Part shown: positions 1-64,000 of the stretch, piece by piece
Position numbering within the stretch: the stretch's first letter is position 1
How the letters are laid out: each line of letters opens with the position of its first letter
Source: Phyllobacterium endophyticum
Lineage (GTDB): Bacteria; Pseudomonadota; Alphaproteobacteria; Rhizobiales; Rhizobiaceae
Assembly: GCF_003010935.1 (NCBI RefSeq)
Contig: NZ_PGGN01000001.1
Coordinates: 1,054,001-1,118,000 of the forward strand
Length of the DNA stretch: 64,000 bases
Reading direction: 5' to 3'
Made by a program: the position numbers and the translations under genes
The notes under the pieces: generated by a model
The model's database searches: none
What the model was told of the DNA's origin: nothing
Seen by the model: the letters and a program-made list of their open reading frames with translations, nothing else

Positions 1-234
1 CTGGTGCAAAATGGCTGGGCCCGTGCGAAGGATGGAACGCCGATGGCCGAGATGATGAAGAAAGCCGAGGAGGCCAAGCTGGGTATATTCGGCAGTCCGC
101 CCGCAGCGCTGCCGGCCTCAGCCAACCTGCCCATACCCTCTATAAGTGATGTACCGGAGCCGCAGGCAGAGCCACTATTGGCTCCACCGCCATTGGCTGT
201 ACCAAACGCTCCGTTCCCGCCGCGCCCGGAATAG
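1..234 (+). CDS. C-terminal end of a thermonuclease (SNase)-like protein, partial
   Basis: The frame is open from the first base and stops at 232-234, so the gene begins left of the window. The visible residues start with a segment of the form LVxxGWARA...AEMMKKAEEAKLGIFG, which resembles the last helix of staphylococcal-nuclease-like domains (an 'ALV..GWA' strand followed by 'A...A+...GIW'). A proline- and alanine-rich tail of about 40 residues follows, probably disordered or surface exposed. The nuclease active site would lie outside the window, so activity cannot be judged. It ends directly against the stop codon of the convergent gene at 235. The family assignment rests on one short segment. 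Confidence 0.55.
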   Translation: MVQNGWARAKDGTPMAEMMKKAEEAKLGIFGSPPAALPASANLPIPSISDVPEPQAEPLLAPPPLAVPNAPFPPRPE

Positions 235-618
235 TCACGCTTCGTGGCAAACAGCCTCGACGTTGTGTCCATCAAGATCGCGAACGAACGCGCCATAATA
301 GTTGGGATGATAGTGCGGGCGCAATCCGGGCTGTCCGTTATCTCTACCTCCAGCCGCTATGGCGGCGGCATGAAATGCGTCAACGATATCGCGGCTCTTG
401 ACGCGAAAGGCGATGTGGAGCGGTGGCTTGTTGGGGTCGCCGTTGGTTACCCAGAAGTCGGGCTTGCCGCCCTCACCAAAGCCTGCCACATCCGCGCTCC
501 CGGTAATCGAAGCGGGAACCTCATGGAGCAACTCGTATCCAAGTGGAGCGAGCGCTTCCTTGTAGAACCGCTTGCTTCGCTCGAAATCGCTCACAACGAC
601 ACCTGTATGATCGATCAT
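235..618 (-). CDS. VOC family (glyoxalase/bleomycin-resistance fold) protein
   Basis: This 127-residue protein has the single VOC repeat pair typical of small glyoxalase-like proteins. It starts MIDHTGVVVSDFERSKRFY, with the first metal-ligand-type His at residue 4, and has a central LHIAFRVKSRD strand and a C-terminal RDLDGHNVEAVCH strand with the usual DxDGxxxE pattern. VOC proteins bind a metal and act on thiol adducts, antibiotics or aromatic compounds; the substrate cannot be read here. It lies 33 bases downstream of the lysyl-tRNA synthetase gene in the same direction, so it is probably co-transcribed with it. Confidence 0.85.
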   Translation of the reverse strand: MIDHTGVVVSDFERSKRFYKEALAPLGYELLHEVPASITGSADVAGFGEGGKPDFWVTNGDPNKPPLHIAFRVKSRDIVDAFHAAAIAAGGRDNGQPGLRPHYHPNYYGAFVRDLDGHNVEAVCHEA

Positions 619-651
619 TCATCCCTCCAGAAAATTGTCGTGCCCACCAGT

Positions 652-2307
652 TCAAGATAGTTTCCCAGCAAGCGCTTTCGCGATCAGCGCGCGTGTTTCG
701 GCAATACCGTAAAGCGCAACGAACGAGCCGAAACGCGGGCCGCGTTCCTGACCGATCAACACCTCGTAGAGCATCTGGAAGAACGAAACGGACACGCCGG
801 GCCCTCCCTCGGGGCTTGTTTTTGTGTGATCCTGATATCGTTCGATGCTGCGGGCTACGTCCAGCATGGCATTTTGAATCATGCTTCCATCGGCATTGTC
901 CGGCAAGCTTGCGAGCATTTTGTCCATTGCCCCGAGTGCCAGCCGTTCCACTTGATCAGGTGTCCGAAATTTCTTTGTTGGTTTCACGAAATCGTTGAAG
1001 TAGCGAATAGCGTAGCCCACGAGGTCATCCAGTTCCGGATTGTTCTGCGGTGTGACGCCCGGTGCGTACCGGTAAATGAAACCCCAAAGCACGCTACGGT
1101 TCTCGGCATTGGAAGCGCTGACCAAATTCAACAGAAGGGCAAACGGCACGGGCATCTCGACCGAAGGCGGATTGCCGTTATGTAAATGCCAAACGGGATT
1201 GTTCAGCCGATCCTTCCACGACTGGCGTCCGTAGGCCGAGAGATACGTAAAATATTCGTCCACTGCCTTGGGAATGACATCGAAATATAGGCGCTTTGCC
1301 GTCCTTGGCTTCTGGAACATATAAAGTCCGAGACTTTCCGTCGGCGCATAGGTCAACCATTCGTCGATACTGATGCCGTTCCCCTTCGACTTCGATATTT
1401 TCTGGCCAACATCGTCTAGAAAAAGCTCATAGACGAAATGCTCGGGAGCACGGCCTCCAAGAATCTCGCAAATGCGGTCATACACGATTGCATTTGTCTG
1501 GTGGTCCTTGCCAAACATCTCGAAATCGACCCCGAGTGCTGCCCAACGCATTCCGAAATCAGGCTTCCACTGCAGTTTGACGTTGCCACCGGTGACGGGA
1601 AGGGTTGTCTCCACACCGTTGTCGTCGTCGAACGTTATCGTACCTTGCGCAGGGTCCACATTCTTCATCGGCACGTAGAGAACCCGACCGCTGGTGGGCG
1701 AGATGGGCAGAAAAGGGCTGTAGGTGGCCTGGCGCTCTTCCCCGAGCGTGGGCAACATCACCTCCATTATTTCGCCATAGCGCTCGGCCGCCCGCAGCAA
1801 TACCTCATCAAAGCGTCCGGATCTGTAATATTCCGTAGCACTGGCGAACTCGTACTCAAAACCGAACGTGTCGAGGAACCGGCACAACATGACGTTGTTG
1901 TGGTCTGCAAAACTACTATACCCGCCACCGAAAGGATTGGGCACGGCTGAGAGCGGCTTGTGCAGATGCGGCACGAGCGCAGAGGGGTCTGGAACGCTAT
2001 CTGGAATCTTGCGCATACCATCCATGTCATCGGAGAAGCACAGAAGCTTCGTTTTGACTTTGTCTTTGGTCAACACGCGAAAGGCGTGACGCACCATGGA
2101 TGTGCGCGCGACCTCGCCGAACGTGCCGATGTGCGGCAGCCCCGAAGGCCCATATCCCGTCTCAAACAATATCGTTTCCGGGTAGCCAGTCTTCTCATAT
2201 CGTTTGATGATCTTTCGCGCCTCTTCGAATGGCCACGCCTTGGCCTCTGCAGCCGCCTCGATCAGCTCGGGGCTCAGTTCGATTTGGGTCTCAAGTCGCG
2301 AAATCAT
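652..2307 (-). CDS. lysK: Lysine--tRNA ligase, class I
   Basis: The protein charges tRNA-Lys with lysine. It is the class I (archaeal-type) enzyme found in many alphaproteobacteria in place of the class II LysS. The nucleotide-binding HIGH-type motif is in [12 protein letters not shown] near the N-terminus and the KMSKS-type motif reads KISKSKGNG in the second half. The length of about 551 residues fits the family. I chose the start at 2307 because AGGA lies 7 bases upstream; an in-frame ATG at 2331 adds 8 residues but lacks a clear ribosome binding site. The VOC gene follows closely downstream. No class II LysRS is seen in this window. Confidence 0.95.
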
Positions 2308-2431
2308 TCGTTTTTCCTGTGTTCCTGCCATGTATCAAGGCGCGCGGACACTATGGCGCGACGTCATTGGCGTCAATTGTCAGTATCGGCCTGGAGCAGA
2401 TCCACGCTTGATTTTTACGTGATCGACCGCC

Positions 2432-3271
2432 CTAATAAAAATCAACCGGAAAATAGCGGAGATAGAGTTCTGATGTGGTGCCTTTTTCTTCCAAGGCTTT
2501 CAGAGCGAAATTGAAGGCATCGACGAGCTCACTATTGTCCCTTGCAGTCGCAATCGTCATGCCGTCTCCCAGAAACTGCGGCGCAATATAGGGCCCGCCA
2601 GCGAATACGCAGCAATTGTTCGATTCAAGGCTCCCGATCCAAAAGGACAGGTCAGATCCATCGCCAAATACCGCGTCGATCTTTTTTGCTTGCAGATCCT
2701 TCAACATGAGATCACGCGAAGGATAGCCCACCCAATGGCCGTGCGGGAAATAATCCGCGAAGACGATCTGATGAACGGAACCCTCAACAACTCCCACGGT
2801 CTTGTTGACAAGCGCGTCGGAGAGAGGCTCCGAAAGTGCGGTTCCCTTCAGTGTAACAAAGCGAGCAGGAAGCCTTATATAGGGCGTCGTAAAGGCCAGC
2901 TTCTGGCGCAACGCCGCCGTCGGGCGCAGACCAGCTATGATGGCTTCAGCCTCACCACTGTCCAACGCCTGCTGCAATTCGTTCCAAGGGCGCGCTTCGA
3001 TCTGACAAATCGCCGTGACGGCCAGTTCTTCGCAAATTGCTCTGACAAGATCGATGTTGAAGCCGGAAATGCGGCCGGTACTATCGAGGAAGTTAAACGG
3101 CGGATAATCAACGCTCGTCAGAAAGCGAATGCGTTCGATCGTAGAAAGATCCGGTTTGGAGACGTGCTCACGCCCATCCCAATAATTAGGAAAATCAGAC
3201 TCAGCATGAACTTGTAGTGGCAATGGCAGCACAACGATGAAGGCGAGAGTGGCGAGTGCGCGCAGGTGCAT
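2432..3271 (-). CDS. Transporter substrate-binding protein (amino-acid type, periplasmic)
   Basis: This 279-residue protein starts with a Sec signal peptide (hydrophobic stretch within residues 5-20, cleavage probably after VHA near residue 23). The mature part has the SBP_bac_3 signature: RFLTSVDYPPFNF near the start, GFNIDLVRAICEE for the first lobe, and KTVGVVEGSVHQ at the hinge. Such proteins capture polar amino acids or opines for an ABC importer. No permease or ATPase gene lies beside it, so it may serve a distant transporter or act as a sensor ligand binder. The neighbouring lysK is transcribed in the same direction but is not functionally linked. Confidence 0.85.
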   Translation of the reverse strand: MHLRALATLAFIVVLPLPLQVHAESDFPNYWDGREHVSKPDLSTIERIRFLTSVDYPPFNFLDSTGRISGFNIDLVRAICEELAVTAICQIEARPWNELQQALDSGEAEAIIAGLRPTAALRQKLAFTTPYIRLPARFVTLKGTALSEPLSDALVNKTVGVVEGSVHQIVFADYFPHGHWVGYPSRDLMLKDLQAKKIDAVFGDGSDLSFWIGSLESNNCCVFAGGPYIAPQFLGDGMTIATARDNSELVDAFNFALKALEEKGTTSELYLRYFPVDFY

Positions 3272-3574
3272 CTGGAACTCGTTTTAACTAGGGGATCTGG
3301 GCAAGACGCTAGCATGATTTGAGGCATTGCGACAAATCGGGATGTCGTTCAGCAAAAAAATGCATGACATCGGTGGCGTATTAGAGTTCAAGTATTAGTA
3401 GATGCTTTGTCAGTCAACAAAAAGAAGTTAATTTACTACCAAAGGTATTTGTATTCTCATAATTTCAATTTCAAGTTGAGGGTATTTCAAATGGAATTTT
3501 TACACAGGGCTCAGATGTTTACAGTGATCAAGCCGAATGTCGCGACCATGGTCTTGTTGTCGTAGCGCTTCTCG
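3272..3574. other. AT-rich intergenic region between divergent genes
   Basis: The stretch between the solute-binding protein gene (minus) and the glycosyltransferase (plus) is visibly AT-rich from about 3340 to 3510. Both promoters should lie here, but I see no convincing -35/-10 pair. The last 80 bases carry the possible transposase relic described separately. No RNA gene was recognised. Confidence 0.5.
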
Positions 3575-3640
3575 ATGTCGAATGGGATTGCGAGTTCTCT
3601 TGCAGCGCGTCTGTCACATGGCGGCATGGCAAAGACGTCG
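3493..3640 (-). pseudogene. Possible insertion-sequence relic (transposase C-terminus plus terminal-repeat-like end)
   Basis: On the minus strand an open frame runs into the stop codon at 3511-3513 and ends with a peptide containing [13 protein letters not shown] and ATFGLITVNI. The RYDxKT stretch followed by hydrophobic residues loosely resembles the end of IS5-type DDE transposases. Directly after the stop the minus strand reads GAGCCCTGTGTAAAAATTCC, which looks like the terminal inverted repeat of an insertion sequence. The frame is antisense to the first codons of the glycosyltransferase gene. No partner repeat and no full transposase are present. The family call is a guess from memory. 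Confidence 0.3.
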
Positions 3641-5407
3641 ATCATAGCGGCGTTTCGCCGTTCTGTTGATAACGCGACATCCTTTCTCGACGAACTTTAT
3701 GCGTCGGACGACGCCGACGAAGAACTCATCAGCGGAGCTTTAGCGCAAGAGACGGGATTGCTGTTCGATAAAATAAGGTCAGATGTAGGGGTCATCGCCC
3801 CCACTGCATCAGCCTTCGCCTGGCTCATCCAGATAAGGCATGCGCTTGTCGTTACAGCCAATCGTCAAATACTGATCTATATCGCGCCAACCATGCGAGA
3901 TCTGCCAGTACTCAAAACGCAGCTAGCGCAAAGCAGAGATATGGCGCTTCGGCTGCGCATCACAACGCGCTCGCACCTCTCTGAGTTTTTGCGCACGCGC
4001 CATGAGAACGCACTGCTTGCGAACGCCTTGAACATGGTCGAGGTGGCAAACCATGGATTTTCCGCTCGGATCGTACTGACCGGCAGACAGGGTATCTTTG
4101 TCGGGCTTATAGGGGCCGCAATCTTGTCCGGTATCGCAATGGCACCCTCCAGCCTATCGTGTATTCTTCACATGATATTCTCGTTGTTTTTTGTGGCGTG
4201 CATTCTGCTGCGCATACTGGCAATAAGGGCAGCCGATACAAGAGTGACTGCAGTTCGTCCAGCCGCGGCGATGCGCAAACTTCCCGTTTATAGCGTCATG
4301 ATTGCACTATACAGGGAGGTCGACGTGGTTCCGCAATTGATCCGGTCCATGAAGCAGCTTAACTGGCCACTTTCGAGGCTTGAGGTGTTCTTCCTGTGCG
4401 AAGCTGACGACACTGCCACTTTGACTGCATTCGAGAGTCAAAGATTGCCCCACGGTTTCAAGGTTGTTCCGGTTCCTTGCCTGGGACCTCGAACCAAACC
4501 GAAGGCGCTCAACTACGGACTGCAACTGGTGAACGGCGAGTTTGTCGTAGTCTATGACGCGGAAGACCGTCCGCACCCCGATCAACTAGCAGAGGCGTGG
4601 CAGCGCTTCACCGCGGCAGAAGGAGATCTGGCATGTCTACAAGCTCCACTGGTGATTGCCAATGCGCATGAAGGGTGGATTGCCCGCCTGTTTGCCTTCG
4701 AATACGCCGCGAATTTCTTTGGACTTCTTCCATGGCTGGCAAGCAAGGGACTTGTTCTGCCACTTGGCGGAAGTTCAAATCATTTTCGGCGTGAATGTTT
4801 GATTGCGGTTGGTGGCTGGGATCCCTACAACGTAACTGAAGACGCTGAACTTGGTACCCGTCTGGTGCGCTCCGGATTTAGGGTCGAGATGCTGTCCCTG
4901 CCAACGATTGAGGATGCACCGACGGAGGCGGCAGTCTGGCTGCGGCAGCGGACACGTTGGCTTAAGGGCTGGACACAAACGTGGCTTGTCGAGATGCGGC
5001 ATCCGGTGCGACTTTTCAGGGACCTCGGTCCGCGGCGTTTTCTTGTCTATCATGGCTTAGCTGCTGGTTTGATCGTCTCGTCACTCCTCTATCCGTTCAT
5101 GCTCGTTTTTATGGCATACTCGGTGTTCAGTCTCATTCTTTACGATACCAGTATAACCAACCGAAGCATCCTTCTGTTCGATTTCATGAACATCACGATG
5201 GGATTTCTGTCGTTTCATGCGCTTGGTAGGAGCAGTACCGCGGGTAAACGGATAAAGGGCCCGATATTGCGCTGTGTTCCGCTCTACTGGCTCATGATGT
5301 CGATGGCGGCGTGGCGAGCGGTCAAGCAACTCTGTACAAAGCCCTTCCTTTGGGAAAAAACGCCGCATCGCCCGTTTGCTAGAGAAAACCCGGACCCGAG
5401 CCGATGA
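3575..5407 (+). CDS. Membrane-bound family 2 glycosyltransferase
   Basis: This processive-type GT2 enzyme transfers sugars from nucleotide donors, probably to make a beta-glucan or similar exported polymer. An N-terminal region (about residues 35-150) resembles the GspE/MshE N-terminal-like domain found on rhizobial glycosyltransferases of this kind. Two membrane helices follow at about 172-215. The catalytic domain has the DAED donor-binding motif at 328-331, ED at 422-423 and QRTRW at 458-462. Further membrane segments lie near 495-600. The first codons overlap a possible insertion-sequence relic, so ATG 3626 (residue 18) is an alternative start. The 3' end overlaps ppk2 convergently by 29 bases. 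The acceptor and sugar are unknown. Confidence 0.88.
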
Positions 5408-6293
5408 TCAACGGGTCTTCTTTCCCGATCACATCTATATTGCGGCCCTCGTACGGCAAACTCAGCAGAATTCTGCGAATGACTGCGAGGCGGGCGCGGC
5501 GTTTATCATTGGATTTAACGATAGTCCACGGAGCATGCGCCGTATGGGTCCGTTCCATCATCTCGTTGCGGGCCTTGGTGTAATCATCCCATTTCTCAGC
5601 GCCGGCAATATCGATGGGCGAGAATTTCCAGTTCTTGAGCGGACTGTGCCTGCGGTCGTGAAAGCGCTTCAGCTGCATGATCTGCCCGATGTTGAGCCAG
5701 AACTTGAAAAAGTGAATACCATCTGCCACGATCATGCGTTCGAAGCCGGGTACTTCCTCGAGAAAGGATTCATGCTGTTCCGGCGTGCAAAAGCCGAGGA
5801 CCGGCTCGACGCCGGCGCGATTATACCACGAGCGATCAAACGTAACGAACTCCCCCGTGGTGGGGAAGTGCGAGACGTAGCGCTGGAAATACCATTGTCC
5901 ACGTTCGGTCTCGCTGGGCTTCGGCAGGGCCACATTGCGCGCGTTTCGCGGATTCATATATTGGCGCAAGTTGAATATGGTCCCGCCCTTACCCGCCGCA
6001 TCACGGCCTTCGAAAATTATCATGACGCGCTGGCCCGTGTCCTGCAGCCAATACTGCATCTTGACCAACTGTATCTGTAACTGTTCGAGTGTCTCGCCAT
6101 ATTCGTCTTTAGACATTTTGTCGGTGTAGGGGAAATCTCCCGATACCAGCGCACCGTCTTCTACCCAGTCCGGCAACTTCGGATTGTCGATGTCGAAGTT
6201 GCGTGTTCTGCCATCGATATTAAGCTTGAGTGTCGATTTTGCCGATTTAAGGCGCTCCGGTTTCTTTTTTGAATCTTTACCCAAGGCACTCAT
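5379..6293 (-). CDS. ppk2: Polyphosphate kinase 2
   Basis: PPK2 enzymes reversibly transfer phosphate between inorganic polyphosphate and nucleoside diphosphates, usually favouring GTP or ATP synthesis. The Walker A motif is in [15 protein letters not shown]; the lid and substrate loop are seen in [19 protein letters not shown] and in [19 protein letters not shown] start the protein at 6293 (MSALGKD, about 304 residues), which matches family length; the open frame extends to 6407 but would then run into the promoter region of the divergent kinase gene. It is divergent from a PhoR-like sensor, which fits a phosphate-related locus. Confidence 0.95.
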
Positions 6294-6376
6294 CCTCAAT
6301 TGACACAAAGGCATGTTATTGGGAGAGCGTTGCGTCGTCCAGAGGCGAAAAAGGTTGCAGTGCAGGAGTTTAACGC

Positions 6377-7654
6377 ATGACAATATGGGGGCCGGAAGGC
6401 TTGGCATTGCGGCAAAGAGCGATGGATAGGCTGTTCCAGGCGCGCTTTTTGCTGGGAGCCGCAGCCTTCATCACAGCACTAGTTTTGAGTTCTGGCGCTT
6501 CCTGGTGGTTAAGCTTTGGTATCCTGATGATGGTCTACCTTGCTATCATCGTACTCTCTGCAGCACTCCCGCGCACTGCTGATCCGTACGCCAATGCCAA
6601 TTTCAACGAGCCGGCAGTCTTCCGGCTGTCAGGTCAGCAGCTAGCAGCCCAGTTACCGGATCCACTTATCATCTTCGACCATGCGGGGACGATCCTTTTT
6701 GTCAACCCGGCAGCCAATGGTGCTTTCCCGCCCCTGGCTCGTGGCGGTGCTCTATTGATGCATTTCCGCGCGCCAGAAATGCAGACGCTTGTCCAAGCCG
6801 TAATGGCCGATGCGCTGCCGCGATCAGTCGACTATTTCGAGCGCGTGCCGGTGGAACGCTGGTACCGTGCTACCGTGCTCCTACTCGATCAAGCGGGCGG
6901 AGCGAACCGACAATATCTGCTATCATTCCGCGATCAGACCGAAGCGCATCGGCTTGAGCGAATGCGGTCCGACTTCATCGCCAATGCCAGTCATGAACTT
7001 CGCACCCCTCTGGCGTCGCTCAGCGGATTCATTGAGACGTTACGCGGTCCGGCACGCAATGATGAAGCAGCGCGCGACAATTTTCTTGAGATCATGCAGA
7101 AACAGGCCGAGCGTATGGCACGGCTGATCGATGACCTCCTGTCACTGTCCCGCATCGAGATGAAGGCCCACATAGCCGTGAAGGACCAGGTGGATCTAAC
7201 CACAGTGCTCAATCATGTCGCCGATTCCCTCAAGCCACTTGCCACTAATCTCGGCGTGGAAATAGAGCGGCACATCGAGCCGGGTCCAGTAAGCGTATTG
7301 GGTGACCGCGACGAACTGACTCAGGTATTCCAGAACCTGATCGAGAACGCCTGCAAATATGGTCAGTCCGGGAAGAAGATCATCGTGGAACTGAAGCGCG
7401 CTGGTGAGTCCATCAAAGCCAGCGTTCAGGACTTCGGACCGGGAATACCTGATGAGCACATACCGCGGCTTACCGAGCGCTTCTACCGCGTCAGCCTGGA
7501 AACCAGTAGAGCGCAGAAAGGGACGGGACTCGGTCTCGCCATAGTAAAGCACATCCTTACCCGCCATCGAGCCCGGCTGGTAGTTCGATCAAAAGTCGGC
7601 GAGGGCTCTTCGTTCACAGTCATGTTCGAACCTCAAAAACTTGAGCGTACATAA
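6377..7654 (+). CDS. phoR: PhoR-like sensor histidine kinase
   Basis: This 425-residue membrane kinase has two hydrophobic segments near residues 20-65, a PAS-like region (about 90-190), the phosphoacceptor H-box [14 protein letters not shown], and a HATPase domain with N-box [12 protein letters not shown]1 box DFGPGIP and G2 box [11 protein letters not shown]. The architecture and the sequence around the H-box match PhoR, which senses phosphate status through the Pst system and phosphorylates PhoB. AGGAG lies 8 bases before the ATG. Neither phoB nor pst genes are adjacent: the next gene is gcrA in the opposite orientation. PhoR is the best match, but the partner is not visible. Confidence 0.85.
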
Positions 7655-7662
7655 CAGAAAAA

Positions 7663-7678
7663 GGCGCCATGCGGCGCC
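7663..7678 (-). terminator. Intrinsic terminator of gcrA
   Basis: A perfect inverted repeat, GGCGCC - ATGC loop - GGCGCC, lies between the convergent phoR and gcrA genes. Read on the minus strand it is followed by a run of T residues (complement of 7658-7662), so it should terminate gcrA. On the plus strand the tail is poor in T, so termination of phoR there is weaker. Confidence 0.8.
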
Positions 7679-7705
7679 CTTGAATGAACATCTGTAATAA
7701 CAACA

Positions 7706-8230
7706 TCACCGAATGCGGCGGCGATCCGACGCGGGCTGATATGCCAGACGCGAATGATAGGTGCAATATGGTCCGGATTCTCCAACGTCATTGCCGCAAA
7801 AATTGAAATCCGGCTGCAGAGGATCCCCGACTGGCCATTTGCATGTCCGCTCACTCAACTGAACGAGCTCAAGACGTCGAGAGATAGGAACGACGACGTC
7901 AGTCACGGTTTTCGTGACAGTGTGGGCAACAAGGTCGGTGCTGTATTCTGTCTGCAATGCTGTCGCGCCTACACTGCGATTCACGACCCGGCTCGACATG
8001 TGCCCCAGGGACCCGGGGCTACGATGGCCGCCAGACGCGGTGGTGTTGACCTTTTTGCTGCGTGTCTGGGTCGAGGTGGACTTGCCGCGTCCCGACAGCT
8101 TCAGCCGATGTACCTTGCCGATGACAGCATTGCGGCTGACACCGCCCAGTTGTGCTGCGATCTGGCTTGCACTTAGACCTTCGGCCCAAAGTTTCTTCAG
8201 CTGCTCTACGCGCTCATCTGTCCAGTTCAT
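7706..8230 (-). CDS. gcrA: Cell cycle regulator GcrA
   Basis: GcrA is an alphaproteobacterial transcription regulator that works with sigma-70 and CcrM methylation (GAnTC sites) to control cell-cycle genes. The N-terminal helix-turn-helix region MNWTDERVEQLKKLWAEGLS followed by QIAAQLGG and NAVIGKVHRL is highly characteristic. A charged variable linker follows, then the C-terminal sigma-binding domain with two cysteine pairs in CKWPVGDP...FNFCGN and GPYCTYH. The length of 174 residues is normal. The start at 8230 gives the canonical N-terminus. A terminator lies 28 bases downstream. Confidence 0.95.
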   Translation of the reverse strand: MNWTDERVEQLKKLWAEGLSASQIAAQLGGVSRNAVIGKVHRLKLSGRGKSTSTQTRSKKVNTTASGGHRSPGSLGHMSSRVVNRSVGATALQTEYSTDLVAHTVTKTVTDVVVPISRRLELVQLSERTCKWPVGDPLQPDFNFCGNDVGESGPYCTYHSRLAYQPASDRRRIR

Positions 8231-8572
8231 CGTTTCCTAGCTCCAAATGGGGCTCAGTTTTGTGCGGACGGTAGATTGAATCCTTCCTCGCATCTGGATT
8301 GCTCCAGATTGGCCTGACACTATATCTATTCAGATGACGAGGACGCCGCACGAAATCTAGCTATTTCTTTTCACAACGTACAATATGGGACGACTCTGTG
8401 ACAAGAGTCGGTCGGGCATCCCAACGTGGGTTTTTACGGTTTTCCCCAACTTGCACGATCAACTGTTGCAAAAAAGACTCGTTATGCGGCTGTGCGCTTA
8501 CTCGCTTCGGTTGCAAATCATCTCTTGCAGAATATCGTGGGCGGCGGTGTCGAGACACTCTGAAGTGTTCAT
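8231..8572. other. Intergenic region upstream of gcrA and argD
   Basis: This stretch of about 340 bases lies between divergent gcrA and the argD leader. It must hold the gcrA promoter. An open frame spans part of it on the minus strand but shows no coding-like composition and no family. I see no tRNA, repeat or clear small RNA, although a transcript ending at the hairpin at 8611-8640 could begin here. Confidence 0.4.
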
Positions 8573-8601
8573 TTGACAATTGCAGTTTGAATGACGATAT
8601 T
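8573..8601 (+). promoter_or_regulatory. Predicted sigma-70 promoter for argD
   Basis: A perfect -35 hexamer TTGACA (8573-8578) is followed after 17 bases by GATATT (8596-8601), a reasonable -10. Transcription would start near 8608, only a few bases before a strong terminator-like hairpin, and about 110 bases before argD. Confidence 0.5.
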
Positions 8602-8610
8602 AACGGCGTG

Positions 8611-8646
8611 GCCGCCCCCAAAATGGCATTGTGGGGCGGCTTTTTG
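8611..8646 (+). terminator. Terminator-like hairpin in the argD leader
   Basis: GCCGCCCC (8611-8618) pairs exactly with GGGGCGGC (8633-8640) across a 14-base loop and is followed by TTTTTG. It has the form of a rho-independent terminator on the plus strand. No upstream plus-strand gene needs terminating here, since phoR ends almost 1 kb earlier. It may therefore be an attenuator for the arginine operon or the end of an unannotated small RNA. Confidence 0.6.
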
Positions 8647-8716
8647 ATTTGGTCGCTGCCGGTTCCCTCTTTGTAATCAGCAGGTTTGAAAAATGGGTTT
8701 TGGAGGCCCTGAAGAC

Positions 8717-9922
8717 ATGACGGACGCACGCGCGCAACCGCTTTACGACACGTATGCTCGTGCGGATCTGCGCTTTGAGCGAGGTGAGGGCGTTTGGCTT
8801 TTTACCGATTCCGGCATTCGCTACCTCGACTTCGCCGCTGGTATAGCCGTGAACTCCCTCGGTTATTCACACCCGCACCTTGTCACAGCCTTGAAGGCCC
8901 AGGCGGACAAGCTATGGCATCTGTCGAATATTTACGAAATACCGGGCCAGGAGCGTCTGGGACAGCGTCTTGTAGATAATACGTTTGCTGACAAGGTTTT
9001 CTTTACCAATTCCGGTGCGGAAGCTTTGGAATGTGCGATCAAGACAGCCCGGCGCTATCATTATGTCAATGGTGAGCACGAGCGGTTCCGCATCATCACC
9101 TTTGAAGGGGCTTTTCACGGCAGAACCCTGGCCACGATCGCGGCCGGCGGGCAGCCTAAATATCTTGAAGGGTTTGGACCTAAAGTTGAAGGCTTCGATC
9201 AAGTGCCCTTTGGTGATGTAAACGCACTTAAGGCGGCTATAGGGCCCGAAACAGCAGCCATATTGATCGAGCCGGTTCAAGGCGAGGGTGGTGTTCGACC
9301 AGTACCAGAGGAGGAGTTGCGCGCTTTGCGCGGTCTTTGCGATGAGCATGGCCTGCTACTTATTCTCGATGAGGTGCAAACGGGGATGGGGCGCACCGGC
9401 AAGCTATTCGCTCATGAGTGGTCAGGGATCCAGCCGGATATCATGGCTGTTGCCAAGGGCATAGGCGGTGGCTTTCCGCTTGGTGCATGTCTCGCGACTG
9501 CCGAAGCCGCCAAGGGCATGACAGCGGGCGTACATGGTACCACCTATGGCGGCAATCCACTTGCTATGGCGGTCGGCAATGCTGTGCTGGATGTGATTTT
9601 GGAAGAAGGATTCCTTGAGCGGGTGCAGCACGTCGCACTGATCATGAAGCAGGGGCTCGCCTCGATTTCGGATCGTTATCCGGAAGCCATTTCCGAAGTG
9701 CGCGGCCGTGGTTTCCTCATCGGACTGAAGTGTCGCGTTCCAAACACCACAATGGTTCAAGCGTTGCGTGACGAACATTTACTTACCGTCGGTGCCGGCG
9801 ACAACGTCGTTCGCCTTCTGCCACCACTGGTTGCAACTGAAGCGGATGTCCGCGAAGCTCTCGCACGAATCGAAGCAGCAGCCGAACGTCTGTCTGTCAC
9901 ACCGAGACAGAAAAGCGCTTAA
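8717..9922 (+). CDS. argD: Acetylornithine/succinylornithine aminotransferase
   Basis: This PLP-dependent class III aminotransferase converts N-acetylglutamate semialdehyde to N-acetylornithine in arginine synthesis, and the same family can serve in lysine synthesis. It shows the PLP-phosphate loop [11 protein letters not shown] near residue 98, the cofactor Asp in [12 protein letters not shown] and the Schiff-base lysine K247 in [14 protein letters not shown]. The length of 401 residues is normal. I chose ATG 8717 because GGAGG precedes it by 10 bases and the N-terminus then matches the family; ATG 8693 is possible. argF follows after 11 bases and hslO overlaps argF, so the three form one operon. 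Confidence 0.94.
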
Positions 9923-9933
9923 AGACAGGTTGC

Positions 9934-10872
9934 ATGATGATCAAACAAGACATCCGTCACTTTACGGACCTCTCAGCGCTTTCTCGGGCCGACTTACGTC
10001 TCATTCTGGACGATGCGCGGGAACGCAAAACGCGGCTAAAAGCTGGTAGCCTTGAGAAGCCGTTTGCCGGAAAGGTTCTGGCGATGATTTTCGACAAGCC
10101 GTCTACGCGTACACGCGTATCGTTCGACGTCGGCATGAGGCAGCTTGGCGGTGAGACGATCATGCTGACAGGTTCTGAAATGCAGCTGGGTCGCAGCGAG
10201 ACCATTGCCGATACGGCAAAGGTGCTGTCGCGTTATGTCGACATCATCGTGATGCGCACGACGACACATGAGCGTCTGACCGAAATGGCCGAAAATGCCA
10301 CTGTACCAGTAATAAATGCGCTAACCGACGATACCCATCCGTGCCAGATCATGGCCGATATCATGACCTTCGAGGAACATCGCGGGCCGGTCAAAGGCAC
10401 GACATTTGCGTGGACTGGCGACGGCAACAACGTGCTGCATTCCTTGATCGAGGCTGCTGCACGCTTCGACTTTAATCTAAACATCGCAACTCCGGAAGGC
10501 AGTGAACCCGACGAAAAATACCTTGCCTGGGCCAAGCGAGCTGGTGGCAAGGTCAGATTGACGACCGATCCTGTTTCAGCAGTCGAAGGAGTAGACTGTA
10601 TCGTTACTGACACATGGGTATCGATGGGACAGGAAGGCCGGGCGCGTGGTCACAATGTTTTCATGCCCTACCAGGTCAATGACGCATTATTGAAGCATGC
10701 CAGTCCTGATGCGCTCTTCATGCATTGTCTACCGGCGCACCGCGGGGAAGAAGTAACGGACTCGGTCATTGACGGACCGCATTCAGTTGTCTTCGATGAG
10801 GCGGAGAATAGATTGCACGCACAAAAGGCTATTCTTGCCTGGTGTCTTGAGGGAGGTCGCGCAAGTGCCTGA
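9934..10872 (+). CDS. argF: Ornithine carbamoyltransferase
   Basis: The enzyme makes citrulline from ornithine and carbamoyl phosphate in the cytoplasm. The carbamoyl-phosphate-binding motif STRTR is at residues 57-61, the HPCQ motif is in [12 protein letters not shown], and the ornithine-side loop [11 protein letters not shown] is present near the C-terminus. The length of 312 residues is typical. It lies 11 bases after argD, giving two consecutive arginine-pathway genes in one operon, an arrangement common in rhizobia. Its last 8 bases overlap the GTG start of hslO. Confidence 0.96.
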
Positions 10873-11869
10873 TACGTCGATCCGCGGTGACGAGTACATT
10901 TTCGCAGGCGATGATGCGGTTGTTCCGTTCCAGGTTGAAGAGCTGGACGCGCGTGGACGTGCCGTTCAACTGGGCCCGACGCTTGATGACATTTTAAGCC
11001 GTCACGATTATCCGGAGCCGGTGGCTAGGCTGTTGGCTGAAGCCATTGTTCTAACGGTGCTGCTCGGTACTTCGCTCAAGTTCGAGGGGAAGTTTATTTT
11101 TCAATCGCAGTCGGATGGACCAGTCGATATGCTGGTGGTCGATTTTCGTACACCGAATTCGGTTCGGGCCTATGCGCGCTATGATGACGAACGCTTGGCC
11201 GATGCCATCGCCGAAAATCGGCTGTCGCCGGTAGAGCTGATGGGTAGCGGGACTCTGGCGCTCACGGTAGATCAAGGCGAGTACACGCAGCGCTATCAAG
11301 GCATCGTTGCTCTCGATGGGTCCAATCTTGAAGAGATCGCCAAGACCTATTTTCGTCAGTCGGAACAGATTCCGACCGATCTCCGCCTTTCCGTTGCGAA
11401 GCTCATAGAGCGCGGCGAAGACGGCAAACCGGTCGAGCAATGGCGGGCCGGTGGGCTTATCGTGCAATTTCTACCGGAATCCGAGTTGCGGATGCGTCAG
11501 CGCGACCTGCCCGCGGGAGACGGGCCAGAGGCCGACGAGGACGACGAATCCGACCTCCTCGAAGACGATGATTGGGCAGAGGTAAAGGCCTTGGTCGCTA
11601 CGATCGAAAGCTCGGAATTGACTGATCCTCACGTCGGGGCTGAAAGGTTGCTATACCGGTTGTTTCATGAGCGTGGCGTGCGCGTTTTCGACGCCGTACC
11701 GGTCAACGACGATTGCTCTTGCTCACGCGAGAAGATCGCCGGCGTGCTGTCCGGCTTCACAGCCGAAGAAATTACCGACAGCATTGAAGACGGAAAAATT
11801 AGTGTGACGTGCGAATTTTGCTCTACGGAGTATGAATTCGATCCTGCAGAGTTTTTGCCAAAAAATTGA
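10865..11869 (+). CDS. hslO: Hsp33 family redox-regulated molecular chaperone
   Basis: Hsp33 protects proteins under oxidative stress; zinc release and disulfide formation at four C-terminal cysteines activate it. These cysteines are visible as CSC (residues 284, 286) and CEFC (316, 319) in the 334-residue protein. The N-terminal domain contains the usual [20 protein letters not shown] region. I start it at GTG 10865, with GGGAGG at a good distance and an 8-base overlap with argF, which suggests translational coupling; the open frame extends upstream inside argF but that part is not Hsp33-like. An acidic insert near residues 215-235 is rich in D and E. Confidence 0.93.
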
Positions 11870-11945
11870 TTGGAATGGCCTTAAAGGGGGAGATCGAGTG
11901 TAATGCCAAACAGGTAAGAGCCTCGTTTTAAAAACGGAGTTCTGA

Positions 11946-12242
11946 TCAGCTTCGCATCGGCGCAGTTATTTCGTGGACAATAGTAATCACCACCAAAAGA
12001 GCCACAAACGTGCAAATGATCAGCCAAATCGGCCACGCCTTGGTCGATTTCTTCGCAAGCAGTCCGACTATGAGGCCGGGCACCATAACCAGTGCCAGCA
12101 ACTGGCTTACCGCTTCGGTACTCGTCGTGAAGCTGGGCAATGTATAGCCGAGATAAAGCGCGCATAGGGCTAGCGCGAAGGTGAAGGCAGAACATGCCAG
12201 AGCCTTGACGTAAGGCGATTGGGTACGGTTTGTTTCTATCAT
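11946..12242 (-). CDS. Small membrane protein of unknown function
   Basis: This 98-residue protein has three predicted hydrophobic segments (about 14-34, 44-62 and 68-90) and short polar ends, with KKSTKAW between helices two and three. I do not recognise a family. Its start codon overlaps the apaG stop (TGATG), so it is translated as the second gene of an apaG operon. The overlap and membrane pattern support a real gene. It converges with hslO, with about 76 bases between the two stop codons. Confidence 0.7.
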   Translation of the reverse strand: MIETNRTQSPYVKALACSAFTFALALCALYLGYTLPSFTTSTEAVSQLLALVMVPGLIVGLLAKKSTKAWPIWLIICTFVALLVVITIVHEITAPMRS

Positions 12243-12634
12243 CAGTTTAATGTGCGCAGCTGATCAGGGAGGTCAAGCGAGAACGCTGGTATTTCAACAT
12301 CAAAGCGGTCTCCGGCATCGGTTTGCATTGTATATCGGCCCACCATGACGCCAGACGTCGTAGTGAGCGGACAACCGGACGAATATTGGAAAGAATCGCC
12401 GGGATTGAGGATCGGTTGCTCACCGATAACCCCAGGACCACGCACTTCTTCCATGTGGCCATTACCGTCGGTGATCTTCCAGTATCGAGCCCGCAATTGA
12501 ACGGTGGCTTCGGAGTCGTTGGCGATCGTGATGCGATATCCCCAGACATACCTGTTCTCTTCCGGATTGGACTGCTCCTCCAGATAAAACGGCTCTACAG
12601 TCACCTCGATATCGCGGGTTATGGCCTTATACAT
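12242..12634 (-). CDS. apaG: Co2+/Mg2+ efflux protein ApaG
   Basis: ApaG/CorD proteins are small cytoplasmic fibronectin-III-like beta-sandwich proteins; bacterial mutants show altered cobalt resistance and Ap4A levels, but the biochemical role is unsettled. The protein has the family's conserved core: [20 protein letters not shown], then [21 protein letters not shown], and the glycine-rich [17 protein letters not shown] with [14 protein letters not shown]. At 130 residues it is full length. It is followed with a TGATG overlap by a small membrane protein gene. Confidence 0.94.
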
Positions 12635-12779
12635 ACCTTCTCTCAGTCCGTTTCCCTGATATCGCGGGTCAACTTCATCGCGTCAACTCTCCAGAGAGGG
12701 ATGAATTTAAATCCTTCGTGATCAGCCCTCTTGTCGCTAATATAAAGGCGAAGCCGTCCGCTGGAGCTAAGCAATTCTA

Positions 12780-12953
12780 TTAATTAGTCGCTAAAAAACG
12801 CAGAGTTGGCCGTGTCGATTCCTGATGTTCTTCAAGCAGAACACTTTGGAAAGGCAAGACATCGTCCTTCCTGGAGTGCCGAACGTAGATGGCGTCGGGC
12901 AAGCCAATGACCAGAGCTTGGGAGAAGGCCGCGCCGGAGACCCGGCGCAGCAT
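12780..12953 (-). CDS. Small hypothetical open frame downstream of metZ
   Basis: An open frame of 57 codons starts at ATG 12953, 12 bases after the metZ stop, in the same direction. Its codons look coding-like in the first two thirds (many C- or G-ending codons), and it could be translated from the metZ message. No domain, membrane segment or signal peptide is seen and no family is recognised. It could equally be the 3' untranslated region of metZ. Confidence 0.25.
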   Translation of the reverse strand: MLRRVSGAAFSQALVIGLPDAIYVRHSRKDDVLPFQSVLLEEHQESTRPTLRFLATN

Positions 12954-12964
12954 GTTTTCAATCT

Positions 12965-14158
12965 TCAAAGAGCCCCTTTGAGAGCAACGTCAAGGTCTTC
13001 TATCAGATCGTCCGTGTCCTCCAGCCCGACTGACAACCGCAACAATCCATCTGAAATACCGAGTTCTGCACGAGCATCGTCAGTGAGGTTCTTATGGGTG
13101 GTGGTGGTAGGATGTGTGATCAGGCTTTTGGAATCGCCAAGATTGTTGGATATCTGAATAATCTCCAATTTGTTCTCGGCGTTGAACGTCGCCTTTTTCC
13201 CGCCCTTGACTTCGAAGGCGATCAAGGTCGAGCCGCCCGACATCTGCCTCGCTATGATATCGGCCTGAGGGTGATCGGGACGTCCTGGATAAATGACCTT
13301 GGACACCGCCGGATGGTCAGCGAGAAAGTCAGCAATTTTCCCCGCGCTCTCCGTTTGCTGCCGGACACGTACGACCAAGGTTTCCATGCCCTTCAGCATC
13401 ACCCATGAGTTGAATGGGCTGAGGCCAGGGCCAGTGTGACGGAAGTATTCATGCAAGTTCTCGTCCACCCATTGCTTATCGGATAGGATCACCCCACCAA
13501 GACAGCGGCCCTGTCCGTCGATATGTTTCGTAGTGGAATAGACGACGATGTGGGCGCCAAGCTCGAGCGGCTTCTGAAAAAGCGGCGTTGCGAAGACGTT
13601 GTCGACAATGAGTTTGGCGCCGACGGAGTTTGCGATATTTGCCACAGCGGCAATGTCGATCACCTCGAGTGTTGGATTGGTGGGGCTTTCCAGGAACATC
13701 ACCTTGGTATTCGGGCGAACTGCCTTTTGCCAGTTTTCAATCTTCGATCCATCGATCAATGTGAATTCCACGCCATAGCGTGGCAGAAGCGTTTCGATGA
13801 TGTACCGACAAGAACCAAACATTGCTCGCGCAGCCAGTACGTGGTCACCTGATTTTACCTGACAGATGATTGCAGCGGCGACGGCAGCCATGCCCGAAGC
13901 GGTGGCACGCGCATCTTCAGCGCCTTCCAATGCGCACATGCGCTTTTCAAACATGTCGGTCGTTGGATTGGCGTATCTGGAGTAGATGAAACCCGGCTCT
14001 TCGCCCTTGAAGCGGGCTTCTGCGGCTTCCGCGCTCGGATAGACGAAGCCTTGCGTCAGGAACAACGCTTCGGACGTTTCTCCGAAACCAGAACGCAGCG
14101 TTCCGGCATGGACAAGTTGAGTTGCAGGCCGCAATTTACGGGTGGTGTTCTTGGTCAT
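12965..14158 (-). CDS. metZ: O-succinylhomoserine (or O-acetylhomoserine) sulfhydrylase
   Basis: This Cys/Met-metabolism PLP enzyme makes homocysteine directly from activated homoserine and sulfide. The PLP lysine is K211 in YSTTKHIDGQG, the phosphate-binding region is TASGMAAVAAA near residue 86, and YSRYANPTT near 60 contributes from the partner subunit. The length of 397 residues fits MetZ. I chose ATG 14158 because the upstream ATG at 14188 lies inside the terminator region and has no ribosome binding site. A SAM-II riboswitch and a terminator hairpin precede the gene, so methionine status as read through S-adenosylmethionine should control it. Confidence 0.94.
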   Translation of the reverse strand: MTKNTTRKLRPATQLVHAGTLRSGFGETSEALFLTQGFVYPSAEAAEARFKGEEPGFIYSRYANPTTDMFEKRMCALEGAEDARATASGMAAVAAAIICQVKSGDHVLAARAMFGSCRYIIETLLPRYGVEFTLIDGSKIENWQKAVRPNTKVMFLESPTNPTLEVIDIAAVANIANSVGAKLIVDNVFATPLFQKPLELGAHIVVYSTTKHIDGQGRCLGGVILSDKQWVDENLHEYFRHTGPGLSPFNSWVMLKGMETLVVRVRQQTESAGKIADFLADHPAVSKVIYPGRPDHPQADIIARQMSGGSTLIAFEVKGGKKATFNAENKLEIIQISNNLGDSKSLITHPTTTTHKNLTDDARAELGISDGLLRLSVGLEDTDDLIEDLDVALKGAL

Positions 14159-14189
14159 CGTCTTCTCAATCTGCCAGAATCTGGCCAAT

Positions 14190-14225
14190 AAAAAACCGGC
14201 CTTGCGTGAATCGCAAAAAGGCCGG
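14190..14225 (-). terminator. Riboswitch-associated intrinsic terminator before metZ
   Basis: On the minus strand CCGGCCTT (complement of 14218-14225) pairs with AAGGCCGG (complement of 14196-14203). An inner GCG/CGC extends the stem, and a run of T residues follows (complement of 14190-14195). It lies between the SAM-II aptamer and the metZ start. The CCGGCC strand can instead pair with an upstream GGCCCGG just after the aptamer, which gives two mutually exclusive hairpins. Confidence 0.75.
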
Positions 14226-14237
14226 ACGAGACCGGGC

Positions 14238-14291
14238 CTCTTTTAGCAAATTATTTAACGTGGCTGCAAGCCGGCCGGCCAAATCACCACG
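14238..14291 (-). ncRNA. SAM-II riboswitch
   Basis: On the minus strand the sequence has the SAM-II consensus: P1 strand CGTGG (complement of 14287-14291), the TGATTT segment, a short variable part, TTGCAG, the closing P1 strand CCACG (complement of 14259-14263), TTAAA, and the pseudoknot strand GCTAAAAG at the 3' end. SAM-II RNAs bind S-adenosylmethionine through a classical pseudoknot and are typical of alphaproteobacterial methionine genes such as metA, metX and metZ. It lies about 80 bases upstream of metZ and should reduce its expression when SAM is abundant. Confidence 0.9.
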
Positions 14292-14383
14292 GGATAAAAG
14301 TGCTTTAATCCTCTTGGCGACTTGCGTCAACCGGGCGAGGCGCTAAAGCTTTTGTCTGTTTTTGAATAGTTCTGGCGGTTGAC

Positions 14384-15475
14384 ATGAGCGAACATCGAGC
14401 GGGCATTCTGGCGGATAGCGGCATCAGGACGCTATATCAATCGGGAGCTTTGAAGACTGCCCGCGAATTTGATAGCGATCAGATCCAGCCTGCAAGCCTC
14501 GACCTTCGGCTCGGTACGATAGCTTACCGTGTTCGCGCCAGTTTCATGCCGGGGCCGGGAACCGCAGTCGTTGACAAATTAGAGCGTCTCAAGTTGCACG
14601 AAATCGACCTCACAGACGGTGCAGTCCTCGAAACTGGCTGCGTCTATATCGTACCCCTACTCGAGAGCCTGGATTTGCCGGACAGGGTTTCTGCCTCCGC
14701 CAATCCAAAGAGCTCGACTGGCCGCCTCGATATTTTCACGCGTGTTATAGTCGATGGCGCGCAGGAGTTCGACAAGGTACCCGCCGGCTATCATGGCCCG
14801 CTTTATCTTGAGGTCAGTCCGCGCACCTTCCCCATCGTGGCAAGGACTGGTTCGCGTCTATCCCAGATCCGTTTCCGCACCGGGCGCGCCCAATTGGACG
14901 AGGTGGAACTTACGGCCTTGCATGCGGCGGAAACTCTTGTCGCCTCCGATACGCCGAATATCTCCGGCGGGGGCATTGCATTATCTATCGACCTGACGGG
15001 CGATGCGAATGGGCTCGTCGGCTATCGCGGCAAACACCACACCGGCGTCGTTGATGTCGATAAACGCGGTGTGCATGACCTTTTCGATTTTTGGGAACCA
15101 ATCCATGATCGGGGTGCGCGCGAACTGGTGCTCGATCCAGACGAGTTCTACATTCTCGTTTCGCGTGAAGCAGTGCACGTCCCGCCGCTCTATGCGGCCG
15201 AGATGACACCTTTTGATCCTCTGGTTGGCGAGTTTCGCGTTCATTACGCGGGATTCTTCGATCCTGGTTTCGGCCATACCGCTGCGGGTGGAACTGGAAG
15301 TCGCGCGGTACTAGAAGTGCGCAGTCATGAAGTACCATTCATACTGGAACATGGCCAGATTGTGGGACGCCTCATCTATGAGCATATGTTAGAGCGCCCG
15401 CGAGCCCTCTACGGCACCGATCTCGGCTCCAATTATCAAGCACAGGGCCTGAAATTGTCGAAGCACTTCAAATGA
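14384..15475 (+). CDS. 2'-deoxycytidine 5'-triphosphate deaminase (double-length form)
   Basis: The enzyme deaminates dCTP to dUTP for thymidylate synthesis. At 363 residues it is about twice the length of classical Dcd and corresponds to the long alphaproteobacterial form, in which two dUTPase-like domains are fused. The N-terminal half has IQPASLDLRLGT and ANPKSSTGRLDIFTRV, resembling the classical dCTP-binding segments; the C-terminal half repeats the fold with GFFDPGFGH and a final YGTDLGSNYQAQG. The gene stands alone between the metZ riboswitch region and tRNA-Gly. The symbol dcd is often used for it but the architecture differs. Confidence 0.9.
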   Translation: MSEHRAGILADSGIRTLYQSGALKTAREFDSDQIQPASLDLRLGTIAYRVRASFMPGPGTAVVDKLERLKLHEIDLTDGAVLETGCVYIVPLLESLDLPDRVSASANPKSSTGRLDIFTRVIVDGAQEFDKVPAGYHGPLYLEVSPRTFPIVARTGSRLSQIRFRTGRAQLDEVELTALHAAETLVASDTPNISGGGIALSIDLTGDANGLVGYRGKHHTGVVDVDKRGVHDLFDFWEPIHDRGARELVLDPDEFYILVSREAVHVPPLYAAEMTPFDPLVGEFRVHYAGFFDPGFGHTAAGGTGSRAVLEVRSHEVPFILEHGQIVGRLIYEHMLERPRALYGTDLGSNYQAQGLKLSKHFK

Positions 15476-15528
15476 AAATTCGGTGGTGCTTGACAAGAAT
15501 GGTATTCACCGAACATTGATAGGCAGAT

Positions 15529-15602
15529 GCGGGTGTAGTTCAATGGTAGAACGGCAGCTTCCCAAGCTGCATACGAGGGTTCGATTCCCTTCACCCGCTC
15601 CA
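15529..15602 (+). tRNA. tRNA-Gly (anticodon CCC)
   Basis: A complete cloverleaf is visible: acceptor GCGGGTG pairs with CACCCGC, the D-arm region is TAGTTCAATGGTAGAAC, the anticodon stem GCAGC/GCTGC encloses the loop TTCCCAA with anticodon CCC, and the T-arm carries GGTTCGATTCC. The 3' CCA is encoded. The length is 74 bases. Confidence 0.96.
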
Positions 15603-15622
15603 TTTTCCAAGGCGGAGAAAAC

Positions 15623-15889
15623 ATGTCTGAAAGAATAAACCGCTTCTTGGGAGATTCGCCGGGACGTGTTCTTGCGAAGCTCATCTTGGTCTCCCTTGTG
15701 GTCGGTGTCGTCATGAGCGCTTTCGACTGGTCACCAATCGATATTCTCTATGGCTTCGAGAACTTTCTCCGACGGATCTGGAACCTGGGCTTTGGAGCCA
15801 TTGAACGGTTTGCGGCTTATTTTCTTTTGGGCGCCGTGGTGGTCATTCCCTGTTTCATCATCTTGCGAATCCTGAGCTATCGCCGCTGA
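15623..15889 (+). CDS. DUF6460 family small membrane protein
   Basis: The 88-residue protein begins MSERINRFLGDSPGRVLAKL, has two hydrophobic segments (about 18-33 and 63-82), and contains the amphipathic FDWSPIDILYGFENFLRRIW segment between them, a pattern I associate with the alphaproteobacterial family DUF6460. The function is unknown. It starts 20 bases after tRNA-Gly and could share its transcript. GGCGGAGA lies shortly before the ATG as a ribosome binding site. Confidence 0.8.
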   Translation: MSERINRFLGDSPGRVLAKLILVSLVVGVVMSAFDWSPIDILYGFENFLRRIWNLGFGAIERFAAYFLLGAVVVIPCFIILRILSYRR

Positions 15890-15970
15890 TCATGGAAGCC
15901 TTGGCTCGATTAACGTGAATGGGCCACAATTCCCGGCTAATCGGCGTGCGATCACCTTCAGGAACCGCTC

Positions 15971-16468
15971 ATGTCCAAAAAATTCGTCAATTTAACTCGC
16001 CGCAGATTTTTCGGTATGGCGGCGGTCGCCGCGCTCCCGCTATTGCCTGCCTGCCAAACCGCGCCGCGAACGCCAGGAAAAATTGCGGGTGCTTCCGTCT
16101 CCGCTGTTTCTAATGTGCATGCAATCCGCTCTGCGAACGGGGTGGGTGAACTGAAGATCGATCCAGTGCTCGAGCATGCCGCCTTGCAGCAGGCGGGCTA
16201 CATGGCCAGAGCCGGGCGCATGGCCCACACGACAGGCTTGGGCCGTAGCTTTAACTCTCGAATCAGGGACGGTGAGATTCGTGGTATTGCCGCGGAGAAC
16301 ATAGCAATGGGTCGCATGGGTATGGACGAGCTCTTTGCCAGATGGATGGCTTCACCTCCGCACCGGCGCAATATGCTTGATCCAAAGTTTACACGGTTTG
16401 GCCTCGCATATGCGGAAGCGGCCAATGGCAGCACTCAAAGGTACTGGGCGTTGGTTTTGGCCGGTTAG
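15971..16468 (+). CDS. CAP (SCP/PR1-like) domain lipoprotein with Tat-type signal
   Basis: The 165-residue protein starts with a twin-arginine motif (TRRRFFG, residues 9-15), a hydrophobic segment and a lipobox ending at Cys28 (LLPAC), so it is probably exported folded and lipid-anchored. The CAP fold is shown by NVHAIRSANGVGELKIDPVLE, the HTTGLGRSF segment, IAAENIAMG and a final SPPHRRNMLDPKFTRFGLAY. CAP proteins in bacteria lack a settled function; some bind lipids or act as proteases. It stands alone, between a DUF6460 gene and a MATE transporter in the same direction. Confidence 0.88.
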   Translation: MSKKFVNLTRRRFFGMAAVAALPLLPACQTAPRTPGKIAGASVSAVSNVHAIRSANGVGELKIDPVLEHAALQQAGYMARAGRMAHTTGLGRSFNSRIRDGEIRGIAAENIAMGRMGMDELFARWMASPPHRRNMLDPKFTRFGLAYAEAANGSTQRYWALVLAG

Positions 16469-16556
16469 GCCCCGCTAGCAGCGATTGCACTGGAAAAGAA
16501 GGGGCGGCGATGGCATAGAGCTTCACAGCCCTTTGGTTGCAAATCTCCGGTGTTTC

Positions 16557-17912
16557 ATGACGATCGAAATGTCCCGTCCGCCAGGATCAAAAATTGTTCG
16601 TCCATTTGAGGTGACGAACAGGCTGATGCTGGCGATCACGATTCCGGTCATGCTGGCATCGCTTACGACGCCGCTACTCGGTCTGGTCGACACCGCCGTC
16701 ATCGGCCAGGTTGGCGACCCGCATCTGCTCGGTGGCCTTGCTATTGGCGCTCTCGTATTCGACTTCCTCTTCTCTACCATGAATTTTTTGCGTGCCGGAA
16801 CCACGGGTCTAGTCGCGCAAGCGATGGGCCGGCACGACAATGTGGAACAGCAGGCGGTTTTCTGGCGGGCTATCGGCATCGCGGCGCTCGCCGGTGTGCT
16901 GTTCATCATAGCGACGCCCCTGATATTACAGGCGACAATCAGCTTTATGAACCCCGACGATGCTGTCGCGAATGCCATGTCGACCTATGTTTCCATTCGC
17001 CTGCTGTCATCACCTATGGCGCTGGGAAATTTCGCAATACTGGGACTTTTGCTGGGTCAGGGAAAGGCCATGCAGGGCCTCTATCTGCAATTGCTGTTGA
17101 ATGGCGTCAACGTTGTAATGACAATCTGGTTCGGCCTTGTTCTCGGCTGGGGAGTGGCAGGCATCGCGTGGGGAACGGTACTCGGCGAAACCGTGGCCCT
17201 GGTCGTGGGACTCGTCATGATCTACCTGCAGTTTCGAGCCGTTCCAAATCCAACTCGAGCTCGCATATTCGACACCCATGAGATCCGCCGCATGTTCGCG
17301 GTAAACCGGGATATCATGCTCCGGTCATTCTTCCTGTTGATCGCCTATGCCTATTTTACCCGCGCAGGAACTGGCGCGGGCGCTGTGACATTGGCTACAA
17401 ATGCGGTTCTGATGAACTTTCTTTTGATTTCGGGTTATCTGATTGATGGTGTGACCACCGCTGCAGAACAGATATCCGGGCGTGCCGTGGGTGCTCATTA
17501 TCGCCCAGCATTCGATCGCGGCATAAAGTTGTCATTCCTGTGGGGATTGATGCTGGCATCTTCGATGGCCGTTTTTTTCCTCGTCTTTGGCAACGCTATC
17601 GTCGCGTTCCTGATCAAGTCGGACGAGGTGCAGGCAATGGCGTCGCTTTACTTGCCATGGGCGGCTCTGGCGCCTGTAGTAGGGCTGCTTGCGTTCCATA
17701 TGGATGGCGTTTTTATTGGTGCGACGTGGTCACGCGACATGCGCAACATGATGATCCTGTCCCTGTTTGGTTATTTCGCAGCCTATTTGATACTGCCGCA
17801 ATTCTGGGGCAATCATGGGCTTTGGTTGGCGCTGCATCTCTTTCTCGGACTGCGCGGGATCTCACTCCTATCGATCCTGCCGAGCCGGGCAAGGCTTCAA
17901 TTTGCCAATTAA
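16557..17912 (+). CDS. MATE family efflux transporter (DinF-like)
   Basis: This approximately 451-residue inner-membrane protein has about 12 hydrophobic segments arranged as two MATE repeats. [20 protein letters not shown] in the first helices and [15 protein letters not shown] shortly after are characteristic of the DinF branch of the family. MATE proteins expel cationic drugs or metabolites in exchange for Na+ or H+. I start at ATG 16557 because the region between 16485 and 16557 is not MATE-like. The stop codon overlaps the convergent pyrD stop by 4 bases. The substrate is unknown. Confidence 0.9.
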
Positions 17913-18997
17913 GCCGGGATTTCCCTTGATGCCCAACTCTCGACGTCGCAATCACGCAGAGCGGCAATAGTACTGACGCCATCACGCTTCATAGATGCTG
18001 ACATACCCTTGATGATATCGCCGGGCAAACTGGGCCCGCTATAGACCATTCCGGTATAGAGTTGCACCAGATCTGCGCCAGCCCGAATTTTTGCTATGGC
18101 AGTCGCGGCGCTGTCGATGCCGCCAACGCCGATAATCGGAAGATCAGTACCAACCCGCTGGCGCATCTTGGCGAGGACAATGGTCGAGCGCGCAAAAAGA
18201 GGTGAACCGGAAAGACCGCCTGCTTCAGTTGAATCTCTGACGCTTTTCAGCCCCGTGCGTGATAGCGTCGTGTTGGAGATAATCAAGCCGTCAAGAGGGT
18301 GCAGGCTCACTTCCGCAGCGATGTCGTCAAGGCTGGATTCTGTCAGATCCGGGGCAATCTTGAGGAAGACAGGACGTTTCGCACCCGGTTGTCCATCGCG
18401 GGCCTCAAGCACTTCGCCGAGTAGCTCCTTGAGGCTGTCCCGCGCTTGCATGTCGCGCAAACCTGGCGTGTTGGGAGAAGAAATGTTGACGGTGAAATAG
18501 CTGGAAAGCGAGTGAAACCGGCGGATGCCGTTCACGTAATCCATGACGCGGTTACTGGAGTCCTTGTTGGCGCCAATGTTTACGCCAACGATCCCTGGGT
18601 GGGAACGCCGATCGTGCAATCGGCGGAACGCCGCTTCGTGGCCTTCATTGTTGAAGCCCAGCCGGTTGACTATGGCGTTGTCCTCGATCAAACGGAATAT
18701 CCGGGGTTTTGGATTGCCGGATTGTGGCACTGGCGTGAGCGTTCCAACTTCGGTGAAACCAAAGCCCAGACGTAGCAGTGCATCGGGAACTTCGGCATTT
18801 TTATCGTATCCTGCGGCCATTCCAACGGGGTTCGGAAAGCTCAGGCCGGCAACTGCGACACGAAGAGCCGGATCGTTGTTGGGTTTGCAGGCGGGGACGA
18901 TGCCGGTTTTCAACGCTTTGATGGAAAGACTATGGGCATCTTCCGGGTCGAGCGTGAAGAGCATTTTGCGGCCGATGGACTGAAACAATCCGCTCAT
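17909..18997 (-). CDS. pyrD: Dihydroorotate dehydrogenase (quinone), class 2
   Basis: The enzyme oxidises dihydroorotate to orotate in pyrimidine synthesis and passes electrons to ubiquinone at the inner membrane. The N-terminal helical extension [22 protein letters not shown] marks class 2. FMN and substrate residues are seen in [26 protein letters not shown], the catalytic serine loop [19 protein letters not shown] and the C-terminal [19 protein letters not shown]. The length of 362 residues is normal. Its start overlaps the stop of the upstream DUF952 gene by 3 bases, so the two form an operon. Confidence 0.96.
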
Positions 18998-19341
18998 GCC
19001 GGGAGCTCCGGAAACTCATGTTTACCATCCGCCCCAAGCGGCAATGGGCGCATCCACAGGACAGCATCGAGTGGCAAGGGTCCATACAGATGCGGGAAGA
19101 GATCGCCTCCGCGCGAGGCTTCGTATCTGAGCGCAGGACCGAGCTTGTCGGCTTTGATGGCGATCAACAGAAGATCGTTCTGACCAGCAAAATGCCTGTC
19201 GGCCGTCTCGACAACCTGAGCCGCAGTTGAAAAATGGATATACCCGTCCGCATGGTCGATGGGCGCACCATCGAACACGCCCTTAGCTTCGGCAGCGTGC
19301 CAAAGCGCGCGTGAGGCAATCTTGTAAATCAGGTGTGTCAT
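18994..19341 (-). CDS. DUF952 family protein
   Basis: This 115-residue protein begins [19 protein letters not shown] and contains the family's signature segments [20 protein letters not shown] and [19 protein letters not shown] with the C-terminal [14 protein letters not shown]952 proteins resemble an ADP-ribosyltransferase-like fold, but their function is not established. I chose ATG 19341; the frame is open further upstream but that part is not conserved-looking. Its stop overlaps the pyrD start, suggesting translational coupling. Confidence 0.9.
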
Positions 19342-19463
19342 ACGCGCATTTACTAGACGCAAAACCGAAATCCTCAAAGCATAGACTGCTATGGATAACA
19401 GAAATCTCGCCGAACTTTCGGTTTCGGCGTATGATTTGCAAAGCAAACATTGGAGGCAAATCC

Positions 19464-19904
19464 ATGTCCAGCATACGGATCTGTTTTATGGCGATCTTGG
19501 TCGGCTTGTTATGTCTGCTTCCCGCCAGAGCGCAGGAAGCGCCAAGCTATACCTTGCAAAAGACTAACGATGGTTATGTACGCATGAACAACAAGACGGG
19601 GCAGATGTCGATCTGTCATGAGAAGTCCGGGCAACTAATCTGCAAAATGGCGGTGGAGGAGCGCGCCGCCTATGATGAGGACATAGCAGATCTGAAGGCG
19701 CGTGTGACAAAACTCGAAGATGCGGTAGCCAGCATAGGTAAACTGCCGCCGGTGGTGCGCGATGCTCTGCCATCCCAGGAAGATTTCGAGAAAGGCTTGA
19801 GCTACATGGAAAAATTTCTCCGCCGGTTCATGGGGATTGCCAGGGATTTCGAGAATGAGGAGAAAGGCGCCAATCCAGGATCGCAGTCACCGCAAAAAAC
19901 GTGA
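19464..19904 (+). CDS. Secreted hypothetical protein with coiled-coil segment
   Basis: The 146-residue product has a clear signal peptide (hydrophobic residues 5-20, cleavage probably after ARA near residue 23). The mature part contains a short beta-like region with YVRMNNKTGQMSICHEKSGQ and two cysteines (CHEKSGQLIC) that could form a disulfide, then a heptad-like stretch VEERAAYDEDIADLKARVTK suggesting a coiled coil, and a C-terminal amphipathic region. TTGGAGG lies 8 bases before the ATG, which fixes the start. I do not recognise a named function; similar periplasmic proteins occur in Rhizobiales. Confidence 0.8.
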   Translation: MSSIRICFMAILVGLLCLLPARAQEAPSYTLQKTNDGYVRMNNKTGQMSICHEKSGQLICKMAVEERAAYDEDIADLKARVTKLEDAVASIGKLPPVVRDALPSQEDFEKGLSYMEKFLRRFMGIARDFENEEKGANPGSQSPQKT

Positions 19905-20024
19905 TCACCATTTCGAGTGACAGCAGAGTGGCAGGAGGAGAGAGTACAGGGTTACGTTCGTTCTTGATTTGTTCGAAAGAGTGGTAGACTTTAGTCGCTC
20001 TGGATTCTTTCCTGGGAGCGTAAA

Positions 20025-20468
20025 ATGATTGCAGTGCCAAGATTGATTGGAGAAGTATCGATACGGCTCTTTGTACGCCATGGCGATCAGCAAAGGGCGC
20101 TGGATTTCTACGAGAATGTATTCGGAGCACAAGTTCTCGGACTGCCCTACTTACATAATGGTGAACTGATTGCCGCTGAACTAAGGATGGGCGCGTCCGT
20201 GGTGATGATTGTTGGCGCAAACCCCAGACGCGATGCAGATGCATCGCTTGGCGGCCCTCGATCAATTCACGCCATAGGGGCCACGCCTGTTATGCTGGAT
20301 ATCCACGTTGACGACGTCGATAGTGTCATGCATCACGCAATCGAAGAGGGTGGCAGCTTGCGCAACGAAGTTGAGACGTTGGACAGCGGCGACCGTGCCG
20401 GTGTCCTTACTGATCCGTTCGGACACCTCTGGGTCGTTAAGTCCCGGCGCAAACATTTGGCCGCCTAG
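20025..20468 (+). CDS. VOC family protein (PhnB/glyoxalase-like)
   Basis: The 147-residue protein has the double beta-alpha-beta-beta-beta pattern of VOC proteins: IRLFVRHGDQQRALDFYENV at the start, AELRMGASVVMIVG, then PVMLDIHVDDVDSVMHHAIE and the closing DRAGVLTDPFGHLWVV. It lacks the metal triad of classical glyoxalase I in obvious form and is closer to PhnB/YdfG-like proteins. The substrate is unknown. It converges with the proline iminopeptidase gene, with 2 bases between the stop codons. Confidence 0.85.
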   Translation: MIAVPRLIGEVSIRLFVRHGDQQRALDFYENVFGAQVLGLPYLHNGELIAAELRMGASVVMIVGANPRRDADASLGGPRSIHAIGATPVMLDIHVDDVDSVMHHAIEEGGSLRNEVETLDSGDRAGVLTDPFGHLWVVKSRRKHLAA

Positions 20469-20470
20469 CA

Positions 20471-21424
20471 CTAGCCAGCAGCAAAGCGCTTGGTCGCAGC
20501 AATAAGTTCATGCACGATGCCAGGTTCGCTCACCGCGTGCCCCGCGTCTTCGACAATGCGCAGATCAGCTTCGGGCCATACCTTCTTCAAGTGCCAAGCG
20601 TTGAGTAGCGGTGTGCACATGTCATAACGGCCATGTACGATTACGCCTGGAATATCCCGGATGAGATGGGCATGCCGCAAGAGATGATCGTCCGTCTCGA
20701 AGAAACCTTTGTTCTGGAAGTAATGGCATTCAATCCGGGCGAAGGCGATCGCAAAATGTTCGTTGCCGAAGGCTTCTTCACGTGCCGGATCAGGAAGTAA
20801 CGACAAGGCGGACCCTTCCCAGCGCGCCCACAATTTTGCCGCAGCCAGCTGGACCGCGGGGTCCGGGTCCGTGAGGCGCTTGTAATAGGCGGCAATCATA
20901 TCTCCCCGCTCATCTTCAGGGATATGCTCCTGATAGGCTTCGAACCGGTCTGGATAGATGATGCTGGCACCGTTGGAATAGAACCAGTCAATTTCAAAGC
21001 GGCGGATCATAAATATGCCGCGCAAGATCAGTTCCCGAACGCGATCGGGATGAGTCTGTGCATAGGCCAAACCAAGAGTCGAGCCCCAGGATCCGCCAAA
21101 GACCTGCCATTTGTCTACGCCGAGATGTTCACGGATACGCTCCATGTCGGCAACGAGGTCCCATGTAGTATTCTCTCTCAGTTCCGCGTGGGGCGTGGAC
21201 TTCCCGCAACCGCGCTGATCGAAAAGAATGATGCGATAACGTTCGGGATCATGCAGACGCCGCATGGTGGGATTTATCCCGCCGCCGGGCCCGCCGTGGA
21301 CCATAATCACCGGCTTCCCGGCTGGGTTGCCGCATTCTTCAATATGAATGCTGTGCAATTCTGATACTTGCAGCATCTGTTCCAGATAGGGCTGTGTCTC
21401 AGAGTAAAGAGTATTTGTAATCAT
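20471..21424 (-). CDS. pip: Proline iminopeptidase
   Basis: This alpha/beta-hydrolase of the S33 peptidase family removes N-terminal proline from peptides. The oxyanion segment HGGPGGGINPTM, the FDQRGCGKSTPH block and the nucleophile elbow GGSWGSTLGLAYAQ are all typical; the Asp and His of the triad lie in HGRYDMCTP and DAGHAVSEPG. I start the protein at ATG 21424 (about 317 residues), which matches the family; the open frame continues to 21535 without family similarity. It is transcribed away from the response regulator gene. Confidence 0.93.
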   Translation of the reverse strand: MITNTLYSETQPYLEQMLQVSELHSIHIEECGNPAGKPVIMVHGGPGGGINPTMRRLHDPERYRIILFDQRGCGKSTPHAELRENTTWDLVADMERIREHLGVDKWQVFGGSWGSTLGLAYAQTHPDRVRELILRGIFMIRRFEIDWFYSNGASIIYPDRFEAYQEHIPEDERGDMIAAYYKRLTDPDPAVQLAAAKLWARWEGSALSLLPDPAREEAFGNEHFAIAFARIECHYFQNKGFFETDDHLLRHAHLIRDIPGVIVHGRYDMCTPLLNAWHLKKVWPEADLRIVEDAGHAVSEPGIVHELIAATKRFAAG

Positions 21425-21648
21425 CCATCCCGCTTTCAAAGAATTATCCCCACGCCGAATAATCGCTCGGGAATAAGGTTTTGCCAAGGCATTTGAAGGA
21501 ATTAGCCTCAACTTGGCGGCAAGCTCAGCTAACAAAACTTTGACGCGCGTTAAAACACTCTTGATATATCAGTCAAATTGGCTTTAGTCGTTAGCATTAC
21601 GGCTTTTGGATTAGAACGGTCCGCTATTTAATTTAAGGACTTTGTATC

Positions 21649-22293
21649 ATGAAATATACATTTGTTATTGTCGATGACCATCCTCTGTTCAGGGGTGCGC
21701 TGAGACTTGCGCTTACATCGAAAGCAAGCAACGTCGAGATAATCGAAATTGGCGACCTTGAGAGCGCGAAAGCGCTTATTGAGAAGTCTACGGACATCGA
21801 TCTTGTGCTGCTTGACTTGTCCTTGAACGGGGTCGGAGGCCTTACAGGGCTGATCAGTTTGCGTGCCCTGCAACCCCTGGTTCCGGTTGCGATTGTTTCT
21901 GCTACCGAAGATGCAGTCACTATTCGGGCAGCCCTCGCGCTCGGCGCTGCGGGGTTCATTCCGAAGTCCTCAAGTCCTGAAACGATAAACGAAGCCGTCA
22001 AGGCTATTCTTGAGGGTGAAATTTGGTCCCCACTCCTCGGGGATGAGGCTGGAGAACTCGATCCAGAGATGGTCGAGCTCATAATGTGCATGAGAAAACT
22101 GACGCCTCAGCAAGGGCGGGTACTTGGCTTGATGGCAGACGGTATGTTGAACAAACAGATCGCGCACGAGCTCAACGTTTCCGAAGCAACGATCAAGGCC
22201 CATGTATCCGGCGTCCTTTATAAGCTTGGCGTTGAAAGCCGAACCCAGGCGGTCATACGTTTAGCCCGCTTCAAGGAAGAAGTTCTTCTTTAA
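21649..22293 (+). CDS. NarL/LuxR-family response regulator, CrbR-like
   Basis: The 214-residue regulator has an N-terminal receiver domain with acidic pair D9-D10 and phosphoacceptor D56 (VLLDLSLNG), and a C-terminal LuxR-type helix-turn-helix with LTPQQGRVLGLMADGMLNKQ and VSEATIKAHVSGVLYKLGV. It converges with a transporter-fused hybrid kinase gene 26 bases away, which is the likely partner. The pair matches the CrbS/CrbR arrangement known from Vibrio and Pseudomonas, where it activates acetyl-CoA synthetase genes; that role here is inferred. An AT-rich leader with the palindrome TGATATATCA lies upstream. Confidence 0.9.
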   Translation: MKYTFVIVDDHPLFRGALRLALTSKASNVEIIEIGDLESAKALIEKSTDIDLVLLDLSLNGVGGLTGLISLRALQPLVPVAIVSATEDAVTIRAALALGAAGFIPKSSSPETINEAVKAILEGEIWSPLLGDEAGELDPEMVELIMCMRKLTPQQGRVLGLMADGMLNKQIAHELNVSEATIKAHVSGVLYKLGVESRTQAVIRLARFKEEVLL

Positions 22294-22319
22294 GCTTAGG
22301 AGCATAGCATTCGCTCTAC

Positions 22320-25300
22320 CTATTCCGCTGCAATTGCCTGGCTGAAGTGCGAGAGTAGCGCCCGAAGGATGGCCGGACGAACCGGCTTGTTGATAATCGA
22401 CACGTCTTCCAAAGCCGCGCGTTCGCGCACCTCATCGGAGCGATCAGCCGTGATAAGCGCTGCCTTGAGATGTCGCTGAAAGTTGTCGCGGGTGTGTTGA
22501 ATGAGCTCAAGTCCGTTTTCGTTATCCAGATTGTAGTCAGCGAGGATTACGTATGGAACTGAACCAGGATTCTCACGGCAATAAGCCCGCAGCGCCTCCC
22601 CACTTCTGAACGGCAGAACATGGCAGCCCCAGGTCGTCAGCAACGCTTGCATTCCGGCCAGAGACTGTTCGTTGTCGTCAACGCATAGAATGGCAAGGCC
22701 AGTCAGCGCACTCGACGCTCTGACTGGTTGCACAGACTCATTGGCAGAAAGAACTTTCACGCTTGAGGTCTCTACCAATATTGAAAACATCGATCCCTTG
22801 CCAAGCTTCGAACGAACGGTGATTGGCAGGCCCAGAATGTGGGCGAACCGCTCGACGATAGAAAGCCCCAGACCCAAGCCATCCGATTCCTTCATCCCTT
22901 CCGGCAAACGTGAAAACTCTCGAAATATATCGTTGAGCTTCTCCTTCGGAATTCCAATGCCCGTGTCGAGAACTTGCAGTTCCACAAATTTGCCGCGCCT
23001 CTTGGCTCCGATCAGGATTTTACCCGATCGGCTATATTTGACCGCGTTCGACACGAGGTTCTGAACGAGTCTTCGTAACAAATTGCGATCTGTCGCTATA
23101 ACTGCCGAACTCGGAACCACCCGCAAATCGAGACCTCTTTCTCGAGCGCTTGGCGCAAAGTCGCGCGCAATCTGCAGCAATAATGCGTCGAGACGAAAAA
23201 CCGAGATGACGGGCTTCAGCGCACCGGTATCCAAACGAGAGATATCGAGCAATGCGCTGATTATGGACTCTACAGCCTCGAGTGAGGAGTCGACGTTGTT
23301 GGCAAGTTCCTTGCCGTACGAATCTCCAAGTTGCTCAACCAGCGACGAAGAGTAGAGGCGGGCAGCGTTTAGAGGTTGCAGAATATCGTGTCCGGCGTCC
23401 GCCAGAAAGCGCGTTTTACCGGCATTTGCCTCCTCGGCGCGCCGGTGTGCCTTGGCCAGATGCTGGTTGGCCAAAATAAGATCCGCAGTGCGGTCGCGCA
23501 CGCGTAGCTCGAGAGACTCATTCGTCTGGCGCAGCAGATTGTCGGCGTTGACTGCACTGGTAACATCGGTAAACGTCGTCACCAGACCGCCGTCGGGCAT
23601 CGGATTGGATCGAATTTCGATAGTTTGCCCGGTTCCTTGCAGCTTGATCCGCCAAGGCATCGAGAGGCCCGCCGACTGCTCGACAAAGGTCTTGCCGCCC
23701 GAGTCCGCGAGATCCCCTCGCTCCTCGAGATGGGCCACGATGCGGTTGAGAGGGGTTCCCATCCGTTGCAATTCCTTCGGGAGATCAAGGATCAGGCGGA
23801 ATTGCGTATTCCAGCAACTTAACCGAAAATCCCGATCAAAGACGCAAATCCCCTGATCCATCTGATCAAGCGCGGTCTGCAGAAGGTGACGGTTCTGCGC
23901 GAGCGCATCGGTCGCGTGATCAAGAACGATCTGGGCTCGGCGCTGGGCTGGCCCGGTGGGGCCCATGGCAAGCGATAGGATCAAGCGAGCTGATGGTGAG
24001 CCTACGATGCTGGACAGCATTTGTTCAGCGAAATGGACAGTCTTGAAGTCTGCAGCTTCGTTGTCGTCAAGCGCAATGTTCTGCTCCCTATGAAACGTGT
24101 TGAATGCCAGGTCTGCCTGTTCGGTACCGACATATTTCGAGATGGTTACCTTGAGCTGATTGATCGTGACGCTTGGCTGAAGGCTCCCGATAGCGTCCAG
24201 GGACAATGTGTTCTCGGGAATGAAGATCGACGCCTGAATACGTTCAAGTGGTGTAGCGCTTCGCGAAAGGGACCCGGCAATGAAGAAGCCAAGATTAGCA
24301 GAAAGGCTCCAAACCAAGCCATTCATAAAGCCGCTCAAGTCCAGCCCGAACAGAGAATGCGGGCGAAGCATCTCGATGCCGAATGGTCCATGAGCCATGA
24401 ACGTCGCTTGCGCGTCGAAAAGCGTGGGCAAAACCATTGTATACGCCCAAACCGCAAAACCCGATACCATCCCCCATATGGCGCCGCGTGCCGTACCTCG
24501 TCGCCATACTAGTCCTCCGACAAGCGGGGGCAGGAGTTGTATGACTGCAATCGCCGATACGAGTGCCATGGCCGCAAAATCGATCTTTATCGAAATCAGA
24601 AATTGATAGGCGAATGCTGCAACCAAAATTCCCACGAGAGCTACCCGCCTTATGTTGGGAATGATTTTTGTGAAGTCTTTCGGCTCATCGGATGATGAAT
24701 GCCTGATACGTCTCAACATTCCCGGCAGGATCAAATCATTGGAGATCATGATCGAGAGCAATATCGAGGGAGCTATGATCATTGTAGTTGCAGCGGGTAA
24801 ACCTCCGGCGAGTGCGATTGTGGCCAGCCAGTTTTGTCCGGCGGCGAGAGGCAGATAGAGAAAGTAAAAATCTGCGGACGCCGTCTGTGGCAGGACCGTT
24901 GACCCGATCGCGGCCAAGGGCAGAATGAAGATGCCAAAGCACAAGAGCAGTAGCGGAACGAACCAACGCGCCGCGCGCAACTCAGAATCGTCCCGGTTCT
25001 GTACAATCGTCATGTAAAATTGGTTGGGTAGCAGTAACACCGATGCAGCCCCAATCAATATGAAACCTACACTATTGCTCACTGACAGTGGTGCCTGGAA
25101 CACAGGCAATTGCTCTCGCTTGGAAATAACCCGGGCGAAGATCTCAAATGGTGACCCGTACAGGAAAGTTACTGCGGCGACGCCGACAACGATAAGCCCA
25201 ACGAATTTGACCAATGTTGCAAATGCCAGCGCGTGAACCAAGCCGTCATACTGTTCCTTGAAATGTGGCCTATAGGCACTGTAAAACACTGTGTAAAAAG

Positions 25301-25808
25301 CGATGCCGATTTCCACCAAAGCGACCACAATATGTACGCCGACCTCCGCGTGAAGATCGGTGTCATCGAAAGAATGGCAATAAATATCGATCAGGTAATG
25401 AACGGCCGTAATCTGGAGGGAGATGTACGGAATGAGCCCGATCGTGGTGATGACAGTGACGACGGCGGCAACCGAAAAACTTTTGCCGTAACGAGCGCCG
25501 ATAAAATCGGAGATAGATTTGATGCCTTCGGCTTTGGACAGTTGGACGATCTTCTGCAGAAGTGGAAACCCAAGTGTGAAAGCCAGGACGATGCCAATAT
25601 AGAGTGCGACGAACTCCAGACCGTGCTTGGCTGCGTAGCCCGCGGAGCCAAAATAAACCCAGGAACTGCCACTTGCTGCCACGCTCAAGCAGTAAATTGC
25701 CCGACGCACGGATGTTCGCGGATTGCTCAGGCCGCTCGCCCATTTGATCACCAAATACTGCGTGGTAAAATAAGCCAGCACGACCAGCAATGCAGCCAAG
25801 CTCATCAT
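22320..25808 (-). CDS. Sodium/solute symporter-fused hybrid histidine kinase, CrbS-like
   Basis: The 1162-residue protein joins a transporter-like domain to a hybrid kinase. Residues 1 to about 500 hold 12-13 hydrophobic segments of the SSS (PutP-like) family. A linker and PAS domain follow (about 640-760; QTALDQMDQGICVFDRDFRL), then a coiled coil, the phosphoacceptor His807 in ADAGHDILQPLNAAR, an ATPase domain with N-box LVQNLVSNAVKYS, G1 box DTGIGIP and G2 box DGLGLGLSIVE, and a C-terminal receiver with Asp1091 (VILADYNLD). This is the CrbS architecture. It probably senses or transports a small solute, with acetate-related metabolism as the best-known output. The regulator gene at 21649 is convergent and adjacent. 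Confidence 0.93.
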   Translation of the reverse strand: MMSLAALLVVLAYFTTQYLVIKWASGLSNPRTSVRRAIYCLSVAASGSSWVYFGSAGYAAKHGLEFVALYIGIVLAFTLGFPLLQKIVQLSKAEGIKSISDFIGARYGKSFSVAAVVTVITTIGLIPYISLQITAVHYLIDIYCHSFDDTDLHAEVGVHIVVALVEIGIAFYTVFYSAYRPHFKEQYDGLVHALAFATLVKFVGLIVVGVAAVTFLYGSPFEIFARVISKREQLPVFQAPLSVSNSVGFILIGAASVLLLPNQFYMTIVQNRDDSELRAARWFVPLLLLCFGIFILPLAAIGSTVLPQTASADFYFLYLPLAAGQNWLATIALAGGLPAATTMIIAPSILLSIMISNDLILPGMLRRIRHSSSDEPKDFTKIIPNIRRVALVGILVAAFAYQFLISIKIDFAAMALVSAIAVIQLLPPLVGGLVWRRGTARGAIWGMVSGFAVWAYTMVLPTLFDAQATFMAHGPFGIEMLRPHSLFGLDLSGFMNGLVWSLSANLGFFIAGSLSRSATPLERIQASIFIPENTLSLDAIGSLQPSVTINQLKVTISKYVGTEQADLAFNTFHREQNIALDDNEAADFKTVHFAEQMLSSIVGSPSARLILSLAMGPTGPAQRRAQIVLDHATDALAQNRHLLQTALDQMDQGICVFDRDFRLSCWNTQFRLILDLPKELQRMGTPLNRIVAHLEERGDLADSGGKTFVEQSAGLSMPWRIKLQGTGQTIEIRSNPMPDGGLVTTFTDVTSAVNADNLLRQTNESLELRVRDRTADLILANQHLAKAHRRAEEANAGKTRFLADAGHDILQPLNAARLYSSSLVEQLGDSYGKELANNVDSSLEAVESIISALLDISRLDTGALKPVISVFRLDALLLQIARDFAPSARERGLDLRVVPSSAVIATDRNLLRRLVQNLVSNAVKYSRSGKILIGAKRRGKFVELQVLDTGIGIPKEKLNDIFREFSRLPEGMKESDGLGLGLSIVERFAHILGLPITVRSKLGKGSMFSILVETSSVKVLSANESVQPVRASSALTGLAILCVDDNEQSLAGMQALLTTWGCHVLPFRSGEALRAYCRENPGSVPYVILADYNLDNENGLELIQHTRDNFQRHLKAALITADRSDEVRERAALEDVSIINKPVRPAILRALLSHFSQAIAAE

Positions 25809-26016
25809 GGCCCAAACCTTCCGTCCCCAACGTTAACGGCTTTCGTCCAAATAAATCGTGGCCGGGCTCACTTGAACTAGCAACGGCACTAATACTTGTA
25901 GAAAGGGCAAACGCCCTATTAATAATTCAAAAACTTCTGTTACTCTCCGGGGTGCTTTACAGCATCACTGGCATAGACAGCTTGCATTAACACACAATAC
26001 TGGAGAGTGGTATATC

Positions 26017-26421
26017 ATGCTGAAGGAATTCAAAGAATTTGCCTTGAAGGGGAATATGGTTGATCTCGCCATCGGCGTGATCATTGGCGGCGCTTTCGGC
26101 AGACTTGTTGAGTCGATTGTCGCTGATATCATGATGCCAATCATAGGACTGCTGACTGGCGGCATCGATTTCAGCAATCTCTACCTTCAGCTTTCGGGTG
26201 CGCCCGCTCCAACCCTGGTGGCAGCGCGAGAGGCGGGAGCAACCATCGCCTATGGAAATTTCATCACCCTCCTCATAAACTTTCTCATCATCGCTTGGGT
26301 GCTGTTCATGGTGGTCAAGGCCATGAACCGCTTCAAGAGAAAGGAAGTAGCGGCTGACCCTACGCCTACGAAAGAAGCGGTTCTCCTTACCGAGATACGA
26401 GATCTACTCGCGAGGCGATAG
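26017..26421 (+). CDS. mscL: Large-conductance mechanosensitive channel
   Basis: MscL opens under membrane tension to release solutes during hypo-osmotic shock. The N-terminal amphipathic helix [20 protein letters not shown] leads into TM1 ([21 protein letters not shown]). A periplasmic loop and TM2 ([20 protein letters not shown]) follow, then a charged cytoplasmic helix ending [12 protein letters not shown]. All family hallmarks are present and the length of 134 residues is normal. GGAGAG precedes the ATG by 9-10 bases. It is divergent from the hybrid kinase gene, with about 200 bases between them. Confidence 0.96.
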
Positions 26422-26481
26422 GCGGTGCTCGTTGACCAACGGGTCATCACTTGAACTGATGGGATCATCACAAATATACGC

Positions 26482-27702
26482 GTGCTAAAAGTCACCGATT
26501 GGACTACCCCTGCCACAGTACCAGTGGAGCAGTTGATGGGTCTTTTTGAGCACTTGCGTCAGGAGGCGGCGGCAGCGCCGGAGAGCGGCATCGTTGCGGT
26601 CATGAACCATGGCCGCCGGCAAGAGGATGTCATTCCACTTTGGGCGGGCGAAGGCGATCTGCCGACGCCTGATTTCATCAGGGATGCGGCCAACAATGGT
26701 CTCGCTAGAGGTGAGACCTTTTATACATGGCAAGCGGGAATTCCCGAACTGCGGCAGGCTCTGTCCGATTATTACAAAAGGCATTTCGATGCAGTTCTCC
26801 CCGCCGAGCACTTCTATGTCACCGGCTCTGGCATGCATGCGATACAACTGGCGATCCAGGCGACAGCTGGAGCGGGGGATGAAGTTATCTATCTCTCGCC
26901 AGCGTGGCCAAATTTTGCGGCTGCCGCAGGAGTAGCCGGCGCCATTCCCGTCCCGGTGACACAGGATTTCAATGGAAATGGCTGGACACTCGATCCAGAA
27001 AAGATACGCAATGCTATCACTCAGCGAACCAAGGCGCTGTTCATCAATACGCCTTCCAATCCAACTGGTTGGACCGCGGACGTCGAAACGCTCAAAGAGA
27101 TTCTCGCGATCGCCCGTCATCATGGATTGTGGATCATCGCAGATGAAATTTACGCTCATTTTTACTATGGTGCACGCCGCGCTCCGTCCTTCCTGGATGT
27201 GATGGAACCGGATGAACGGATCATATTCGTCAACAGTTTTTCAAAAAACTGGGCGATGACTGGCTGGCGTATGGGATGGCTTGCAATACACCCTTCGCTA
27301 GGGCAGACGATGGAAAATCTCATTCAATATTCGAACTCAGGCGTTGCTCAATTCATGCAACGCGGCGGGGTTGTGGCTCTCGAAGAGGGTGATAATTTCA
27401 TTCGCATGCAGGTGGAGCGGGCACGTCAGGCGCGGGATATGCTTTGCGCAAGGCTTGCGGCAACGGGCAAGGTGCGCCTCTCGCCCCCCGCCGGAGCATT
27501 CTATCTGCTTTTCGGCATCGAGGGCATCACGGATTCCTACCGCGCGGCGTTTGATATCGTCGACGAAGCCAAAGTCGGTCTGGCACCCGGAACGGCCTTC
27601 GGAGATGGCGGCACAGCATTTCTGCGACTTTGCTTTGCCAGGCGGATAGACCAGGTGGAAGTGGCGGCGGAGCGCCTTGCAGAGTGGATCCGGAATCGCT
27701 GA
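26482..27702 (+). CDS. Class I/II pyridoxal-phosphate aminotransferase
   Basis: This fold-type I aminotransferase has the conserved FINTPSNPTGW segment, the cofactor Asp/Tyr in IIADEIYAHFYYG, the Schiff-base lysine in VNSFSKNWAMTGWRMGW and the carboxylate-binding arginine in FLRLCFARR. It belongs to the aspartate/aromatic aminotransferase group; the exact amino acid is not evident. I use GTG 26482, which is weakly supported; ATG 26536 (MGLFEHLRQ) is a credible alternative. It converges with hemA, with 7 bases between the stop codons. Confidence 0.85.
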   Translation: MLKVTDWTTPATVPVEQLMGLFEHLRQEAAAAPESGIVAVMNHGRRQEDVIPLWAGEGDLPTPDFIRDAANNGLARGETFYTWQAGIPELRQALSDYYKRHFDAVLPAEHFYVTGSGMHAIQLAIQATAGAGDEVIYLSPAWPNFAAAAGVAGAIPVPVTQDFNGNGWTLDPEKIRNAITQRTKALFINTPSNPTGWTADVETLKEILAIARHHGLWIIADEIYAHFYYGARRAPSFLDVMEPDERIIFVNSFSKNWAMTGWRMGWLAIHPSLGQTMENLIQYSNSGVAQFMQRGGVVALEEGDNFIRMQVERARQARDMLCARLAATGKVRLSPPAGAFYLLFGIEGITDSYRAAFDIVDEAKVGLAPGTAFGDGGTAFLRLCFARRIDQVEVAAERLAEWIRNR

Positions 27703-27709
27703 ACCGGAT

Positions 27710-28987
27710 TTAGCCGCCTGCCTTCGAAACTGCGAGCGTCACGACGCGTTCACTGATTTCTACCGATGGCGCGCTGTCCTTCGAGAAGGGAATACCGAGC
27801 GCCATCCAGACTTCAACCAGTGCGTCCTTCAATTCAACAACGAGCTCATTCGTGTGGAACGGCGTCGGCGTAATGCGCAATCGCTCCGTACCGCGTGGAA
27901 CTGTCGGATAGTTGATTGGCTGAATATAGATGCCATGACGTTCCAGCAGGCGGTCGCTGGCCTTCTTGCATAATTCAGGGTCGCCTACGTGGATCGGGAT
28001 AATATGCGTCTCTGACTTCATAACAGGAAGATTGGCCTGGGCCAGCACATCCTTGGTAAGTTGAGCCTGACATTGATGCATGCGCCGCTCTTCTTGAGAC
28101 ACTTTGAGATGCCGGATGGATTGCGTTGCCGCGGCCGCAATGACTGGAGGAAGCGCTGTCGTGAAGATGAACCCCGGCGCGTAAGAGCGTACCGCATCGA
28201 TCACGCTTCTTGAGCCTGCGATATAGCCGCCCAAGGTGCCGAAGGCTTTGGCCAACGTCCCTTCGATGATGTCAATGCGGTGGGACAAGCCTTCTCGATC
28301 CGTAATGCCGCCACCGCGACTGCCATACATCCCGACCGCGTGGACCTCGTCGATATAGGTCATTGCGTTGTATTCTTCTGCCAGATCGGCAATGGCGGCG
28401 ATCGGAGCGATGTCGCCATCCATCGAATAGACGGATTCGAATACGATCAACTTCGCGCGTTCCTTGCCTGCTGCCTTCAAGAGTTCCTCAAGATGGGCAA
28501 GATCATTGTGGCGGAATATCTTCTTCTCCGCACCCGAACGGCGCACACCTTCGATCATCGAGGCATGGTTCAGTTCGTCGGAGAAAATGAGGCAATTCGG
28601 CAGGAGCCTCGCGATAGTCGAAATGGAAGCTTCATTGGAGACGAAACCTGAGGTGAAAACGAGGCCCGCTTCCTTTTGATGGAGATCGGCCAATTCCAGC
28701 TCAAGTTCAACAAGGGGGTGGTTGTTGCCGGAGATGTTACGCGTGCCGCCTGCGCCAGAGCCCATACGGCTCGACGCATCATGCATCGCCCTTATAACGT
28801 CGGGGTGTTGCCCCATCCCAAGATAATCGTTGGAGCACCAGACCGTGATTTCGCGGGTTTTTCCAGCGTCGCGCCAAAGCGCGCGCGGGAATTTCCCAAC
28901 GATTCGTTCAAGATTAGCAAAGACCCGGTAGCGCTTTTCAGCGTGCAACTGGTCAATCGCGTCTTCGAAAAACCGACGATAGTCCAT
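27710..28987 (-). CDS. hemA: 5-aminolevulinate synthase
   Basis: ALAS condenses succinyl-CoA and glycine to 5-aminolevulinate, the first step of the Shemin (C4) heme route used by alphaproteobacteria. The protein begins [20 protein letters not shown], has the glycine-rich [21 protein letters not shown] block, the cofactor Asp in [13 protein letters not shown] and the Schiff-base lysine K248 in [14 protein letters not shown]. At 425 residues it is full length. ATG 28987 is preceded by AGGAG at 7 bases, which decides the start over ATG 29056. The gene is flanked by convergent aminotransferase and upstream allantoicase genes. Confidence 0.97.
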
Positions 28988-29115
28988 GAATTGCTCCTGT
29001 ATCATGAACTTACTAGCGTTTTTACCAGCCAAAATCCATGATGAGATTATGGGCAATTTGCCACGGTTCCAGTGTAACCTTCATCACGAAATGTTCAAAG
29101 CGCAGGCAAATTTCA

Positions 29116-30126
29116 TCAAACGGTACCGTAGACGCGCAGGCGGCTGACACCCCCGTCGGGAAATATATTCAGGCGCACGTGACTGACCCGGCCTGCTGAT
29201 ACAAGATCAAGCGAGCCGAAGTCGTGGACGGCATCCATTGACAGCTTCTTTTCGGGCAAGATCTCCGGCCAGAACATGGAGGACGTGACGATCGACTGCG
29301 AGAGTTCACCCGAGACCGATCCGAGATCGGCACCGTGTACTGAACAGCGATCTGGATAATTTCCTTTATAGTGGGCCGTGTCGACGACAATGCGGCTGAT
29401 CTGGCCAGGATGGCAGAGTCGCACGATAATCCAGTCATTACCAGGCTCGCGTCGTCGTCGGGTTTCCCATCCATCGCCCATATTGAGGCCGCGGCCCGGA
29501 GACAAGAGGCGGTGCAATGCGCCATAGTGTGCATCGGAAAATGCCACGACTCGCCCGCCACTCAACGCGGAGGCCAGGTCTATTTCTTCATCGGCTGGAA
29601 CTTCCGACCAGTCGCGCCATGGCTCACCGTAAACCCTCAGGCGTGCAATACCGCCATCGGGATAGATGCGCAGGCGCAGATGCGTCCAAATTCCCTTGTC
29701 GGTGCACGCGAAGAAATGGCTGCTTGAAGGTCCGAGGGGAGTTTGCGGCAGGATCTCGAACCAGATGGTGGTGACGGTCGGTTCACCTTCGCACATGCAT
29801 GCTTCAATCGAACAGGCCGGCGGATAATTTCCGGTGAAATGGCTGGTGTCGACGTCGAAACCATGGATAACTCCGGGCGCCGCCAGCTTTATGACAGCGA
29901 AATCATGGCCGGGTCCACGCTTGCGGCGTGATTCCCAACCGTCCATCCATTTGCCATTGTCATCATATTTGTCTGGGATGAAAACTGCCGGTGCATCGAA
30001 AAGCATCCGCTCGACGGGGGCAAAAAACTCGTCTGTAGCAAAAATCGCCTGGGCTCCAAGTCCGGCAGAGGCGAGGTTGATTAGAGTTGTCGCAAACTCG
30101 GGCAGCAATTTGGTTGAAGACACCAT
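29116..30126 (-). CDS. alc: Allantoicase
   Basis: Allantoicase hydrolyses allantoate to ureidoglycolate and urea in purine degradation. The 336-residue protein consists of two similar jelly-roll repeats: GWESRRKRGPGHDFAVIKL with HFTGNYPPACSIEA in the first half, and GWETRRRREPGNDWIIVRL with HYKGNYPDRCSVHG in the second; each half ends in a RIYPDGGIARLRVYG-like segment. These duplicated motifs are diagnostic. No other purine-catabolism gene is next to it; hemA lies downstream in the same direction and galE is divergent upstream. Confidence 0.94.
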   Translation of the reverse strand: MVSSTKLLPEFATTLINLASAGLGAQAIFATDEFFAPVERMLFDAPAVFIPDKYDDNGKWMDGWESRRKRGPGHDFAVIKLAAPGVIHGFDVDTSHFTGNYPPACSIEACMCEGEPTVTTIWFEILPQTPLGPSSSHFFACTDKGIWTHLRLRIYPDGGIARLRVYGEPWRDWSEVPADEEIDLASALSGGRVVAFSDAHYGALHRLLSPGRGLNMGDGWETRRRREPGNDWIIVRLCHPGQISRIVVDTAHYKGNYPDRCSVHGADLGSVSGELSQSIVTSSMFWPEILPEKKLSMDAVHDFGSLDLVSAGRVSHVRLNIFPDGGVSRLRVYGTV

Positions 30127-30247
30127 TGTTACAATTTGTCCTGATAGCTACTGTATCTATATCGCGTCGGTAACAAGCTTTGCACACCTGTCTAAATGCG
30201 GCAAGATGAGCGCAAGGCGGCACAAATGGAGATCGAGGGGCTTGGCT

Positions 30248-31240
30248 ATGACAGTTTTGGTGACCGGAGGCGCCGGTTATATCGGCAGCCATATGGTCTG
30301 GGAGTTGCTGGATGCTGGCGAATCAGTGGTCGTTCTTGATCGCCTCTCTACAGGATTCGACTGGGCGATACCAAGTGAGGCCAAGCTTGTTGTCGGTGAT
30401 ATTGGCGACCAGAGTCTCGTCCGCGAGACAATCGAGCGCAACTATGTCGACGCGGTAATTCATTTTGCAGGATCCGTGGTCGTACCTGATTCAGTTCGCG
30501 ACCCTCTCGCCTATTACGAGAACAATACGTCGAAGACCCGGTCGCTTATCGAGTCCGTTGTGAAATCCGATGTGAAGAATTTCATCTTTTCATCCACGGC
30601 AGCAGTCTATGGCGACGGGGGGATGACTCCGGTCACGGAGGAGGTTCCAACTCAGCCACAGTCGCCTTATGGTGTTTCAAAGCTGATGTCGGAATGGATG
30701 CTCCGCGACACAGCGGCCGCGCATGATTTTCATTATACGGCCCTGCGTTATTTCAACGTTGCCGGCGCTGATCCAAAGGGGCGGACTGGCCAATCGACCA
30801 AAGGCGCGACCCATTTGATCAAGGTTGCCTGTGAGACAGCACTTGGAAAGCGGCGCTATATGGAGATTTTCGGCCACGATTTTCCGACGCCTGACGGTAC
30901 ATGTGTGCGCGACTATATTCACGTCAGCGACCTCGTCGCAGCACACCGTCTGGCGCTCGAGCGGCTGCGGGAGGGCGGCAGTAGCATGATCGCCAATTGC
31001 GGGTACGGTCGCGGCTATTCCGTGAAGGAAGTGATCGAAAGCGTGGAGCGCGTGCACGGTGCACCCATCGATGCACGCCTGACTGGCCGTCGGCCAGGTG
31101 ACGCTGCTTCCATCGTCGCCGATAGCAGCAAGGCCAGGGCAAACCTGGGATGGGAACCTAAGCTCGACGATCTTGATAAAATCGTGGAATCCGCCCTTCG
31201 TTGGGAAAAGTCTCTTCAACATCGCAATACCCGACGCTGA
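30248..31240 (+). CDS. galE: UDP-glucose 4-epimerase
   Basis: GalE interconverts UDP-glucose and UDP-galactose, supplying precursors for surface polysaccharides. The NAD-binding motif VTGGAGYIGSHMVWELL opens the protein, the catalytic Tyr-Lys pair is in SPYGVSKLMSEWML, and ALRYFNVAGADP and DGTCVRDYIHVSDLV are characteristic GalE blocks. I start it at ATG 30248 (330 residues) with GAGGGG at 8 bases; the open frame reaches further upstream into the divergent allantoicase gene. It is not next to the polysaccharide locus beginning near 47 kb but could supply it. Confidence 0.94.
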   Translation: MTVLVTGGAGYIGSHMVWELLDAGESVVVLDRLSTGFDWAIPSEAKLVVGDIGDQSLVRETIERNYVDAVIHFAGSVVVPDSVRDPLAYYENNTSKTRSLIESVVKSDVKNFIFSSTAAVYGDGGMTPVTEEVPTQPQSPYGVSKLMSEWMLRDTAAAHDFHYTALRYFNVAGADPKGRTGQSTKGATHLIKVACETALGKRRYMEIFGHDFPTPDGTCVRDYIHVSDLVAAHRLALERLREGGSSMIANCGYGRGYSVKEVIESVERVHGAPIDARLTGRRPGDAASIVADSSKARANLGWEPKLDDLDKIVESALRWEKSLQHRNTRR

Positions 31241-31244
31241 CGCG

Positions 31245-31736
31245 CTAATCCTCTTTTGGTTCCTTTTTTAATGGCAGCAGCAAGCGCAACGAGAGAAAGG
31301 TGAAGATGGCGATGATGATTGCGACGTCGTAGCTTTCAAGTCCTACAGCGACGCCTATGGCACCGGTCGACCAGATGCTCGCTGCCGTAGCGGTACCGCG
31401 TACCGAATCTTTCAATTGAAGAATTGCGCCCCCACCGATGAATCCAACGCCCGTGATCAGGCCCTCGATAATGCGAGCGGTCGCTTCAGGATTGCCACTG
31501 GTGACACTTTCAGTTCCTTGAATAAATCCGCAACTCGCCAGAGCCACTATGGGAAACGTCCTTACGCCAGCACTGCGCTCCTCGCGTTCGCGTTCCAGTC
31601 CGATGGGAAACGCGAGAATATACGCGATGGCGAGTGCGAAGGCATGCGGGAACACAGGTAAGGAATTGAGATATTGAAATGTCTCGATCAAATAATTTCC
31701 CCCGATGGCGAGTTCTCTTCTCAACGCTGTGGTCAC
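31245..31736 (-). CDS. MgtC/SapB family membrane protein
   Basis: The protein has five hydrophobic segments and the MgtC signature: AYILAFPIGLEREREERSAG, VRTFPIVALASCGF, GLITGVGFIGGGAILQLKDS and RGTATAASIWSTGAIGVAVG. MgtC proteins support growth at low magnesium and survival in hosts by modulating membrane or phosphate physiology. The frame begins with GTG 31736; TTG 31691, preceded by GGGGGA, may be the true start and gives a 148-residue protein. It lacks the soluble C-terminal domain of Salmonella MgtC. It converges with galE. Confidence 0.92.
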   Translation of the reverse strand: MTTALRRELAIGGNYLIETFQYLNSLPVFPHAFALAIAYILAFPIGLEREREERSAGVRTFPIVALASCGFIQGTESVTSGNPEATARIIEGLITGVGFIGGGAILQLKDSVRGTATAASIWSTGAIGVAVGLESYDVAIIIAIFTFLSLRLLLPLKKEPKED

Positions 31737-31892
31737 GCAGACAGTTCCGCCGCGGACGGGGAAAACCGGATACGACTAAAGACTGCGTCGGAGCGACACA
31801 TTGCTTTAGACGGCTCAAGATCGGAAAAGGGGGAACCTTCCTCGTCGACAACGGGTTCTAGTCAACGAGGCAAAGCTGGAGTTTAGGCCACG

Positions 31893-32078
31893 ATGGACGG
31901 CATTAACCGGACCAACGAAAGAGAGCTTTCACGTATCTTGAGGCGACAAATCTCGCAATCGTCTTATAGATCGGCAATTCGTGCTGCAGGCATCTACAAG
32001 ATCGACGATACGATACCGGAAAGTCTCCTTGACCAATTAAAACGGCTGGACGAAGCCGAGGCCGTCAGGCGCAGCTAA
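31893..32078 (+). CDS. Small basic hypothetical protein
   Basis: The 61-residue product is charged and helical in appearance, beginning MDGINRTNERELSRILRRQI and ending in LLDQLKRLDEAEAVRRS. GGAG lies about 11 bases before the ATG. No domain or membrane segment is recognised. It is followed by a strong hairpin terminator at 32111, which suggests it is a separate transcription unit. Support is compositional only. Confidence 0.5.
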   Translation: MDGINRTNERELSRILRRQISQSSYRSAIRAAGIYKIDDTIPESLLDQLKRLDEAEAVRRS

Positions 32079-32110
32079 AGCGCGCTTTCACTTGTTCTCA
32101 GACACGAAAA

Positions 32111-32133
32111 GAGGCGGGCCGTGGGCCCGCCTC
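32111..32133. terminator. Bidirectional hairpin terminator
   Basis: GAGGCGGGCC (32111-32120) pairs perfectly with GGCCCGCCTC (32124-32133) across a 3-base loop. On the minus strand it is followed by TTTTCG and should terminate azoR; on the plus strand it is followed by TCTCGTT and may end the small gene at 31893. Confidence 0.8.
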
Positions 32134-32153
32134 TCTCGTTCCGACGTTGGCCC

Positions 32154-32771
32154 TTAGGCGGCCAGCGCCAGATTACCGGTCAGGTTGAGTGCCGAGGTCA
32201 CAGCCTTTTCTTCAGCCTCGGGCCCCATCGCAACACCCTCGATGCGAATGACTTCGACGTCGGTCATGCCCAGGAAGCCAAGCGTGGCCTTCAGATATGG
32301 CGTAGCGTGATCGAACGAAGCGGCCGGGCCGCTCGAATAAACGCCTCCCGACGCGATTACCAGATAGACCTTCTTGCCCGTTACCAGGCCTTTCGGGCCA
32401 TCCGCGCCATAGCTGAACGTCTTGCCTGCGCGTGCGATATGGTCGATCCAGGCTTTCAGCGTTGAAGAAATGTTGAAGTTGATGAGGCCGGTCGCGATAA
32501 CGATCGCATCAGCTGCAAGCAACTCATCGACCAGGGCGTCCGATACCCCGACAACGCTTTGTTGCTGCGTGGAACGGGACTCGGCAGGTGTATAGATGCC
32601 GGTCGCATAATCAGCATCGATATGTGGAAGCGGATTATTTGCAAGGTCGCGCGTTGTGATTTTTGCGCCCGGCTTCTTGGCTTGGAGTTTCAGTGCAAGC
32701 TCAGTGGCGACGCGCGTCGAGTGAGATGCTGAGCCGCGTGGGCTCGATGTAATGAGAAGTATGGAAGACAT
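32154..32771 (-). CDS. azoR: FMN-dependent NADH:quinone oxidoreductase / azoreductase
   Basis: AzoR reduces quinones and azo compounds by two-electron transfer using FMN and NADH, probably protecting against electrophiles. The 205-residue flavodoxin-fold protein has the FMN-phosphate loop SSPRGSASHSTRVATELA, the AIVIATGLINFNISSTLKAWIDHI block, GKTFSYGADGPKGLVTGK and VYLVIASGGVYSSGPA, all typical of the family. The gene is divergent from a LysR-type regulator, which is likely to control it, and is followed by a strong terminator. Confidence 0.95.
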   Translation of the reverse strand: MSSILLITSSPRGSASHSTRVATELALKLQAKKPGAKITTRDLANNPLPHIDADYATGIYTPAESRSTQQQSVVGVSDALVDELLAADAIVIATGLINFNISSTLKAWIDHIARAGKTFSYGADGPKGLVTGKKVYLVIASGGVYSSGPAASFDHATPYLKATLGFLGMTDVEVIRIEGVAMGPEAEEKAVTSALNLTGNLALAA

Positions 32772-32865
32772 GGCCTAAGCTCCTTCGATGAATTAGTCGT
32801 CCCCGAACGAGACGGCAGTGAACGTAATTTGGTGGTCGACTCTCATTAAGAAAACTGTGAAAATA

Positions 32866-32882
32866 TCGATCCGATCCATCGA
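32866..32882. promoter_or_regulatory. Candidate LysR-type operator (T-N11-A)
   Basis: TCGAT (32866-32870) and ATCGA (32878-32882) form a perfect inverted repeat with a 7-base spacer, which satisfies the T-N11-A rule for LysR-type regulators. It lies in the 131-base gap between azoR and the regulator gene, about 20 bases before the regulator's ATG, so binding could autoregulate the regulator and activate azoR. Confidence 0.45.
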
Positions 32883-32902
32883 ATTCATAGATAGGCTGCG
32901 GC

Positions 32903-33805
32903 ATGCAACCAAACCCGACGCTCGACCAACTGCAGGTATTCGTTGCAGTCGCGGAAACAGGTAGCTTTTCGGCTGCGGCACGGCGGCTCAACCGTTCTCA
33001 GTCGGTTGTCAGTTACACAATCGCAAATCTTGAGGCGCAGTTGGAACTTCAGCTTTTCGAACGAAGCGGAACCCGTGAACCCCATCTGACTGACAATGGC
33101 ACTGCTATGCTTGAAGATGCGCGGCGCATGGTTGCGGTGCTACAGGGGCTGCGCTCGCGCGCCGAAGGGTTGAAGCAAGGGCTTGAGGCGGAAGTGGCTG
33201 TTGCCGTCGATGTTACGCTGCCTTCGCCTGTTCTGACGACGGTACTGAAATCTTTTCAACTGCAGTTTCCGACCGTGAGCCTTCGACTGCACGTAGGTGC
33301 ACTCGGCATGGTGTGGGATCTGGTCCTGAAAAAACAAGTCGACTTCGGTATCGGAGGCCCGCCCTTGCTGGTTTATGACCAGCTGGTATCGATAAAGGTT
33401 GGTGAAACAGCAATGACCCCGGTCGCAGCCCCCGATCACCCTCTCGCCCTTTACGATGGCCCAGTGCCCCTCTCATTCATACGCGATCACGTGCAACTCG
33501 TCGTAACCGATCTGAGTGAACAGACGAAGGGCCGGGATTTCGGCGTCTTTGCCTATAAGACGTGGCGATTGACCGATGTTGGAACCAAGCACCAGTTGAT
33601 GCTGGCGGGTCTCGGCTGGGGTGGATTGGCGAAATGGATGGTCAAGGACGACCTGGCGGAAGGCAGGCTCGTGCATCTTGATCTCGAGCCTTATCCTGAT
33701 GCTTCCTATCCCTTGCTTGCCCTCTATCCGGTGGATAGCCCTCTCGGACCGGCAGCAACGTGGCTGGTCGAGCGCTTCAAAATGGAACTGGATACTTTCG
33801 AATAA
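32903..33805 (+). CDS. LysR family transcriptional regulator
   Basis: The 300-residue regulator has the N-terminal winged helix typical of the family (LDQLQVFVAVAETGSFSAAA, RRLNRSQSVVSYTIANLE, then LFERSGTREPHLTDNG) and a C-terminal LysR substrate-binding domain with two lobes. It is divergent from azoR, so quinone- or electrophile-responsive control of the azoreductase is likely. The start at 32903 gives a canonical N-terminus. The effector is unknown. Confidence 0.94.
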   Translation: MQPNPTLDQLQVFVAVAETGSFSAAARRLNRSQSVVSYTIANLEAQLELQLFERSGTREPHLTDNGTAMLEDARRMVAVLQGLRSRAEGLKQGLEAEVAVAVDVTLPSPVLTTVLKSFQLQFPTVSLRLHVGALGMVWDLVLKKQVDFGIGGPPLLVYDQLVSIKVGETAMTPVAAPDHPLALYDGPVPLSFIRDHVQLVVTDLSEQTKGRDFGVFAYKTWRLTDVGTKHQLMLAGLGWGGLAKWMVKDDLAEGRLVHLDLEPYPDASYPLLALYPVDSPLGPAATWLVERFKMELDTFE

Positions 33806-33839
33806 TCAATCCACAACCATTGACAAATGTCATGACGTT

Positions 33840-34604
33840 ATGTTGTTTGATCCCATGTGGTACGAAACAGATCTCACAGAAAGCCGGACGCCGATGTGGT
33901 CGCAGATCGCTGAGCGGCTGCGACGAGCGATCGAGGACGGTACCTTCAGGCCGGGTCAAACGCTCCCGGGGGAAGCCGAGCTTAATCGCCGCTTCGGTGT
34001 TAGCCGGACCACCTCGCGCGCGGCTCTCGACTTTTTAGAGACGGAAGGATTGATAAGCCGCAAATCCGGTCGCGGTTCAATCGTCATCGAGCCGCGTGTA
34101 GAACGGCCACTCAACCGTCTCTCCTCCTTCTCTGAAGACATGAGGGCGAGAGGGTTGAATCCGAGTTATCGCACGATTTCTTCACAACTTACCCTTGCAC
34201 GTCCGTCTGTGGCGTCAGAGTTGAAGATATCGCCTAATTCTCCGGTACTCGAGATAGAACGCGTTCTACTCGCTGACCTCAGCCCGATGGCGACGTCGCG
34301 GACTTATCTTGCCCCGGTCGCGTTCGAACGAGCAGGCCTGCCTACAATCGCAAATCTCGATGAGGGATCACTTTATAATTGGCTGCAAGAAACTGCCGGC
34401 GTCGCATTGACCGGCGGCCACGAGCGAATCGAAGCAACCATTGCCGATACCAATCTTGCGCAGACGCTGGGATTGAAACGACCGGCCGCCATTCTGGTTT
34501 GTCATCGCACGTCCTGGACTTCGGCGAAACAGCCAGTCGAATATGTCGTCCTGCATTATCGGGCAGATCGTTACAGCTTCCAGGTCGGACTCGCCCGGTC
34601 ATGA
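33840..34604 (+). CDS. GntR family transcriptional regulator with UTRA domain
   Basis: The 254-residue protein has a GntR winged helix (PMWSQIAERLRRAIEDGTFR, PGQTLPGEAELNRRFGVSRT, LISRKSGRGSIV) followed by a UTRA ligand-binding domain (from about residue 90; ERVLLADLSPMATSRTYL and the closing YRADRYSFQVGL). UTRA regulators usually respond to sugar phosphates, amino sugars or related metabolites. It begins 34 bases after the LysR gene and is followed after 42 bases by a BtpA-family gene and a PfkB kinase, which it probably represses. ATG 33855 is an alternative start. Confidence 0.92.
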   Translation: MLFDPMWYETDLTESRTPMWSQIAERLRRAIEDGTFRPGQTLPGEAELNRRFGVSRTTSRAALDFLETEGLISRKSGRGSIVIEPRVERPLNRLSSFSEDMRARGLNPSYRTISSQLTLARPSVASELKISPNSPVLEIERVLLADLSPMATSRTYLAPVAFERAGLPTIANLDEGSLYNWLQETAGVALTGGHERIEATIADTNLAQTLGLKRPAAILVCHRTSWTSAKQPVEYVVLHYRADRYSFQVGLARS

Positions 34605-34646
34605 CAATAGCCGCGCGCCGCCAACAATAACGTAGAAAGCACCATC

Positions 34647-35498
34647 ATGACCTCTCAACCGAAGTCCATCTATCGCGCCAAGCCTAATGCCATCAAGGAA
34701 ATTTTCGGTCGGCGCAAGGCCGTAATCGGCGTCATCCATTCACTGCCGCTCCCGGGTTCTCCGAACTACGATGGAGAGCCCATGGAAGATGTCGTTGCCT
34801 TTGCTGTAGCTGAAGCAGAGCGTTATAGGGATGGCGGTGTCGATGGTCTGATCGTCGAGAACCACGGTGACATCCCCTTTGCCAAACCTGATCGACTTGG
34901 GCCGGAAACCGCTGCCGCAATGGCGGTCATGACCGATGCGGTTCGCCGCCAGAGCGGCCTGCCGATCGGGGTAAACGTACTTGCCAATGGAGCGATCCAG
35001 GCCTTGGCTGTTGCCAAGGCCGCCGGTGCAGCGTTCGTTCGCGTCAATCAATGGTCAAATGCTTATGTAGCCAATGAAGGCCTGATGGACGGACCGGCGG
35101 GTGAGGCAGCCCGCTACCGGGCGTGGCTGCGTGCTAAATCCGTCCGCATCTTTGCCGATGTTCACGTCAAGCACGGCGCCCATGCCATTACAGGCGATCG
35201 CACGATTACCGAACTCGCGCGCGACAACGAGTTCTTCGATGCAGATGTTGCAATCGCGACTGGCCAGCGCACCGGCGACAGCGCCACCATGGATGAATTG
35301 CAGACGATCGCCTCCGGAACATCGCTGCCCGTAGCTGTGGGTTCGGGTGTCACACCGGACAATGTGGGCGACATTTTCACCGTTGCCGACGCGGTAATAG
35401 TTGCCAGTTACCTCAAACATGAGGGCGCGTGGTGGAACCCGGTCGATCCAGACCGGCTGCAGGTGTTTATGCGGGCCGTCAAGAAAGCGCGGAGCTGA
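34647..35498 (+). CDS. BtpA/SgcQ family TIM-barrel protein
   Basis: The 283-residue protein has the BtpA signature: VIGVIHSLPLPGSPNYDG at the first strand, DGLIVENHGDIPF, IGVNVLANGAIQALAVAKA, FVRVNQWSNAYVANEGLM, FADVHVKHGAH and PVAVGSGVTPDNVGDIF. BtpA is known for a role in photosystem I assembly in cyanobacteria and SgcQ is an uncharacterised sugar-operon protein in E. coli; the barrel and conserved acidic residues suggest an enzyme. It is coupled to a PfkB kinase 4 bases downstream, so its substrate is probably a sugar or nucleoside phosphate. Confidence 0.9.
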   Translation: MTSQPKSIYRAKPNAIKEIFGRRKAVIGVIHSLPLPGSPNYDGEPMEDVVAFAVAEAERYRDGGVDGLIVENHGDIPFAKPDRLGPETAAAMAVMTDAVRRQSGLPIGVNVLANGAIQALAVAKAAGAAFVRVNQWSNAYVANEGLMDGPAGEAARYRAWLRAKSVRIFADVHVKHGAHAITGDRTITELARDNEFFDADVAIATGQRTGDSATMDELQTIASGTSLPVAVGSGVTPDNVGDIFTVADAVIVASYLKHEGAWWNPVDPDRLQVFMRAVKKARS

Positions 35499-35502
35499 TC
35501 TG

Positions 35503-36402
35503 GTGGGTCAGGTGCGCGTTCTTGGCAATGCCGGGCTTGACTTTACGCTGCAGGTGTCGCGGCTTCCGGAAAGGGGAGAAACGCTGCTCGGCCGTGGAAT
35601 TGGCCGTGCGCCTGGTGGCAAGGGCCTGAATCAGGCAGTCGCGGCGGCGCGCGCACGCGCGGGGGTCATATTCCATAGCGCAATCGGGAAGGATGCGCAG
35701 GGAGAAGAAATTACGGCGGCGTTACGCGCGGAAGGTCTTGCCGGTCTTCTATTGCATCATATGCCCAATCCCAGCGATTTCTCGCTGTTGATGGTGCTGC
35801 CTGATGGTGAAAACAGCATTGTAACCTCGGGAAGCTGTGCGGCTGCCTTGAGTGTGGATCAGGCCGAGGTTTTTGCCCGAGATTGCCAGGCGGATGATGT
35901 TGTGATTCTACAGGGCAATCTCACACAGGCGAGCACGCTGGCCGCTCTTGCCGCCGCAACTGCCTCAAGTGCATTGACCATATTCAATCCTGCTCCACTA
36001 TGGTGGGAGGTGGGGCCTCTCTTGCCCATGTGCGATATAGTGATCGCAAATCGCGGTGAGGCGGAGGCAATGACCGGCCTTTCCCAGCCCGCAGAAGCCG
36101 CTGCGGCTCTATGTAGAATAGGCGCCTCCACAGCGATCGTCACCCTTGGTGCAGGCGGGTGTCTGTCATCTGATTGCAACGGAACGATTCGCGAATATCC
36201 AGCACCAAAAGTACATGCAATCGATACGACGGGTTGCGGCGACACTTTTTGCGGAGTGTTCGCAGCGGGGCTCGCGATGAGCTTGGGACAGGACGATGCA
36301 ATCAACCTAGCGCAGAGTGCCGCTGCCCTGACTGCTCAACGGCGGGGTGCGTTTACGGCACTGCCCAGCCGGCAAGAACTCGCGGATTTGATAGGCGCGT
36401 AA
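35503..36402 (+). CDS. PfkB family carbohydrate or nucleoside kinase
   Basis: The 299-residue kinase has the ribokinase-fold N-terminal strand VRVLGNAGLDFTLQV, the substrate-side GRAPGGKGLNQAVAAARA motif and the catalytic C-terminal motif DTTGCGDTFCGVFAAGL with the anion hole and base Asp. I chose GTG 35503 because GGAG lies 8 bases before it and only 4 bases separate it from the preceding stop. The N-terminal GGKGxNQA motif is closest to ribokinases, but the sugar is not determined. It ends the GntR-BtpA-PfkB cluster; no transporter gene accompanies it. Confidence 0.92.
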   Translation: MGQVRVLGNAGLDFTLQVSRLPERGETLLGRGIGRAPGGKGLNQAVAAARARAGVIFHSAIGKDAQGEEITAALRAEGLAGLLLHHMPNPSDFSLLMVLPDGENSIVTSGSCAAALSVDQAEVFARDCQADDVVILQGNLTQASTLAALAAATASSALTIFNPAPLWWEVGPLLPMCDIVIANRGEAEAMTGLSQPAEAAAALCRIGASTAIVTLGAGGCLSSDCNGTIREYPAPKVHAIDTTGCGDTFCGVFAAGLAMSLGQDDAINLAQSAAALTAQRRGAFTALPSRQELADLIGA

Positions 36403-36428
36403 CGATCCTGCATAACAAGCGGGAGGAA

Positions 36429-36503
36429 TGGTGCTGCTGGGGAGGATTGAACTCCCGACCTCGTCATTACCAATGACGCGCTCTACCACTGAGCTACAAC
36501 AGC
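36429..36503 (-). tRNA. tRNA-Thr (anticodon GGT)
   Basis: On the minus strand the acceptor GCTGTTG pairs with CAGCAGC with one G-T wobble. The D-arm is TAGCTCAGTGGTAGAGC, the anticodon stem CGTCA/TGACG encloses TTGGTAA with anticodon GGT, and the T-arm has GAGTTCAATCC. The 3' CCA is encoded. Confidence 0.95.
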
Positions 36504-36723
36504 GTGTCCATGTCACATGCAAATCGTTATCGGCTTCCTTTGTATATCACCTCAAGGCGAAGTGCTCTACCTGAGTTGCAGCCGATTTGCGAACGCGGCG
36601 GACTTCTGCCATATCATTGCTGAAATCGCAAGCAAGCAATCGCAATCTCTTGGCCGAATTATGCGTATCGCGTCGAAACCGTCTTTTCGTGCCGAAAAAA
36701 TGATGTGACGGTTCACCCGGAAT

Positions 36724-36930
36724 ATGAGACAGGACATGACTTCGCCCCCTAAAGACCCAAATTCCGAACAGATCGATCGTGAGAAACGGCGGTGCGAACA
36801 GTTGCGAGCAAATCTAGCGCGGCGAAAACATCAGTCGCGCTCGCGCCGGTCCGGAAACGCGGATGAGCGTGACGAAGGGATTGTTGCTTCTACCAAAAAC
36901 GCTTCCACTTCCTCCCGCGAGGAATCGTGA
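36724..36930 (+). CDS. Small conserved hypothetical protein upstream of murA
   Basis: The 68-residue product is highly charged and probably mostly helical or disordered. It contains REKRRCEQLRANLARRKHQS followed by RSRRSGNADERDEGIVAST, a pattern I recall from short proteins encoded immediately before murA in Rhizobiales. The function is unknown; the basic stretch could bind nucleic acid. Starts at 36724 or 36736 are both possible. Confidence 0.75.
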   Translation: MRQDMTSPPKDPNSEQIDREKRRCEQLRANLARRKHQSRSRRSGNADERDEGIVASTKNASTSSREES

Positions 36931-37050
36931 CTGGTCCGCACGCAACGGCATAAGCCTTTCTTGAACCATTTCGTGTGATGGTTTACAGCAACCGGCTCTG
37001 CAAAGAGTCTCAACGACAGGACGGGTACTTCCCCGCGAAAGTGACACAGT

Positions 37051-38340
37051 ATGGATCGCATCAAGATTGTTGGCGGTAACAAGCTCAATGGCGTCATTCC
37101 GATCTCGGGTGCCAAGAACGCGGCCTTGCCGTTGATGATCGCATCGCTTCTTACGGACGACACGCTGACATTGGAGAATGTGCCGCACCTTGCCGACGTT
37201 GAGCAGCTGATTCGTATTCTCGGCAATCATGGCGTCGATTATTCCGTCAACGGCCGCCGCGAGCGCCAGGACGGTGCCTATTCGCGCACCATCCATTTCA
37301 CCGCGCGCAATATCGTGGATACAACAGCACCTTACGAGCTGGTCTCGAAGATGCGCGCCAGTTTCTGGGTCGTAGGTCCACTTCTTGCACGCATGGGCGT
37401 GGCAACCGTATCGCTGCCGGGCGGCTGCGCAATCGGCACGCGCCCGGTCGATCTTTTCATCGATGGCTTGCGTGCACTCGGCGCAGAGATCGACATCGAG
37501 AACGGATATGTGAAGGCCAGGGCCAAGAGCGGCCTCATCGGCACGCGCTATGTATTCCCAAAGGTTTCGGTGGGCGCGACTCACGTGTTGATGATGGCGG
37601 CAACGCTCGCAAAGGGCGAAACAATCATTGAAAATGCTGCGCAGGAGCCCGAGGTGGTCAACCTCGCTGATTGCCTGAATGCCATGGGAGCTCGGGTTAG
37701 TGGCGCAGGCACGTCTACCATCACCATGGAAGGCGTGGTGAGCCTGTCCGGAGCACGCGTTCGCGTCATTCCGGATCGCATCGAGACCGGCACCTATGCA
37801 ATGGCCGTCGCGATGACCGGTGGTGATGTTATTTTGGAAGGCGCCGACGCGGGCCTCCTAAGCTCTGCATTGGCAACTCTCGGGCAGGCCGGTGCCGAAA
37901 TTTCGGAGACGAATTCCGGCTTGCGTGTCGTTCGCAACGGTCACGGTATCATGCCGGTCGATGTAACAACCCAGCCATTTCCCGGTTTTCCAACCGATCT
38001 TCAGGCTCAGTTCATGGGCCTGATGACAAAAGCCAAGGGTACCTCTCATATCACCGAAACAATCTTCGAAAATCGTTTCATGCATGTGCAGGAACTGGCG
38101 CGCCTGGGGGCAAAGATCTCACTGTCAGGTCAGACGGCGACGATAGAAGGCGTCGAGCGGCTCAAGGGTGCGCCGGTCATGGCCACGGATTTGCGCGCTT
38201 CCGTGTCGTTGGTGATTGCCGGACTTGCTGCCGAAGGTGAGACGACAGTCAACCGCGTCTATCACCTCGACCGCGGTTTTGAGCGGCTCGAGGAAAAGCT
38301 GACGCGTTGCGGCGCTGTCGTCGAACGCATAAGCGACTAA
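37051..38340 (+). CDS. murA: UDP-N-acetylglucosamine 1-carboxyvinyltransferase
   Basis: MurA transfers enolpyruvate from phosphoenolpyruvate to UDP-GlcNAc, the first committed step of peptidoglycan synthesis. The start [20 protein letters not shown], the [12 protein letters not shown] block with the catalytic lysine, and the loop [19 protein letters not shown] are typical. The loop keeps the cysteine targeted by fosfomycin, so the enzyme should be sensitive. [14 protein letters not shown] near the end is also typical. At 429 residues it is full length. It heads the murA - DUF2948 - hisD - infA region conserved in Rhizobiales. Confidence 0.97.
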
Positions 38341-38351
38341 CTCAAGTTAGC

Positions 38352-38693
38352 CTAGCGCACCGGCGCAGGAGGCGCTGCCGTTAGCCTCTGCCACCGCTCG
38401 AAGGTATCGATTTGAGTTTTTTTATAGTAGTCATCGAGCTGTGATTTGGGCTGAGGACAGTTTTTCGTCCTGGCAATATCGGTCAAGACCAAATTTCGGT
38501 TACGCAATGCGTCGATTTCGACGCGTTCTGGTGATTTAGGGTCCATCAGGAAAAGAGCTGGCCAAAACACAACACCAGTGACACCGAGCGCCAGGTTTTT
38601 GGCGTTTGCCCCGCTCTTCTCTCTGTTGACTGCGATGACAGAGCGCTCATTGACAAACAGGCGGAGCTCGACGGCCTCCAACATCCTTTCCAT
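38352..38693 (-). CDS. Hypothetical protein resembling a lipoprotein C-terminal part
   Basis: The frame from ATG 38693 gives 113 residues with a heptad-like start (MERMLEAVELRLFVNERSVI), a hydrophobic segment (ALGVTGVVFWPALFLMDP) and a polar tail with ALRNRNLVLTDIARTKNC. This combination resembles the C-terminal part of alphaproteobacterial lipoproteins with a 'GVxxVVFWPALF' helix, but no signal peptide or lipobox cysteine precedes it in this frame. The frame stays open to 38825 with unrelated residues, overlapping the divergent DUF2948 gene. It may be a truncated gene or a cytoplasmic-membrane protein with a lost 5' end. Confidence 0.45.
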   Translation of the reverse strand: MERMLEAVELRLFVNERSVIAVNREKSGANAKNLALGVTGVVFWPALFLMDPKSPERVEIDALRNRNLVLTDIARTKNCPQPKSQLDDYYKKTQIDTFERWQRLTAAPPAPVR

Positions 38694-38805
38694 TGGCGCT
38701 CGATTTTGCCAAGCGGATAATTCCATTTGTCCGCACTTTCCTCTAACAGGAGAGTGACGTACCGCCATTTGGCGGTGCGACCTGTTCATGATGCAAAGGT
38801 TAGAC

Positions 38806-39243
38806 ATGGAAAATCTCAAACTCATCGCGCTTGATGAGGAAGATCTGCGGATACTGTCTGCACATCTGCAGGATTCTTTGTTGAAAGTCGGCGATATCGA
38901 CTATTTGGCCGCCGAGAAGAAGCTTGTTGTAGGTGTGAATCGTTTCGTCTGGGAATTGGCTGCCGATGGCAAACGGCATCGTAGCTTCGTACGCCGCCGC
39001 ACGGCATTGTTGTTCGACCGGGTCAATAGCGTCAAAGCAGCCGGCATCGATCGACAACACAAGGAAGATATACTCTCGCTTTTGGCAATTCGGTTTATTC
39101 CGGGCGAAGCGCCGTCAGGTATTGTGGAACTGACTTTTTCGGCTGGCAAAGCGCTGAGGCTGGAAGTGGAAGCTATCGAGGCGCAATTGACAGATCTGGG
39201 TCCTGCCTGGGAGACCACGTCCAAACCCGAACACGACGATTAG
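38806..39243 (+). CDS. DUF2948 family protein
   Basis: The 145-residue protein starts MENLKLIALDEEDLRILSAH and contains VGDIDYLAAEKKLVVGVNRF, RRRTALLFDRVNSVKAAGI and AGKALRLEVEAIEAQLTDLG, all features of the alphaproteobacterial family DUF2948, whose function is unknown. It is always seen by me next to hisD in this group. Its stop TAG forms part of the hisD ribosome binding site, so the two are translationally linked. Confidence 0.93.
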   Translation: MENLKLIALDEEDLRILSAHLQDSLLKVGDIDYLAAEKKLVVGVNRFVWELAADGKRHRSFVRRRTALLFDRVNSVKAAGIDRQHKEDILSLLAIRFIPGEAPSGIVELTFSAGKALRLEVEAIEAQLTDLGPAWETTSKPEHDD

Positions 39244-39253
39244 GAGCATTTGC

Positions 39254-40546
39254 GTGGCATTTGTGCTGAGACAGACTGAGCCCGATTTTGAATCACGGTT
39301 TTCTGCATTTCTGGCTACCAAACGTGAGGCTTCGGAAGATGTGGATCGCGTTGTTACCGATATAATCCATCGCGTCCGCACCGAGGGCGATTCCGCCCTG
39401 ATCGATTATTCACAACGCTTCGACCGGGTTGATCTTGTACAGCATGGCATTGCAATTACCTCGGCCGAGATTGATGCTGCTGTGGCATCTGCACCCGCGA
39501 AGACGGTCGAAGCACTGAAACTGGCGCGCAATCGCATCCACTCGCACCACGCGCGGCAGATGCCGCAGGACGACCGCTACACGGATGCACTCGGTGTGGA
39601 ACTTGGCTCGCGGTGGACGGCGGTCGAGTCGGTTGGGCTCTATGTTCCCGGGGGAACGGCAAGCTACCCAAGTTCAGTTCTCATGAATGCCGTTCCCGCG
39701 CAAGTTGCAGGCGTCGAGCGCATCGTCATGGTCGTGCCTTCGCCGGACGGAAAGCTCAATCCGCTGGTGCTGGTTGCAGCCCGGCTTGCCGGTGTTTCCG
39801 AGATTTATCGCGTTGGTGGAGCACAAGCCATCGCCGCACTGGCCTATGGCACCGAGACTATCGCGCCTGTCGCCAAGATCATAGGTCCCGGCAACGCCTA
39901 TGTGGCGGCCGCCAAGCGTCGCGTATTCGGTAGGGTCGGGATCGATATGATCGCTGGTCCATCCGAGGTCTTGATCGTTGCTGACAGCAACAATGATCCG
40001 GACTGGATCGCCGCAGATCTTCTGGCACAAGCCGAGCACGACAGTGCAGCGCAATCCATATTGATCACTGACGACGAGTCCTTCGGCGATGCCGTTGTCG
40101 CAGCTGTGGAACGCCAATTGCTCACATTGCCACGCGCCGAGGCCGCGCGTGCCAGCTGGAGTGACTATGGCGCGGTCATTCTCGTTTCCGACCTTCTGTC
40201 ATCCTTGCCGCTCGTCAACCGGATCGCTGCCGAGCATCTTGAGATAGCGACTGATGATCCCGAACTTCTAATGGCCGGCGTGCGCAATGCTGGAGCAATC
40301 TTCCTTGGACGGTATACGCCGGAAGTCATTGGTGACTATGTCGGCGGCTCCAACCATGTTCTACCCACAGCCCGCTCGGCGCGCTTTTCTTCCGGCCTAT
40401 CTGTTCTCGATTATGTAAAGCGAACCTCGATCCTGAAGCTGGGGGTCGAGCAGCTTCGTGCTCTGGGCCCGGCAGCGATCGAACTCGCGCGGGCTGAAGG
40501 CCTCGATGCCCATGGCAACTCTGTCGCAATCCGATTGAACCTGTAG
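39254..40546 (+). CDS. hisD: Histidinol dehydrogenase
   Basis: HisD carries out the last two steps of histidine synthesis, oxidising histidinol to histidine with two NAD+. The 430-residue enzyme has the [20 protein letters not shown] segment, [16 protein letters not shown], the zinc and substrate regions around [10 protein letters not shown] and [13 protein letters not shown] with its catalytic-site Glu and His, and [22 protein letters not shown] 39254 is the start, with AGGAG 7 bases upstream overlapping the preceding stop. The rest of the histidine pathway is not in the window. Confidence 0.97.
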
Positions 40547-40550
40547 GGAA

Positions 40551-41033
40551 ATGATGACAGCGACGGACATGGCCCGGCTGATCGATGTGGAACTGGACGA
40601 GACGATCGGCCGTTCTACGCCGGACGTCGAGCATGAACGTGCTGTCGCGATCTTCGATCTGATCGAAGAAAACAGCTTTCGCCCGGTTGGAGATGAGGGA
40701 AGCGGCCCCTACAGGTTGAAGATCTCGCTGGTCGAATCCCGACTGATCTTCGCCATCGCACGCGAGAATGGCGATGAAGTGGTCACGCACATCCTGTCGT
40801 TGACGCCGTTGCGCAAGGTTGTGAAGGATTATTTCATGATCTGCGAAAGCTACTATGAGGCAATCCGCGCTTCCAGTCCCAGCAAGATCGAGGCGATAGA
40901 TATGGGACGTCGCGGTCTGCACAACGAAGGGTCACAGGCTTTGATGGACCGTTTGAACGGTAAGATCGAGGTGGATTTCGACACCGCCCGCCGCCTCTTC
41001 ACGTTGGTTTGTGTGTTGCATTGGCGGGGTTAG
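40551..41033 (+). CDS. UPF0262 family protein
   Basis: The 160-residue protein contains the UPF0262 segments [55 protein letters not shown] and [18 protein letters not shown]. The family is found in alphaproteobacteria directly after hisD; its function is unknown. It begins 4 bases after the hisD stop, so it is co-translated. The phosphatase gene follows after 8 bases. Confidence 0.94.
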
Positions 41034-41041
41034 GCGAAGCC

Positions 41042-41518
41042 ATGCCACATGGGCCGGACAAACTGCCGGATGAACACGGCCTAGAAAAGCCGGTATTGCC
41101 AGGTGCAGTCTTGTTCATATGCGGCTTGAATTCAATTCGATCTCCGATCGCGGAGACGCTGGCTCGCAGCTTGCTGCCTTCGAAGGTCTACATTGCGTCT
41201 GCGGGCGTCGAAAAGGGCGAACCGGATCCCTTTGTCGATGCGGTACTCGAGGAGGTCGGCCTAAAGAAAGCTTCAGCCCAGCCCCGCACTTTTGAAGAGC
41301 TGGAAGATGATTATTTTGATCTTATCATTACATTGTCTCCCAAGGCACACCACATGGCATTGGAGTTGACGCGCACCAAATCCGTGCATGTGGAGTATTG
41401 GCCGACGCCTGACCCAACTTTGGTGCGTGGGCGTCGAAATCAAATTCTGGATGCTTATCGCGACGTTCGGGAAAATCTGAAACATCATATACTGGAGCGT
41501 TTTGGCAGCACCGGATGA
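41042..41518 (+). CDS. Low-molecular-weight phosphatase family protein
   Basis: The 158-residue protein has the LMW protein-tyrosine phosphatase / arsenate reductase signature: the P-loop FICGLNSIRSP with nucleophile C27 and R33 (C-X5-R-S) and the general acid Asp in WPTPDPT. It could dephosphorylate a protein tyrosine or reduce arsenate; the Asn in the loop is usual for this branch. ATG 41042 gives a family-like N-terminus; an upstream GTG at 41009 overlaps the UPF0262 gene and is less likely. It is the last member of the tight hisD operon before infA. Confidence 0.9.
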   Translation: MPHGPDKLPDEHGLEKPVLPGAVLFICGLNSIRSPIAETLARSLLPSKVYIASAGVEKGEPDPFVDAVLEEVGLKKASAQPRTFEELEDDYFDLIITLSPKAHHMALELTRTKSVHVEYWPTPDPTLVRGRRNQILDAYRDVRENLKHHILERFGSTG

Positions 41519-41647
41519 ACCTCCTGTGCAGCCTGCAAATTTGCTTCAAACTCCCTTGTTCACAAATGATGCGCAATACTATAGGTTCCGCGCAAAATTG
41601 CGGTCGAGCATGACCACAAAATTCCCTTATCGGAGATAGCACTACGC

Positions 41648-41866
41648 ATGGCGAAAGAAGAAGTATTGGAGTTTCCTGGTCTCGTGACGGAGCTGTTGCC
41701 CAACGCGATGTTTCGGGTAAAGCTCGAAAATGACCATGAAATTATCGCACACACGGCTGGTCGCATGCGCAAGAACCGCATTCGCGTCTTGGCCGGCGAC
41801 AAGGTTCTCGTCGAAATGACCCCTTATGACCTGACCAAGGGCCGCATCACCTATCGCTTCAAATAA
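41648..41866 (+). CDS. infA: Translation initiation factor IF-1
   Basis: IF-1 binds the ribosomal A site during initiation. The 72-residue OB-fold protein begins [20 protein letters not shown] and contains [40 protein letters not shown] and the closing KGRITYRFK, which are diagnostic. A 129-base gap upstream should hold its own promoter. maf follows after 34 bases. Confidence 0.98.
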
Positions 41867-41900
41867 TCAGCTCCGCGTTTCGCAGGAAGTTTCGACGTCA

Positions 41901-42527
41901 ATGAGCGACCAGCACAAATTCGTTCTTGCATCGGGCTCGCCGCGCCGTTTGGCGCTGCTGGCCCAGATTGGCATCGAGCCCGACCGACTGTTGCCCGCTG
42001 ATGTCGACGAGACACCTTTGCGTGCCGAACATCCACGCTCTCTGGCGCGCCGCTTGGCTCGCATCAAGGCCGAGAAGGTGGCAGAAGAGCTGAAGAGCGA
42101 TACGGAACTCAGCGGGTGCTACATCGTAGCGGCCGATACCGTTGTTGCCGTGGGCCGCCGGATTCTCCCCAAGGCAGAAATCCTCGACGATGCGACCGCT
42201 TGCTTGCGATTGCTTTCCGGACGGTCACATCGTGTCTACACGGGGCTTTGCCTTGTAACGCCGAAGGGCAAGCAGCGCCAGGATCTGATCGAGACACGCG
42301 TTCGCTTCAAACGTCTTTCCCGCGAGGAATTGGAGAGCTATCTTGCGTCCGGTGAATGGCGCGGCAAAGCCGGAGGCTATGCGATTCAGGGGCTTGCAGG
42401 TGGCTTCGTTGTCAAGCTTGTTGGCTCTTATAGCAATGTTGTAGGCTTGCCTCTTTATGAAACCGCCAGCCTTCTGCATGGTGAAGGCTATCCGGTTTAC
42501 GCCAATTGGCAATCCTCAGTTCGTTAG
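41901..42527 (+). CDS. maf: Maf-type nucleoside triphosphate pyrophosphatase
   Basis: Maf proteins hydrolyse non-canonical or surplus nucleotides and are linked to septum control. The 208-residue protein shows [16 protein letters not shown] at the N-terminus, the [16 protein letters not shown] motif, [12 protein letters not shown] and [16 protein letters not shown], all conserved in the family. It lies in the infA-maf-yacG string. The stop codon at 42525 is close to the start of yacG. Confidence 0.95.
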
Positions 42528-42540
42528 CGGAACTTGTCCA

Positions 42541-42750
42541 TTGACTGATAACAACAAACGCTCGGCGAATGTCACGCCTTTGCGGCCGACCCGCCCTTGT
42601 CCTGAATGCAAGAGGCCATCACAGCGAGATCACTATCCCTTCTGCTCGGCACGCTGCCGTAACGTTGATCCCAACCGCTGGTTGACGGGCGCTTATGTGT
42701 TGCCCGCCGTTGAAAGTGCAGACGACAGCGACGATGAACTGGATAGCTGA
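42541..42750 (+). CDS. yacG: DNA gyrase inhibitor YacG
   Basis: YacG is a small zinc protein that binds GyrB and blocks gyrase. The four zinc ligands are seen in CPECKRP and FCSARC, followed by the conserved NVDPNRWLTGAYVLP. I suggest the TTG at 42541 as start (69 residues), because it lies just after the maf stop and gives the usual family length; an ATG at 42481 would overlap maf. An acidic C-terminal tail follows the conserved part. Confidence 0.9.
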   Translation: MTDNNKRSANVTPLRPTRPCPECKRPSQRDHYPFCSARCRNVDPNRWLTGAYVLPAVESADDSDDELDS

Positions 42751-42814
42751 GACGCTTCACGTTCTTTTCACTTCATGCAGTTAATCCTGCCCCTGTCAGA
42801 ACGGGGATGCCCTC

Positions 42815-43954
42815 ATGAAGATCGCCATCGTCGGCACCGGCTTCGTGGCCGACTATTACATGACTACGCTTGCCAATCACCCGGAGCTTGTGCTTACCGG
42901 CGTTTTTGATCGGGATTCTGCACGCCTGAAGCAGTTCGCCGATCATTACAAAGTCGCCACCTATCAGGATTTCGAAGCGATACTGGCTGATCCGAGCGTC
43001 GGAATTGTTGTCAACCTCAGCACACCCGAGAGCCACTATTCATTGTCCAAGCAGGCGCTCGAAGCGGGCAAGCATGTCTATTGTGAAAAGCCGCTGGCCA
43101 TGCGCTACGGAGAAGCGGCGGAGCTTGTGGCGCTAGCGGAACGCTTGAATCTCGTTTTGGGATCTGCACCCGCCAATGCCTTGAGCGATGCGTACGGACT
43201 GGCGGCGGATTCGCTCGGTGGCATCGGCAAGCCGCGGCTGGTCTATGCCCAGATGGAAGACGGCCCCGTATTCCGGGCGAACTGGCAGGGGTGGCGGTCG
43301 GTCTCGGGTGCGCGGTGGCCGGGTCTGCATGAATTCGAAATCGGGTGCACACTCGAGCACGCAGGCTATGCCTTGTCATGGCTGGTGTCCCTGTTCGGGC
43401 CCGTCGACAGCCTTACTGCATTCTCCGCGCTCACCTTTCCGGACAAAGGTCCCGGCACGGAACAGATCGAGATGGCGTCTGATTTTTCTGTCGGCTGCCT
43501 GCACTTCAACTCGGGTGTCATTGCCCGGGTCACTTGCGGGCTTGCTGCACCACGCGACCGTTCATTGACAATCCTGGGCGATAGCGGGACGCTGACTGTA
43601 GTCGACTTGTGGGATCACCGCTCGCTGATCTATCGCGAAACCACCGGAGAAGGCCGTACAATGCGAACAAAGCTTGCAGACCTTGCCGAGGTCCGCCTGG
43701 CTCGCTTCTTGCGCTGCAAGCCCTTGCCGGGGCGGAAAATGCGTTACGCCAGCCGGGCAAAACGGATCAAACTTCCGGCCTACCCTTCGCAGATCGATTT
43801 TGCCGGGGGTATTGCGGCGCAAGCCATTGCTATCGAACGAGGCACCCCGATGTTTAACTCGGGGAGGGTTGCCCTGCACATCACCGAACTTGTGCTGGCA
43901 CTGAACAGGGGCGGCTCGCTGCCGCAACCCTACAGGATGCGCAGCACGTTCTAA
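42815..43954 (+). CDS. Gfo/Idh/MocA family oxidoreductase
   Basis: This 379-residue NAD(P)-dependent sugar or cyclitol dehydrogenase starts with a Rossmann motif ([20 protein letters not shown]), has the conserved [14 protein letters not shown] segment, and a substrate-binding domain with [20 protein letters not shown] bearing the candidate catalytic histidine region. Unusually for the family, a basic segment with [19 protein letters not shown] lies near residues 290-320. The substrate is unknown. It converges with a second enzyme of the same family, overlapping by 4 bases, and separates yacG from tRNA-Phe. Confidence 0.88.
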
Positions 43955-45039
43955 AGCTTGATGATCTGCGGTGCCGCCGGTTGTGCCAAGACGATGTTGA
44001 TAGCGCGCAATGCATTGATACTGTCTGGAAGCGGCATGATCGGCACGCTCCGTGCGCCGCTACGCATGGCGTCCATTACCGCCATCGCTTCGAATTGCAG
44101 TCCATTACCATCGAACGAGTATTCCTCGACTTTGCGCCCGGGTAAAGGAAGACGATCGTAAATCTTGGCTAAGAAGCCGAACCGTGCGGGGAGCGGTCCG
44201 AAAGGCGCGTTCTGGGCAAAACCGCGGTAAATCGTTAGCCGCTGCGCTTTCAGGAACGGCGCATTCAGGCGCAGGGTCCCTTGAGTACCCTCGACGACGA
44301 AATGGTTGGCTCCGTCCCGGTCAAACCCGCAAGCGAGTTGCGCTTCCGCTTCGTCATAATGCAGGGTGATCCGCGAACTTATGTCGACGCCATTTGGCGC
44401 AGCGTGCCAGAGGCCCGAGATTTTTTGTGGCTGGCCGAGGAAATGCATGGCGAGCGATACACAATAAATCCCAAGATCGAGACTGGCACCCCCTCCAAGG
44501 GAGCGGTTGAAATAGCGGCTTTCAGGCTCGTATTCGTGTTCATAGGCGAGCTCCGCGGTAATTTTGCGGATGGCTCCGATTTCCCCTGCATCAACTTTCG
44601 CTTTAGCCGCGACAATGGCCGGCAAAAACCGCGTCCACATCGCTTCCATAGCAAAGACCTTCACCCGCGCTGCCTCGCGCTGGATAACCGAGGCTTCCGT
44701 GTGGGAAGGGGCGAGCGGCTTTTCTGTAAGGATAGCTTTTCCGGCGCGAACGGCCTTCAGCGCCTGCGCCAGATGCATTGAATTGGGAGTGGCGATATAA
44801 ACCGCATCAATGGCTGAGTCGCTGAGAAACAAATCAAGATCGGAATACGCGCGGTGACTGCCATGAGCACCCCGGAACTCTTCTGCACCGGCCGCACTTC
44901 TCGAGTAATTGGCTACAAGTGCAGCGTCTGGAATGAGCGTCAGGTCTGATGCAAATCGTCGCGCGATGTCCCCGCTTCCAATGATCCCCCAACCAAAGAC
45001 CTGATCCCCAACGCGCTTGTCCTCCCCTATCTCAGTCAT
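43951..45039 (-). CDS. Gfo/Idh/MocA family oxidoreductase
   Basis: The 362-residue protein has the Rossmann motif [19 protein letters not shown] near residue 15, the [12 protein letters not shown] segment, [12 protein letters not shown] and [20 protein letters not shown], which place it near the trans-1,2-dihydrobenzene-1,2-diol / D-xylose dehydrogenase branch of the family. It shares only general family features with the convergent gene at 42815, so the pair is not a recent duplication. The substrate is not known. The gene is monocistronic as far as visible. Confidence 0.9.
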
Positions 45040-45231
45040 GCAACAACGAATCCCGTCTCTAATGCCTCAAACAAACGCACCATTGCATGCCCTTGGCAAG
45101 AGGCAGAAAAACGGCAAAAAATTCGCGAGTTGATGCTGGACAGCAGGATTTTTAGTGTTATAACCCACGCGCTTCTGACGGAAAAGCCAACCCGTCGAAA
45201 GGCTTGCCGGATAACGGAAACGCCACGGAGT

Positions 45232-45307
45232 GCCCAGATAGCTCAGTTGGTAGAGCAGCGGATTGAAAATCCGCGTGTCCGTGGTTCGAATCCGCGTCTG
45301 GGCACCA
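45232..45307 (+). tRNA. tRNA-Phe (anticodon GAA)
   Basis: Acceptor GCCCAGA pairs with TCTGGGC, the D-arm has TAGCTCAGTTGGTAGAGC, the anticodon stem CGGAT/ATCCG encloses TTGAAAA with anticodon GAA, and the T-arm carries GGTTCGAATCC. The discriminator A and 3' CCA are encoded. Length is 76 bases. Confidence 0.97.
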
Positions 45308-45564
45308 CTTTTCTCAGTACCATCGGCTGCAGCCACAATGTCGATGTGGCGTCTGACACGGTTTCCCCGGAACAGATGCGTTCAGGCCTCACGTCACTAT
45401 CTTAAAAAATGAATTCAGGGTGTTGCTGAATTGCGGGTCGATGCCGGCAGCACAGCTTTATGGAAGTCGAGAAATCTCCGGTTCGGTAAAGAATCATTGT
45501 GCAAGCGGCACTGAAGAAGAGCTTCATACTTCGGCGCTGCCGCGAGTTGAGCCCCTGATTAGCT

Positions 45565-46671
45565 TCACACCATAGTGGATACGTGATCAGCGATTGCAAG
45601 CGAAGCTGTGAGACCGGGGCTCTCGATGCCGAATAGATTAACCAGCCCGCCAATTCCATGAGTCGCGGGACCCTGGATGATAAAATCGGTCACTGGTTCG
45701 CCGTCGATACTCAGTTTAGGCCGAATCCCGCAATAGGCGGGCTGCAACGAACCGGTGGCAAGATCAGGCCAGTATTTGCGTATTTCATCATAAAAGCGGT
45801 CCGCGCGTCCAGGATCGACACTGTAGTCGATAGATTCGACCCACTCGACATCAGGGCCGAACCGCATGCGCCCCTCCAGGTCGAGGGTGAGGTGAACGCC
45901 TAGCCCTCCAGGTTCCGGCACGGGATAAATCAGGTGCTTGAACGGCGTCTTGCCCGCCGCCGAAAAATAGTTGCCTTTCGCAAAGCGCGGCTGGGGTACG
46001 AAACTCGGTGCCAGTCCACTGATGGATGAAGCAATGGATGGAGCGTGAAGGCCACAGGCGTTGATGAAGACGGATGCTTGCAGCTCGAAAGAGTGTCCAG
46101 TGGCGATGTCGACCGTTTCGATCCGCAATCCGTCCTTGATGGATTCCGCTGAGGCCACTCGGGTGCGATAGGAGATGACGGCGCCATGGTCTTGCGCATC
46201 ACCCAGCATCGCCAACATCAGCCCGTGGCTGTCGATGATCCCGGTCGACGGCGAGAACAGTGCCGCGGTGCACCTTAGTTCTGGCTCGCGCTGACAGGCT
46301 TGCAGCTTCGATAGAAACTCGAGATCCGAAACGCCATTGGCTCTTGCGCTCGCTGCTATCGTACCAAGCGCGTGGATCTGGGTTGCGTCCGTGGCCACGA
46401 TAAGTTTGCCGCAGCGCGAATGCGGGACGCCATGCGCTTCCGCGAACGCGTATAGAGCGTTACGGCCCTCGACACAAAGACGCGCTTTTAAACTGCCTTT
46501 GGGATAATATATGCCGGCATGAATTACTTCAGAGTTGCGCGAACTCGTACCTGTGCCGATTGTGTCGGCCTCATCAACGATAAGGGTCTCAATTCCGCGG
46601 CGCGCAAAAGCCCGCGCGATCGCCAGCCCGACAACGCCCGCACCGGCGACGACGCATCCCACCCGTTCCAA
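45565..46671 (-). CDS. FAD-dependent oxidoreductase of the L-2-hydroxyglutarate oxidase (LhgO) type
   Basis: The 368-residue flavoprotein starts with a dinucleotide-binding motif (CVVAGAGVVGLAIARAFA) and has the LhgO-like blocks SSRNSEVIHAGIYYPKGSLK, CGKLIVATD, PSTGIIDSHGLMLAMLGDA and FAKGNYFSAAG, with the closing GIRPKLSIDG and HGIGGLVNLFGIESPGLT. Enzymes of this type oxidise L-2-hydroxyglutarate or related 2-hydroxy acids and deliver electrons to quinones. The gene lies 3 bases after the stop of a small hypothetical gene, forming a two-gene operon. Confidence 0.9.
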   Translation of the reverse strand: MERVGCVVAGAGVVGLAIARAFARRGIETLIVDEADTIGTGTSSRNSEVIHAGIYYPKGSLKARLCVEGRNALYAFAEAHGVPHSRCGKLIVATDATQIHALGTIAASARANGVSDLEFLSKLQACQREPELRCTAALFSPSTGIIDSHGLMLAMLGDAQDHGAVISYRTRVASAESIKDGLRIETVDIATGHSFELQASVFINACGLHAPSIASSISGLAPSFVPQPRFAKGNYFSAAGKTPFKHLIYPVPEPGGLGVHLTLDLEGRMRFGPDVEWVESIDYSVDPGRADRFYDEIRKYWPDLATGSLQPAYCGIRPKLSIDGEPVTDFIIQGPATHGIGGLVNLFGIESPGLTASLAIADHVSTMV

Positions 46672-46674
46672 TCG

Positions 46675-46986
46675 TCAGTGACCTCCGTGCACGGCAAAAG
46701 GCGCCAGCTTCCTTTCCAGGCTCTGCAGAGTTTCGATAATCTGGAGCCCGATGCGTTCATAACAAGGATAGTGCAAGAGATGCTCTTTGTCCCAATCTGC
46801 GGGGGAAAGGCTACTGCCGTAGTCCTGGGGTGCCGAATTCTTGAGTTCGGTCAGATATTCCTGGACGGAAATGGAGGTGGGTGGCGTTCCCGTTGCCATA
46901 TGCATGAACAGGGCGCGCAGCCAGAATTGGGTGGCCATGAGTTCAATGCGGATCTGTTCGTCTTCGATCATGGTTTTCCGGTCCAA
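46675..46986 (-). CDS. Hypothetical protein in operon with the LhgO-like flavoprotein
   Basis: The 103-residue protein contains ELMATQFWLRALFMHMATGT and PPTSISVQEYLTELKNSAP, then a region with CYERIGLQIIETLQSLERKL. It is predicted soluble and helical. No family is recognised. Its stop lies 3 bases before the flavoprotein start, which strongly supports a real coding gene and a linked role. ATG 46971 is an alternative start. Confidence 0.75.
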   Translation of the reverse strand: MDRKTMIEDEQIRIELMATQFWLRALFMHMATGTPPTSISVQEYLTELKNSAPQDYGSSLSPADWDKEHLLHYPCYERIGLQIIETLQSLERKLAPFAVHGGH

Positions 46987-47179
46987 CGCTTCAACGCAAA
47001 GCTGACTTATTAAGCACCTTTATTCGTTCAAGCGATAATTGGCTTCACGGGTATCAAGCTAATACAAAAGCGGGTAATCAAACCGCCAAACTAATGATAT
47101 TGGAGTGTATTTTCATACTTTGCAGCGTGTAACCCGAAACGACGAATCCGGCTCTGTCGATTAAGAGCAGCGGATGAAG

Positions 47180-48166
47180 TCAAATGGACCCCGTTGCGTC
47201 TGCTATGCGTCTGCCGCCGAATAATTGTTTCACGCGGCTAATCAGGTCCGGTCTTCGCCAAAGATAGCCGATGGGCGGCAAAAGTGCGCTCATTGGATGA
47301 AGTCTGATCGCGTAGTTGATCAATTCGCGAACGCCTGGGTCGCCGCGCAAAAAGTGCGATACCGCACACCAATAGGCTCTGTCACTCAAGCTCCGCCGAG
47401 CTTTTCGAAGCATTAGATCGGCATCGGCAAGGGATGCTCCATGATCCCTGAAGAACGCCTCGAACGCTGCCTCCGATTCGACATTCCAATGATGCACATT
47501 TTGCAGAATAGCCGATTGGTTGGCGCCATGAATGCGCACGATCGATTGAACGTCATCGAGCTTCACGACTGCGCCAGCGGCGGCGAATCGCATCCACATT
47601 TCCATGTCATCCGTATGAGGTAGGTCTGGTCTGTAATATCCAAGCCGCTTTTGGACGGCCGTTCTTACCACGGTCATGGGACCGCGTACCGGACTGCGAC
47701 CGGTCTCGCAGAAGGAGTAAAGGAAATCACCACCGGTTATATACTGTTCGGTTGAGGTCATCGTTCCGCGAGCATGGTCAAGCGATTTGCCGTCCTCGAT
47801 GAACATCGTTTCGCCGAACACGAGATTTGCGTCAGGATATCGGTCAAGCGCCGAAACGGATTTTCTCAATGATCCCATCGGGAGCCAGTCGTCTGAACAT
47901 ACGATCGTAAAATAATCCGATTCCGCCCAGTCGATCGCTCTGTTGAACGAAGCATGCGCGCCCAGATTTATTGTGTTTAGACAAAGTTCGACGCGAGGGT
48001 CAGATGCCGCGATCTCCCGGGCAATAATGGCGCTGTCATCCGTCGAGGCGTTATCTATAATGAGAATACGCAAATCGGCAACGTCTTGGTTCTGCACGCT
48101 TTCTACGCATCCACGAAGAAAACGCCCATAATTGTAGTTGGGAATTGCCACGTCTATCCGAGGCAT
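47180..48166 (-). CDS. Family 2 glycosyltransferase
   Basis: The 328-residue enzyme has the GT-A fold motifs: RIDVAIPNYNYGRFLRGCVE at the start, ILIIDNASTDDS, then FTIVCSDDWLP with the SDD donor-binding motif and the later DLPHTDDMEMWMRFAAAG segment with the likely catalytic Asp. No membrane segment is evident. It should add one sugar to a lipid-linked polysaccharide unit. GGGAG precedes ATG 48166. It starts 31 bases after the flippase stop in the same direction, so the two form the minus-strand arm of the polysaccharide locus. Confidence 0.92.
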   Translation of the reverse strand: MPRIDVAIPNYNYGRFLRGCVESVQNQDVADLRILIIDNASTDDSAIIAREIAASDPRVELCLNTINLGAHASFNRAIDWAESDYFTIVCSDDWLPMGSLRKSVSALDRYPDANLVFGETMFIEDGKSLDHARGTMTSTEQYITGGDFLYSFCETGRSPVRGPMTVVRTAVQKRLGYYRPDLPHTDDMEMWMRFAAAGAVVKLDDVQSIVRIHGANQSAILQNVHHWNVESEAAFEAFFRDHGASLADADLMLRKARRSLSDRAYWCAVSHFLRGDPGVRELINYAIRLHPMSALLPPIGYLWRRPDLISRVKQLFGGRRIADATGSI

Positions 48167-48197
48167 TGCATTATACTCCCATTTCTTGCAGACCAGC

Positions 48198-49679
48198 CTA
48201 TCTCTGCGCACTCTTCAGGAGATACGGTCTCCACGCCCGAATTCGTTCAGCGATACTCGTAAAAACAATGTTTATCTCGTTGAGAATTGGATGGCGCGTT
48301 GCCTTCAGCCCAATGAACCATCCAATAATTGCAAGAAAGCAGACAAGGACCGTTTCAGCTGCCGTGAAGTTGAACCGGAAGCCGAGATATGCCGCAACCA
48401 GCAGTGGGCCGGTAATGGCCGATAGGCTTGCCAGGAAGCTGGGCAGGATTGCTTTGTAAAGGTCCCACCACTCGAAACGGATGTAGCGCCGGACAAAGAT
48501 GAAGCATAGCACCATCTGCAGCGGCAGGCTGATGAATTGGCTCGCGGCGATCGCGGTAACCCCAAAGAAGGCAGCGATACACAGAATAGCAGCGGAAGAT
48601 ACTCGCGAGATCATATTGAATGCAAATGCTGAACGATTGGCATTCAACGCAATCAGCAACGGGTAGGTAAGCACCACTGGGAAGAAGAAAACAGATGATA
48701 GGGTCAACAATCTCGCAATCGGTATGACGTCTTCCCATCCGTGACCCAGAACCAGCCGTACAATCGGGTCCGAAATTATTGCCACCATCAAGAGCGCTGG
48801 CCAATAGACCGCGCTAATGAAACCAAGAGCACGCAGATAAGATGGTTTAATGTCCAGATTGTTACGGACGCCCGCCGCCAGAGCGGGAAATGCCACCGAG
48901 AATACCGACGACAGAACCAATTTGTCGGGAAGATTGGATATTGTGACTGAGCGATTGTAGCGGCCAACAGCTGCAGACGACATGATGCTGCCTAACATAA
49001 CCATCGGCAGTGAATCATACAGACGGTCAACGACGCTGGTCGCACCTCTGTATCGGCCGAACCTGGTCAGCGCAGGAAGCGATTGGAAGGAAGGGATGAA
49101 GCTCCACCACAACTGACGTGCCGCAAGGGTCAATGCCGTTGAGGCAATGCTTGCAACGAGTGCTCCGATCGCAAAGCTCACAAACCCCCAATCGAGCATG
49201 GCAAAACCAATCGTTGCAATAGCATTCACTGAAAGGCGAACGGTATCTATGAGCGTAACGGTGCCGAACTGCATATCTCGCCGCAGAAGGGACAGGTTCG
49301 GGGCCGCCAGACTTTCGATCACCGCTGCCGTGATTGTCAGCCAGAGAAACAGCTTCAGTGAAACGTTTTCATAGAACTGGGCTAGCCAAGGGGACGCGAG
49401 AAAGAGTCCGATTGCCAGAATGCAGGTGAAACAGACCATTACCGTGCGGGCGGTGCATACGTCCTGCGGTTCGACTTTGTCGAGCTGAATCAGAAAATCG
49501 GATGCCACGAATTCGCGTAACGAAAAAACCATCGTCGTCACGCTAAGTCCTATGACTGACAGACCAATTTCGGTTGGCGCCATCATGCGGGACATGACAA
49601 CAATGAAGCTAAGACTTATGACAATGCTAAGGTACTGCCCCAGCGTTGCCATGAAAAAGGCACGGCGTACATATTTCAT
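48198..49679 (-). CDS. Polysaccharide flippase (Wzx/oligosaccharide flippase family)
   Basis: The 493-residue integral membrane protein has about 12-14 hydrophobic segments and begins MKYVRRAFFMATLGQYLSIV, with MAPTEIGLSVIGLSV and LRRDMQFGTVTLID in early loops. These features match the polysaccharide-synthesis (Wzx/MATE-like) flippases that move undecaprenyl-linked oligosaccharides to the periplasm. AGGAGAGG lies 9 bases before ATG 49679, which I prefer to the upstream ATG at 49709. It is the first gene of the minus-strand arm and is divergent from the pyruvyltransferase arm. Confidence 0.92.
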   Translation of the reverse strand: MKYVRRAFFMATLGQYLSIVISLSFIVVMSRMMAPTEIGLSVIGLSVTTMVFSLREFVASDFLIQLDKVEPQDVCTARTVMVCFTCILAIGLFLASPWLAQFYENVSLKLFLWLTITAAVIESLAAPNLSLLRRDMQFGTVTLIDTVRLSVNAIATIGFAMLDWGFVSFAIGALVASIASTALTLAARQLWWSFIPSFQSLPALTRFGRYRGATSVVDRLYDSLPMVMLGSIMSSAAVGRYNRSVTISNLPDKLVLSSVFSVAFPALAAGVRNNLDIKPSYLRALGFISAVYWPALLMVAIISDPIVRLVLGHGWEDVIPIARLLTLSSVFFFPVVLTYPLLIALNANRSAFAFNMISRVSSAAILCIAAFFGVTAIAASQFISLPLQMVLCFIFVRRYIRFEWWDLYKAILPSFLASLSAITGPLLVAAYLGFRFNFTAAETVLVCFLAIIGWFIGLKATRHPILNEINIVFTSIAERIRAWRPYLLKSAQR

Positions 49680-50010
49680 CGATTCGTGCCTCTCCTGCGT
49701 CGAACGCACACAATGTAGCCGATCCCGCTTTCAATGAAATGCAGCTAATGGGCGTAGCTCCCACACTAAAGCGGCGTAAACGCGGGAAATATCATCGGTG
49801 CGCGGCGAACGGATGGCGTGGAAATCGGCCCCGACAGTTTCACGCCTGCTTTCAAGACGTACGAGCTGTATGGCGACGCCGGAATGCCCTCCTCCCCCGA
49901 AAGGATAGATGGTCCCGACTGGCTTAAAAGACCATTATAAGCCTCCAGAAGCGAGACGTGTGGCTACAAGTGTTTTATTCGTTCGAAGATAATTCCCCAG
50001 AGGGCACGCT
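49680..50010. other. Divergent intergenic region of the polysaccharide locus
   Basis: This 331-base gap separates the flippase and pyruvyltransferase-like genes and must carry both promoters. An AT-rich patch around 49920-49940 contains CATTATAA, a possible -10 element for the plus-strand arm, but I see no matching -35. A ribosome binding site AGAGGG lies shortly before 50011. No tRNA, repeat or credible open frame is seen. Confidence 0.4.
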
Positions 50011-51264
50011 ATGAAGATTGGTCTATTTGGGCTCTTCGGCTGCGGGAATAGCGGAAACGATGCCTCGCTAGAATCGGCAATCGCCTTTCTCCGGCGCGTT
50101 GGCTTGGACAAAGACGTCACCTGTATATGCCCGGAGCCTAGACGGGTCGAAGAGGCGTATGGAGTACCCTCCAGGTTCCTTACTCCCCCGATCAATGAAG
50201 AATCCGCCGCGGCCAAAATAAACCGGGCGCTGCTGCGCGTGCCTTATCGTCTACTGGGAATTTGGCACGCAATCCGTGAGACACGAAAGCTGGACGTAAT
50301 AATAGTTCCGGGCACAGGTTTCCTGGACGACTTTCAGGACAGCCCGTTCGGGTGGCCCTTCATGGTGTTCAAGTGGTGCCTGGCTGGCTGGTTGCTACGC
50401 AAGGACATTTTCTTTGTCTGTATCGGCGCGGGGCCGATCAACCACTGGCTCAGCCGGTTCCTGATGAAAAGTGCAGCGCGAATGGCATCGTATCGTTCCT
50501 ACCGGGATGTCGCCTCGAAGCAATTCATGCAGAGCATTGGCATTGATGTCTCCCAGGATGGTGTCTATCCCGACATAGTCTTCAGTTTGAGCGCGATGCC
50601 ACCGCCTATGCCTCGTGATGGCGATGCGATCACCGTTGGTGTGGGAGTTATGTCCTATTTCGGCTGGTCAAGAGGCAATACAAACCGCGAGGACATCTAT
50701 CGGCGCTATCTGGCCAACCTCAATGACTTTGTTTCGTGGCTGCTGGACAATGGATTTCGGGTGCGGCTCCTGACTGGTGATGATGGGGACCGGTCCGCGA
50801 TCGATGATTTCATCCAAGGGCTGAAGTCGGCCAAAGGGCCTATCGGTGATCGTGTGTCGGCCGGAGGAACCCACACGTTGCAGGAACTCATGACCGAGAT
50901 CGTCAAAACCGACCTTGTTGTGGTTAGCCGGTATCACAACCTCGTCAGCGCGTTGAAACTCGGGCGCCCTGCGATATCACTGGAATATTCAATCAAGAAT
51001 CGCTCGCTTATGTCCGAAATGAAACTGGATGATTTTTGCCAGTCCATTGAGACATTCGACCTGGATCTTCTTAAAGAGCAATTTCGCAAGGCGCTCGAGC
51101 AGCAATCGGATCTGCGCAGGCAAATACTGAGTTGGGACGAGGAGTTCGCTAGGCGCCTTTCGACCCAAGAGGCGCGACTCCTCGAGCTTTTGCGCCGTCC
51201 GTCGCACCTTGGTCGCGTCGCGCCTACGATCGTTTCGAAGGTGGGGCCGCCATCAGTTGGATAA
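50011..51264 (+). CDS. Polysaccharide pyruvyl transferase family protein
   Basis: The 417-residue protein opens with MKIGLFGLFGCGNSGNDASL and has IVPGTGFLDDFQDSPFGWPF, FVCIGAGPINHW, YRSYRDVASKQFM and the later LVVVSRYHNLVSALKLGRPA with SLEYSIKNRSLM. These match the polysaccharide pyruvyl-transferase family (WcaK/CsaB type), which usually adds pyruvyl ketals to sugars but also includes glycosyltransferase-like members. It is the first gene of the plus-strand arm, followed after 126 bases by a GT4 enzyme. Confidence 0.88.
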   Translation: MKIGLFGLFGCGNSGNDASLESAIAFLRRVGLDKDVTCICPEPRRVEEAYGVPSRFLTPPINEESAAAKINRALLRVPYRLLGIWHAIRETRKLDVIIVPGTGFLDDFQDSPFGWPFMVFKWCLAGWLLRKDIFFVCIGAGPINHWLSRFLMKSAARMASYRSYRDVASKQFMQSIGIDVSQDGVYPDIVFSLSAMPPPMPRDGDAITVGVGVMSYFGWSRGNTNREDIYRRYLANLNDFVSWLLDNGFRVRLLTGDDGDRSAIDDFIQGLKSAKGPIGDRVSAGGTHTLQELMTEIVKTDLVVVSRYHNLVSALKLGRPAISLEYSIKNRSLMSEMKLDDFCQSIETFDLDLLKEQFRKALEQQSDLRRQILSWDEEFARRLSTQEARLLELLRRPSHLGRVAPTIVSKVGPPSVG

Positions 51265-51390
51265 ACCGATCGGTTGATGGCTTCGGTCAAAGTGCTGTCC
51301 CGCTCACCCCTCGTGAAGCGTTCAGCGGAGAGGTAGTCGCGGCTACGATACCACCAGGAGTACCAAGCTTTCTAGCAGGGACAGTGTTCG

Positions 51391-52587
51391 ATGAAGTTCG
51401 CTTATTTTGTACATCCGCACATTGGCGGCACGTACACCGTTTTCAAGCAATTGCGTGAGGGCCTGGCCGGTTACGGTATTGAGGTCTGCTGGCTGGCAAT
51501 GGGTGAAAGCGAAGCCTTGAAGCAGCCGCAATGGTTCCCCGAATTTGCACTCGGCAACAGCCTCGATATCGACGGGATGGCGACGGAGCGCGATCAGGCG
51601 AGGGCATTGGCGCAGGCAATTGCTGCGGGTGGTTTCGATGGTGTCTTCATCAATGTTCTGAGTGATCGTGTCCAGACCAATATCGCGCGATATTTGCCTG
51701 ACGAAGTCATGCGCATCATGATCGTGCACAACATCACGGCAGGAACCTATGCGGCAGCTTTGTCCGTTCGCGACCATGTTCACGCGGCCGTAGGGGTTTC
51801 GGATCGCATCAGGGACGATTTGATCCAGGCGATGGGCTTCCCAACCAAACGGACATTTTCCATTCCCCATGCGGCCGAGACCCGGTCTTCAAGAACGATC
51901 GAGCGAAAGGCGAGGACCACCGAGCCGCTCCGCGCCATCTTCCTTGGACGCGTCGAAGATGCTTCCAAAGGAGTATTCTGGCTTCCTGAAATATTGGACA
52001 AGCTCGACCCGTCGATTCACCTGACCGTTGCCGGCGACGGGCCGGACCTCAAGGCTCTGAAATTGAAGCTGGCGCGTCATTCCGGACGCGTCACATTTCT
52101 GGGTGCAGTGCATCCGAGTAAGGTACAGAAGCTCCTTTTCGAGCATGACGTCATGGTCATGCCATCACGGTTCGAGGGCTTCGGCCTGACGTTGACCGAG
52201 GCGATGGCTGCCGGGTGCATACCCGTGGTCTCACGCATTCGCGGTGTGACCAGTATGATCGTCGACGATGGAGTGGATGGTTATCTCTTTCCGATCGGCA
52301 ACACGGCGGAAGCAGCGCGTATTATTACAAAGATCGCCACCAATCCAGAGACTGCAAGCTCACTTTCGCTGGCCGCCCGGCAGAAGGCAGAACAGGTATT
52401 CACCATCGACTCCATGGCGCGGCGCTACTTTGATGTGATTGAGCAGGTCAGCGAAGGGCGCTTCGAAATAGCGCCGCCTCTCGATATCGAGGAATGGTCT
52501 TTGCCGAAAGGCCTTCGGCCCGCATTGCGGACGTTCATTCCAAAGCCGATCAAGAACTGGCTCCGGGTGATGCGGGAAAGAATCTGA
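51391..52587 (+). CDS. Family 4 glycosyltransferase
   Basis: The 398-residue GT-B enzyme has the nucleotide-binding half with LRAIFLGRVEDASKGVFWLP, LTVAGDGPDLKALKLKL and VTFLGAVHPSKVQKLLFEHD, and the hallmark MPSRFEGFGLTLTEAMAAG with the donor-binding glutamates. It probably builds the repeat unit in the cytoplasm. It lies between the pyruvyltransferase-like gene and the class III aminotransferase, all in the same direction. The donor sugar is unknown. Confidence 0.93.
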   Translation: MKFAYFVHPHIGGTYTVFKQLREGLAGYGIEVCWLAMGESEALKQPQWFPEFALGNSLDIDGMATERDQARALAQAIAAGGFDGVFINVLSDRVQTNIARYLPDEVMRIMIVHNITAGTYAAALSVRDHVHAAVGVSDRIRDDLIQAMGFPTKRTFSIPHAAETRSSRTIERKARTTEPLRAIFLGRVEDASKGVFWLPEILDKLDPSIHLTVAGDGPDLKALKLKLARHSGRVTFLGAVHPSKVQKLLFEHDVMVMPSRFEGFGLTLTEAMAAGCIPVVSRIRGVTSMIVDDGVDGYLFPIGNTAEAARIITKIATNPETASSLSLAARQKAEQVFTIDSMARRYFDVIEQVSEGRFEIAPPLDIEEWSLPKGLRPALRTFIPKPIKNWLRVMRERI

Positions 52588-52695
52588 AGCAGTACTTCTT
52601 TTGGGGCTGCCGGTGACTGAATTGCCGAAGTGAGTTCACCGACAGAGCGCTCTATTCTGGAACAAAGTTTGAAGCGCGTTCGACACGCTGAGGCA

Positions 52696-54093
52696 ATGAA
52701 TTCGAAAACTGAGGTTTGTCACATGGCCGCACCGATCGGCAACTTTGAAAAATCAAACCGGCTACGTCCGCTGGCGCATCGTCTCATACCAGGCGGCGCC
52801 CATACCTACGCAAAGGGAGACGACCAATATCCCGTCCTCTCGCCAGGTTTCATTGCGCGGGGCCTGGGAAGTCATGTCTGGGATGTCGATGGCAACGAAT
52901 ACATCGAATACGGCATGGGCAACCGGTCCGTAGGCCTCGGTCACGCCTATGGGCCTGTTCTTGAGGCAGCGACGCGACAACTCCAGCTCGGCTGCAATTT
53001 TACGCGGCCGGCCAGCATCGAAGTAGAATGTGCGGAAACCTTCCTTGCGACTATTCCCGGCGCAGAAATGGTCAAGTTCTGCAAGGATGGATCGGATGCG
53101 ACATCCGGCGCGGTACGGCTCGCGAGGGCGGTGACCGGGAGGGACATCATCGCACGGTGCGCCGATCATCCATTCTTTTCCACGGATGACTGGTTTATCG
53201 GTGACACCGAGATGAACGCAGGCATTCCGGCTGCCGTGCGGAACCTTACGGTCGACTTTCGGTATGACGATCTTGAAAGCGTGCGCCTTCTCTTTAACCG
53301 GTACCCGGGAAAAATAGCCGCACTTATTCTCGAACCGTCACGTGGTGACGATCCAAAGAATAACTTCCTCCATGCGGTGCGGGATATTTGCCACAAAAAT
53401 GGCGCGCTGGTCATTCTCGATGAAATGATCACGGGTTTTCGCTGGCACGCCGGCGGCGCTCAACAACTATATGATATCCAGCCCGATTTTTCCTGCTTTG
53501 GCAAAGCACTGGGCAACGGCTTCTCGATTTCGGCGCTTGCCGGCAAACGCGAGTATATGAAACTTGGTGGTCTTGAACAGACGGGCAGCCCGCGTGTGTT
53601 CTTGCTTTCCACGACTCATGGCGCGGAAACGCATGCAATGGCGGCATCCATCGCGACGATGCGCATTTACCAGGACGAGCCTGTCATCGACCATCTGTAC
53701 CGTCAGGGTGAAGCCCTGAGAGCCGGTATAGAACAGGTGGTATCTCGTCTCGGCCTCGCGGAATTCTTCCAGGTCACTGGCCGATCCTGCTGCCTGACCT
53801 ATGCTACACGCGACCAGAACAAATCGCAGTCTCAGGCATTCCGAACACTATTCCTGCAGGAAACCATAAAGCGCGGCGTGCTTATGCCTTCGCTCGTGGT
53901 CAGCTACACGCATAGCGATGAGGACGTCGCGCGCACGATCGAGGCAGTTGACGGTTCGCTCGGGGTTTACAAACAGGCACTCGAAAACGGTGTTGAAAAC
54001 TACCTCGTAGGCCGCCCGTCCGACGTTGTGTTCCGCCGCTTCAACAAGAGCCCGGCGCCTGTACGTGAACGGGAACTGGCAACGTATGATTGA
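52696..54093 (+). CDS. Class III aminotransferase, glutamate-1-semialdehyde aminomutase-like
   Basis: The approximately 465-residue PLP enzyme resembles HemL: RLIPGGAHTYAKGDDQYP near the start, VWDVDGNEYIEYGMGN, FCKDGSDATSGAVRLAR for PLP phosphate binding, VILDEMITGFRWHAGG for the cofactor Asp, and the Schiff-base lysine in CFGKALGNGFSISALAG. Heme synthesis here runs through ALAS, so a HemL role in tetrapyrrole synthesis is not needed; within a polysaccharide locus it more likely makes an amino sugar or amino-acid substituent. ATG 52696 has GAGG close upstream; GTG 52630 is possible. Its last 8 bases overlap the next gene. Confidence 0.87.
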   Translation: MNSKTEVCHMAAPIGNFEKSNRLRPLAHRLIPGGAHTYAKGDDQYPVLSPGFIARGLGSHVWDVDGNEYIEYGMGNRSVGLGHAYGPVLEAATRQLQLGCNFTRPASIEVECAETFLATIPGAEMVKFCKDGSDATSGAVRLARAVTGRDIIARCADHPFFSTDDWFIGDTEMNAGIPAAVRNLTVDFRYDDLESVRLLFNRYPGKIAALILEPSRGDDPKNNFLHAVRDICHKNGALVILDEMITGFRWHAGGAQQLYDIQPDFSCFGKALGNGFSISALAGKREYMKLGGLEQTGSPRVFLLSTTHGAETHAMAASIATMRIYQDEPVIDHLYRQGEALRAGIEQVVSRLGLAEFFQVTGRSCCLTYATRDQNKSQSQAFRTLFLQETIKRGVLMPSLVVSYTHSDEDVARTIEAVDGSLGVYKQALENGVENYLVGRPSDVVFRRFNKSPAPVRERELATYD

Positions 54094-55429
54094 TGTGGTT
54101 TCGCGGTGCTGGCGCTATCTGCTCCTGGTGATGCTGATCCTGATGCCTTTGAGCGTTCACGCTGAGGGGACCAAGTTTCCCCTTCGGGTTGCGGAAAATC
54201 GCCGCTATCTTGAAGATGCGACTGGCAAACCGTTCCTGATCACGGGCGAGGCTGCATGGTCGCTGATCGGAGATCTTTCCCGCGAGGACGCTGACAAGTA
54301 TCTCGCTGATCGGCAGCGCCGGGGCTTCAACACCATTCTTGTTTCGCTTATCGAACATCGGTTCAGCCGCAACGCGCCGCGCAATTTTTACAAGCGAGCG
54401 CCTTTTATGGTGGAAGGAGATTTCACCAAGCCGAATGAAAGCTACTTCAACGATGCGGACTGGATTCTCAATCGAGCGAGGGAACGCGGTTTCCTCGTTC
54501 TGCTTGTTCCATCCTATCTAGGCTCCGGTGGAGGGCCAGAAGGCTGGTTTCGGGAAGTCCAGGCGGCGGGACCCGAAGCGATGCGAACCTACGGGCGCTA
54601 TCTTGGCGAGAGATTTCGCAAATACCCGAATATCGTCTGGGTCCAAGGCGGCGACTATGATACGCCCGACAAGAGTTTGGTGGATGAGCTTGCGCGCGGC
54701 ATATCGGACATCGATCCGTCAGCTCTCCAGACTGTTCACCGTGGACCGGATACGCTCGGCAGTATGGAATGGGCGGGGGTGCCTTGGTTCAAGCTCGACA
54801 CGCTCTATGCTTATGACGATATCATCGATCGCGCGCTCCAGCGTGCGAGCACGGGACCGGAGATTCCATTCTTCTTTATCGAGGGTCCTTACGAGAACGA
54901 GCGAGGATCGGATGAGCAATCGCTTCGCCTGAACGCGTATGGCACAATTCTGTCAGGCGCTTGCGGCCAGATATTCGGCAACAACCCACTTTGGCATTTC
55001 GCGGGGCCTGGCCTTTATGACGTGGCAGGGACGTGGGAGGATGCATTGGCAAGCCGCGGCTCGCAGAGCATCACCCATCTAAAGCGCCTTTTCGACCCAC
55101 TTCCCTGGTGGGAACTTGAGCCCGAACGCGGCCGACTTCTGGCAAAACGAGGACAATCGTCCAAGGGTAACGCCTTGGGCGCGCTGACGAGGGAGGGCAC
55201 CTTGGCTGTGCTCTATTTGTCCGGACAAAGGTCTGTCGCCATCGACACAAATGCGTTAACCAAATCCGTCGGGCTTGCACGCTGGTACGATCCGGCTTCC
55301 GGTAATTATATGGACGAACCTGAGGCTGGAGCCATCGGACAGCAGGGGATTGTGACCTTCGAAGTGCCTCGATCCGCCAACTCCGGAGGCTTCGAGGATT
55401 GGGTGCTGGTTCTGACGAAGAGAGGCTAG
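54086..55429 (+). CDS. Secreted DUF4038 glycoside-hydrolase-like protein
   Basis: The 447-residue protein has a signal peptide (hydrophobic residues 10-24, cleavage probably after HAEG near 27). The mature part starts with FPLRVAENRRYLEDATGKPF and LITGEAAWSLIGDLSREDAD, the signature of DUF4038, a TIM barrel related to apiosidases (GH140). Candidate catalytic residues are the Asp in WVQGGDYDTP and Glu in FFFIEGPYENE. A C-terminal beta domain (about 355-447) resembles the putative collagen-binding domain that often follows. The start overlaps the aminotransferase stop by 8 bases, so it is co-translated with a sugar-synthesis gene. It may trim or process the polysaccharide in the periplasm. Confidence 0.85.
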   Translation: MIDVVSRCWRYLLLVMLILMPLSVHAEGTKFPLRVAENRRYLEDATGKPFLITGEAAWSLIGDLSREDADKYLADRQRRGFNTILVSLIEHRFSRNAPRNFYKRAPFMVEGDFTKPNESYFNDADWILNRARERGFLVLLVPSYLGSGGGPEGWFREVQAAGPEAMRTYGRYLGERFRKYPNIVWVQGGDYDTPDKSLVDELARGISDIDPSALQTVHRGPDTLGSMEWAGVPWFKLDTLYAYDDIIDRALQRASTGPEIPFFFIEGPYENERGSDEQSLRLNAYGTILSGACGQIFGNNPLWHFAGPGLYDVAGTWEDALASRGSQSITHLKRLFDPLPWWELEPERGRLLAKRGQSSKGNALGALTREGTLAVLYLSGQRSVAIDTNALTKSVGLARWYDPASGNYMDEPEAGAIGQQGIVTFEVPRSANSGGFEDWVLVLTKRG

Positions 55430-55566
55430 GTCCAGCAAAAGGCGTAGCGCATTTGCCGAAAGTGTAGTTCTGACGGCATACGTTCCTCCGAACTCCTCTC
55501 TCGCGGTTCAGCCTCCTCCTCAGTACCTTCCAGGAGAAAAACAGCTATCCCGGAAGGACGTACAGA

Positions 55567-56637
55567 ATGAAAGTGCTTGTTACAGGACACCGCGGTTATA
55601 TCGGAACAGTGATGGCGCCTTTTCTGATGAAAGCGGGCCATGAGGTTCACGGTTACGACGCCGAGCTTTATCGCAGTTGCTCCTACGCGCCCGGCGGTTC
55701 CATTGCCGATGTGCCGGCGCTGTGCAAGGACGTGCGAGACGTGACCGTGAGTGATCTCAAGGGCTTTGACGCAGTCATCCATCTCGCCGCATTGTCGAAT
55801 GATCCGCTGAGTAATCTCAACCCCGATATCACGTACGAAATCAATCATCGCGGCAGTGTGAAATTCGCCGAAACAGCAAAAAAAGCCGGCGTATCACGCT
55901 TTCTCTTTGCATCGTCCTGCAGCAATTACGGCAAGTCCGGCGAGGGAATGATCGACGAAACCGGCCAGCTAAATCCGGTGACGGCCTATGGCTCCTCGAA
56001 AGTCCTCGCTGAAAAAGATATCGCGAAACTCGCCGACGACAACTTCACGCCCACATATCTGAGGCCAGCGACAGCGTACGGTCTGTCGCCTATGTTGCGT
56101 TTCGATCTCGTTCTGAACAATCTGGTCGCGTGGGCCGTCACTGAGGGTGTGATCCTGCTGAAGTCAGATGGCTCGCCCTGGCGCCCAATCGTCCACATCG
56201 AGGATATTTCCCGGGCATTTCTTGCCGCCATGGAAGCTCCGAAGGAAAAGGTCCATAATGAGGCATTCAACGTCGGCCAGTCGGCGCATAATTACCGGAT
56301 AAGGGAAATTGCAGAGATCGTGGCGCAGGTCGTACCGGGCTGCCGTCTGGAATTCGCTGATGATGCAGGCCCCGACACACGTTCCTATCGGGTAAGCTTC
56401 GAAAAGATCGCAAGAATACTTCCGGCATTCAAGCCCGTGTGGGATGCCAAAGCCGGCGCGGAGCAGTTGCACGCGGCTTACATGAGTGCAGGTTTGACCC
56501 TTCAGGAGTTCGAGGGTCCGCGATATCAGCGGATCAGCCATATCCGGAAGTCTCTGGACGAGGGTACTCTCAATCAGAGCCTGCGCCGTGTCCCATCGTC
56601 GTCGCGGCATCCGGCTTTGGCCGATGCTGTCATATGA
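55567..56637 (+). CDS. NAD-dependent nucleotide-sugar epimerase/dehydratase
   Basis: The 356-residue extended SDR enzyme has the cofactor motif [18 protein letters not shown], then [32 protein letters not shown], and the catalytic Tyr-Lys pair in [14 protein letters not shown], followed by [12 protein letters not shown] and [17 protein letters not shown]. It acts on a nucleotide-activated sugar, as an epimerase, dehydratase or reductase; the CxNYG version of the active-site region is seen in a recurring surface-sugar subfamily. It begins the second sub-operon after a 137-base gap and is followed after 16 bases by a DUF4910 gene. Confidence 0.9.
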
Positions 56638-56653
56638 CGGCTTTGAGTCGGCC

Positions 56654-58030
56654 ATGAACAGCTTTATGGTATCGTTCGATACAATCAGGTCGACGGGCGA
56701 CGCCGAGGTAGATGTGGGAATCCGCATTTACGCTCTCGCCGCCAGGCTCTTTCCGATCTGCCGTAGCATAACCGGGGATGGCGTGCGTGAAACGCTGCAA
56801 ATCCTTGGCCAGCAGATCGATCTGACCCAATACGAGGTTCCAACCGGTACACCGGTACTCGATTGGACGGTGCCACAGGAATGGAACATACGCGACGCGT
56901 ACATCAAGAATCCGTCAGGCGAGAAGGTGCTAGATCTAGCCGAGAATAACCTTCACGTTTTGGGCTATAGTATTCCCGTGCAGAAGACGATGCCGCTCGG
57001 CGAACTGAAATCGCATATCCACACCCTGCCCGAACAACCCAGCCTTATTCCCTATAGAACTTCATACTATAACGAGCAGTGGGGCTTCTGCATGGCCCAT
57101 GATGATTTTGCGCAGCTCGAAGACGGGAACTATGAGGTCTACATCGATTCCGAAAAGCGGGATGGGCACCTTAGCTATGGCGAATACGTGCATAAGGGTC
57201 ACACGGACAGGGATGTTCTACTTTCGGCTCACATCTGCCATCCCTCGTTAGCCAATGACAATTGTTCGGGGCTCGCATTGCTGGCTTGTCTCGCCAAAGC
57301 GTTGCGCACGCGCAAAACACGGTACAATTACCGCTTTCTTTTTGCGCCTGGAACGATCGGTGCGCTCACATGGCTTGCGGGCAATGAGCACAAGGTCTCC
57401 AGTATTGACCACGGCTTGATCGTTTCCTGTGTTGGCGACGGCGGCGGACCCAATTACAAGCGAAGCCGTCGGGGCAACTCCGTTATAGATCAGGTGATGG
57501 AATACGTGTTGAGCGTGGACGAAAGGCATGGAACAATCAGCGAGTTCAGTCCCTACGGTTACGACGAGCGCCAATATTGTTCGCCCGGATTCAACCTTCC
57601 GGTGGGGCTCTTCCAGCGAAGCGCCTTCGGAACGTTTCCCGAATATCACACCTCGGCCGACAATCTGGATTTTATCTCGCCGGAACATCTGGCTTCATCC
57701 TATCGGATGATCATGGAAGCCATCGATATACTGGAGATGAACTGGACGCCCCTTAACCTCTTTCCGAAAGGCGAGCCCCAGCTCGGGAGGCGCGGCCTTT
57801 ATTCGGCCTTGGGCGGCGATAAATCTGCAGGTGAAACCGCGATGGGATATTTATGGGTGCTCAACTTGGCGGATGGCAATCATACGCTGCTGGATATCAC
57901 TCGACGTTCAGGCATGTCCTTCCGTGATATCGCTCGCGCCGCGCAACTGCTTCTGGCCAATGGCCTGCTCGCCGACATCAGTGAGCAGCCCCCTCAGGCG
58001 GGTGAGACATCCATCAGTGGCCATACCTGA
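56654..58030 (+). CDS. DUF4910 zinc-peptidase-like protein with C-terminal winged helix
   Basis: The 458-residue protein begins with a helical region (ALAARLFPICRSITGDGVRE), has a beta-rich part (VPQEWNIRDAYIKNPSGEKV), and then an M28-like aminopeptidase domain with metal-ligand-type residues in LSAHICHPSLANDNCSGLAL, RFLFAPGTIGALTWL and GTFPEYHTSADNLDFI. The last 80 residues look like a winged helix (LDITRRSGMSFRDIARAAQL). This is the DUF4910 arrangement. No signal peptide is present, so it acts in the cytoplasm, which is unexpected for a peptidase in a polysaccharide operon. Its substrate is unknown. The 3' end overlaps rfbC convergently by 37 bases. ATG 56666 or 56624 could be the start. 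Confidence 0.82.
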   Translation: MNSFMVSFDTIRSTGDAEVDVGIRIYALAARLFPICRSITGDGVRETLQILGQQIDLTQYEVPTGTPVLDWTVPQEWNIRDAYIKNPSGEKVLDLAENNLHVLGYSIPVQKTMPLGELKSHIHTLPEQPSLIPYRTSYYNEQWGFCMAHDDFAQLEDGNYEVYIDSEKRDGHLSYGEYVHKGHTDRDVLLSAHICHPSLANDNCSGLALLACLAKALRTRKTRYNYRFLFAPGTIGALTWLAGNEHKVSSIDHGLIVSCVGDGGGPNYKRSRRGNSVIDQVMEYVLSVDERHGTISEFSPYGYDERQYCSPGFNLPVGLFQRSAFGTFPEYHTSADNLDFISPEHLASSYRMIMEAIDILEMNWTPLNLFPKGEPQLGRRGLYSALGGDKSAGETAMGYLWVLNLADGNHTLLDITRRSGMSFRDIARAAQLLLANGLLADISEQPPQAGETSISGHT

Positions 58031-58533
58031 TCCTTGTCTGAGAGGACACTCGGCAGTGCCGGCCACTCTATCCCGAAAGCAGGATCGTCCCACCTGACGC
58101 CCGTTGATGCTTGCGGGTGGTAGAACTCCGATATCAAATAGGAAACCGTTGCGTCGTCGCGCAAAGTCTGGAACCCGTGGGCAAAGCCCTTGGGGATGTA
58201 AAGTTGGCGGCCATTGCTCTCAGAAAGTTCATAGGCTGCCCAGTGCCGGCACGTAGGGGAATGGGGCCGCAAGTCGACGATCACGTCCATTATGGCGCCG
58301 CGGATGCAGGAAACGACTTTTACCTCCTCATGTGGCGCTACTTGAAAATGCATTCCCCTCAGCGTGTGTTTCCTGACGGAATGCGACATGCTGTGCTGCA
58401 CGAACCTTGTTTCAAGGCCGTGTTCCTTGAACTCATTGAGGCAGAATGTTCGGGCGAACGATCCACGGTCGTCGGAGATCGGAAGGACTTCGACCAGCCA
58501 TGCGCCATTCAGTTTCGTCTCGGTAAATCGCAT
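57994..58533 (-). CDS. dTDP-4-dehydrorhamnose 3,5-epimerase family protein
   Basis: The 179-residue cupin has the RfbC signature: VLPISDDRGSFARTFCLNEF, the catalytic histidine in TLRGMHFQ, VSCIRGAIMDVIVDLR and LYIPKGFAHGFQTLRDDATV with the second active-site region. Family members epimerise C3 and/or C5 of dTDP- or CDP-4-keto sugars, so it may act in the deoxysugar pathway encoded around it. It is oriented opposite to all its neighbours and its 3' end overlaps the DUF4910 gene. Whether it is a 3-, 5- or 3,5-epimerase cannot be read from sequence. Confidence 0.92.
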   Translation of the reverse strand: MRFTETKLNGAWLVEVLPISDDRGSFARTFCLNEFKEHGLETRFVQHSMSHSVRKHTLRGMHFQVAPHEEVKVVSCIRGAIMDVIVDLRPHSPTCRHWAAYELSESNGRQLYIPKGFAHGFQTLRDDATVSYLISEFYHPQASTGVRWDDPAFGIEWPALPSVLSDKDQVWPLMDVSPA

Positions 58534-58857
58534 TCCAACCGCCTTCGCTCGATCCAGCTTTGAAGATTCGATTTTGTCAAACTCTGCCCGGGCGCGAAAC
58601 TCACAATAAGAGGTAGCGTCGCTGTGGGAGCAGGCAACGTTGTCGACGTTCTCTAGGCAGGCAGCCCGTCCGGCAGCGAAAGCCGCACTCCGTTTGAGGG
58701 ACGTGCTGTAAGGGGACGATCCACCGTTCGGATGAGCCCACTGATCGCATTGTCATATCGCCCGTGCGTGCCGGACGCCGTAACTTTGGTCATGAGGGCG
58801 CCGCTTGCCGAAATTCTGCGCGGCAGGTGATGACACGTGATGATCAGGAGCGAAGGC
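58534..58857. other. Divergent intergenic region between rfbC-like gene and methyltransferase
   Basis: This 324-base gap separates the rfbC-like gene (minus) and the methyltransferase (plus) and should contain both promoters. A short inverted repeat AACGT-N5-ACGTT lies near 58637-58651 and could be an operator, but it is short. An open frame on the minus strand shows no coding character. No RNA gene was recognised. Confidence 0.4.
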
Positions 58858-60153
58858 ATGAACATTCAAACCAATGCTGTTTTGTTGGCAGAACGCCCAG
58901 GCGATAAGGTGCACTCCTGCCGCCTGTGCGGAACCGGTTTGAAACACACCTTCATCGACCTTGGAATGCAGCCTCCTTGCGAGAGCTTCGTTCCGCGTGA
59001 GTTGCTCGACACTATGGAGCCCTACTACCCGCTCCACGTTTTCGTGTGCGAGGAATGTCTGCTTGTACAGTTGAACGAGTATGTCAGCCCGCAAGCTATC
59101 TTCGAAGAATATGCCTATTTCTCTTCCTATTCCACGAGCTGGGTCGCGCATGCGAAGAGATATTGTCATCAGATGGCCGAGCAGCTGAATCTTGGCCGTG
59201 ACAGCCTTGTCGTCGAACTCGCCAGCAATGACGGTTACTTGCTTCAGCACTTTCTTCCATTGAATATTCCCGTGCTCGGCGTGGAGCCGGCAGCCAATGT
59301 CGCCAAGGTAGCGGTTGAGAAGGGCATCCCGACTCGCGTGGAATTCTTCGGCGAAAGATATGCGCGGGAGCTGGTCGGAGAAGGTCTGAGGGCAGATCTG
59401 ATCGCCGGTAACAATGTGCTTGCCCAGGTGCCGGATCTCAATGATTTCGTTGCCGGCATGAAAATTCTTCTTAAGCCTGAAGGCGTTATCACGCTGGAAT
59501 TTCCTCATATCGAGAAACTGATCGCGGAAAACCAGTTCGATACGATCTATCACGAGCACTTCTCCTATTTCTCGCTCCTCACGATCCAGCTTATGGCTGA
59601 GCGGCACGGATTGAAGATCATCGATGTAGAGGAATTGGTGACGCATGGCGGTTCGTTGCGCGTGCACCTCGCGCATCTGGAGAGCGAGCGTCCAACCCAG
59701 TCCAGCGTCGAGCGTGTATTGAACAACGAGATCAACTCGGGTCTCGACCGGATCGAGGTATATACTTCGTTTGTCGAGAACGCCCGCAAGGTGAAGCGCG
59801 AGCTCCTGTCCTTCCTGATCGCTGCAAAAGAGGCGGGGAAGACTATTTGCGGATACGGCGCGCCCGGCAAGGGCAACACAATGCTCAACTACTGCGGGAT
59901 CGGAACAGATTTCCTTGATTTCACGGTGGACAGGAATCCCTACAAGCACGGCCGCTATACGCCGGGCATGCATATACCGATCGAACCGGTTGAAGCGATT
60001 GATCTGAAGAGACCCGACTACATCCTCATCCTGCCTTGGAATCTCAAGGACGAAATCGTTGCGCAGATGCGGCATGTGCAGGAATGGGGCGCCAAGTTCA
60101 TTGTCCCCATTCCAGGTGTAGCGGTCATCGACCCAAAGGAGCTCAAGCCATGA
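58858..60153 (+). CDS. SAM-dependent sugar C-methyltransferase (NovU/TylC3-type architecture)
   Basis: The 431-residue protein has an N-terminal zinc-binding module with CRLCGTG and VCEECLLVQL, a class I methyltransferase core with the SAM motif VVELASNDGYLLQHF and EPAANVAK, and a C-terminal domain with GYGAPGKGNTMLNYC and YILILPWNLKDEI. This three-part layout is that of C-methyltransferases acting on 4-keto nucleotide sugars, which create branched deoxysugars. ATG 58858 is preceded by AGGAG at 7 bases. Its stop overlaps the cytidylyltransferase start by 4 bases (ATGA). Confidence 0.92.
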   Translation: MNIQTNAVLLAERPGDKVHSCRLCGTGLKHTFIDLGMQPPCESFVPRELLDTMEPYYPLHVFVCEECLLVQLNEYVSPQAIFEEYAYFSSYSTSWVAHAKRYCHQMAEQLNLGRDSLVVELASNDGYLLQHFLPLNIPVLGVEPAANVAKVAVEKGIPTRVEFFGERYARELVGEGLRADLIAGNNVLAQVPDLNDFVAGMKILLKPEGVITLEFPHIEKLIAENQFDTIYHEHFSYFSLLTIQLMAERHGLKIIDVEELVTHGGSLRVHLAHLESERPTQSSVERVLNNEINSGLDRIEVYTSFVENARKVKRELLSFLIAAKEAGKTICGYGAPGKGNTMLNYCGIGTDFLDFTVDRNPYKHGRYTPGMHIPIEPVEAIDLKRPDYILILPWNLKDEIVAQMRHVQEWGAKFIVPIPGVAVIDPKELKP

Positions 60154-60962
60154 AAGTAGTTCTGTTCTGTGGCGGCATGGGCACTCGCATCCGGGAATAT
60201 TCGGAGAACGTTCCTAAACCGATGATCCCGCTGGGATCCCAGCCCATACTGCGGCATGTCATGCAGTACTATGCCGATTACGGGCACGATGATTTCATCC
60301 TCTGCCTTGGTTACAAGGCCAATGTCGTCAAGGACTTCTTCCTTAATTGCCGGCCGCAGACATTCTCCGACTGCGTGGTCACGGGCGATGGCAATGTTGA
60401 GGTGCTCGGGGAATCGCAGAAGGATTGGCGGATTTCGCTGATCGACACAGGTATTTGGCGCAATATCGGCGAGCGCCTCTGGGCGGTACGCGACCAGGTG
60501 AAAAACGAGAAAATCTTCCTCGCCAATTATAGCGACGGCCTCAGCAATGTGGACCTCGACGATATGATCGAGAAGTTCGAAGCCAGCGGAAAAATCGCCT
60601 GCTTCCTCGCCGTACGGCCGCCGCTCACCTATCATCTGGCGGATATCGCTGAAGACGGACGCGTTCGTGAGTTTCGCTCCTCTGACCGGTCCGACATCTG
60701 GATAAATGGCGGCTACTTCCTCTTCCGCGGCGAGATATTCGACTATATGCGCGAGTCCGAGGAACTCGTACTCGAACCCTTCAGCCGATTGATAAAAGAC
60801 GATATGCTGATGGCCTACAAGCACGAAGGATTCTGGCGTTCAATGGACACTCTGCGCGACTGGCAAGCGCTGCAGGAGATGGTTGAACGCGGGGAAATGC
60901 CTTGGACAGCCCATGGAGCGTTGAAGGACGGCTCGAACATCCGCCTGGTAAAATCGCTATGA
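60150..60962 (+). CDS. Glucose-1-phosphate cytidylyltransferase-like nucleotidyltransferase (RfbF type)
   Basis: The 270-residue enzyme activates a sugar 1-phosphate, most likely as a CDP-sugar. It has the pyrophosphorylase motif VVLFCGGMGTRIREYSENVP followed by KPMIPLGSQPILRHVM, and the RfbF-like blocks DDFILCLGYKANVVKDFF, YSDGLSNVDL, WINGGYFLFRGEIFDYM and HEGFWRSMDTLRDWQALQEM. The segment after the nucleotide-binding part lacks the usual MTGGR-type sequence of classic RfbF, so base or sugar specificity may differ. It overlaps both neighbours by ATGA junctions. Confidence 0.9.
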   Translation: MKVVLFCGGMGTRIREYSENVPKPMIPLGSQPILRHVMQYYADYGHDDFILCLGYKANVVKDFFLNCRPQTFSDCVVTGDGNVEVLGESQKDWRISLIDTGIWRNIGERLWAVRDQVKNEKIFLANYSDGLSNVDLDDMIEKFEASGKIACFLAVRPPLTYHLADIAEDGRVREFRSSDRSDIWINGGYFLFRGEIFDYMRESEELVLEPFSRLIKDDMLMAYKHEGFWRSMDTLRDWQALQEMVERGEMPWTAHGALKDGSNIRLVKSL

Positions 60963-61618
60963 GGCAATTGCCTCTGGCAAGGCGCGGAGAGCGCCTTTCC
61001 GTTCTCTGTCTGGGAGCTCATTCGGACGACATCGAAATCGGAGCGGGGGGAACAATCCTGCGACTCATCGAGGATGGCGTGCTGCTTGATGTTCATTGGT
61101 GCGTGCTGAGCGCGTCCGGCGCCCGTGCAAGCGAAGCGAACGCGTCCGCCCTGGCCTTCCTTGAAGGCGCAGCATCACGCAGGGTGGAACTTGCCAACTT
61201 TGAAGACAGTTACTTCCCCGATCAATCCCGCACCATCAAGCATTGGCTCAATAGCGTGCGCGACCGGATCTCTCCGGACGTGATCTTTACCCACGCGCGT
61301 GATGATGCGCATCAGGATCACCGGGAAGTCAATCGTCTTACCACCAACGTCTTTCGCGATCATCTTGTATTGGAATACGAGATTCCCAAATGGGATGGCG
61401 ACCTGGCGCAGCACAATACCTATATGCCGCTCACAGCTCGCATCATGGACCGGAAAACACAACTTCTTCTCGAGCATTTTGGCACGCAGCGTTCCAAGGA
61501 CTGGTTTGACGAACTGACATTCACGGGCTTAGCCCGGCTCCGCGGCATGGAATGCCGTGCGGAAGAGCGTTTTGCTGAAGCCTTCACCAACCGGAAGCTG
61601 TCATTGTCGATAGGTTGA
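60959..61618 (+). CDS. PIG-L family deacetylase
   Basis: The 219-residue protein is a LmbE/PIG-L zinc deacetylase. The metal-binding AHSDD motif is at residues 20-24 (CLGAHSDDIEIGAGG) and the second ligand region is HARDDAHQDHREVNRL. Members remove N-acetyl groups from sugars such as GlcNAc-containing precursors or mycothiol intermediates. Here it closes a three-gene ATGA-linked operon with the methyltransferase and cytidylyltransferase, so it probably deacetylates an amino sugar of the same pathway. Confidence 0.92.
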   Translation: MRQLPLARRGERLSVLCLGAHSDDIEIGAGGTILRLIEDGVLLDVHWCVLSASGARASEANASALAFLEGAASRRVELANFEDSYFPDQSRTIKHWLNSVRDRISPDVIFTHARDDAHQDHREVNRLTTNVFRDHLVLEYEIPKWDGDLAQHNTYMPLTARIMDRKTQLLLEHFGTQRSKDWFDELTFTGLARLRGMECRAEERFAEAFTNRKLSLSIG

Positions 61619-62019
61619 TGCAGGCCGTATCGGCCACGCCGGCTGAGATTACGCGCAACGTCTCCGAATCCACCCGAATCACCCACGAAAAAGGCAGCGA
61701 ATCGCTGCTCGGCTGACGGGCAAAAGCGCAGTTTTGCAATATTCTAAAGTATAAACTTTTTCTTATGTGCTTAGTTGAGCATCGAAATTGCGGAGAATGT
61801 ACTAATAAGCGCCTGCCACGAATTAATCCAGCTTATGGAGGTGGGCTATAGCTGGCTAGGCCGCGGATTTTTTCGCCATCGAAGGAATTATAAGAGGATT
61901 AAAGACACTAACAAATAAAGAGCGTAAATTAATAATCGTGAAAAAGAAGTGCGGCTGGACGTGTTTATGCGCGTTCAATAGATCAACTCGCAACAAAAGA
62001 TAAAAATTGGGGTAATAAA
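61619..62019. other. AT-rich regulatory gap before the LuxR-type regulator
   Basis: This 401-base stretch contains two parts. The first 120 bases are of normal composition and include a perfect hairpin GCAGCG-AAT-CGCTGC (61694-61708) without a T-run on the plus strand. From about 61735 to 62019 it is markedly AT-rich, with many TTAAT and ATAAA tracts, which suggests a complex promoter or binding of a nucleoid protein. No gene was recognised. Confidence 0.45.
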
Positions 62020-62811
62020 ATGGAGAATACTCATCCATCCCGCTTGGGCAAAAGCGAATTAGAACCAACTGATCGTGAGATCATCGTAAATAACAATCAG
62101 CAATCGTCCGATAGGTATAACGACAATCGTCAATTCCAAAAATATAGTCCTGATGACTACTTGGCGATTGTAGACAAGCGCGCTCTCGAACGCGAATGCC
62201 TGGCACAGGCCTTGATCAATCATCATATAGGCCTCAAAGTATTTACGTTCGGCAGTTTGGAAGAATGGCAGGCATCTAAAAAAGAAATATCAAATCTGCG
62301 CGCGGTGTTGATAAACACGGGCAATCGAACGCTGGATGACGCCAATCTTACTGCCGAGATTAGTGAGCTCGTTGCAACGTTTCAAACTGCGGCCGTTGTC
62401 GTCGTCGCCGACAATGATGATCTAACATTCATTTTGAAGGCTCTTGAGCTTGGCGTACGCGGATATATACCGACCACCGTTGGTATCGAGATTTGCATGC
62501 AGGCTATTGAGCTCGCGATCGCCGGTGGGAAGTTTGTCCCAGCAAGTAGTGTGTTGAGCCTGCGCAAGCTGCTTGGTGGTCGAAGCGACGAGTTCCGTCA
62601 CATCACGACATCCTTTACCGCACGACAGTCCGCAGTTGCTGAAGGTCTTCGGCGCGGCAAGGCAAACAAGATCATCGCCTACGAACTGAACCTTTGCGAA
62701 AGCACGGTGAAAGTTCACATCCGCAACATCATGAAAAAGCTGGGTGCCACGAACCGGACCGAGGTTGCATACAAGATCAGCGACATGATTCCGCATGAAT
62801 CCAGATTCTGA
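62020..62811 (+). CDS. LuxR-type regulator with degenerate receiver domain
   Basis: The 263-residue protein has an unusual polar N-terminal tail (about 45 residues rich in N, Q and S), a receiver-like domain (about 46-165) and a C-terminal LuxR helix-turn-helix (about 195-255; FTARQSAVAEGLRRGKANKI, LCESTVKVHIRNIMKKLGA). In the receiver-like part the phosphoacceptor position holds Asn99 (AVLINTG) instead of Asp and the conserved Lys is Thr152 (RGYIPT), so phosphorylation control is unlikely. It sits between the sugar operon and the chain-length gene and probably regulates polysaccharide synthesis. Its upstream region and 5' codons are AT-rich compared with neighbours. Confidence 0.9.
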   Translation: MENTHPSRLGKSELEPTDREIIVNNNQQSSDRYNDNRQFQKYSPDDYLAIVDKRALERECLAQALINHHIGLKVFTFGSLEEWQASKKEISNLRAVLINTGNRTLDDANLTAEISELVATFQTAAVVVVADNDDLTFILKALELGVRGYIPTTVGIEICMQAIELAIAGGKFVPASSVLSLRKLLGGRSDEFRHITTSFTARQSAVAEGLRRGKANKIIAYELNLCESTVKVHIRNIMKKLGATNRTEVAYKISDMIPHESRF

Positions 62812-62859
62812 CCGGACAAAGGTCGGCCACTCGATATCTGATTTTCAGAGGTACTAATC

Positions 62860-64000
62860 ATGATCGTTTCTGAAGTTTTGCCTTCCGAGGGCGGGATGCC
62901 GCTATCGCGCATCCTTGCGCTTCTGATGAACAGGTGGCCTACAGTTCTGTCGGCCATCGCCCTGTGCATCGGCTTGGCGATATTGGGTTACATGGCAAAG
63001 CCGGCCAAGTACAGTTCTGAAGCGATCCTCGCGCTTGACGTTCGCAAGTTGCAGGCACTTCCCAATGAATCGGTAGTGTCGCCACTCCCGCAGGAAAGCC
63101 CTGTTTTACGAACAGAGCTGGACATCATCAGTTCACGGTCCATGGCCGAGAAGGTGCTGGCGGATCTTGATGGTCAAGGATTTGACCCAAGCGGCAATAT
63201 GATACCCCCCGAACAAAGGGTGGCCGTTGCCAGCGATGCATCGGCCCCGTCGGATCGGATGCGAATCGACCGCCTTCTGTCCAACCTCGACGTTGTCAAC
63301 GACGGCCGGTCCTATACTATTTATATCAGCTACCAGGCCAACAATCCTGAATATTCGGCCGCTGTCGCCAATGCCTTCGGTGAGGCCTATCTCAACTATC
63401 AGATCGACTTGCAGACATCGGCTACACGCCGGGTCAGCGAATGGTTGGGCGGCAAGCTCACCAGTCTTCGCGCTACGCTCGAGCAATCGGAGCGCGCCGC
63501 GGCCGATTTCCGTGAGAAATCCGGACTGGTGAAGGCAAACGGCATGACGCTCCAGTCTCAGCAGATAGCAGCGCTCAATGCTGAACTTGCCACCTTGCGC
63601 GGCAAGCTTGCAGGTGCCGAAGCCCGGCTGTCGACGGCGATCGAGGCGTCCAAGAACAATTCGGGCGTTGCCCTGTCTGAAATCCTGAGTTCACCTGCCA
63701 TCCTGGCGTTGCGGACTGAACAATCCCGTATCGAAAGACAGATACAGCAGATCAGGGAAAGCGGCGCCACCCAGAGCGTGCAGTTGCCGCAACTGACTTC
63801 CCAGCTCGAATCGCTCAAGACCCAGATCGGCGTCGAAGTTCAGCAAATTCTCGATAGCCTCAGGAACGAGATCAATGTCACGCATCTTCAGCAGGCGTCG
63901 GTTGAGGCAAATCTGAAAGAACTGCAGGACAGCATGTCGACGGCCAACAAGGCAAGTGTTCAGGCTGACCAGCTCGATCGTGAAGCCGCGGCGAACCGTG
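62860..64000 (+). CDS. Polysaccharide chain-length/export protein (Wzc/ExoP/GumC-like), partial
   Basis: The frame opens at ATG 62860 and runs past the right edge, giving 380 visible residues. It starts with a short cytoplasmic segment (PLSRILALLMNRWPTVLSAI) and a membrane helix (about 25-45). A Wzz-type periplasmic domain follows, with YSSEAILALDVRKLQALP, LRTELDIISSRSMAEKVL and YTIYISYQANNPEYSAAVAN, then long coiled-coil stretches (about 195-380). This is the polysaccharide co-polymerase family controlling chain length and export; the tyrosine-kinase domain of ExoP/Wzc, if present, would lie beyond the window. It follows the regulator by 48 bases. Confidence 0.92.
   Translation, partial: MIVSEVLPSEGGMPLSRILALLMNRWPTVLSAIALCIGLAILGYMAKPAKYSSEAILALDVRKLQALPNESVVSPLPQESPVLRTELDIISSRSMAEKVLADLDGQGFDPSGNMIPPEQRVAVASDASAPSDRMRIDRLLSNLDVVNDGRSYTIYISYQANNPEYSAAVANAFGEAYLNYQIDLQTSATRRVSEWLGGKLTSLRATLEQSERAAADFREKSGLVKANGMTLQSQQIAALNAELATLRGKLAGAEARLSTAIEASKNNSGVALSEILSSPAILALRTEQSRIERQIQQIRESGATQSVQLPQLTSQLESLKTQIGVEVQQILDSLRNEINVTHLQQASVEANLKELQDSMSTANKASVQADQLDREAAANR

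Follow-up and report, generated by a model that had tools for sequence, protein, structure and literature searches.

A candidate pathway to a CDP-activated, C-methyl-branched sugar in a polysaccharide gene cluster of Phyllobacterium

We favour, with some reserve, the reading that a gene set in a polysaccharide cluster of Phyllobacterium, a bacterium of soil and plants, encodes a pathway to a CDP-activated, 3-C-methyl-branched sugar of an exported polysaccharide. It is very likely that a single pathway, leading to a C-methylated nucleotide sugar, unites these genes, and likely that this nucleotide sugar is CDP-linked. The short-chain dehydrogenase/reductase (SDR) is probably the step that forms the 4-keto sugar, and the chances that the pathway proceeds without 6-deoxygenation are about even.

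The window, i.e., the whole stretch of 64,000 nucleotides analysed, was annotated by Pfam and NCBIfam profile searches, which confirmed each of the enzyme families named in a first-pass annotation of this DNA. That annotation had placed the set at 54086-61618. Its size of 9 kb was right (9.0 kb from the aminotransferase to PIG-L), but 54086 is the likely ATG of a DUF4038 protein that it left unnamed, and the aminotransferase that it counted in lies at 52630-54093, almost wholly outside that interval. The genes are the following:

48198-49709, minus strand: oligosaccharide flippase-like protein (context), by likeness to proteins of clusters L032-L037 (22-47% identity; those annotated are called flippase or LPS biosynthesis protein)
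50011-51264, plus strand: polysaccharide pyruvyl transferase (context)
51391-52587, plus strand: GT4 glycosyltransferase, in the same polysaccharide cluster (context)
52630-54093, plus strand: HemL-like class-III aminotransferase (PRK06209 family); the longest ORF starts at GTG 52630, likely ATG 52723
54086-55429, plus strand: apiosidase-like glycoside hydrolase (PF13204 and PF12904), accessory; likely ATG 54086
55567-56637, plus strand: Cj1427-like SDR, proposed CDP-sugar C4-dehydrogenase in RfbG's place (from its nearest solved relative, its motif and the RfbG swap)
56588-58030, plus strand: DUF4910/DUF2172/HTH_47 protein (CA_C2195 type); ORF from GTG 56588, likely ATG 56654
57994-58533, minus strand: RfbC-type 4-keto-sugar 3,5-epimerase; its gene converges on that of the DUF4910 protein
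58837-60153, plus strand: NovU/TcaB9-type sugar C-methyltransferase (MT); ORF from GTG 58837, ATG 58858
60150-60962, plus strand: divergent RfbF-like cytidylyltransferase that lacks the EKP lysine motif; overlaps the MT gene by ATGA
60959-61618, plus strand: PIG-L-type Zn deacetylase; ATGA overlap with the RfbF-like gene
62020-62811, plus strand: LuxR-type response regulator (context), from the annotation in related clusters
62860-63999, plus strand: start of a polysaccharide co-polymerase/autokinase gene (context), which runs off the window; from the annotation in related clusters

The last three genes of the set are tied by ATGA overlaps, as first noticed: read in the DNA, the MT stop overlaps the RfbF-like start at 60150-60153, and the RfbF-like stop overlaps the PIG-L start at 60959-60962. 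The apiosidase-like protein has a signal-peptide-like start, as judged by eye.

Close homologues of MT (≥65% identity), the RfbF-like protein (≥65%) and the DUF4910 protein (≥55%) occur in the same 15 out of 297 genomes of the order, which argues against a chance grouping of genes. Such co-occurrence elsewhere was one of the refuting tests proposed by the first-pass annotation, and the pathway idea withstands it. The SDR (≥63% identity) is found in 14 of these 15 genomes and in one other (G245). The thresholds were placed at steps in identity, from 65 to 56 for MT, 65 to 42 for RfbF and 63 to 58 for the SDR; the step for DUF4910 is small (55 to 52), and the Fisher p-values for these co-occurrences ignore relatedness. 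Each of PF02585 (PIG-L), PF08421 (MT) and, in the protein search, DUF4910 has a single match in the window's genome.

Gene neighbourhoods were counted in 80 named loci alone, the best 80 of at least 569 confirmed loci (591 candidate stretches), with presence called by identity thresholds of our choice. These loci were fetched by alignment of the RfbF-like protein, which is thus present in 80/80 by construction, and L038-L051, which partly duplicate them (L041/L160, L046/L141, L048/L132, L049/L136, L050/L138), were left out. In this best 80 of at least 569, PIG-L is found in 76 loci and adjoins the RfbF-like gene in 73 of the 76; the SDR is found in 52 (one via a fragment), and three more have relatives at 35-37% identity; the aminotransferase is found in 35 and the apiosidase-like gene in 20. 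Seven loci have UXS-like SDRs instead of the SDR, and 10 of the 53 loci having at least 20 kb show neither the SDR (≥40%) nor RfbG. Relatives of the set are present in many Alphaproteobacteria and, by record titles among the matches listed, in at least Planctomycetes, Cyanobacteria, Nitrospirae, and Ignavibacteriae. An MT match was present in 161 plasmid records, 22 of them at 60-80% identity; six were examined.

The window's transferase scores 210 bits against TIGR02623 and does not reach the cut-off of 300.25. Sugar-1-phosphate nucleotidyltransferases typically carry an EK(P) lysine motif, which was found in none of the 80 loci (77 by pattern, 3 by eye; best 80 of at least 569). The sugar phosphate used may therefore not be glucose-1-phosphate. 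A structural model of the protein says no more than the sequence result. The window's genome has no CDP-glucose 4,6-dehydratase at the TIGR02622 cut-off (best match 74 versus 278 bits), and on these three points the set departs from the classical RfbF/RfbG route to CDP-6-deoxysugars.

An exchange of the SDR for RfbG was seen in one genome, that of a Hyphomicrobium (G053, locus L141), where RfbG lies directly upstream of the DUF4910 gene, in the SDR's place. This RfbG scores 392 bits in the locus, and searching the genome gives 404, both above the cut-off of 278; the SDR has no match there at 1e-50. Among the 15 carriers (the window's own genome and 14 others), G053 alone passes the RfbG cut-off. 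Since its sole RfbF-type enzyme is the divergent RfbF-like protein (221 bits, versus 30 and 23), the SDR probably does RfbG's job. In the lower-identity loci L053-L057, RfbF, RfbG, MT, and RfbC are found together in four out of five (L053, L054, L056, L057), with RfbG above the cut-off in both loci scanned.

By profile, the SDR belongs to PF01370. Its nearest solved structure in a sequence search is Cj1427 (157.7 bits; next 92.8), which is also rank 1 in Foldseek for the SDR model, at about 26% identity to the SDR. The TM-scores of TunA against this model (0.74/0.86) are slightly higher than those of the top Cj1427 chain (0.72/0.83). In a tree, the SDR rows fall on one side of a 100/98 branch and the RfbG rows on the other. 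The motif is SSCS..Yx3K, with no Asp-Lys or Asp-Glu pair: SCS is present in 22/22 aligned rows, and the base position is Ser, neither Glu nor Lys, in all 22. The acid/base fingerprints of 4,6-dehydratases are [ST]DE, [ST]DK or [ST]SE (PMC8987622), and their absence from all 22 rows argues against an ordinary 4,6-dehydratase. The SDR resembles Cj1427, which among solved structures is the closest to it in both sequence and fold, and has no dehydratase pair. This kinship and the missing pair suggest chemistry without removal of the 6-OH. Cj1427 itself has tightly bound NADH and turns over with alpha-ketoglutarate, according to the sections of PMC10680097 available to us.

We also fetched eight loci with SDR relatives chosen by adjacency, three beside an RfbF match and five beside an MT match. 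In all five MT-adjacent loci, an RfbF-type transferase lies directly before the SDR, giving the order transferase-SDR-MT, and within the eight stretches RfbG is absent at ≥38% identity. Two of the three SDR-adjacent transferases scanned pass the RfbF cut-off, and the EK motif is present in 8/8 SDR-adjacent transferases whose stretches have no PIG-L match. One RfbF-SDR-RfbC locus (L183) also has a distant SDR with an STDK motif, whose score against the RfbG model (122.8 bits) stays under the cut-off. In sister clusters, a DXR-II-like reductoisomerase adjoins RfbC, in place of MT.

The SDR could instead be a reductase or epimerase, because among the other genes of the set none was recognised as a C4-reductase. 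It would then act as the final C4-ketoreductase (or 4-epimerase) on a 4-keto-6-deoxy sugar made elsewhere by RmlB or Gmd, and the product would be a C-methylated 6-deoxysugar. The SDR resembles GalE (TIGR01179, 101 bits, under the cut-off), 4-epimerases lack the acid/base pair (PMC8987622), and the genome has RmlA and RmlB above their cut-offs (contig C4, about 468-471 kb), a Gmd at 575 bits about 3.4 kb beyond the window, and a second one just below the cut-off (405 versus 415). We regard this as unlikely: in G053 the SDR is exchanged for a 4-keto-forming enzyme, its relatives lie between nucleotidyltransferase and MT in 5/8 fetched loci, and RmlB and Gmd use dTDP- and GDP-sugars, whereas it is an RfbF-type transferase that is conserved. 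It is less probable still that the SDR is an unorthodox 4,6- or 5,6-dehydratase yielding a 6-deoxy or 5,6-ene C-methyl sugar. The RfbG in its place in G053 would fit, as would Cys118 at the acid position, as in the 5,6-dehydratase TunA (PMC8987622), a good structural match; but the base position is Ser in 22/22 rows and the nearest sequence relative is a C4-dehydrogenase. A dTDP-rhamnose or tyvelose pathway was rejected, as RmlA, RmlB, and RmlD are missing from the set and no RfbG passes the cut-off; the first-pass annotation was correct that the set lacks RfbA, RfbB, and the CDP-glucose 4,6-dehydratase RfbG. A bradyrhizose pathway, considered for the loci from Bradyrhizobium, was provisionally set aside: PMC4743980 contains none of the five gene terms looked for.

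Gene order is shuffled among related clusters while the set is kept. The SDR-DUF4910 and MT-RfbF-PIG-L genes are 11-12.5 kb apart in 4/14 genomes and on separate contigs in 1/14, and the DUF4910 gene of Clostridium neighbours an epimerase gene in a cluster of other composition (available sections of PMC4000134), so two modules making different residues of one polysaccharide, near each other through polysaccharide gene clustering, might be envisaged; this is improbable given that MT, RfbF-like, and DUF4910 share the same 15 genomes, that the set survives shuffling, and that SDR relatives adjoin MT in loci lacking DUF4910.

Motif residues are conserved in MT, RfbC, PIG-L, the DUF4910 protein and the aminotransferase; the residue counts that follow take in the window's own sequence and are limited to rows that cover ≥85% of the query and are free of internal stops. 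MT has the NovU layout (Methyltransf_13 and Methyltransf_14) and the YHEH motif common to 3-C-methyltransferases, with H239-E240-H241 in 65/65 rows and Tyr238 in 64/65. RfbC (dTDP_sugar_isom; TIGR01221 176.5 bits, cut-off 155.75) has His62, Lys72 and Tyr132 in 55/55 rows, in what we take to be the numbering of the RmlC/RfbC His-Lys-Tyr active site. In PIG-L, the AHSDD and HxDH residues are present in 68/68 rows; it keeps the Zn motif but falls short of the BshB1 model (TIGR04001, 54.6 bits versus a cut-off of 182.5), and that identity was rejected. The DUF4910 protein is of the CA_C2195 type: the single-Zn His/Asp/His and the Ser and Pro that replace the M28 catalytic residues (H197, S199, D203, P233, H333, numbered from base 56651) are found in 44/44 rows, and this replacement argues against a peptidase. 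DUF4910 also appears in one table line of a Campylobacter screen, in the part of PMC10832277 available. The aminotransferase scores 777 bits against PRK06209 (cut-off 486), with the PLP Lys and Asp in 35/35 aligned rows. An amino group on the sugar may be surmised from PIG-L and the aminotransferase, both of which have conserved active-site residues.

In the pathway that we propose, the RfbF-like enzyme would convert CTP and a hexose-1-phosphate to a CDP-hexose, for which G053 gives the strongest support. As RfbG does in other clusters, the SDR would form a CDP-4-keto sugar, here by oxidation of a hexose at C4 and with retention of the 6-OH. RfbC, judging from its catalytic residues, would epimerise C3 and/or C5, and MT, from its fold and motif, would methylate C3. 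An amino/acyl substituent may be adjusted by PIG-L, DUF4910 and, in loci that have it, the aminotransferase, and the glycosyltransferases, flippase and export genes would carry the sugar into a surface polysaccharide. The activated C-methylated sugar of the first-pass annotation is supported, as an inference, by the RfbG swap, the YHEH motif and the co-occurrence. Its qualification as 'deoxy' is not: the set has no enzyme that removes the 6-OH, the genome has no CDP-glucose dehydratase, and the SDR lacks the acid/base pair.

The set shares its RfbF-family CTP transferase, RfbC, and NovU-type MT with RfbF-RfbG (ddhA-ddhB)-3-C-methyltransferase operons that have RfbC, and differs from them in lacking RfbG, in its divergent RfbF without EK, and in having the SDR, PIG-L, and DUF4910. 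TcaB9, D-mycarose and other antibiotic-pathway 3-C-methyltransferases, among them PDB 5t64, which we take to be KijD1, have the same three-domain layout and HEH region (250-274 bits to MT); these antibiotic-pathway enzymes act on dTDP-sugars. An RfbF-RfbG-3-C-methyltransferase example is Sinorhizobium meliloti SMb21416-21418; these three genes carry such names in a PMC4053727 table. The Cj1427 route to GDP-glycero-heptoses in Campylobacter jejuni likewise has a related C4-dehydrogenase and then a C3/C5-epimerase, of a kind that distantly matches the window's RfbC, acting on a 4-keto sugar whose 6-OH is retained (available sections of PMC10680097); however, it uses a GDP-heptose, and 'C-methyl' is absent from the text of that paper. 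Among CDP-4-keto-6-deoxyglucose pathways, the CDP-fucofuranose route of C. jejuni HS:41 also starts from CDP-glucose, and a CDP-4-keto sugar is the substrate of its 3,5-epimerase, but it has a 4,6-dehydratase and a C4-reductase, and its abstract has no methyl branch (PMC12369002).

The pathway had been called undescribed, which is in part incorrect. In the sections of PMC4000134 available (Das et al. 2014), DUF4910 proteins (CA_C2195), with the same residues as the window's protein, were already proposed to take part in making modified carbohydrates of the cell surface, with an epimerase, a nucleotidyltransferase and a methylase as partners; these sections give no biosynthetic route, and the main text contains none of the terms cytidylyl-, aminotransferase, PIG-L or deacetylase. 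Our literature searches found no paper on the gene combination (judged in part by title), no sugar assigned to it, no match for vinelose, and, by title, no Phyllobacterium polysaccharide structure.

More tentatively, the set may belong to a dehydration-free family of branched-sugar pathways, in which a Cj1427-like SDR would give a CDP-4-keto-hexose with its 6-OH, interchangeable enzymes would form the C3 branch, either MT by methylation or the DXR-II-like enzyme by (apiose- or streptose-like) ring contraction, and PIG-L and DUF4910 would finish an amino substituent. The analysis gives the DUF4910 family a concrete candidate pathway; by its prediction, the protein widely found as an 'SDR epimerase' would be a CDP-sugar C4-dehydrogenase. 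If true, this would be a second way, besides RfbG, of feeding C-methyltransferases, and non-deoxy C-methyl sugars are predicted in the surface polysaccharides of plant-associated bacteria.

In the window, the set lies between a pyruvyl transferase/GT4 pair on one side and a LuxR/co-polymerase pair on the other. Its genes stand in the following order:

HemL-like aminotransferase
apiosidase-like (DUF4038) protein, window 54086-55429, with a signal-peptide-like start
SDR
DUF4910 protein
RfbC, on the opposite strand
NovU-type C-methyltransferase (MT)
RfbF-like transferase
PIG-L protein

ATGA overlaps occur at two joints, MT/RfbF-like and RfbF-like/PIG-L. Family matches, overlaps and gene order confirm the gene set listed in the first-pass annotation. 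The genome (5.5 Mb, with the window on contig C4) has a single match each for PF02585 (PIG-L) and PF08421 (MT), and its RfbF-like protein shares 99% identity with the Phyllobacterium trifolii one. A Gmd gene lies about 3.4 kb past the window end, and the polymer may therefore hold fucose-type sugars too. Elsewhere in the genome (G000), a second Gmd-type gene, just under the cut-off, stands beside a GMP_PMI-type transferase (G000:C5:859-862 kb), and RmlA and RmlB occur with a second RfbC-family gene (G000:C4:468-471 kb). A tRNA-Phe just ahead of the polysaccharide cluster (window 45232-45307) is a possible island boundary.

The gene set is a real unit, kept across lineages though its gene order is rearranged. 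Homologues of MT (at least 65% identity), the RfbF-like transferase (at least 65%) and DUF4910 (at least 55%) are found in the identical 15 of 297 genomes of the order, so the proposed co-occurrence of homologues elsewhere does hold. The SDR (at least 63%) is found in 14 of these 15 and in one genome outside (G245). Co-occurrence was also put to a Fisher test, whose p-values take no account of kinship. The SDR-DUF4910 pair is displaced in 5 of the 14 genomes, lying 11-12.5 kb off in four and on a separate contig in one. Two loci (L044, L045) keep the set with RfbF-like and PIG-L on the other strand, and another (L041) has SDR-DUF4910 after PIG-L. We examined six plasmid records, from 22 with 60-80% MT identity: Sinorhizobium, Mesorhizobium, Agrobacterium, Shinella, Neorhizobium and the rhodobacterial Qingshengfaniella (the NGR234 record has no annotation and its genes were read by tblastn). 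The order SDR-DUF4910-RfbC-MT-RfbF-PIG-L is identical in all six.

Searching GTDB genomes with an alignment of the RfbF-like protein yielded at least 569 confirmed stretches, of which we analysed the best 80. Going by record titles, 67 of these best 80 are alphaproteobacterial or classed only as "Proteobacteria", and the 13 others include Planctomycetes, Cyanobacteria, Nitrospirae, Ignavibacteriae and more. The best 80 contain PIG-L (76), MT (68), RfbC (58), DUF4910 (54), SDR (52, one as a fragment, with relatives at 35-37% in three more), the aminotransferase (35), the apiosidase-like protein (20), a DXR-II-like protein (9) and RfbG (1), counts that cover only the fetched stretches and are pushed down by the short ones. 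Still among the best 80, PIG-L adjoins RfbF-like on the same strand in 73 of 76 loci, and the SDR adjoins DUF4910 in 37 of the 42 loci with both. All six core genes occur in 35 of the 53 loci of the best 80 with at least 20 kb of sequence; ten of these 53 show neither the SDR (at least 40% identity) nor RfbG, and four of the ten have a UXS-like SDR. Seven loci without the SDR have another SDR bearing an SSSEIYG motif:

L163:337-1377, other phyla
L168:5223-6254, other phyla
L169:5277-6344, other phyla
L171:5645-6709, other phyla
L174:6261-7295, other phyla
L148:16604-17659, alphaproteobacterial MAG
L149:16163-17209, alphaproteobacterial MAG

The best solved relatives of the one in L168 are UDP-glucuronate decarboxylases. 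A recurrent protein family (rows with AGEWVEVR/AGDWVEVR) is present in 21 of 95 clustered loci (e.g., L169:12500-13597, L156:13002-14192).

The SDR and RfbG, the CDP-glucose 4,6-dehydratase, fill the same slot, between the transferase and methyltransferase genes, as seen by setting transferase-SDR-MT loci beside RfbF/RfbG/MT/RfbC loci. Among the 15 genomes, only a Hyphomicrobium (G053) lacks the SDR, and it has at locus L141 an RfbG (392 bits vs a cut-off of 278) whose end meets the DUF4910 start, where the SDR usually stands; it is the only one of the 15, window genome included, to pass the RfbG cut-off. Its only RfbF-type enzyme is the divergent one (221 bits; next matches 30 and 23), and because RfbG-type dehydratases are described as using CDP-glucose (PMC12369002), this enzyme most likely makes CDP-glucose there. 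Outside the 15, the SDR family is matched in 31 genomes, 12 of them with an RfbF match too, and in 11 of these 12 the two genes adjoin on one strand with 24-86 bases between them (one genus accounts for nine of the 11, and G246 is projected from a partial match). We fetched eight loci, three for an SDR beside RfbF and five for an SDR beside an MT match. An RfbF-type transferase stands directly ahead of the SDR in all of the latter, giving the order transferase-SDR-MT, and one of the former has RfbF-SDR-RfbC. Five loci (L184, L187, L188, L185, L186) are short transferase-SDR-C-methyltransferase operons, with one or two extra weak methyltransferase homologues (21-25% identity) alongside. Three transferases were scanned against the RfbF model: L182 and L184 score above its cut-off, L185 below. 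RfbG at 38% identity or more is absent from all eight fetched stretches; L183 has, about 4 kb from an RfbF-SDR-RfbC run, a distantly related SDR carrying an STDK motif (L183:2762-3814), below the RfbG cut-off at 122.8 bits. RfbF, RfbG, MT and RfbC occur together in four of five lower-identity relatives (L053-L057), with only MT seen in L055. The SDR thus probably does the job of RfbG. A 100/98 branch of the tree separates the 25 SDR rows, whatever their neighbours, from the RfbG and UXS-like rows.

The acid/base motifs reported for nucleotide-sugar 4,6-dehydratases are [ST]DE, [ST]DK (CDP-glucose) and [ST]SE (PMC8987622). At the motif the SDR reads S-C-S in all 22 aligned rows and so lacks the dehydratase acid/base pair; it does have the Yx3K dyad. 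Cj1427 is its nearest solved relative (157.7 bits; next 92.8) and ranks first in Foldseek on the SDR model (pLDDT 91.8). This enzyme is described as oxidising C4 of GDP-heptose and retaining NADH, with alpha-ketoglutarate recharging it (PMC10680097). By this likeness, the SDR would be a CDP-hexose C4-dehydrogenase. Against this reading, TunA, which uses Cys as acid, has a slightly higher TM-score on the model, and no C4-reductase was identified within the set.

MT scores 250-274 bits to solved sugar 3-C-methyltransferases (D-mycarose type, TcaB9, 5t64), with HEH in 65 of 65 rows and Tyr in 64. RfbC keeps His, Lys and Tyr (55/55 rows), PIG-L its Zn residues (68/68), DUF4910 a single-Zn set with Ser and Pro (44/44) and the aminotransferase its Lys (35/35). 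The RfbF-like transferase has the GGxGTR loop and the fold of 1TZF/1WVC. The EK motif is missing from it in all of the best 80 of at least 569 loci, while all eight transferases next to the SDR in fetched stretches where PIG-L is unmatched carry EK. EK loss goes with PIG-L presence across loci, except in L135, L157, L164 and L172 (three of them short stretches), where EK is missing and PIG-L unmatched. One reading is that the RfbF-like transferase takes an altered, perhaps N-acylated, sugar phosphate, later freed by PIG-L.

Among the best 80 of at least 569 loci, eight have the DXR-II-like protein and no MT in the stretch (L137, L147, L149, L151, L156, L158, L169, L171), one has both (L150), and stretches L127, L129, L148 and L157 have neither. 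The DXR-II-like gene adjoins RfbC on the same strand in all nine of these loci. Both proteins scanned, of the nine, match PF21135, and that of L158 scores 218 bits to 3upl/3upy, which we take to be Brucella DXR-II. This protein beside RfbC, with MT unmatched in every such stretch but L150, suggests a second branch-forming chemistry. The DXR-II product is given as methylerythritol phosphate, and the related clades DLO1 and DLO2 as uncharacterised (PMC3847144). By analogy, such chemistry on a 4-keto sugar would give a ring-contracted C3-branched sugar.

The first-pass annotation had proposed an undescribed pathway for a C-methylated deoxy(amino)sugar. A C-methylated, CDP-linked product is likely; the deoxy part is not supported, given the missing acid/base pair of the SDR, and the amino group is putative. 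The pathway is undescribed only in part: DUF4910 proteins were proposed in 2014 to help make a modified cell-surface carbohydrate, perhaps by transacylation, with epimerase, nucleotidyltransferase, N-acetyltransferase and methylase neighbours (PMC4000134), and a sibling trio of Sinorhizobium meliloti, ddhA-ddhB-3-C-methyltransferase, is tabulated in PMC4053727. For the fuller combination, nothing relevant was found in the literature searched, a weak negative as subscription papers lay mostly outside that search. The apiosidase-like protein encoded inside the set may cut the polymer at the branched residue. The pathway is a variant of a known pathway type.
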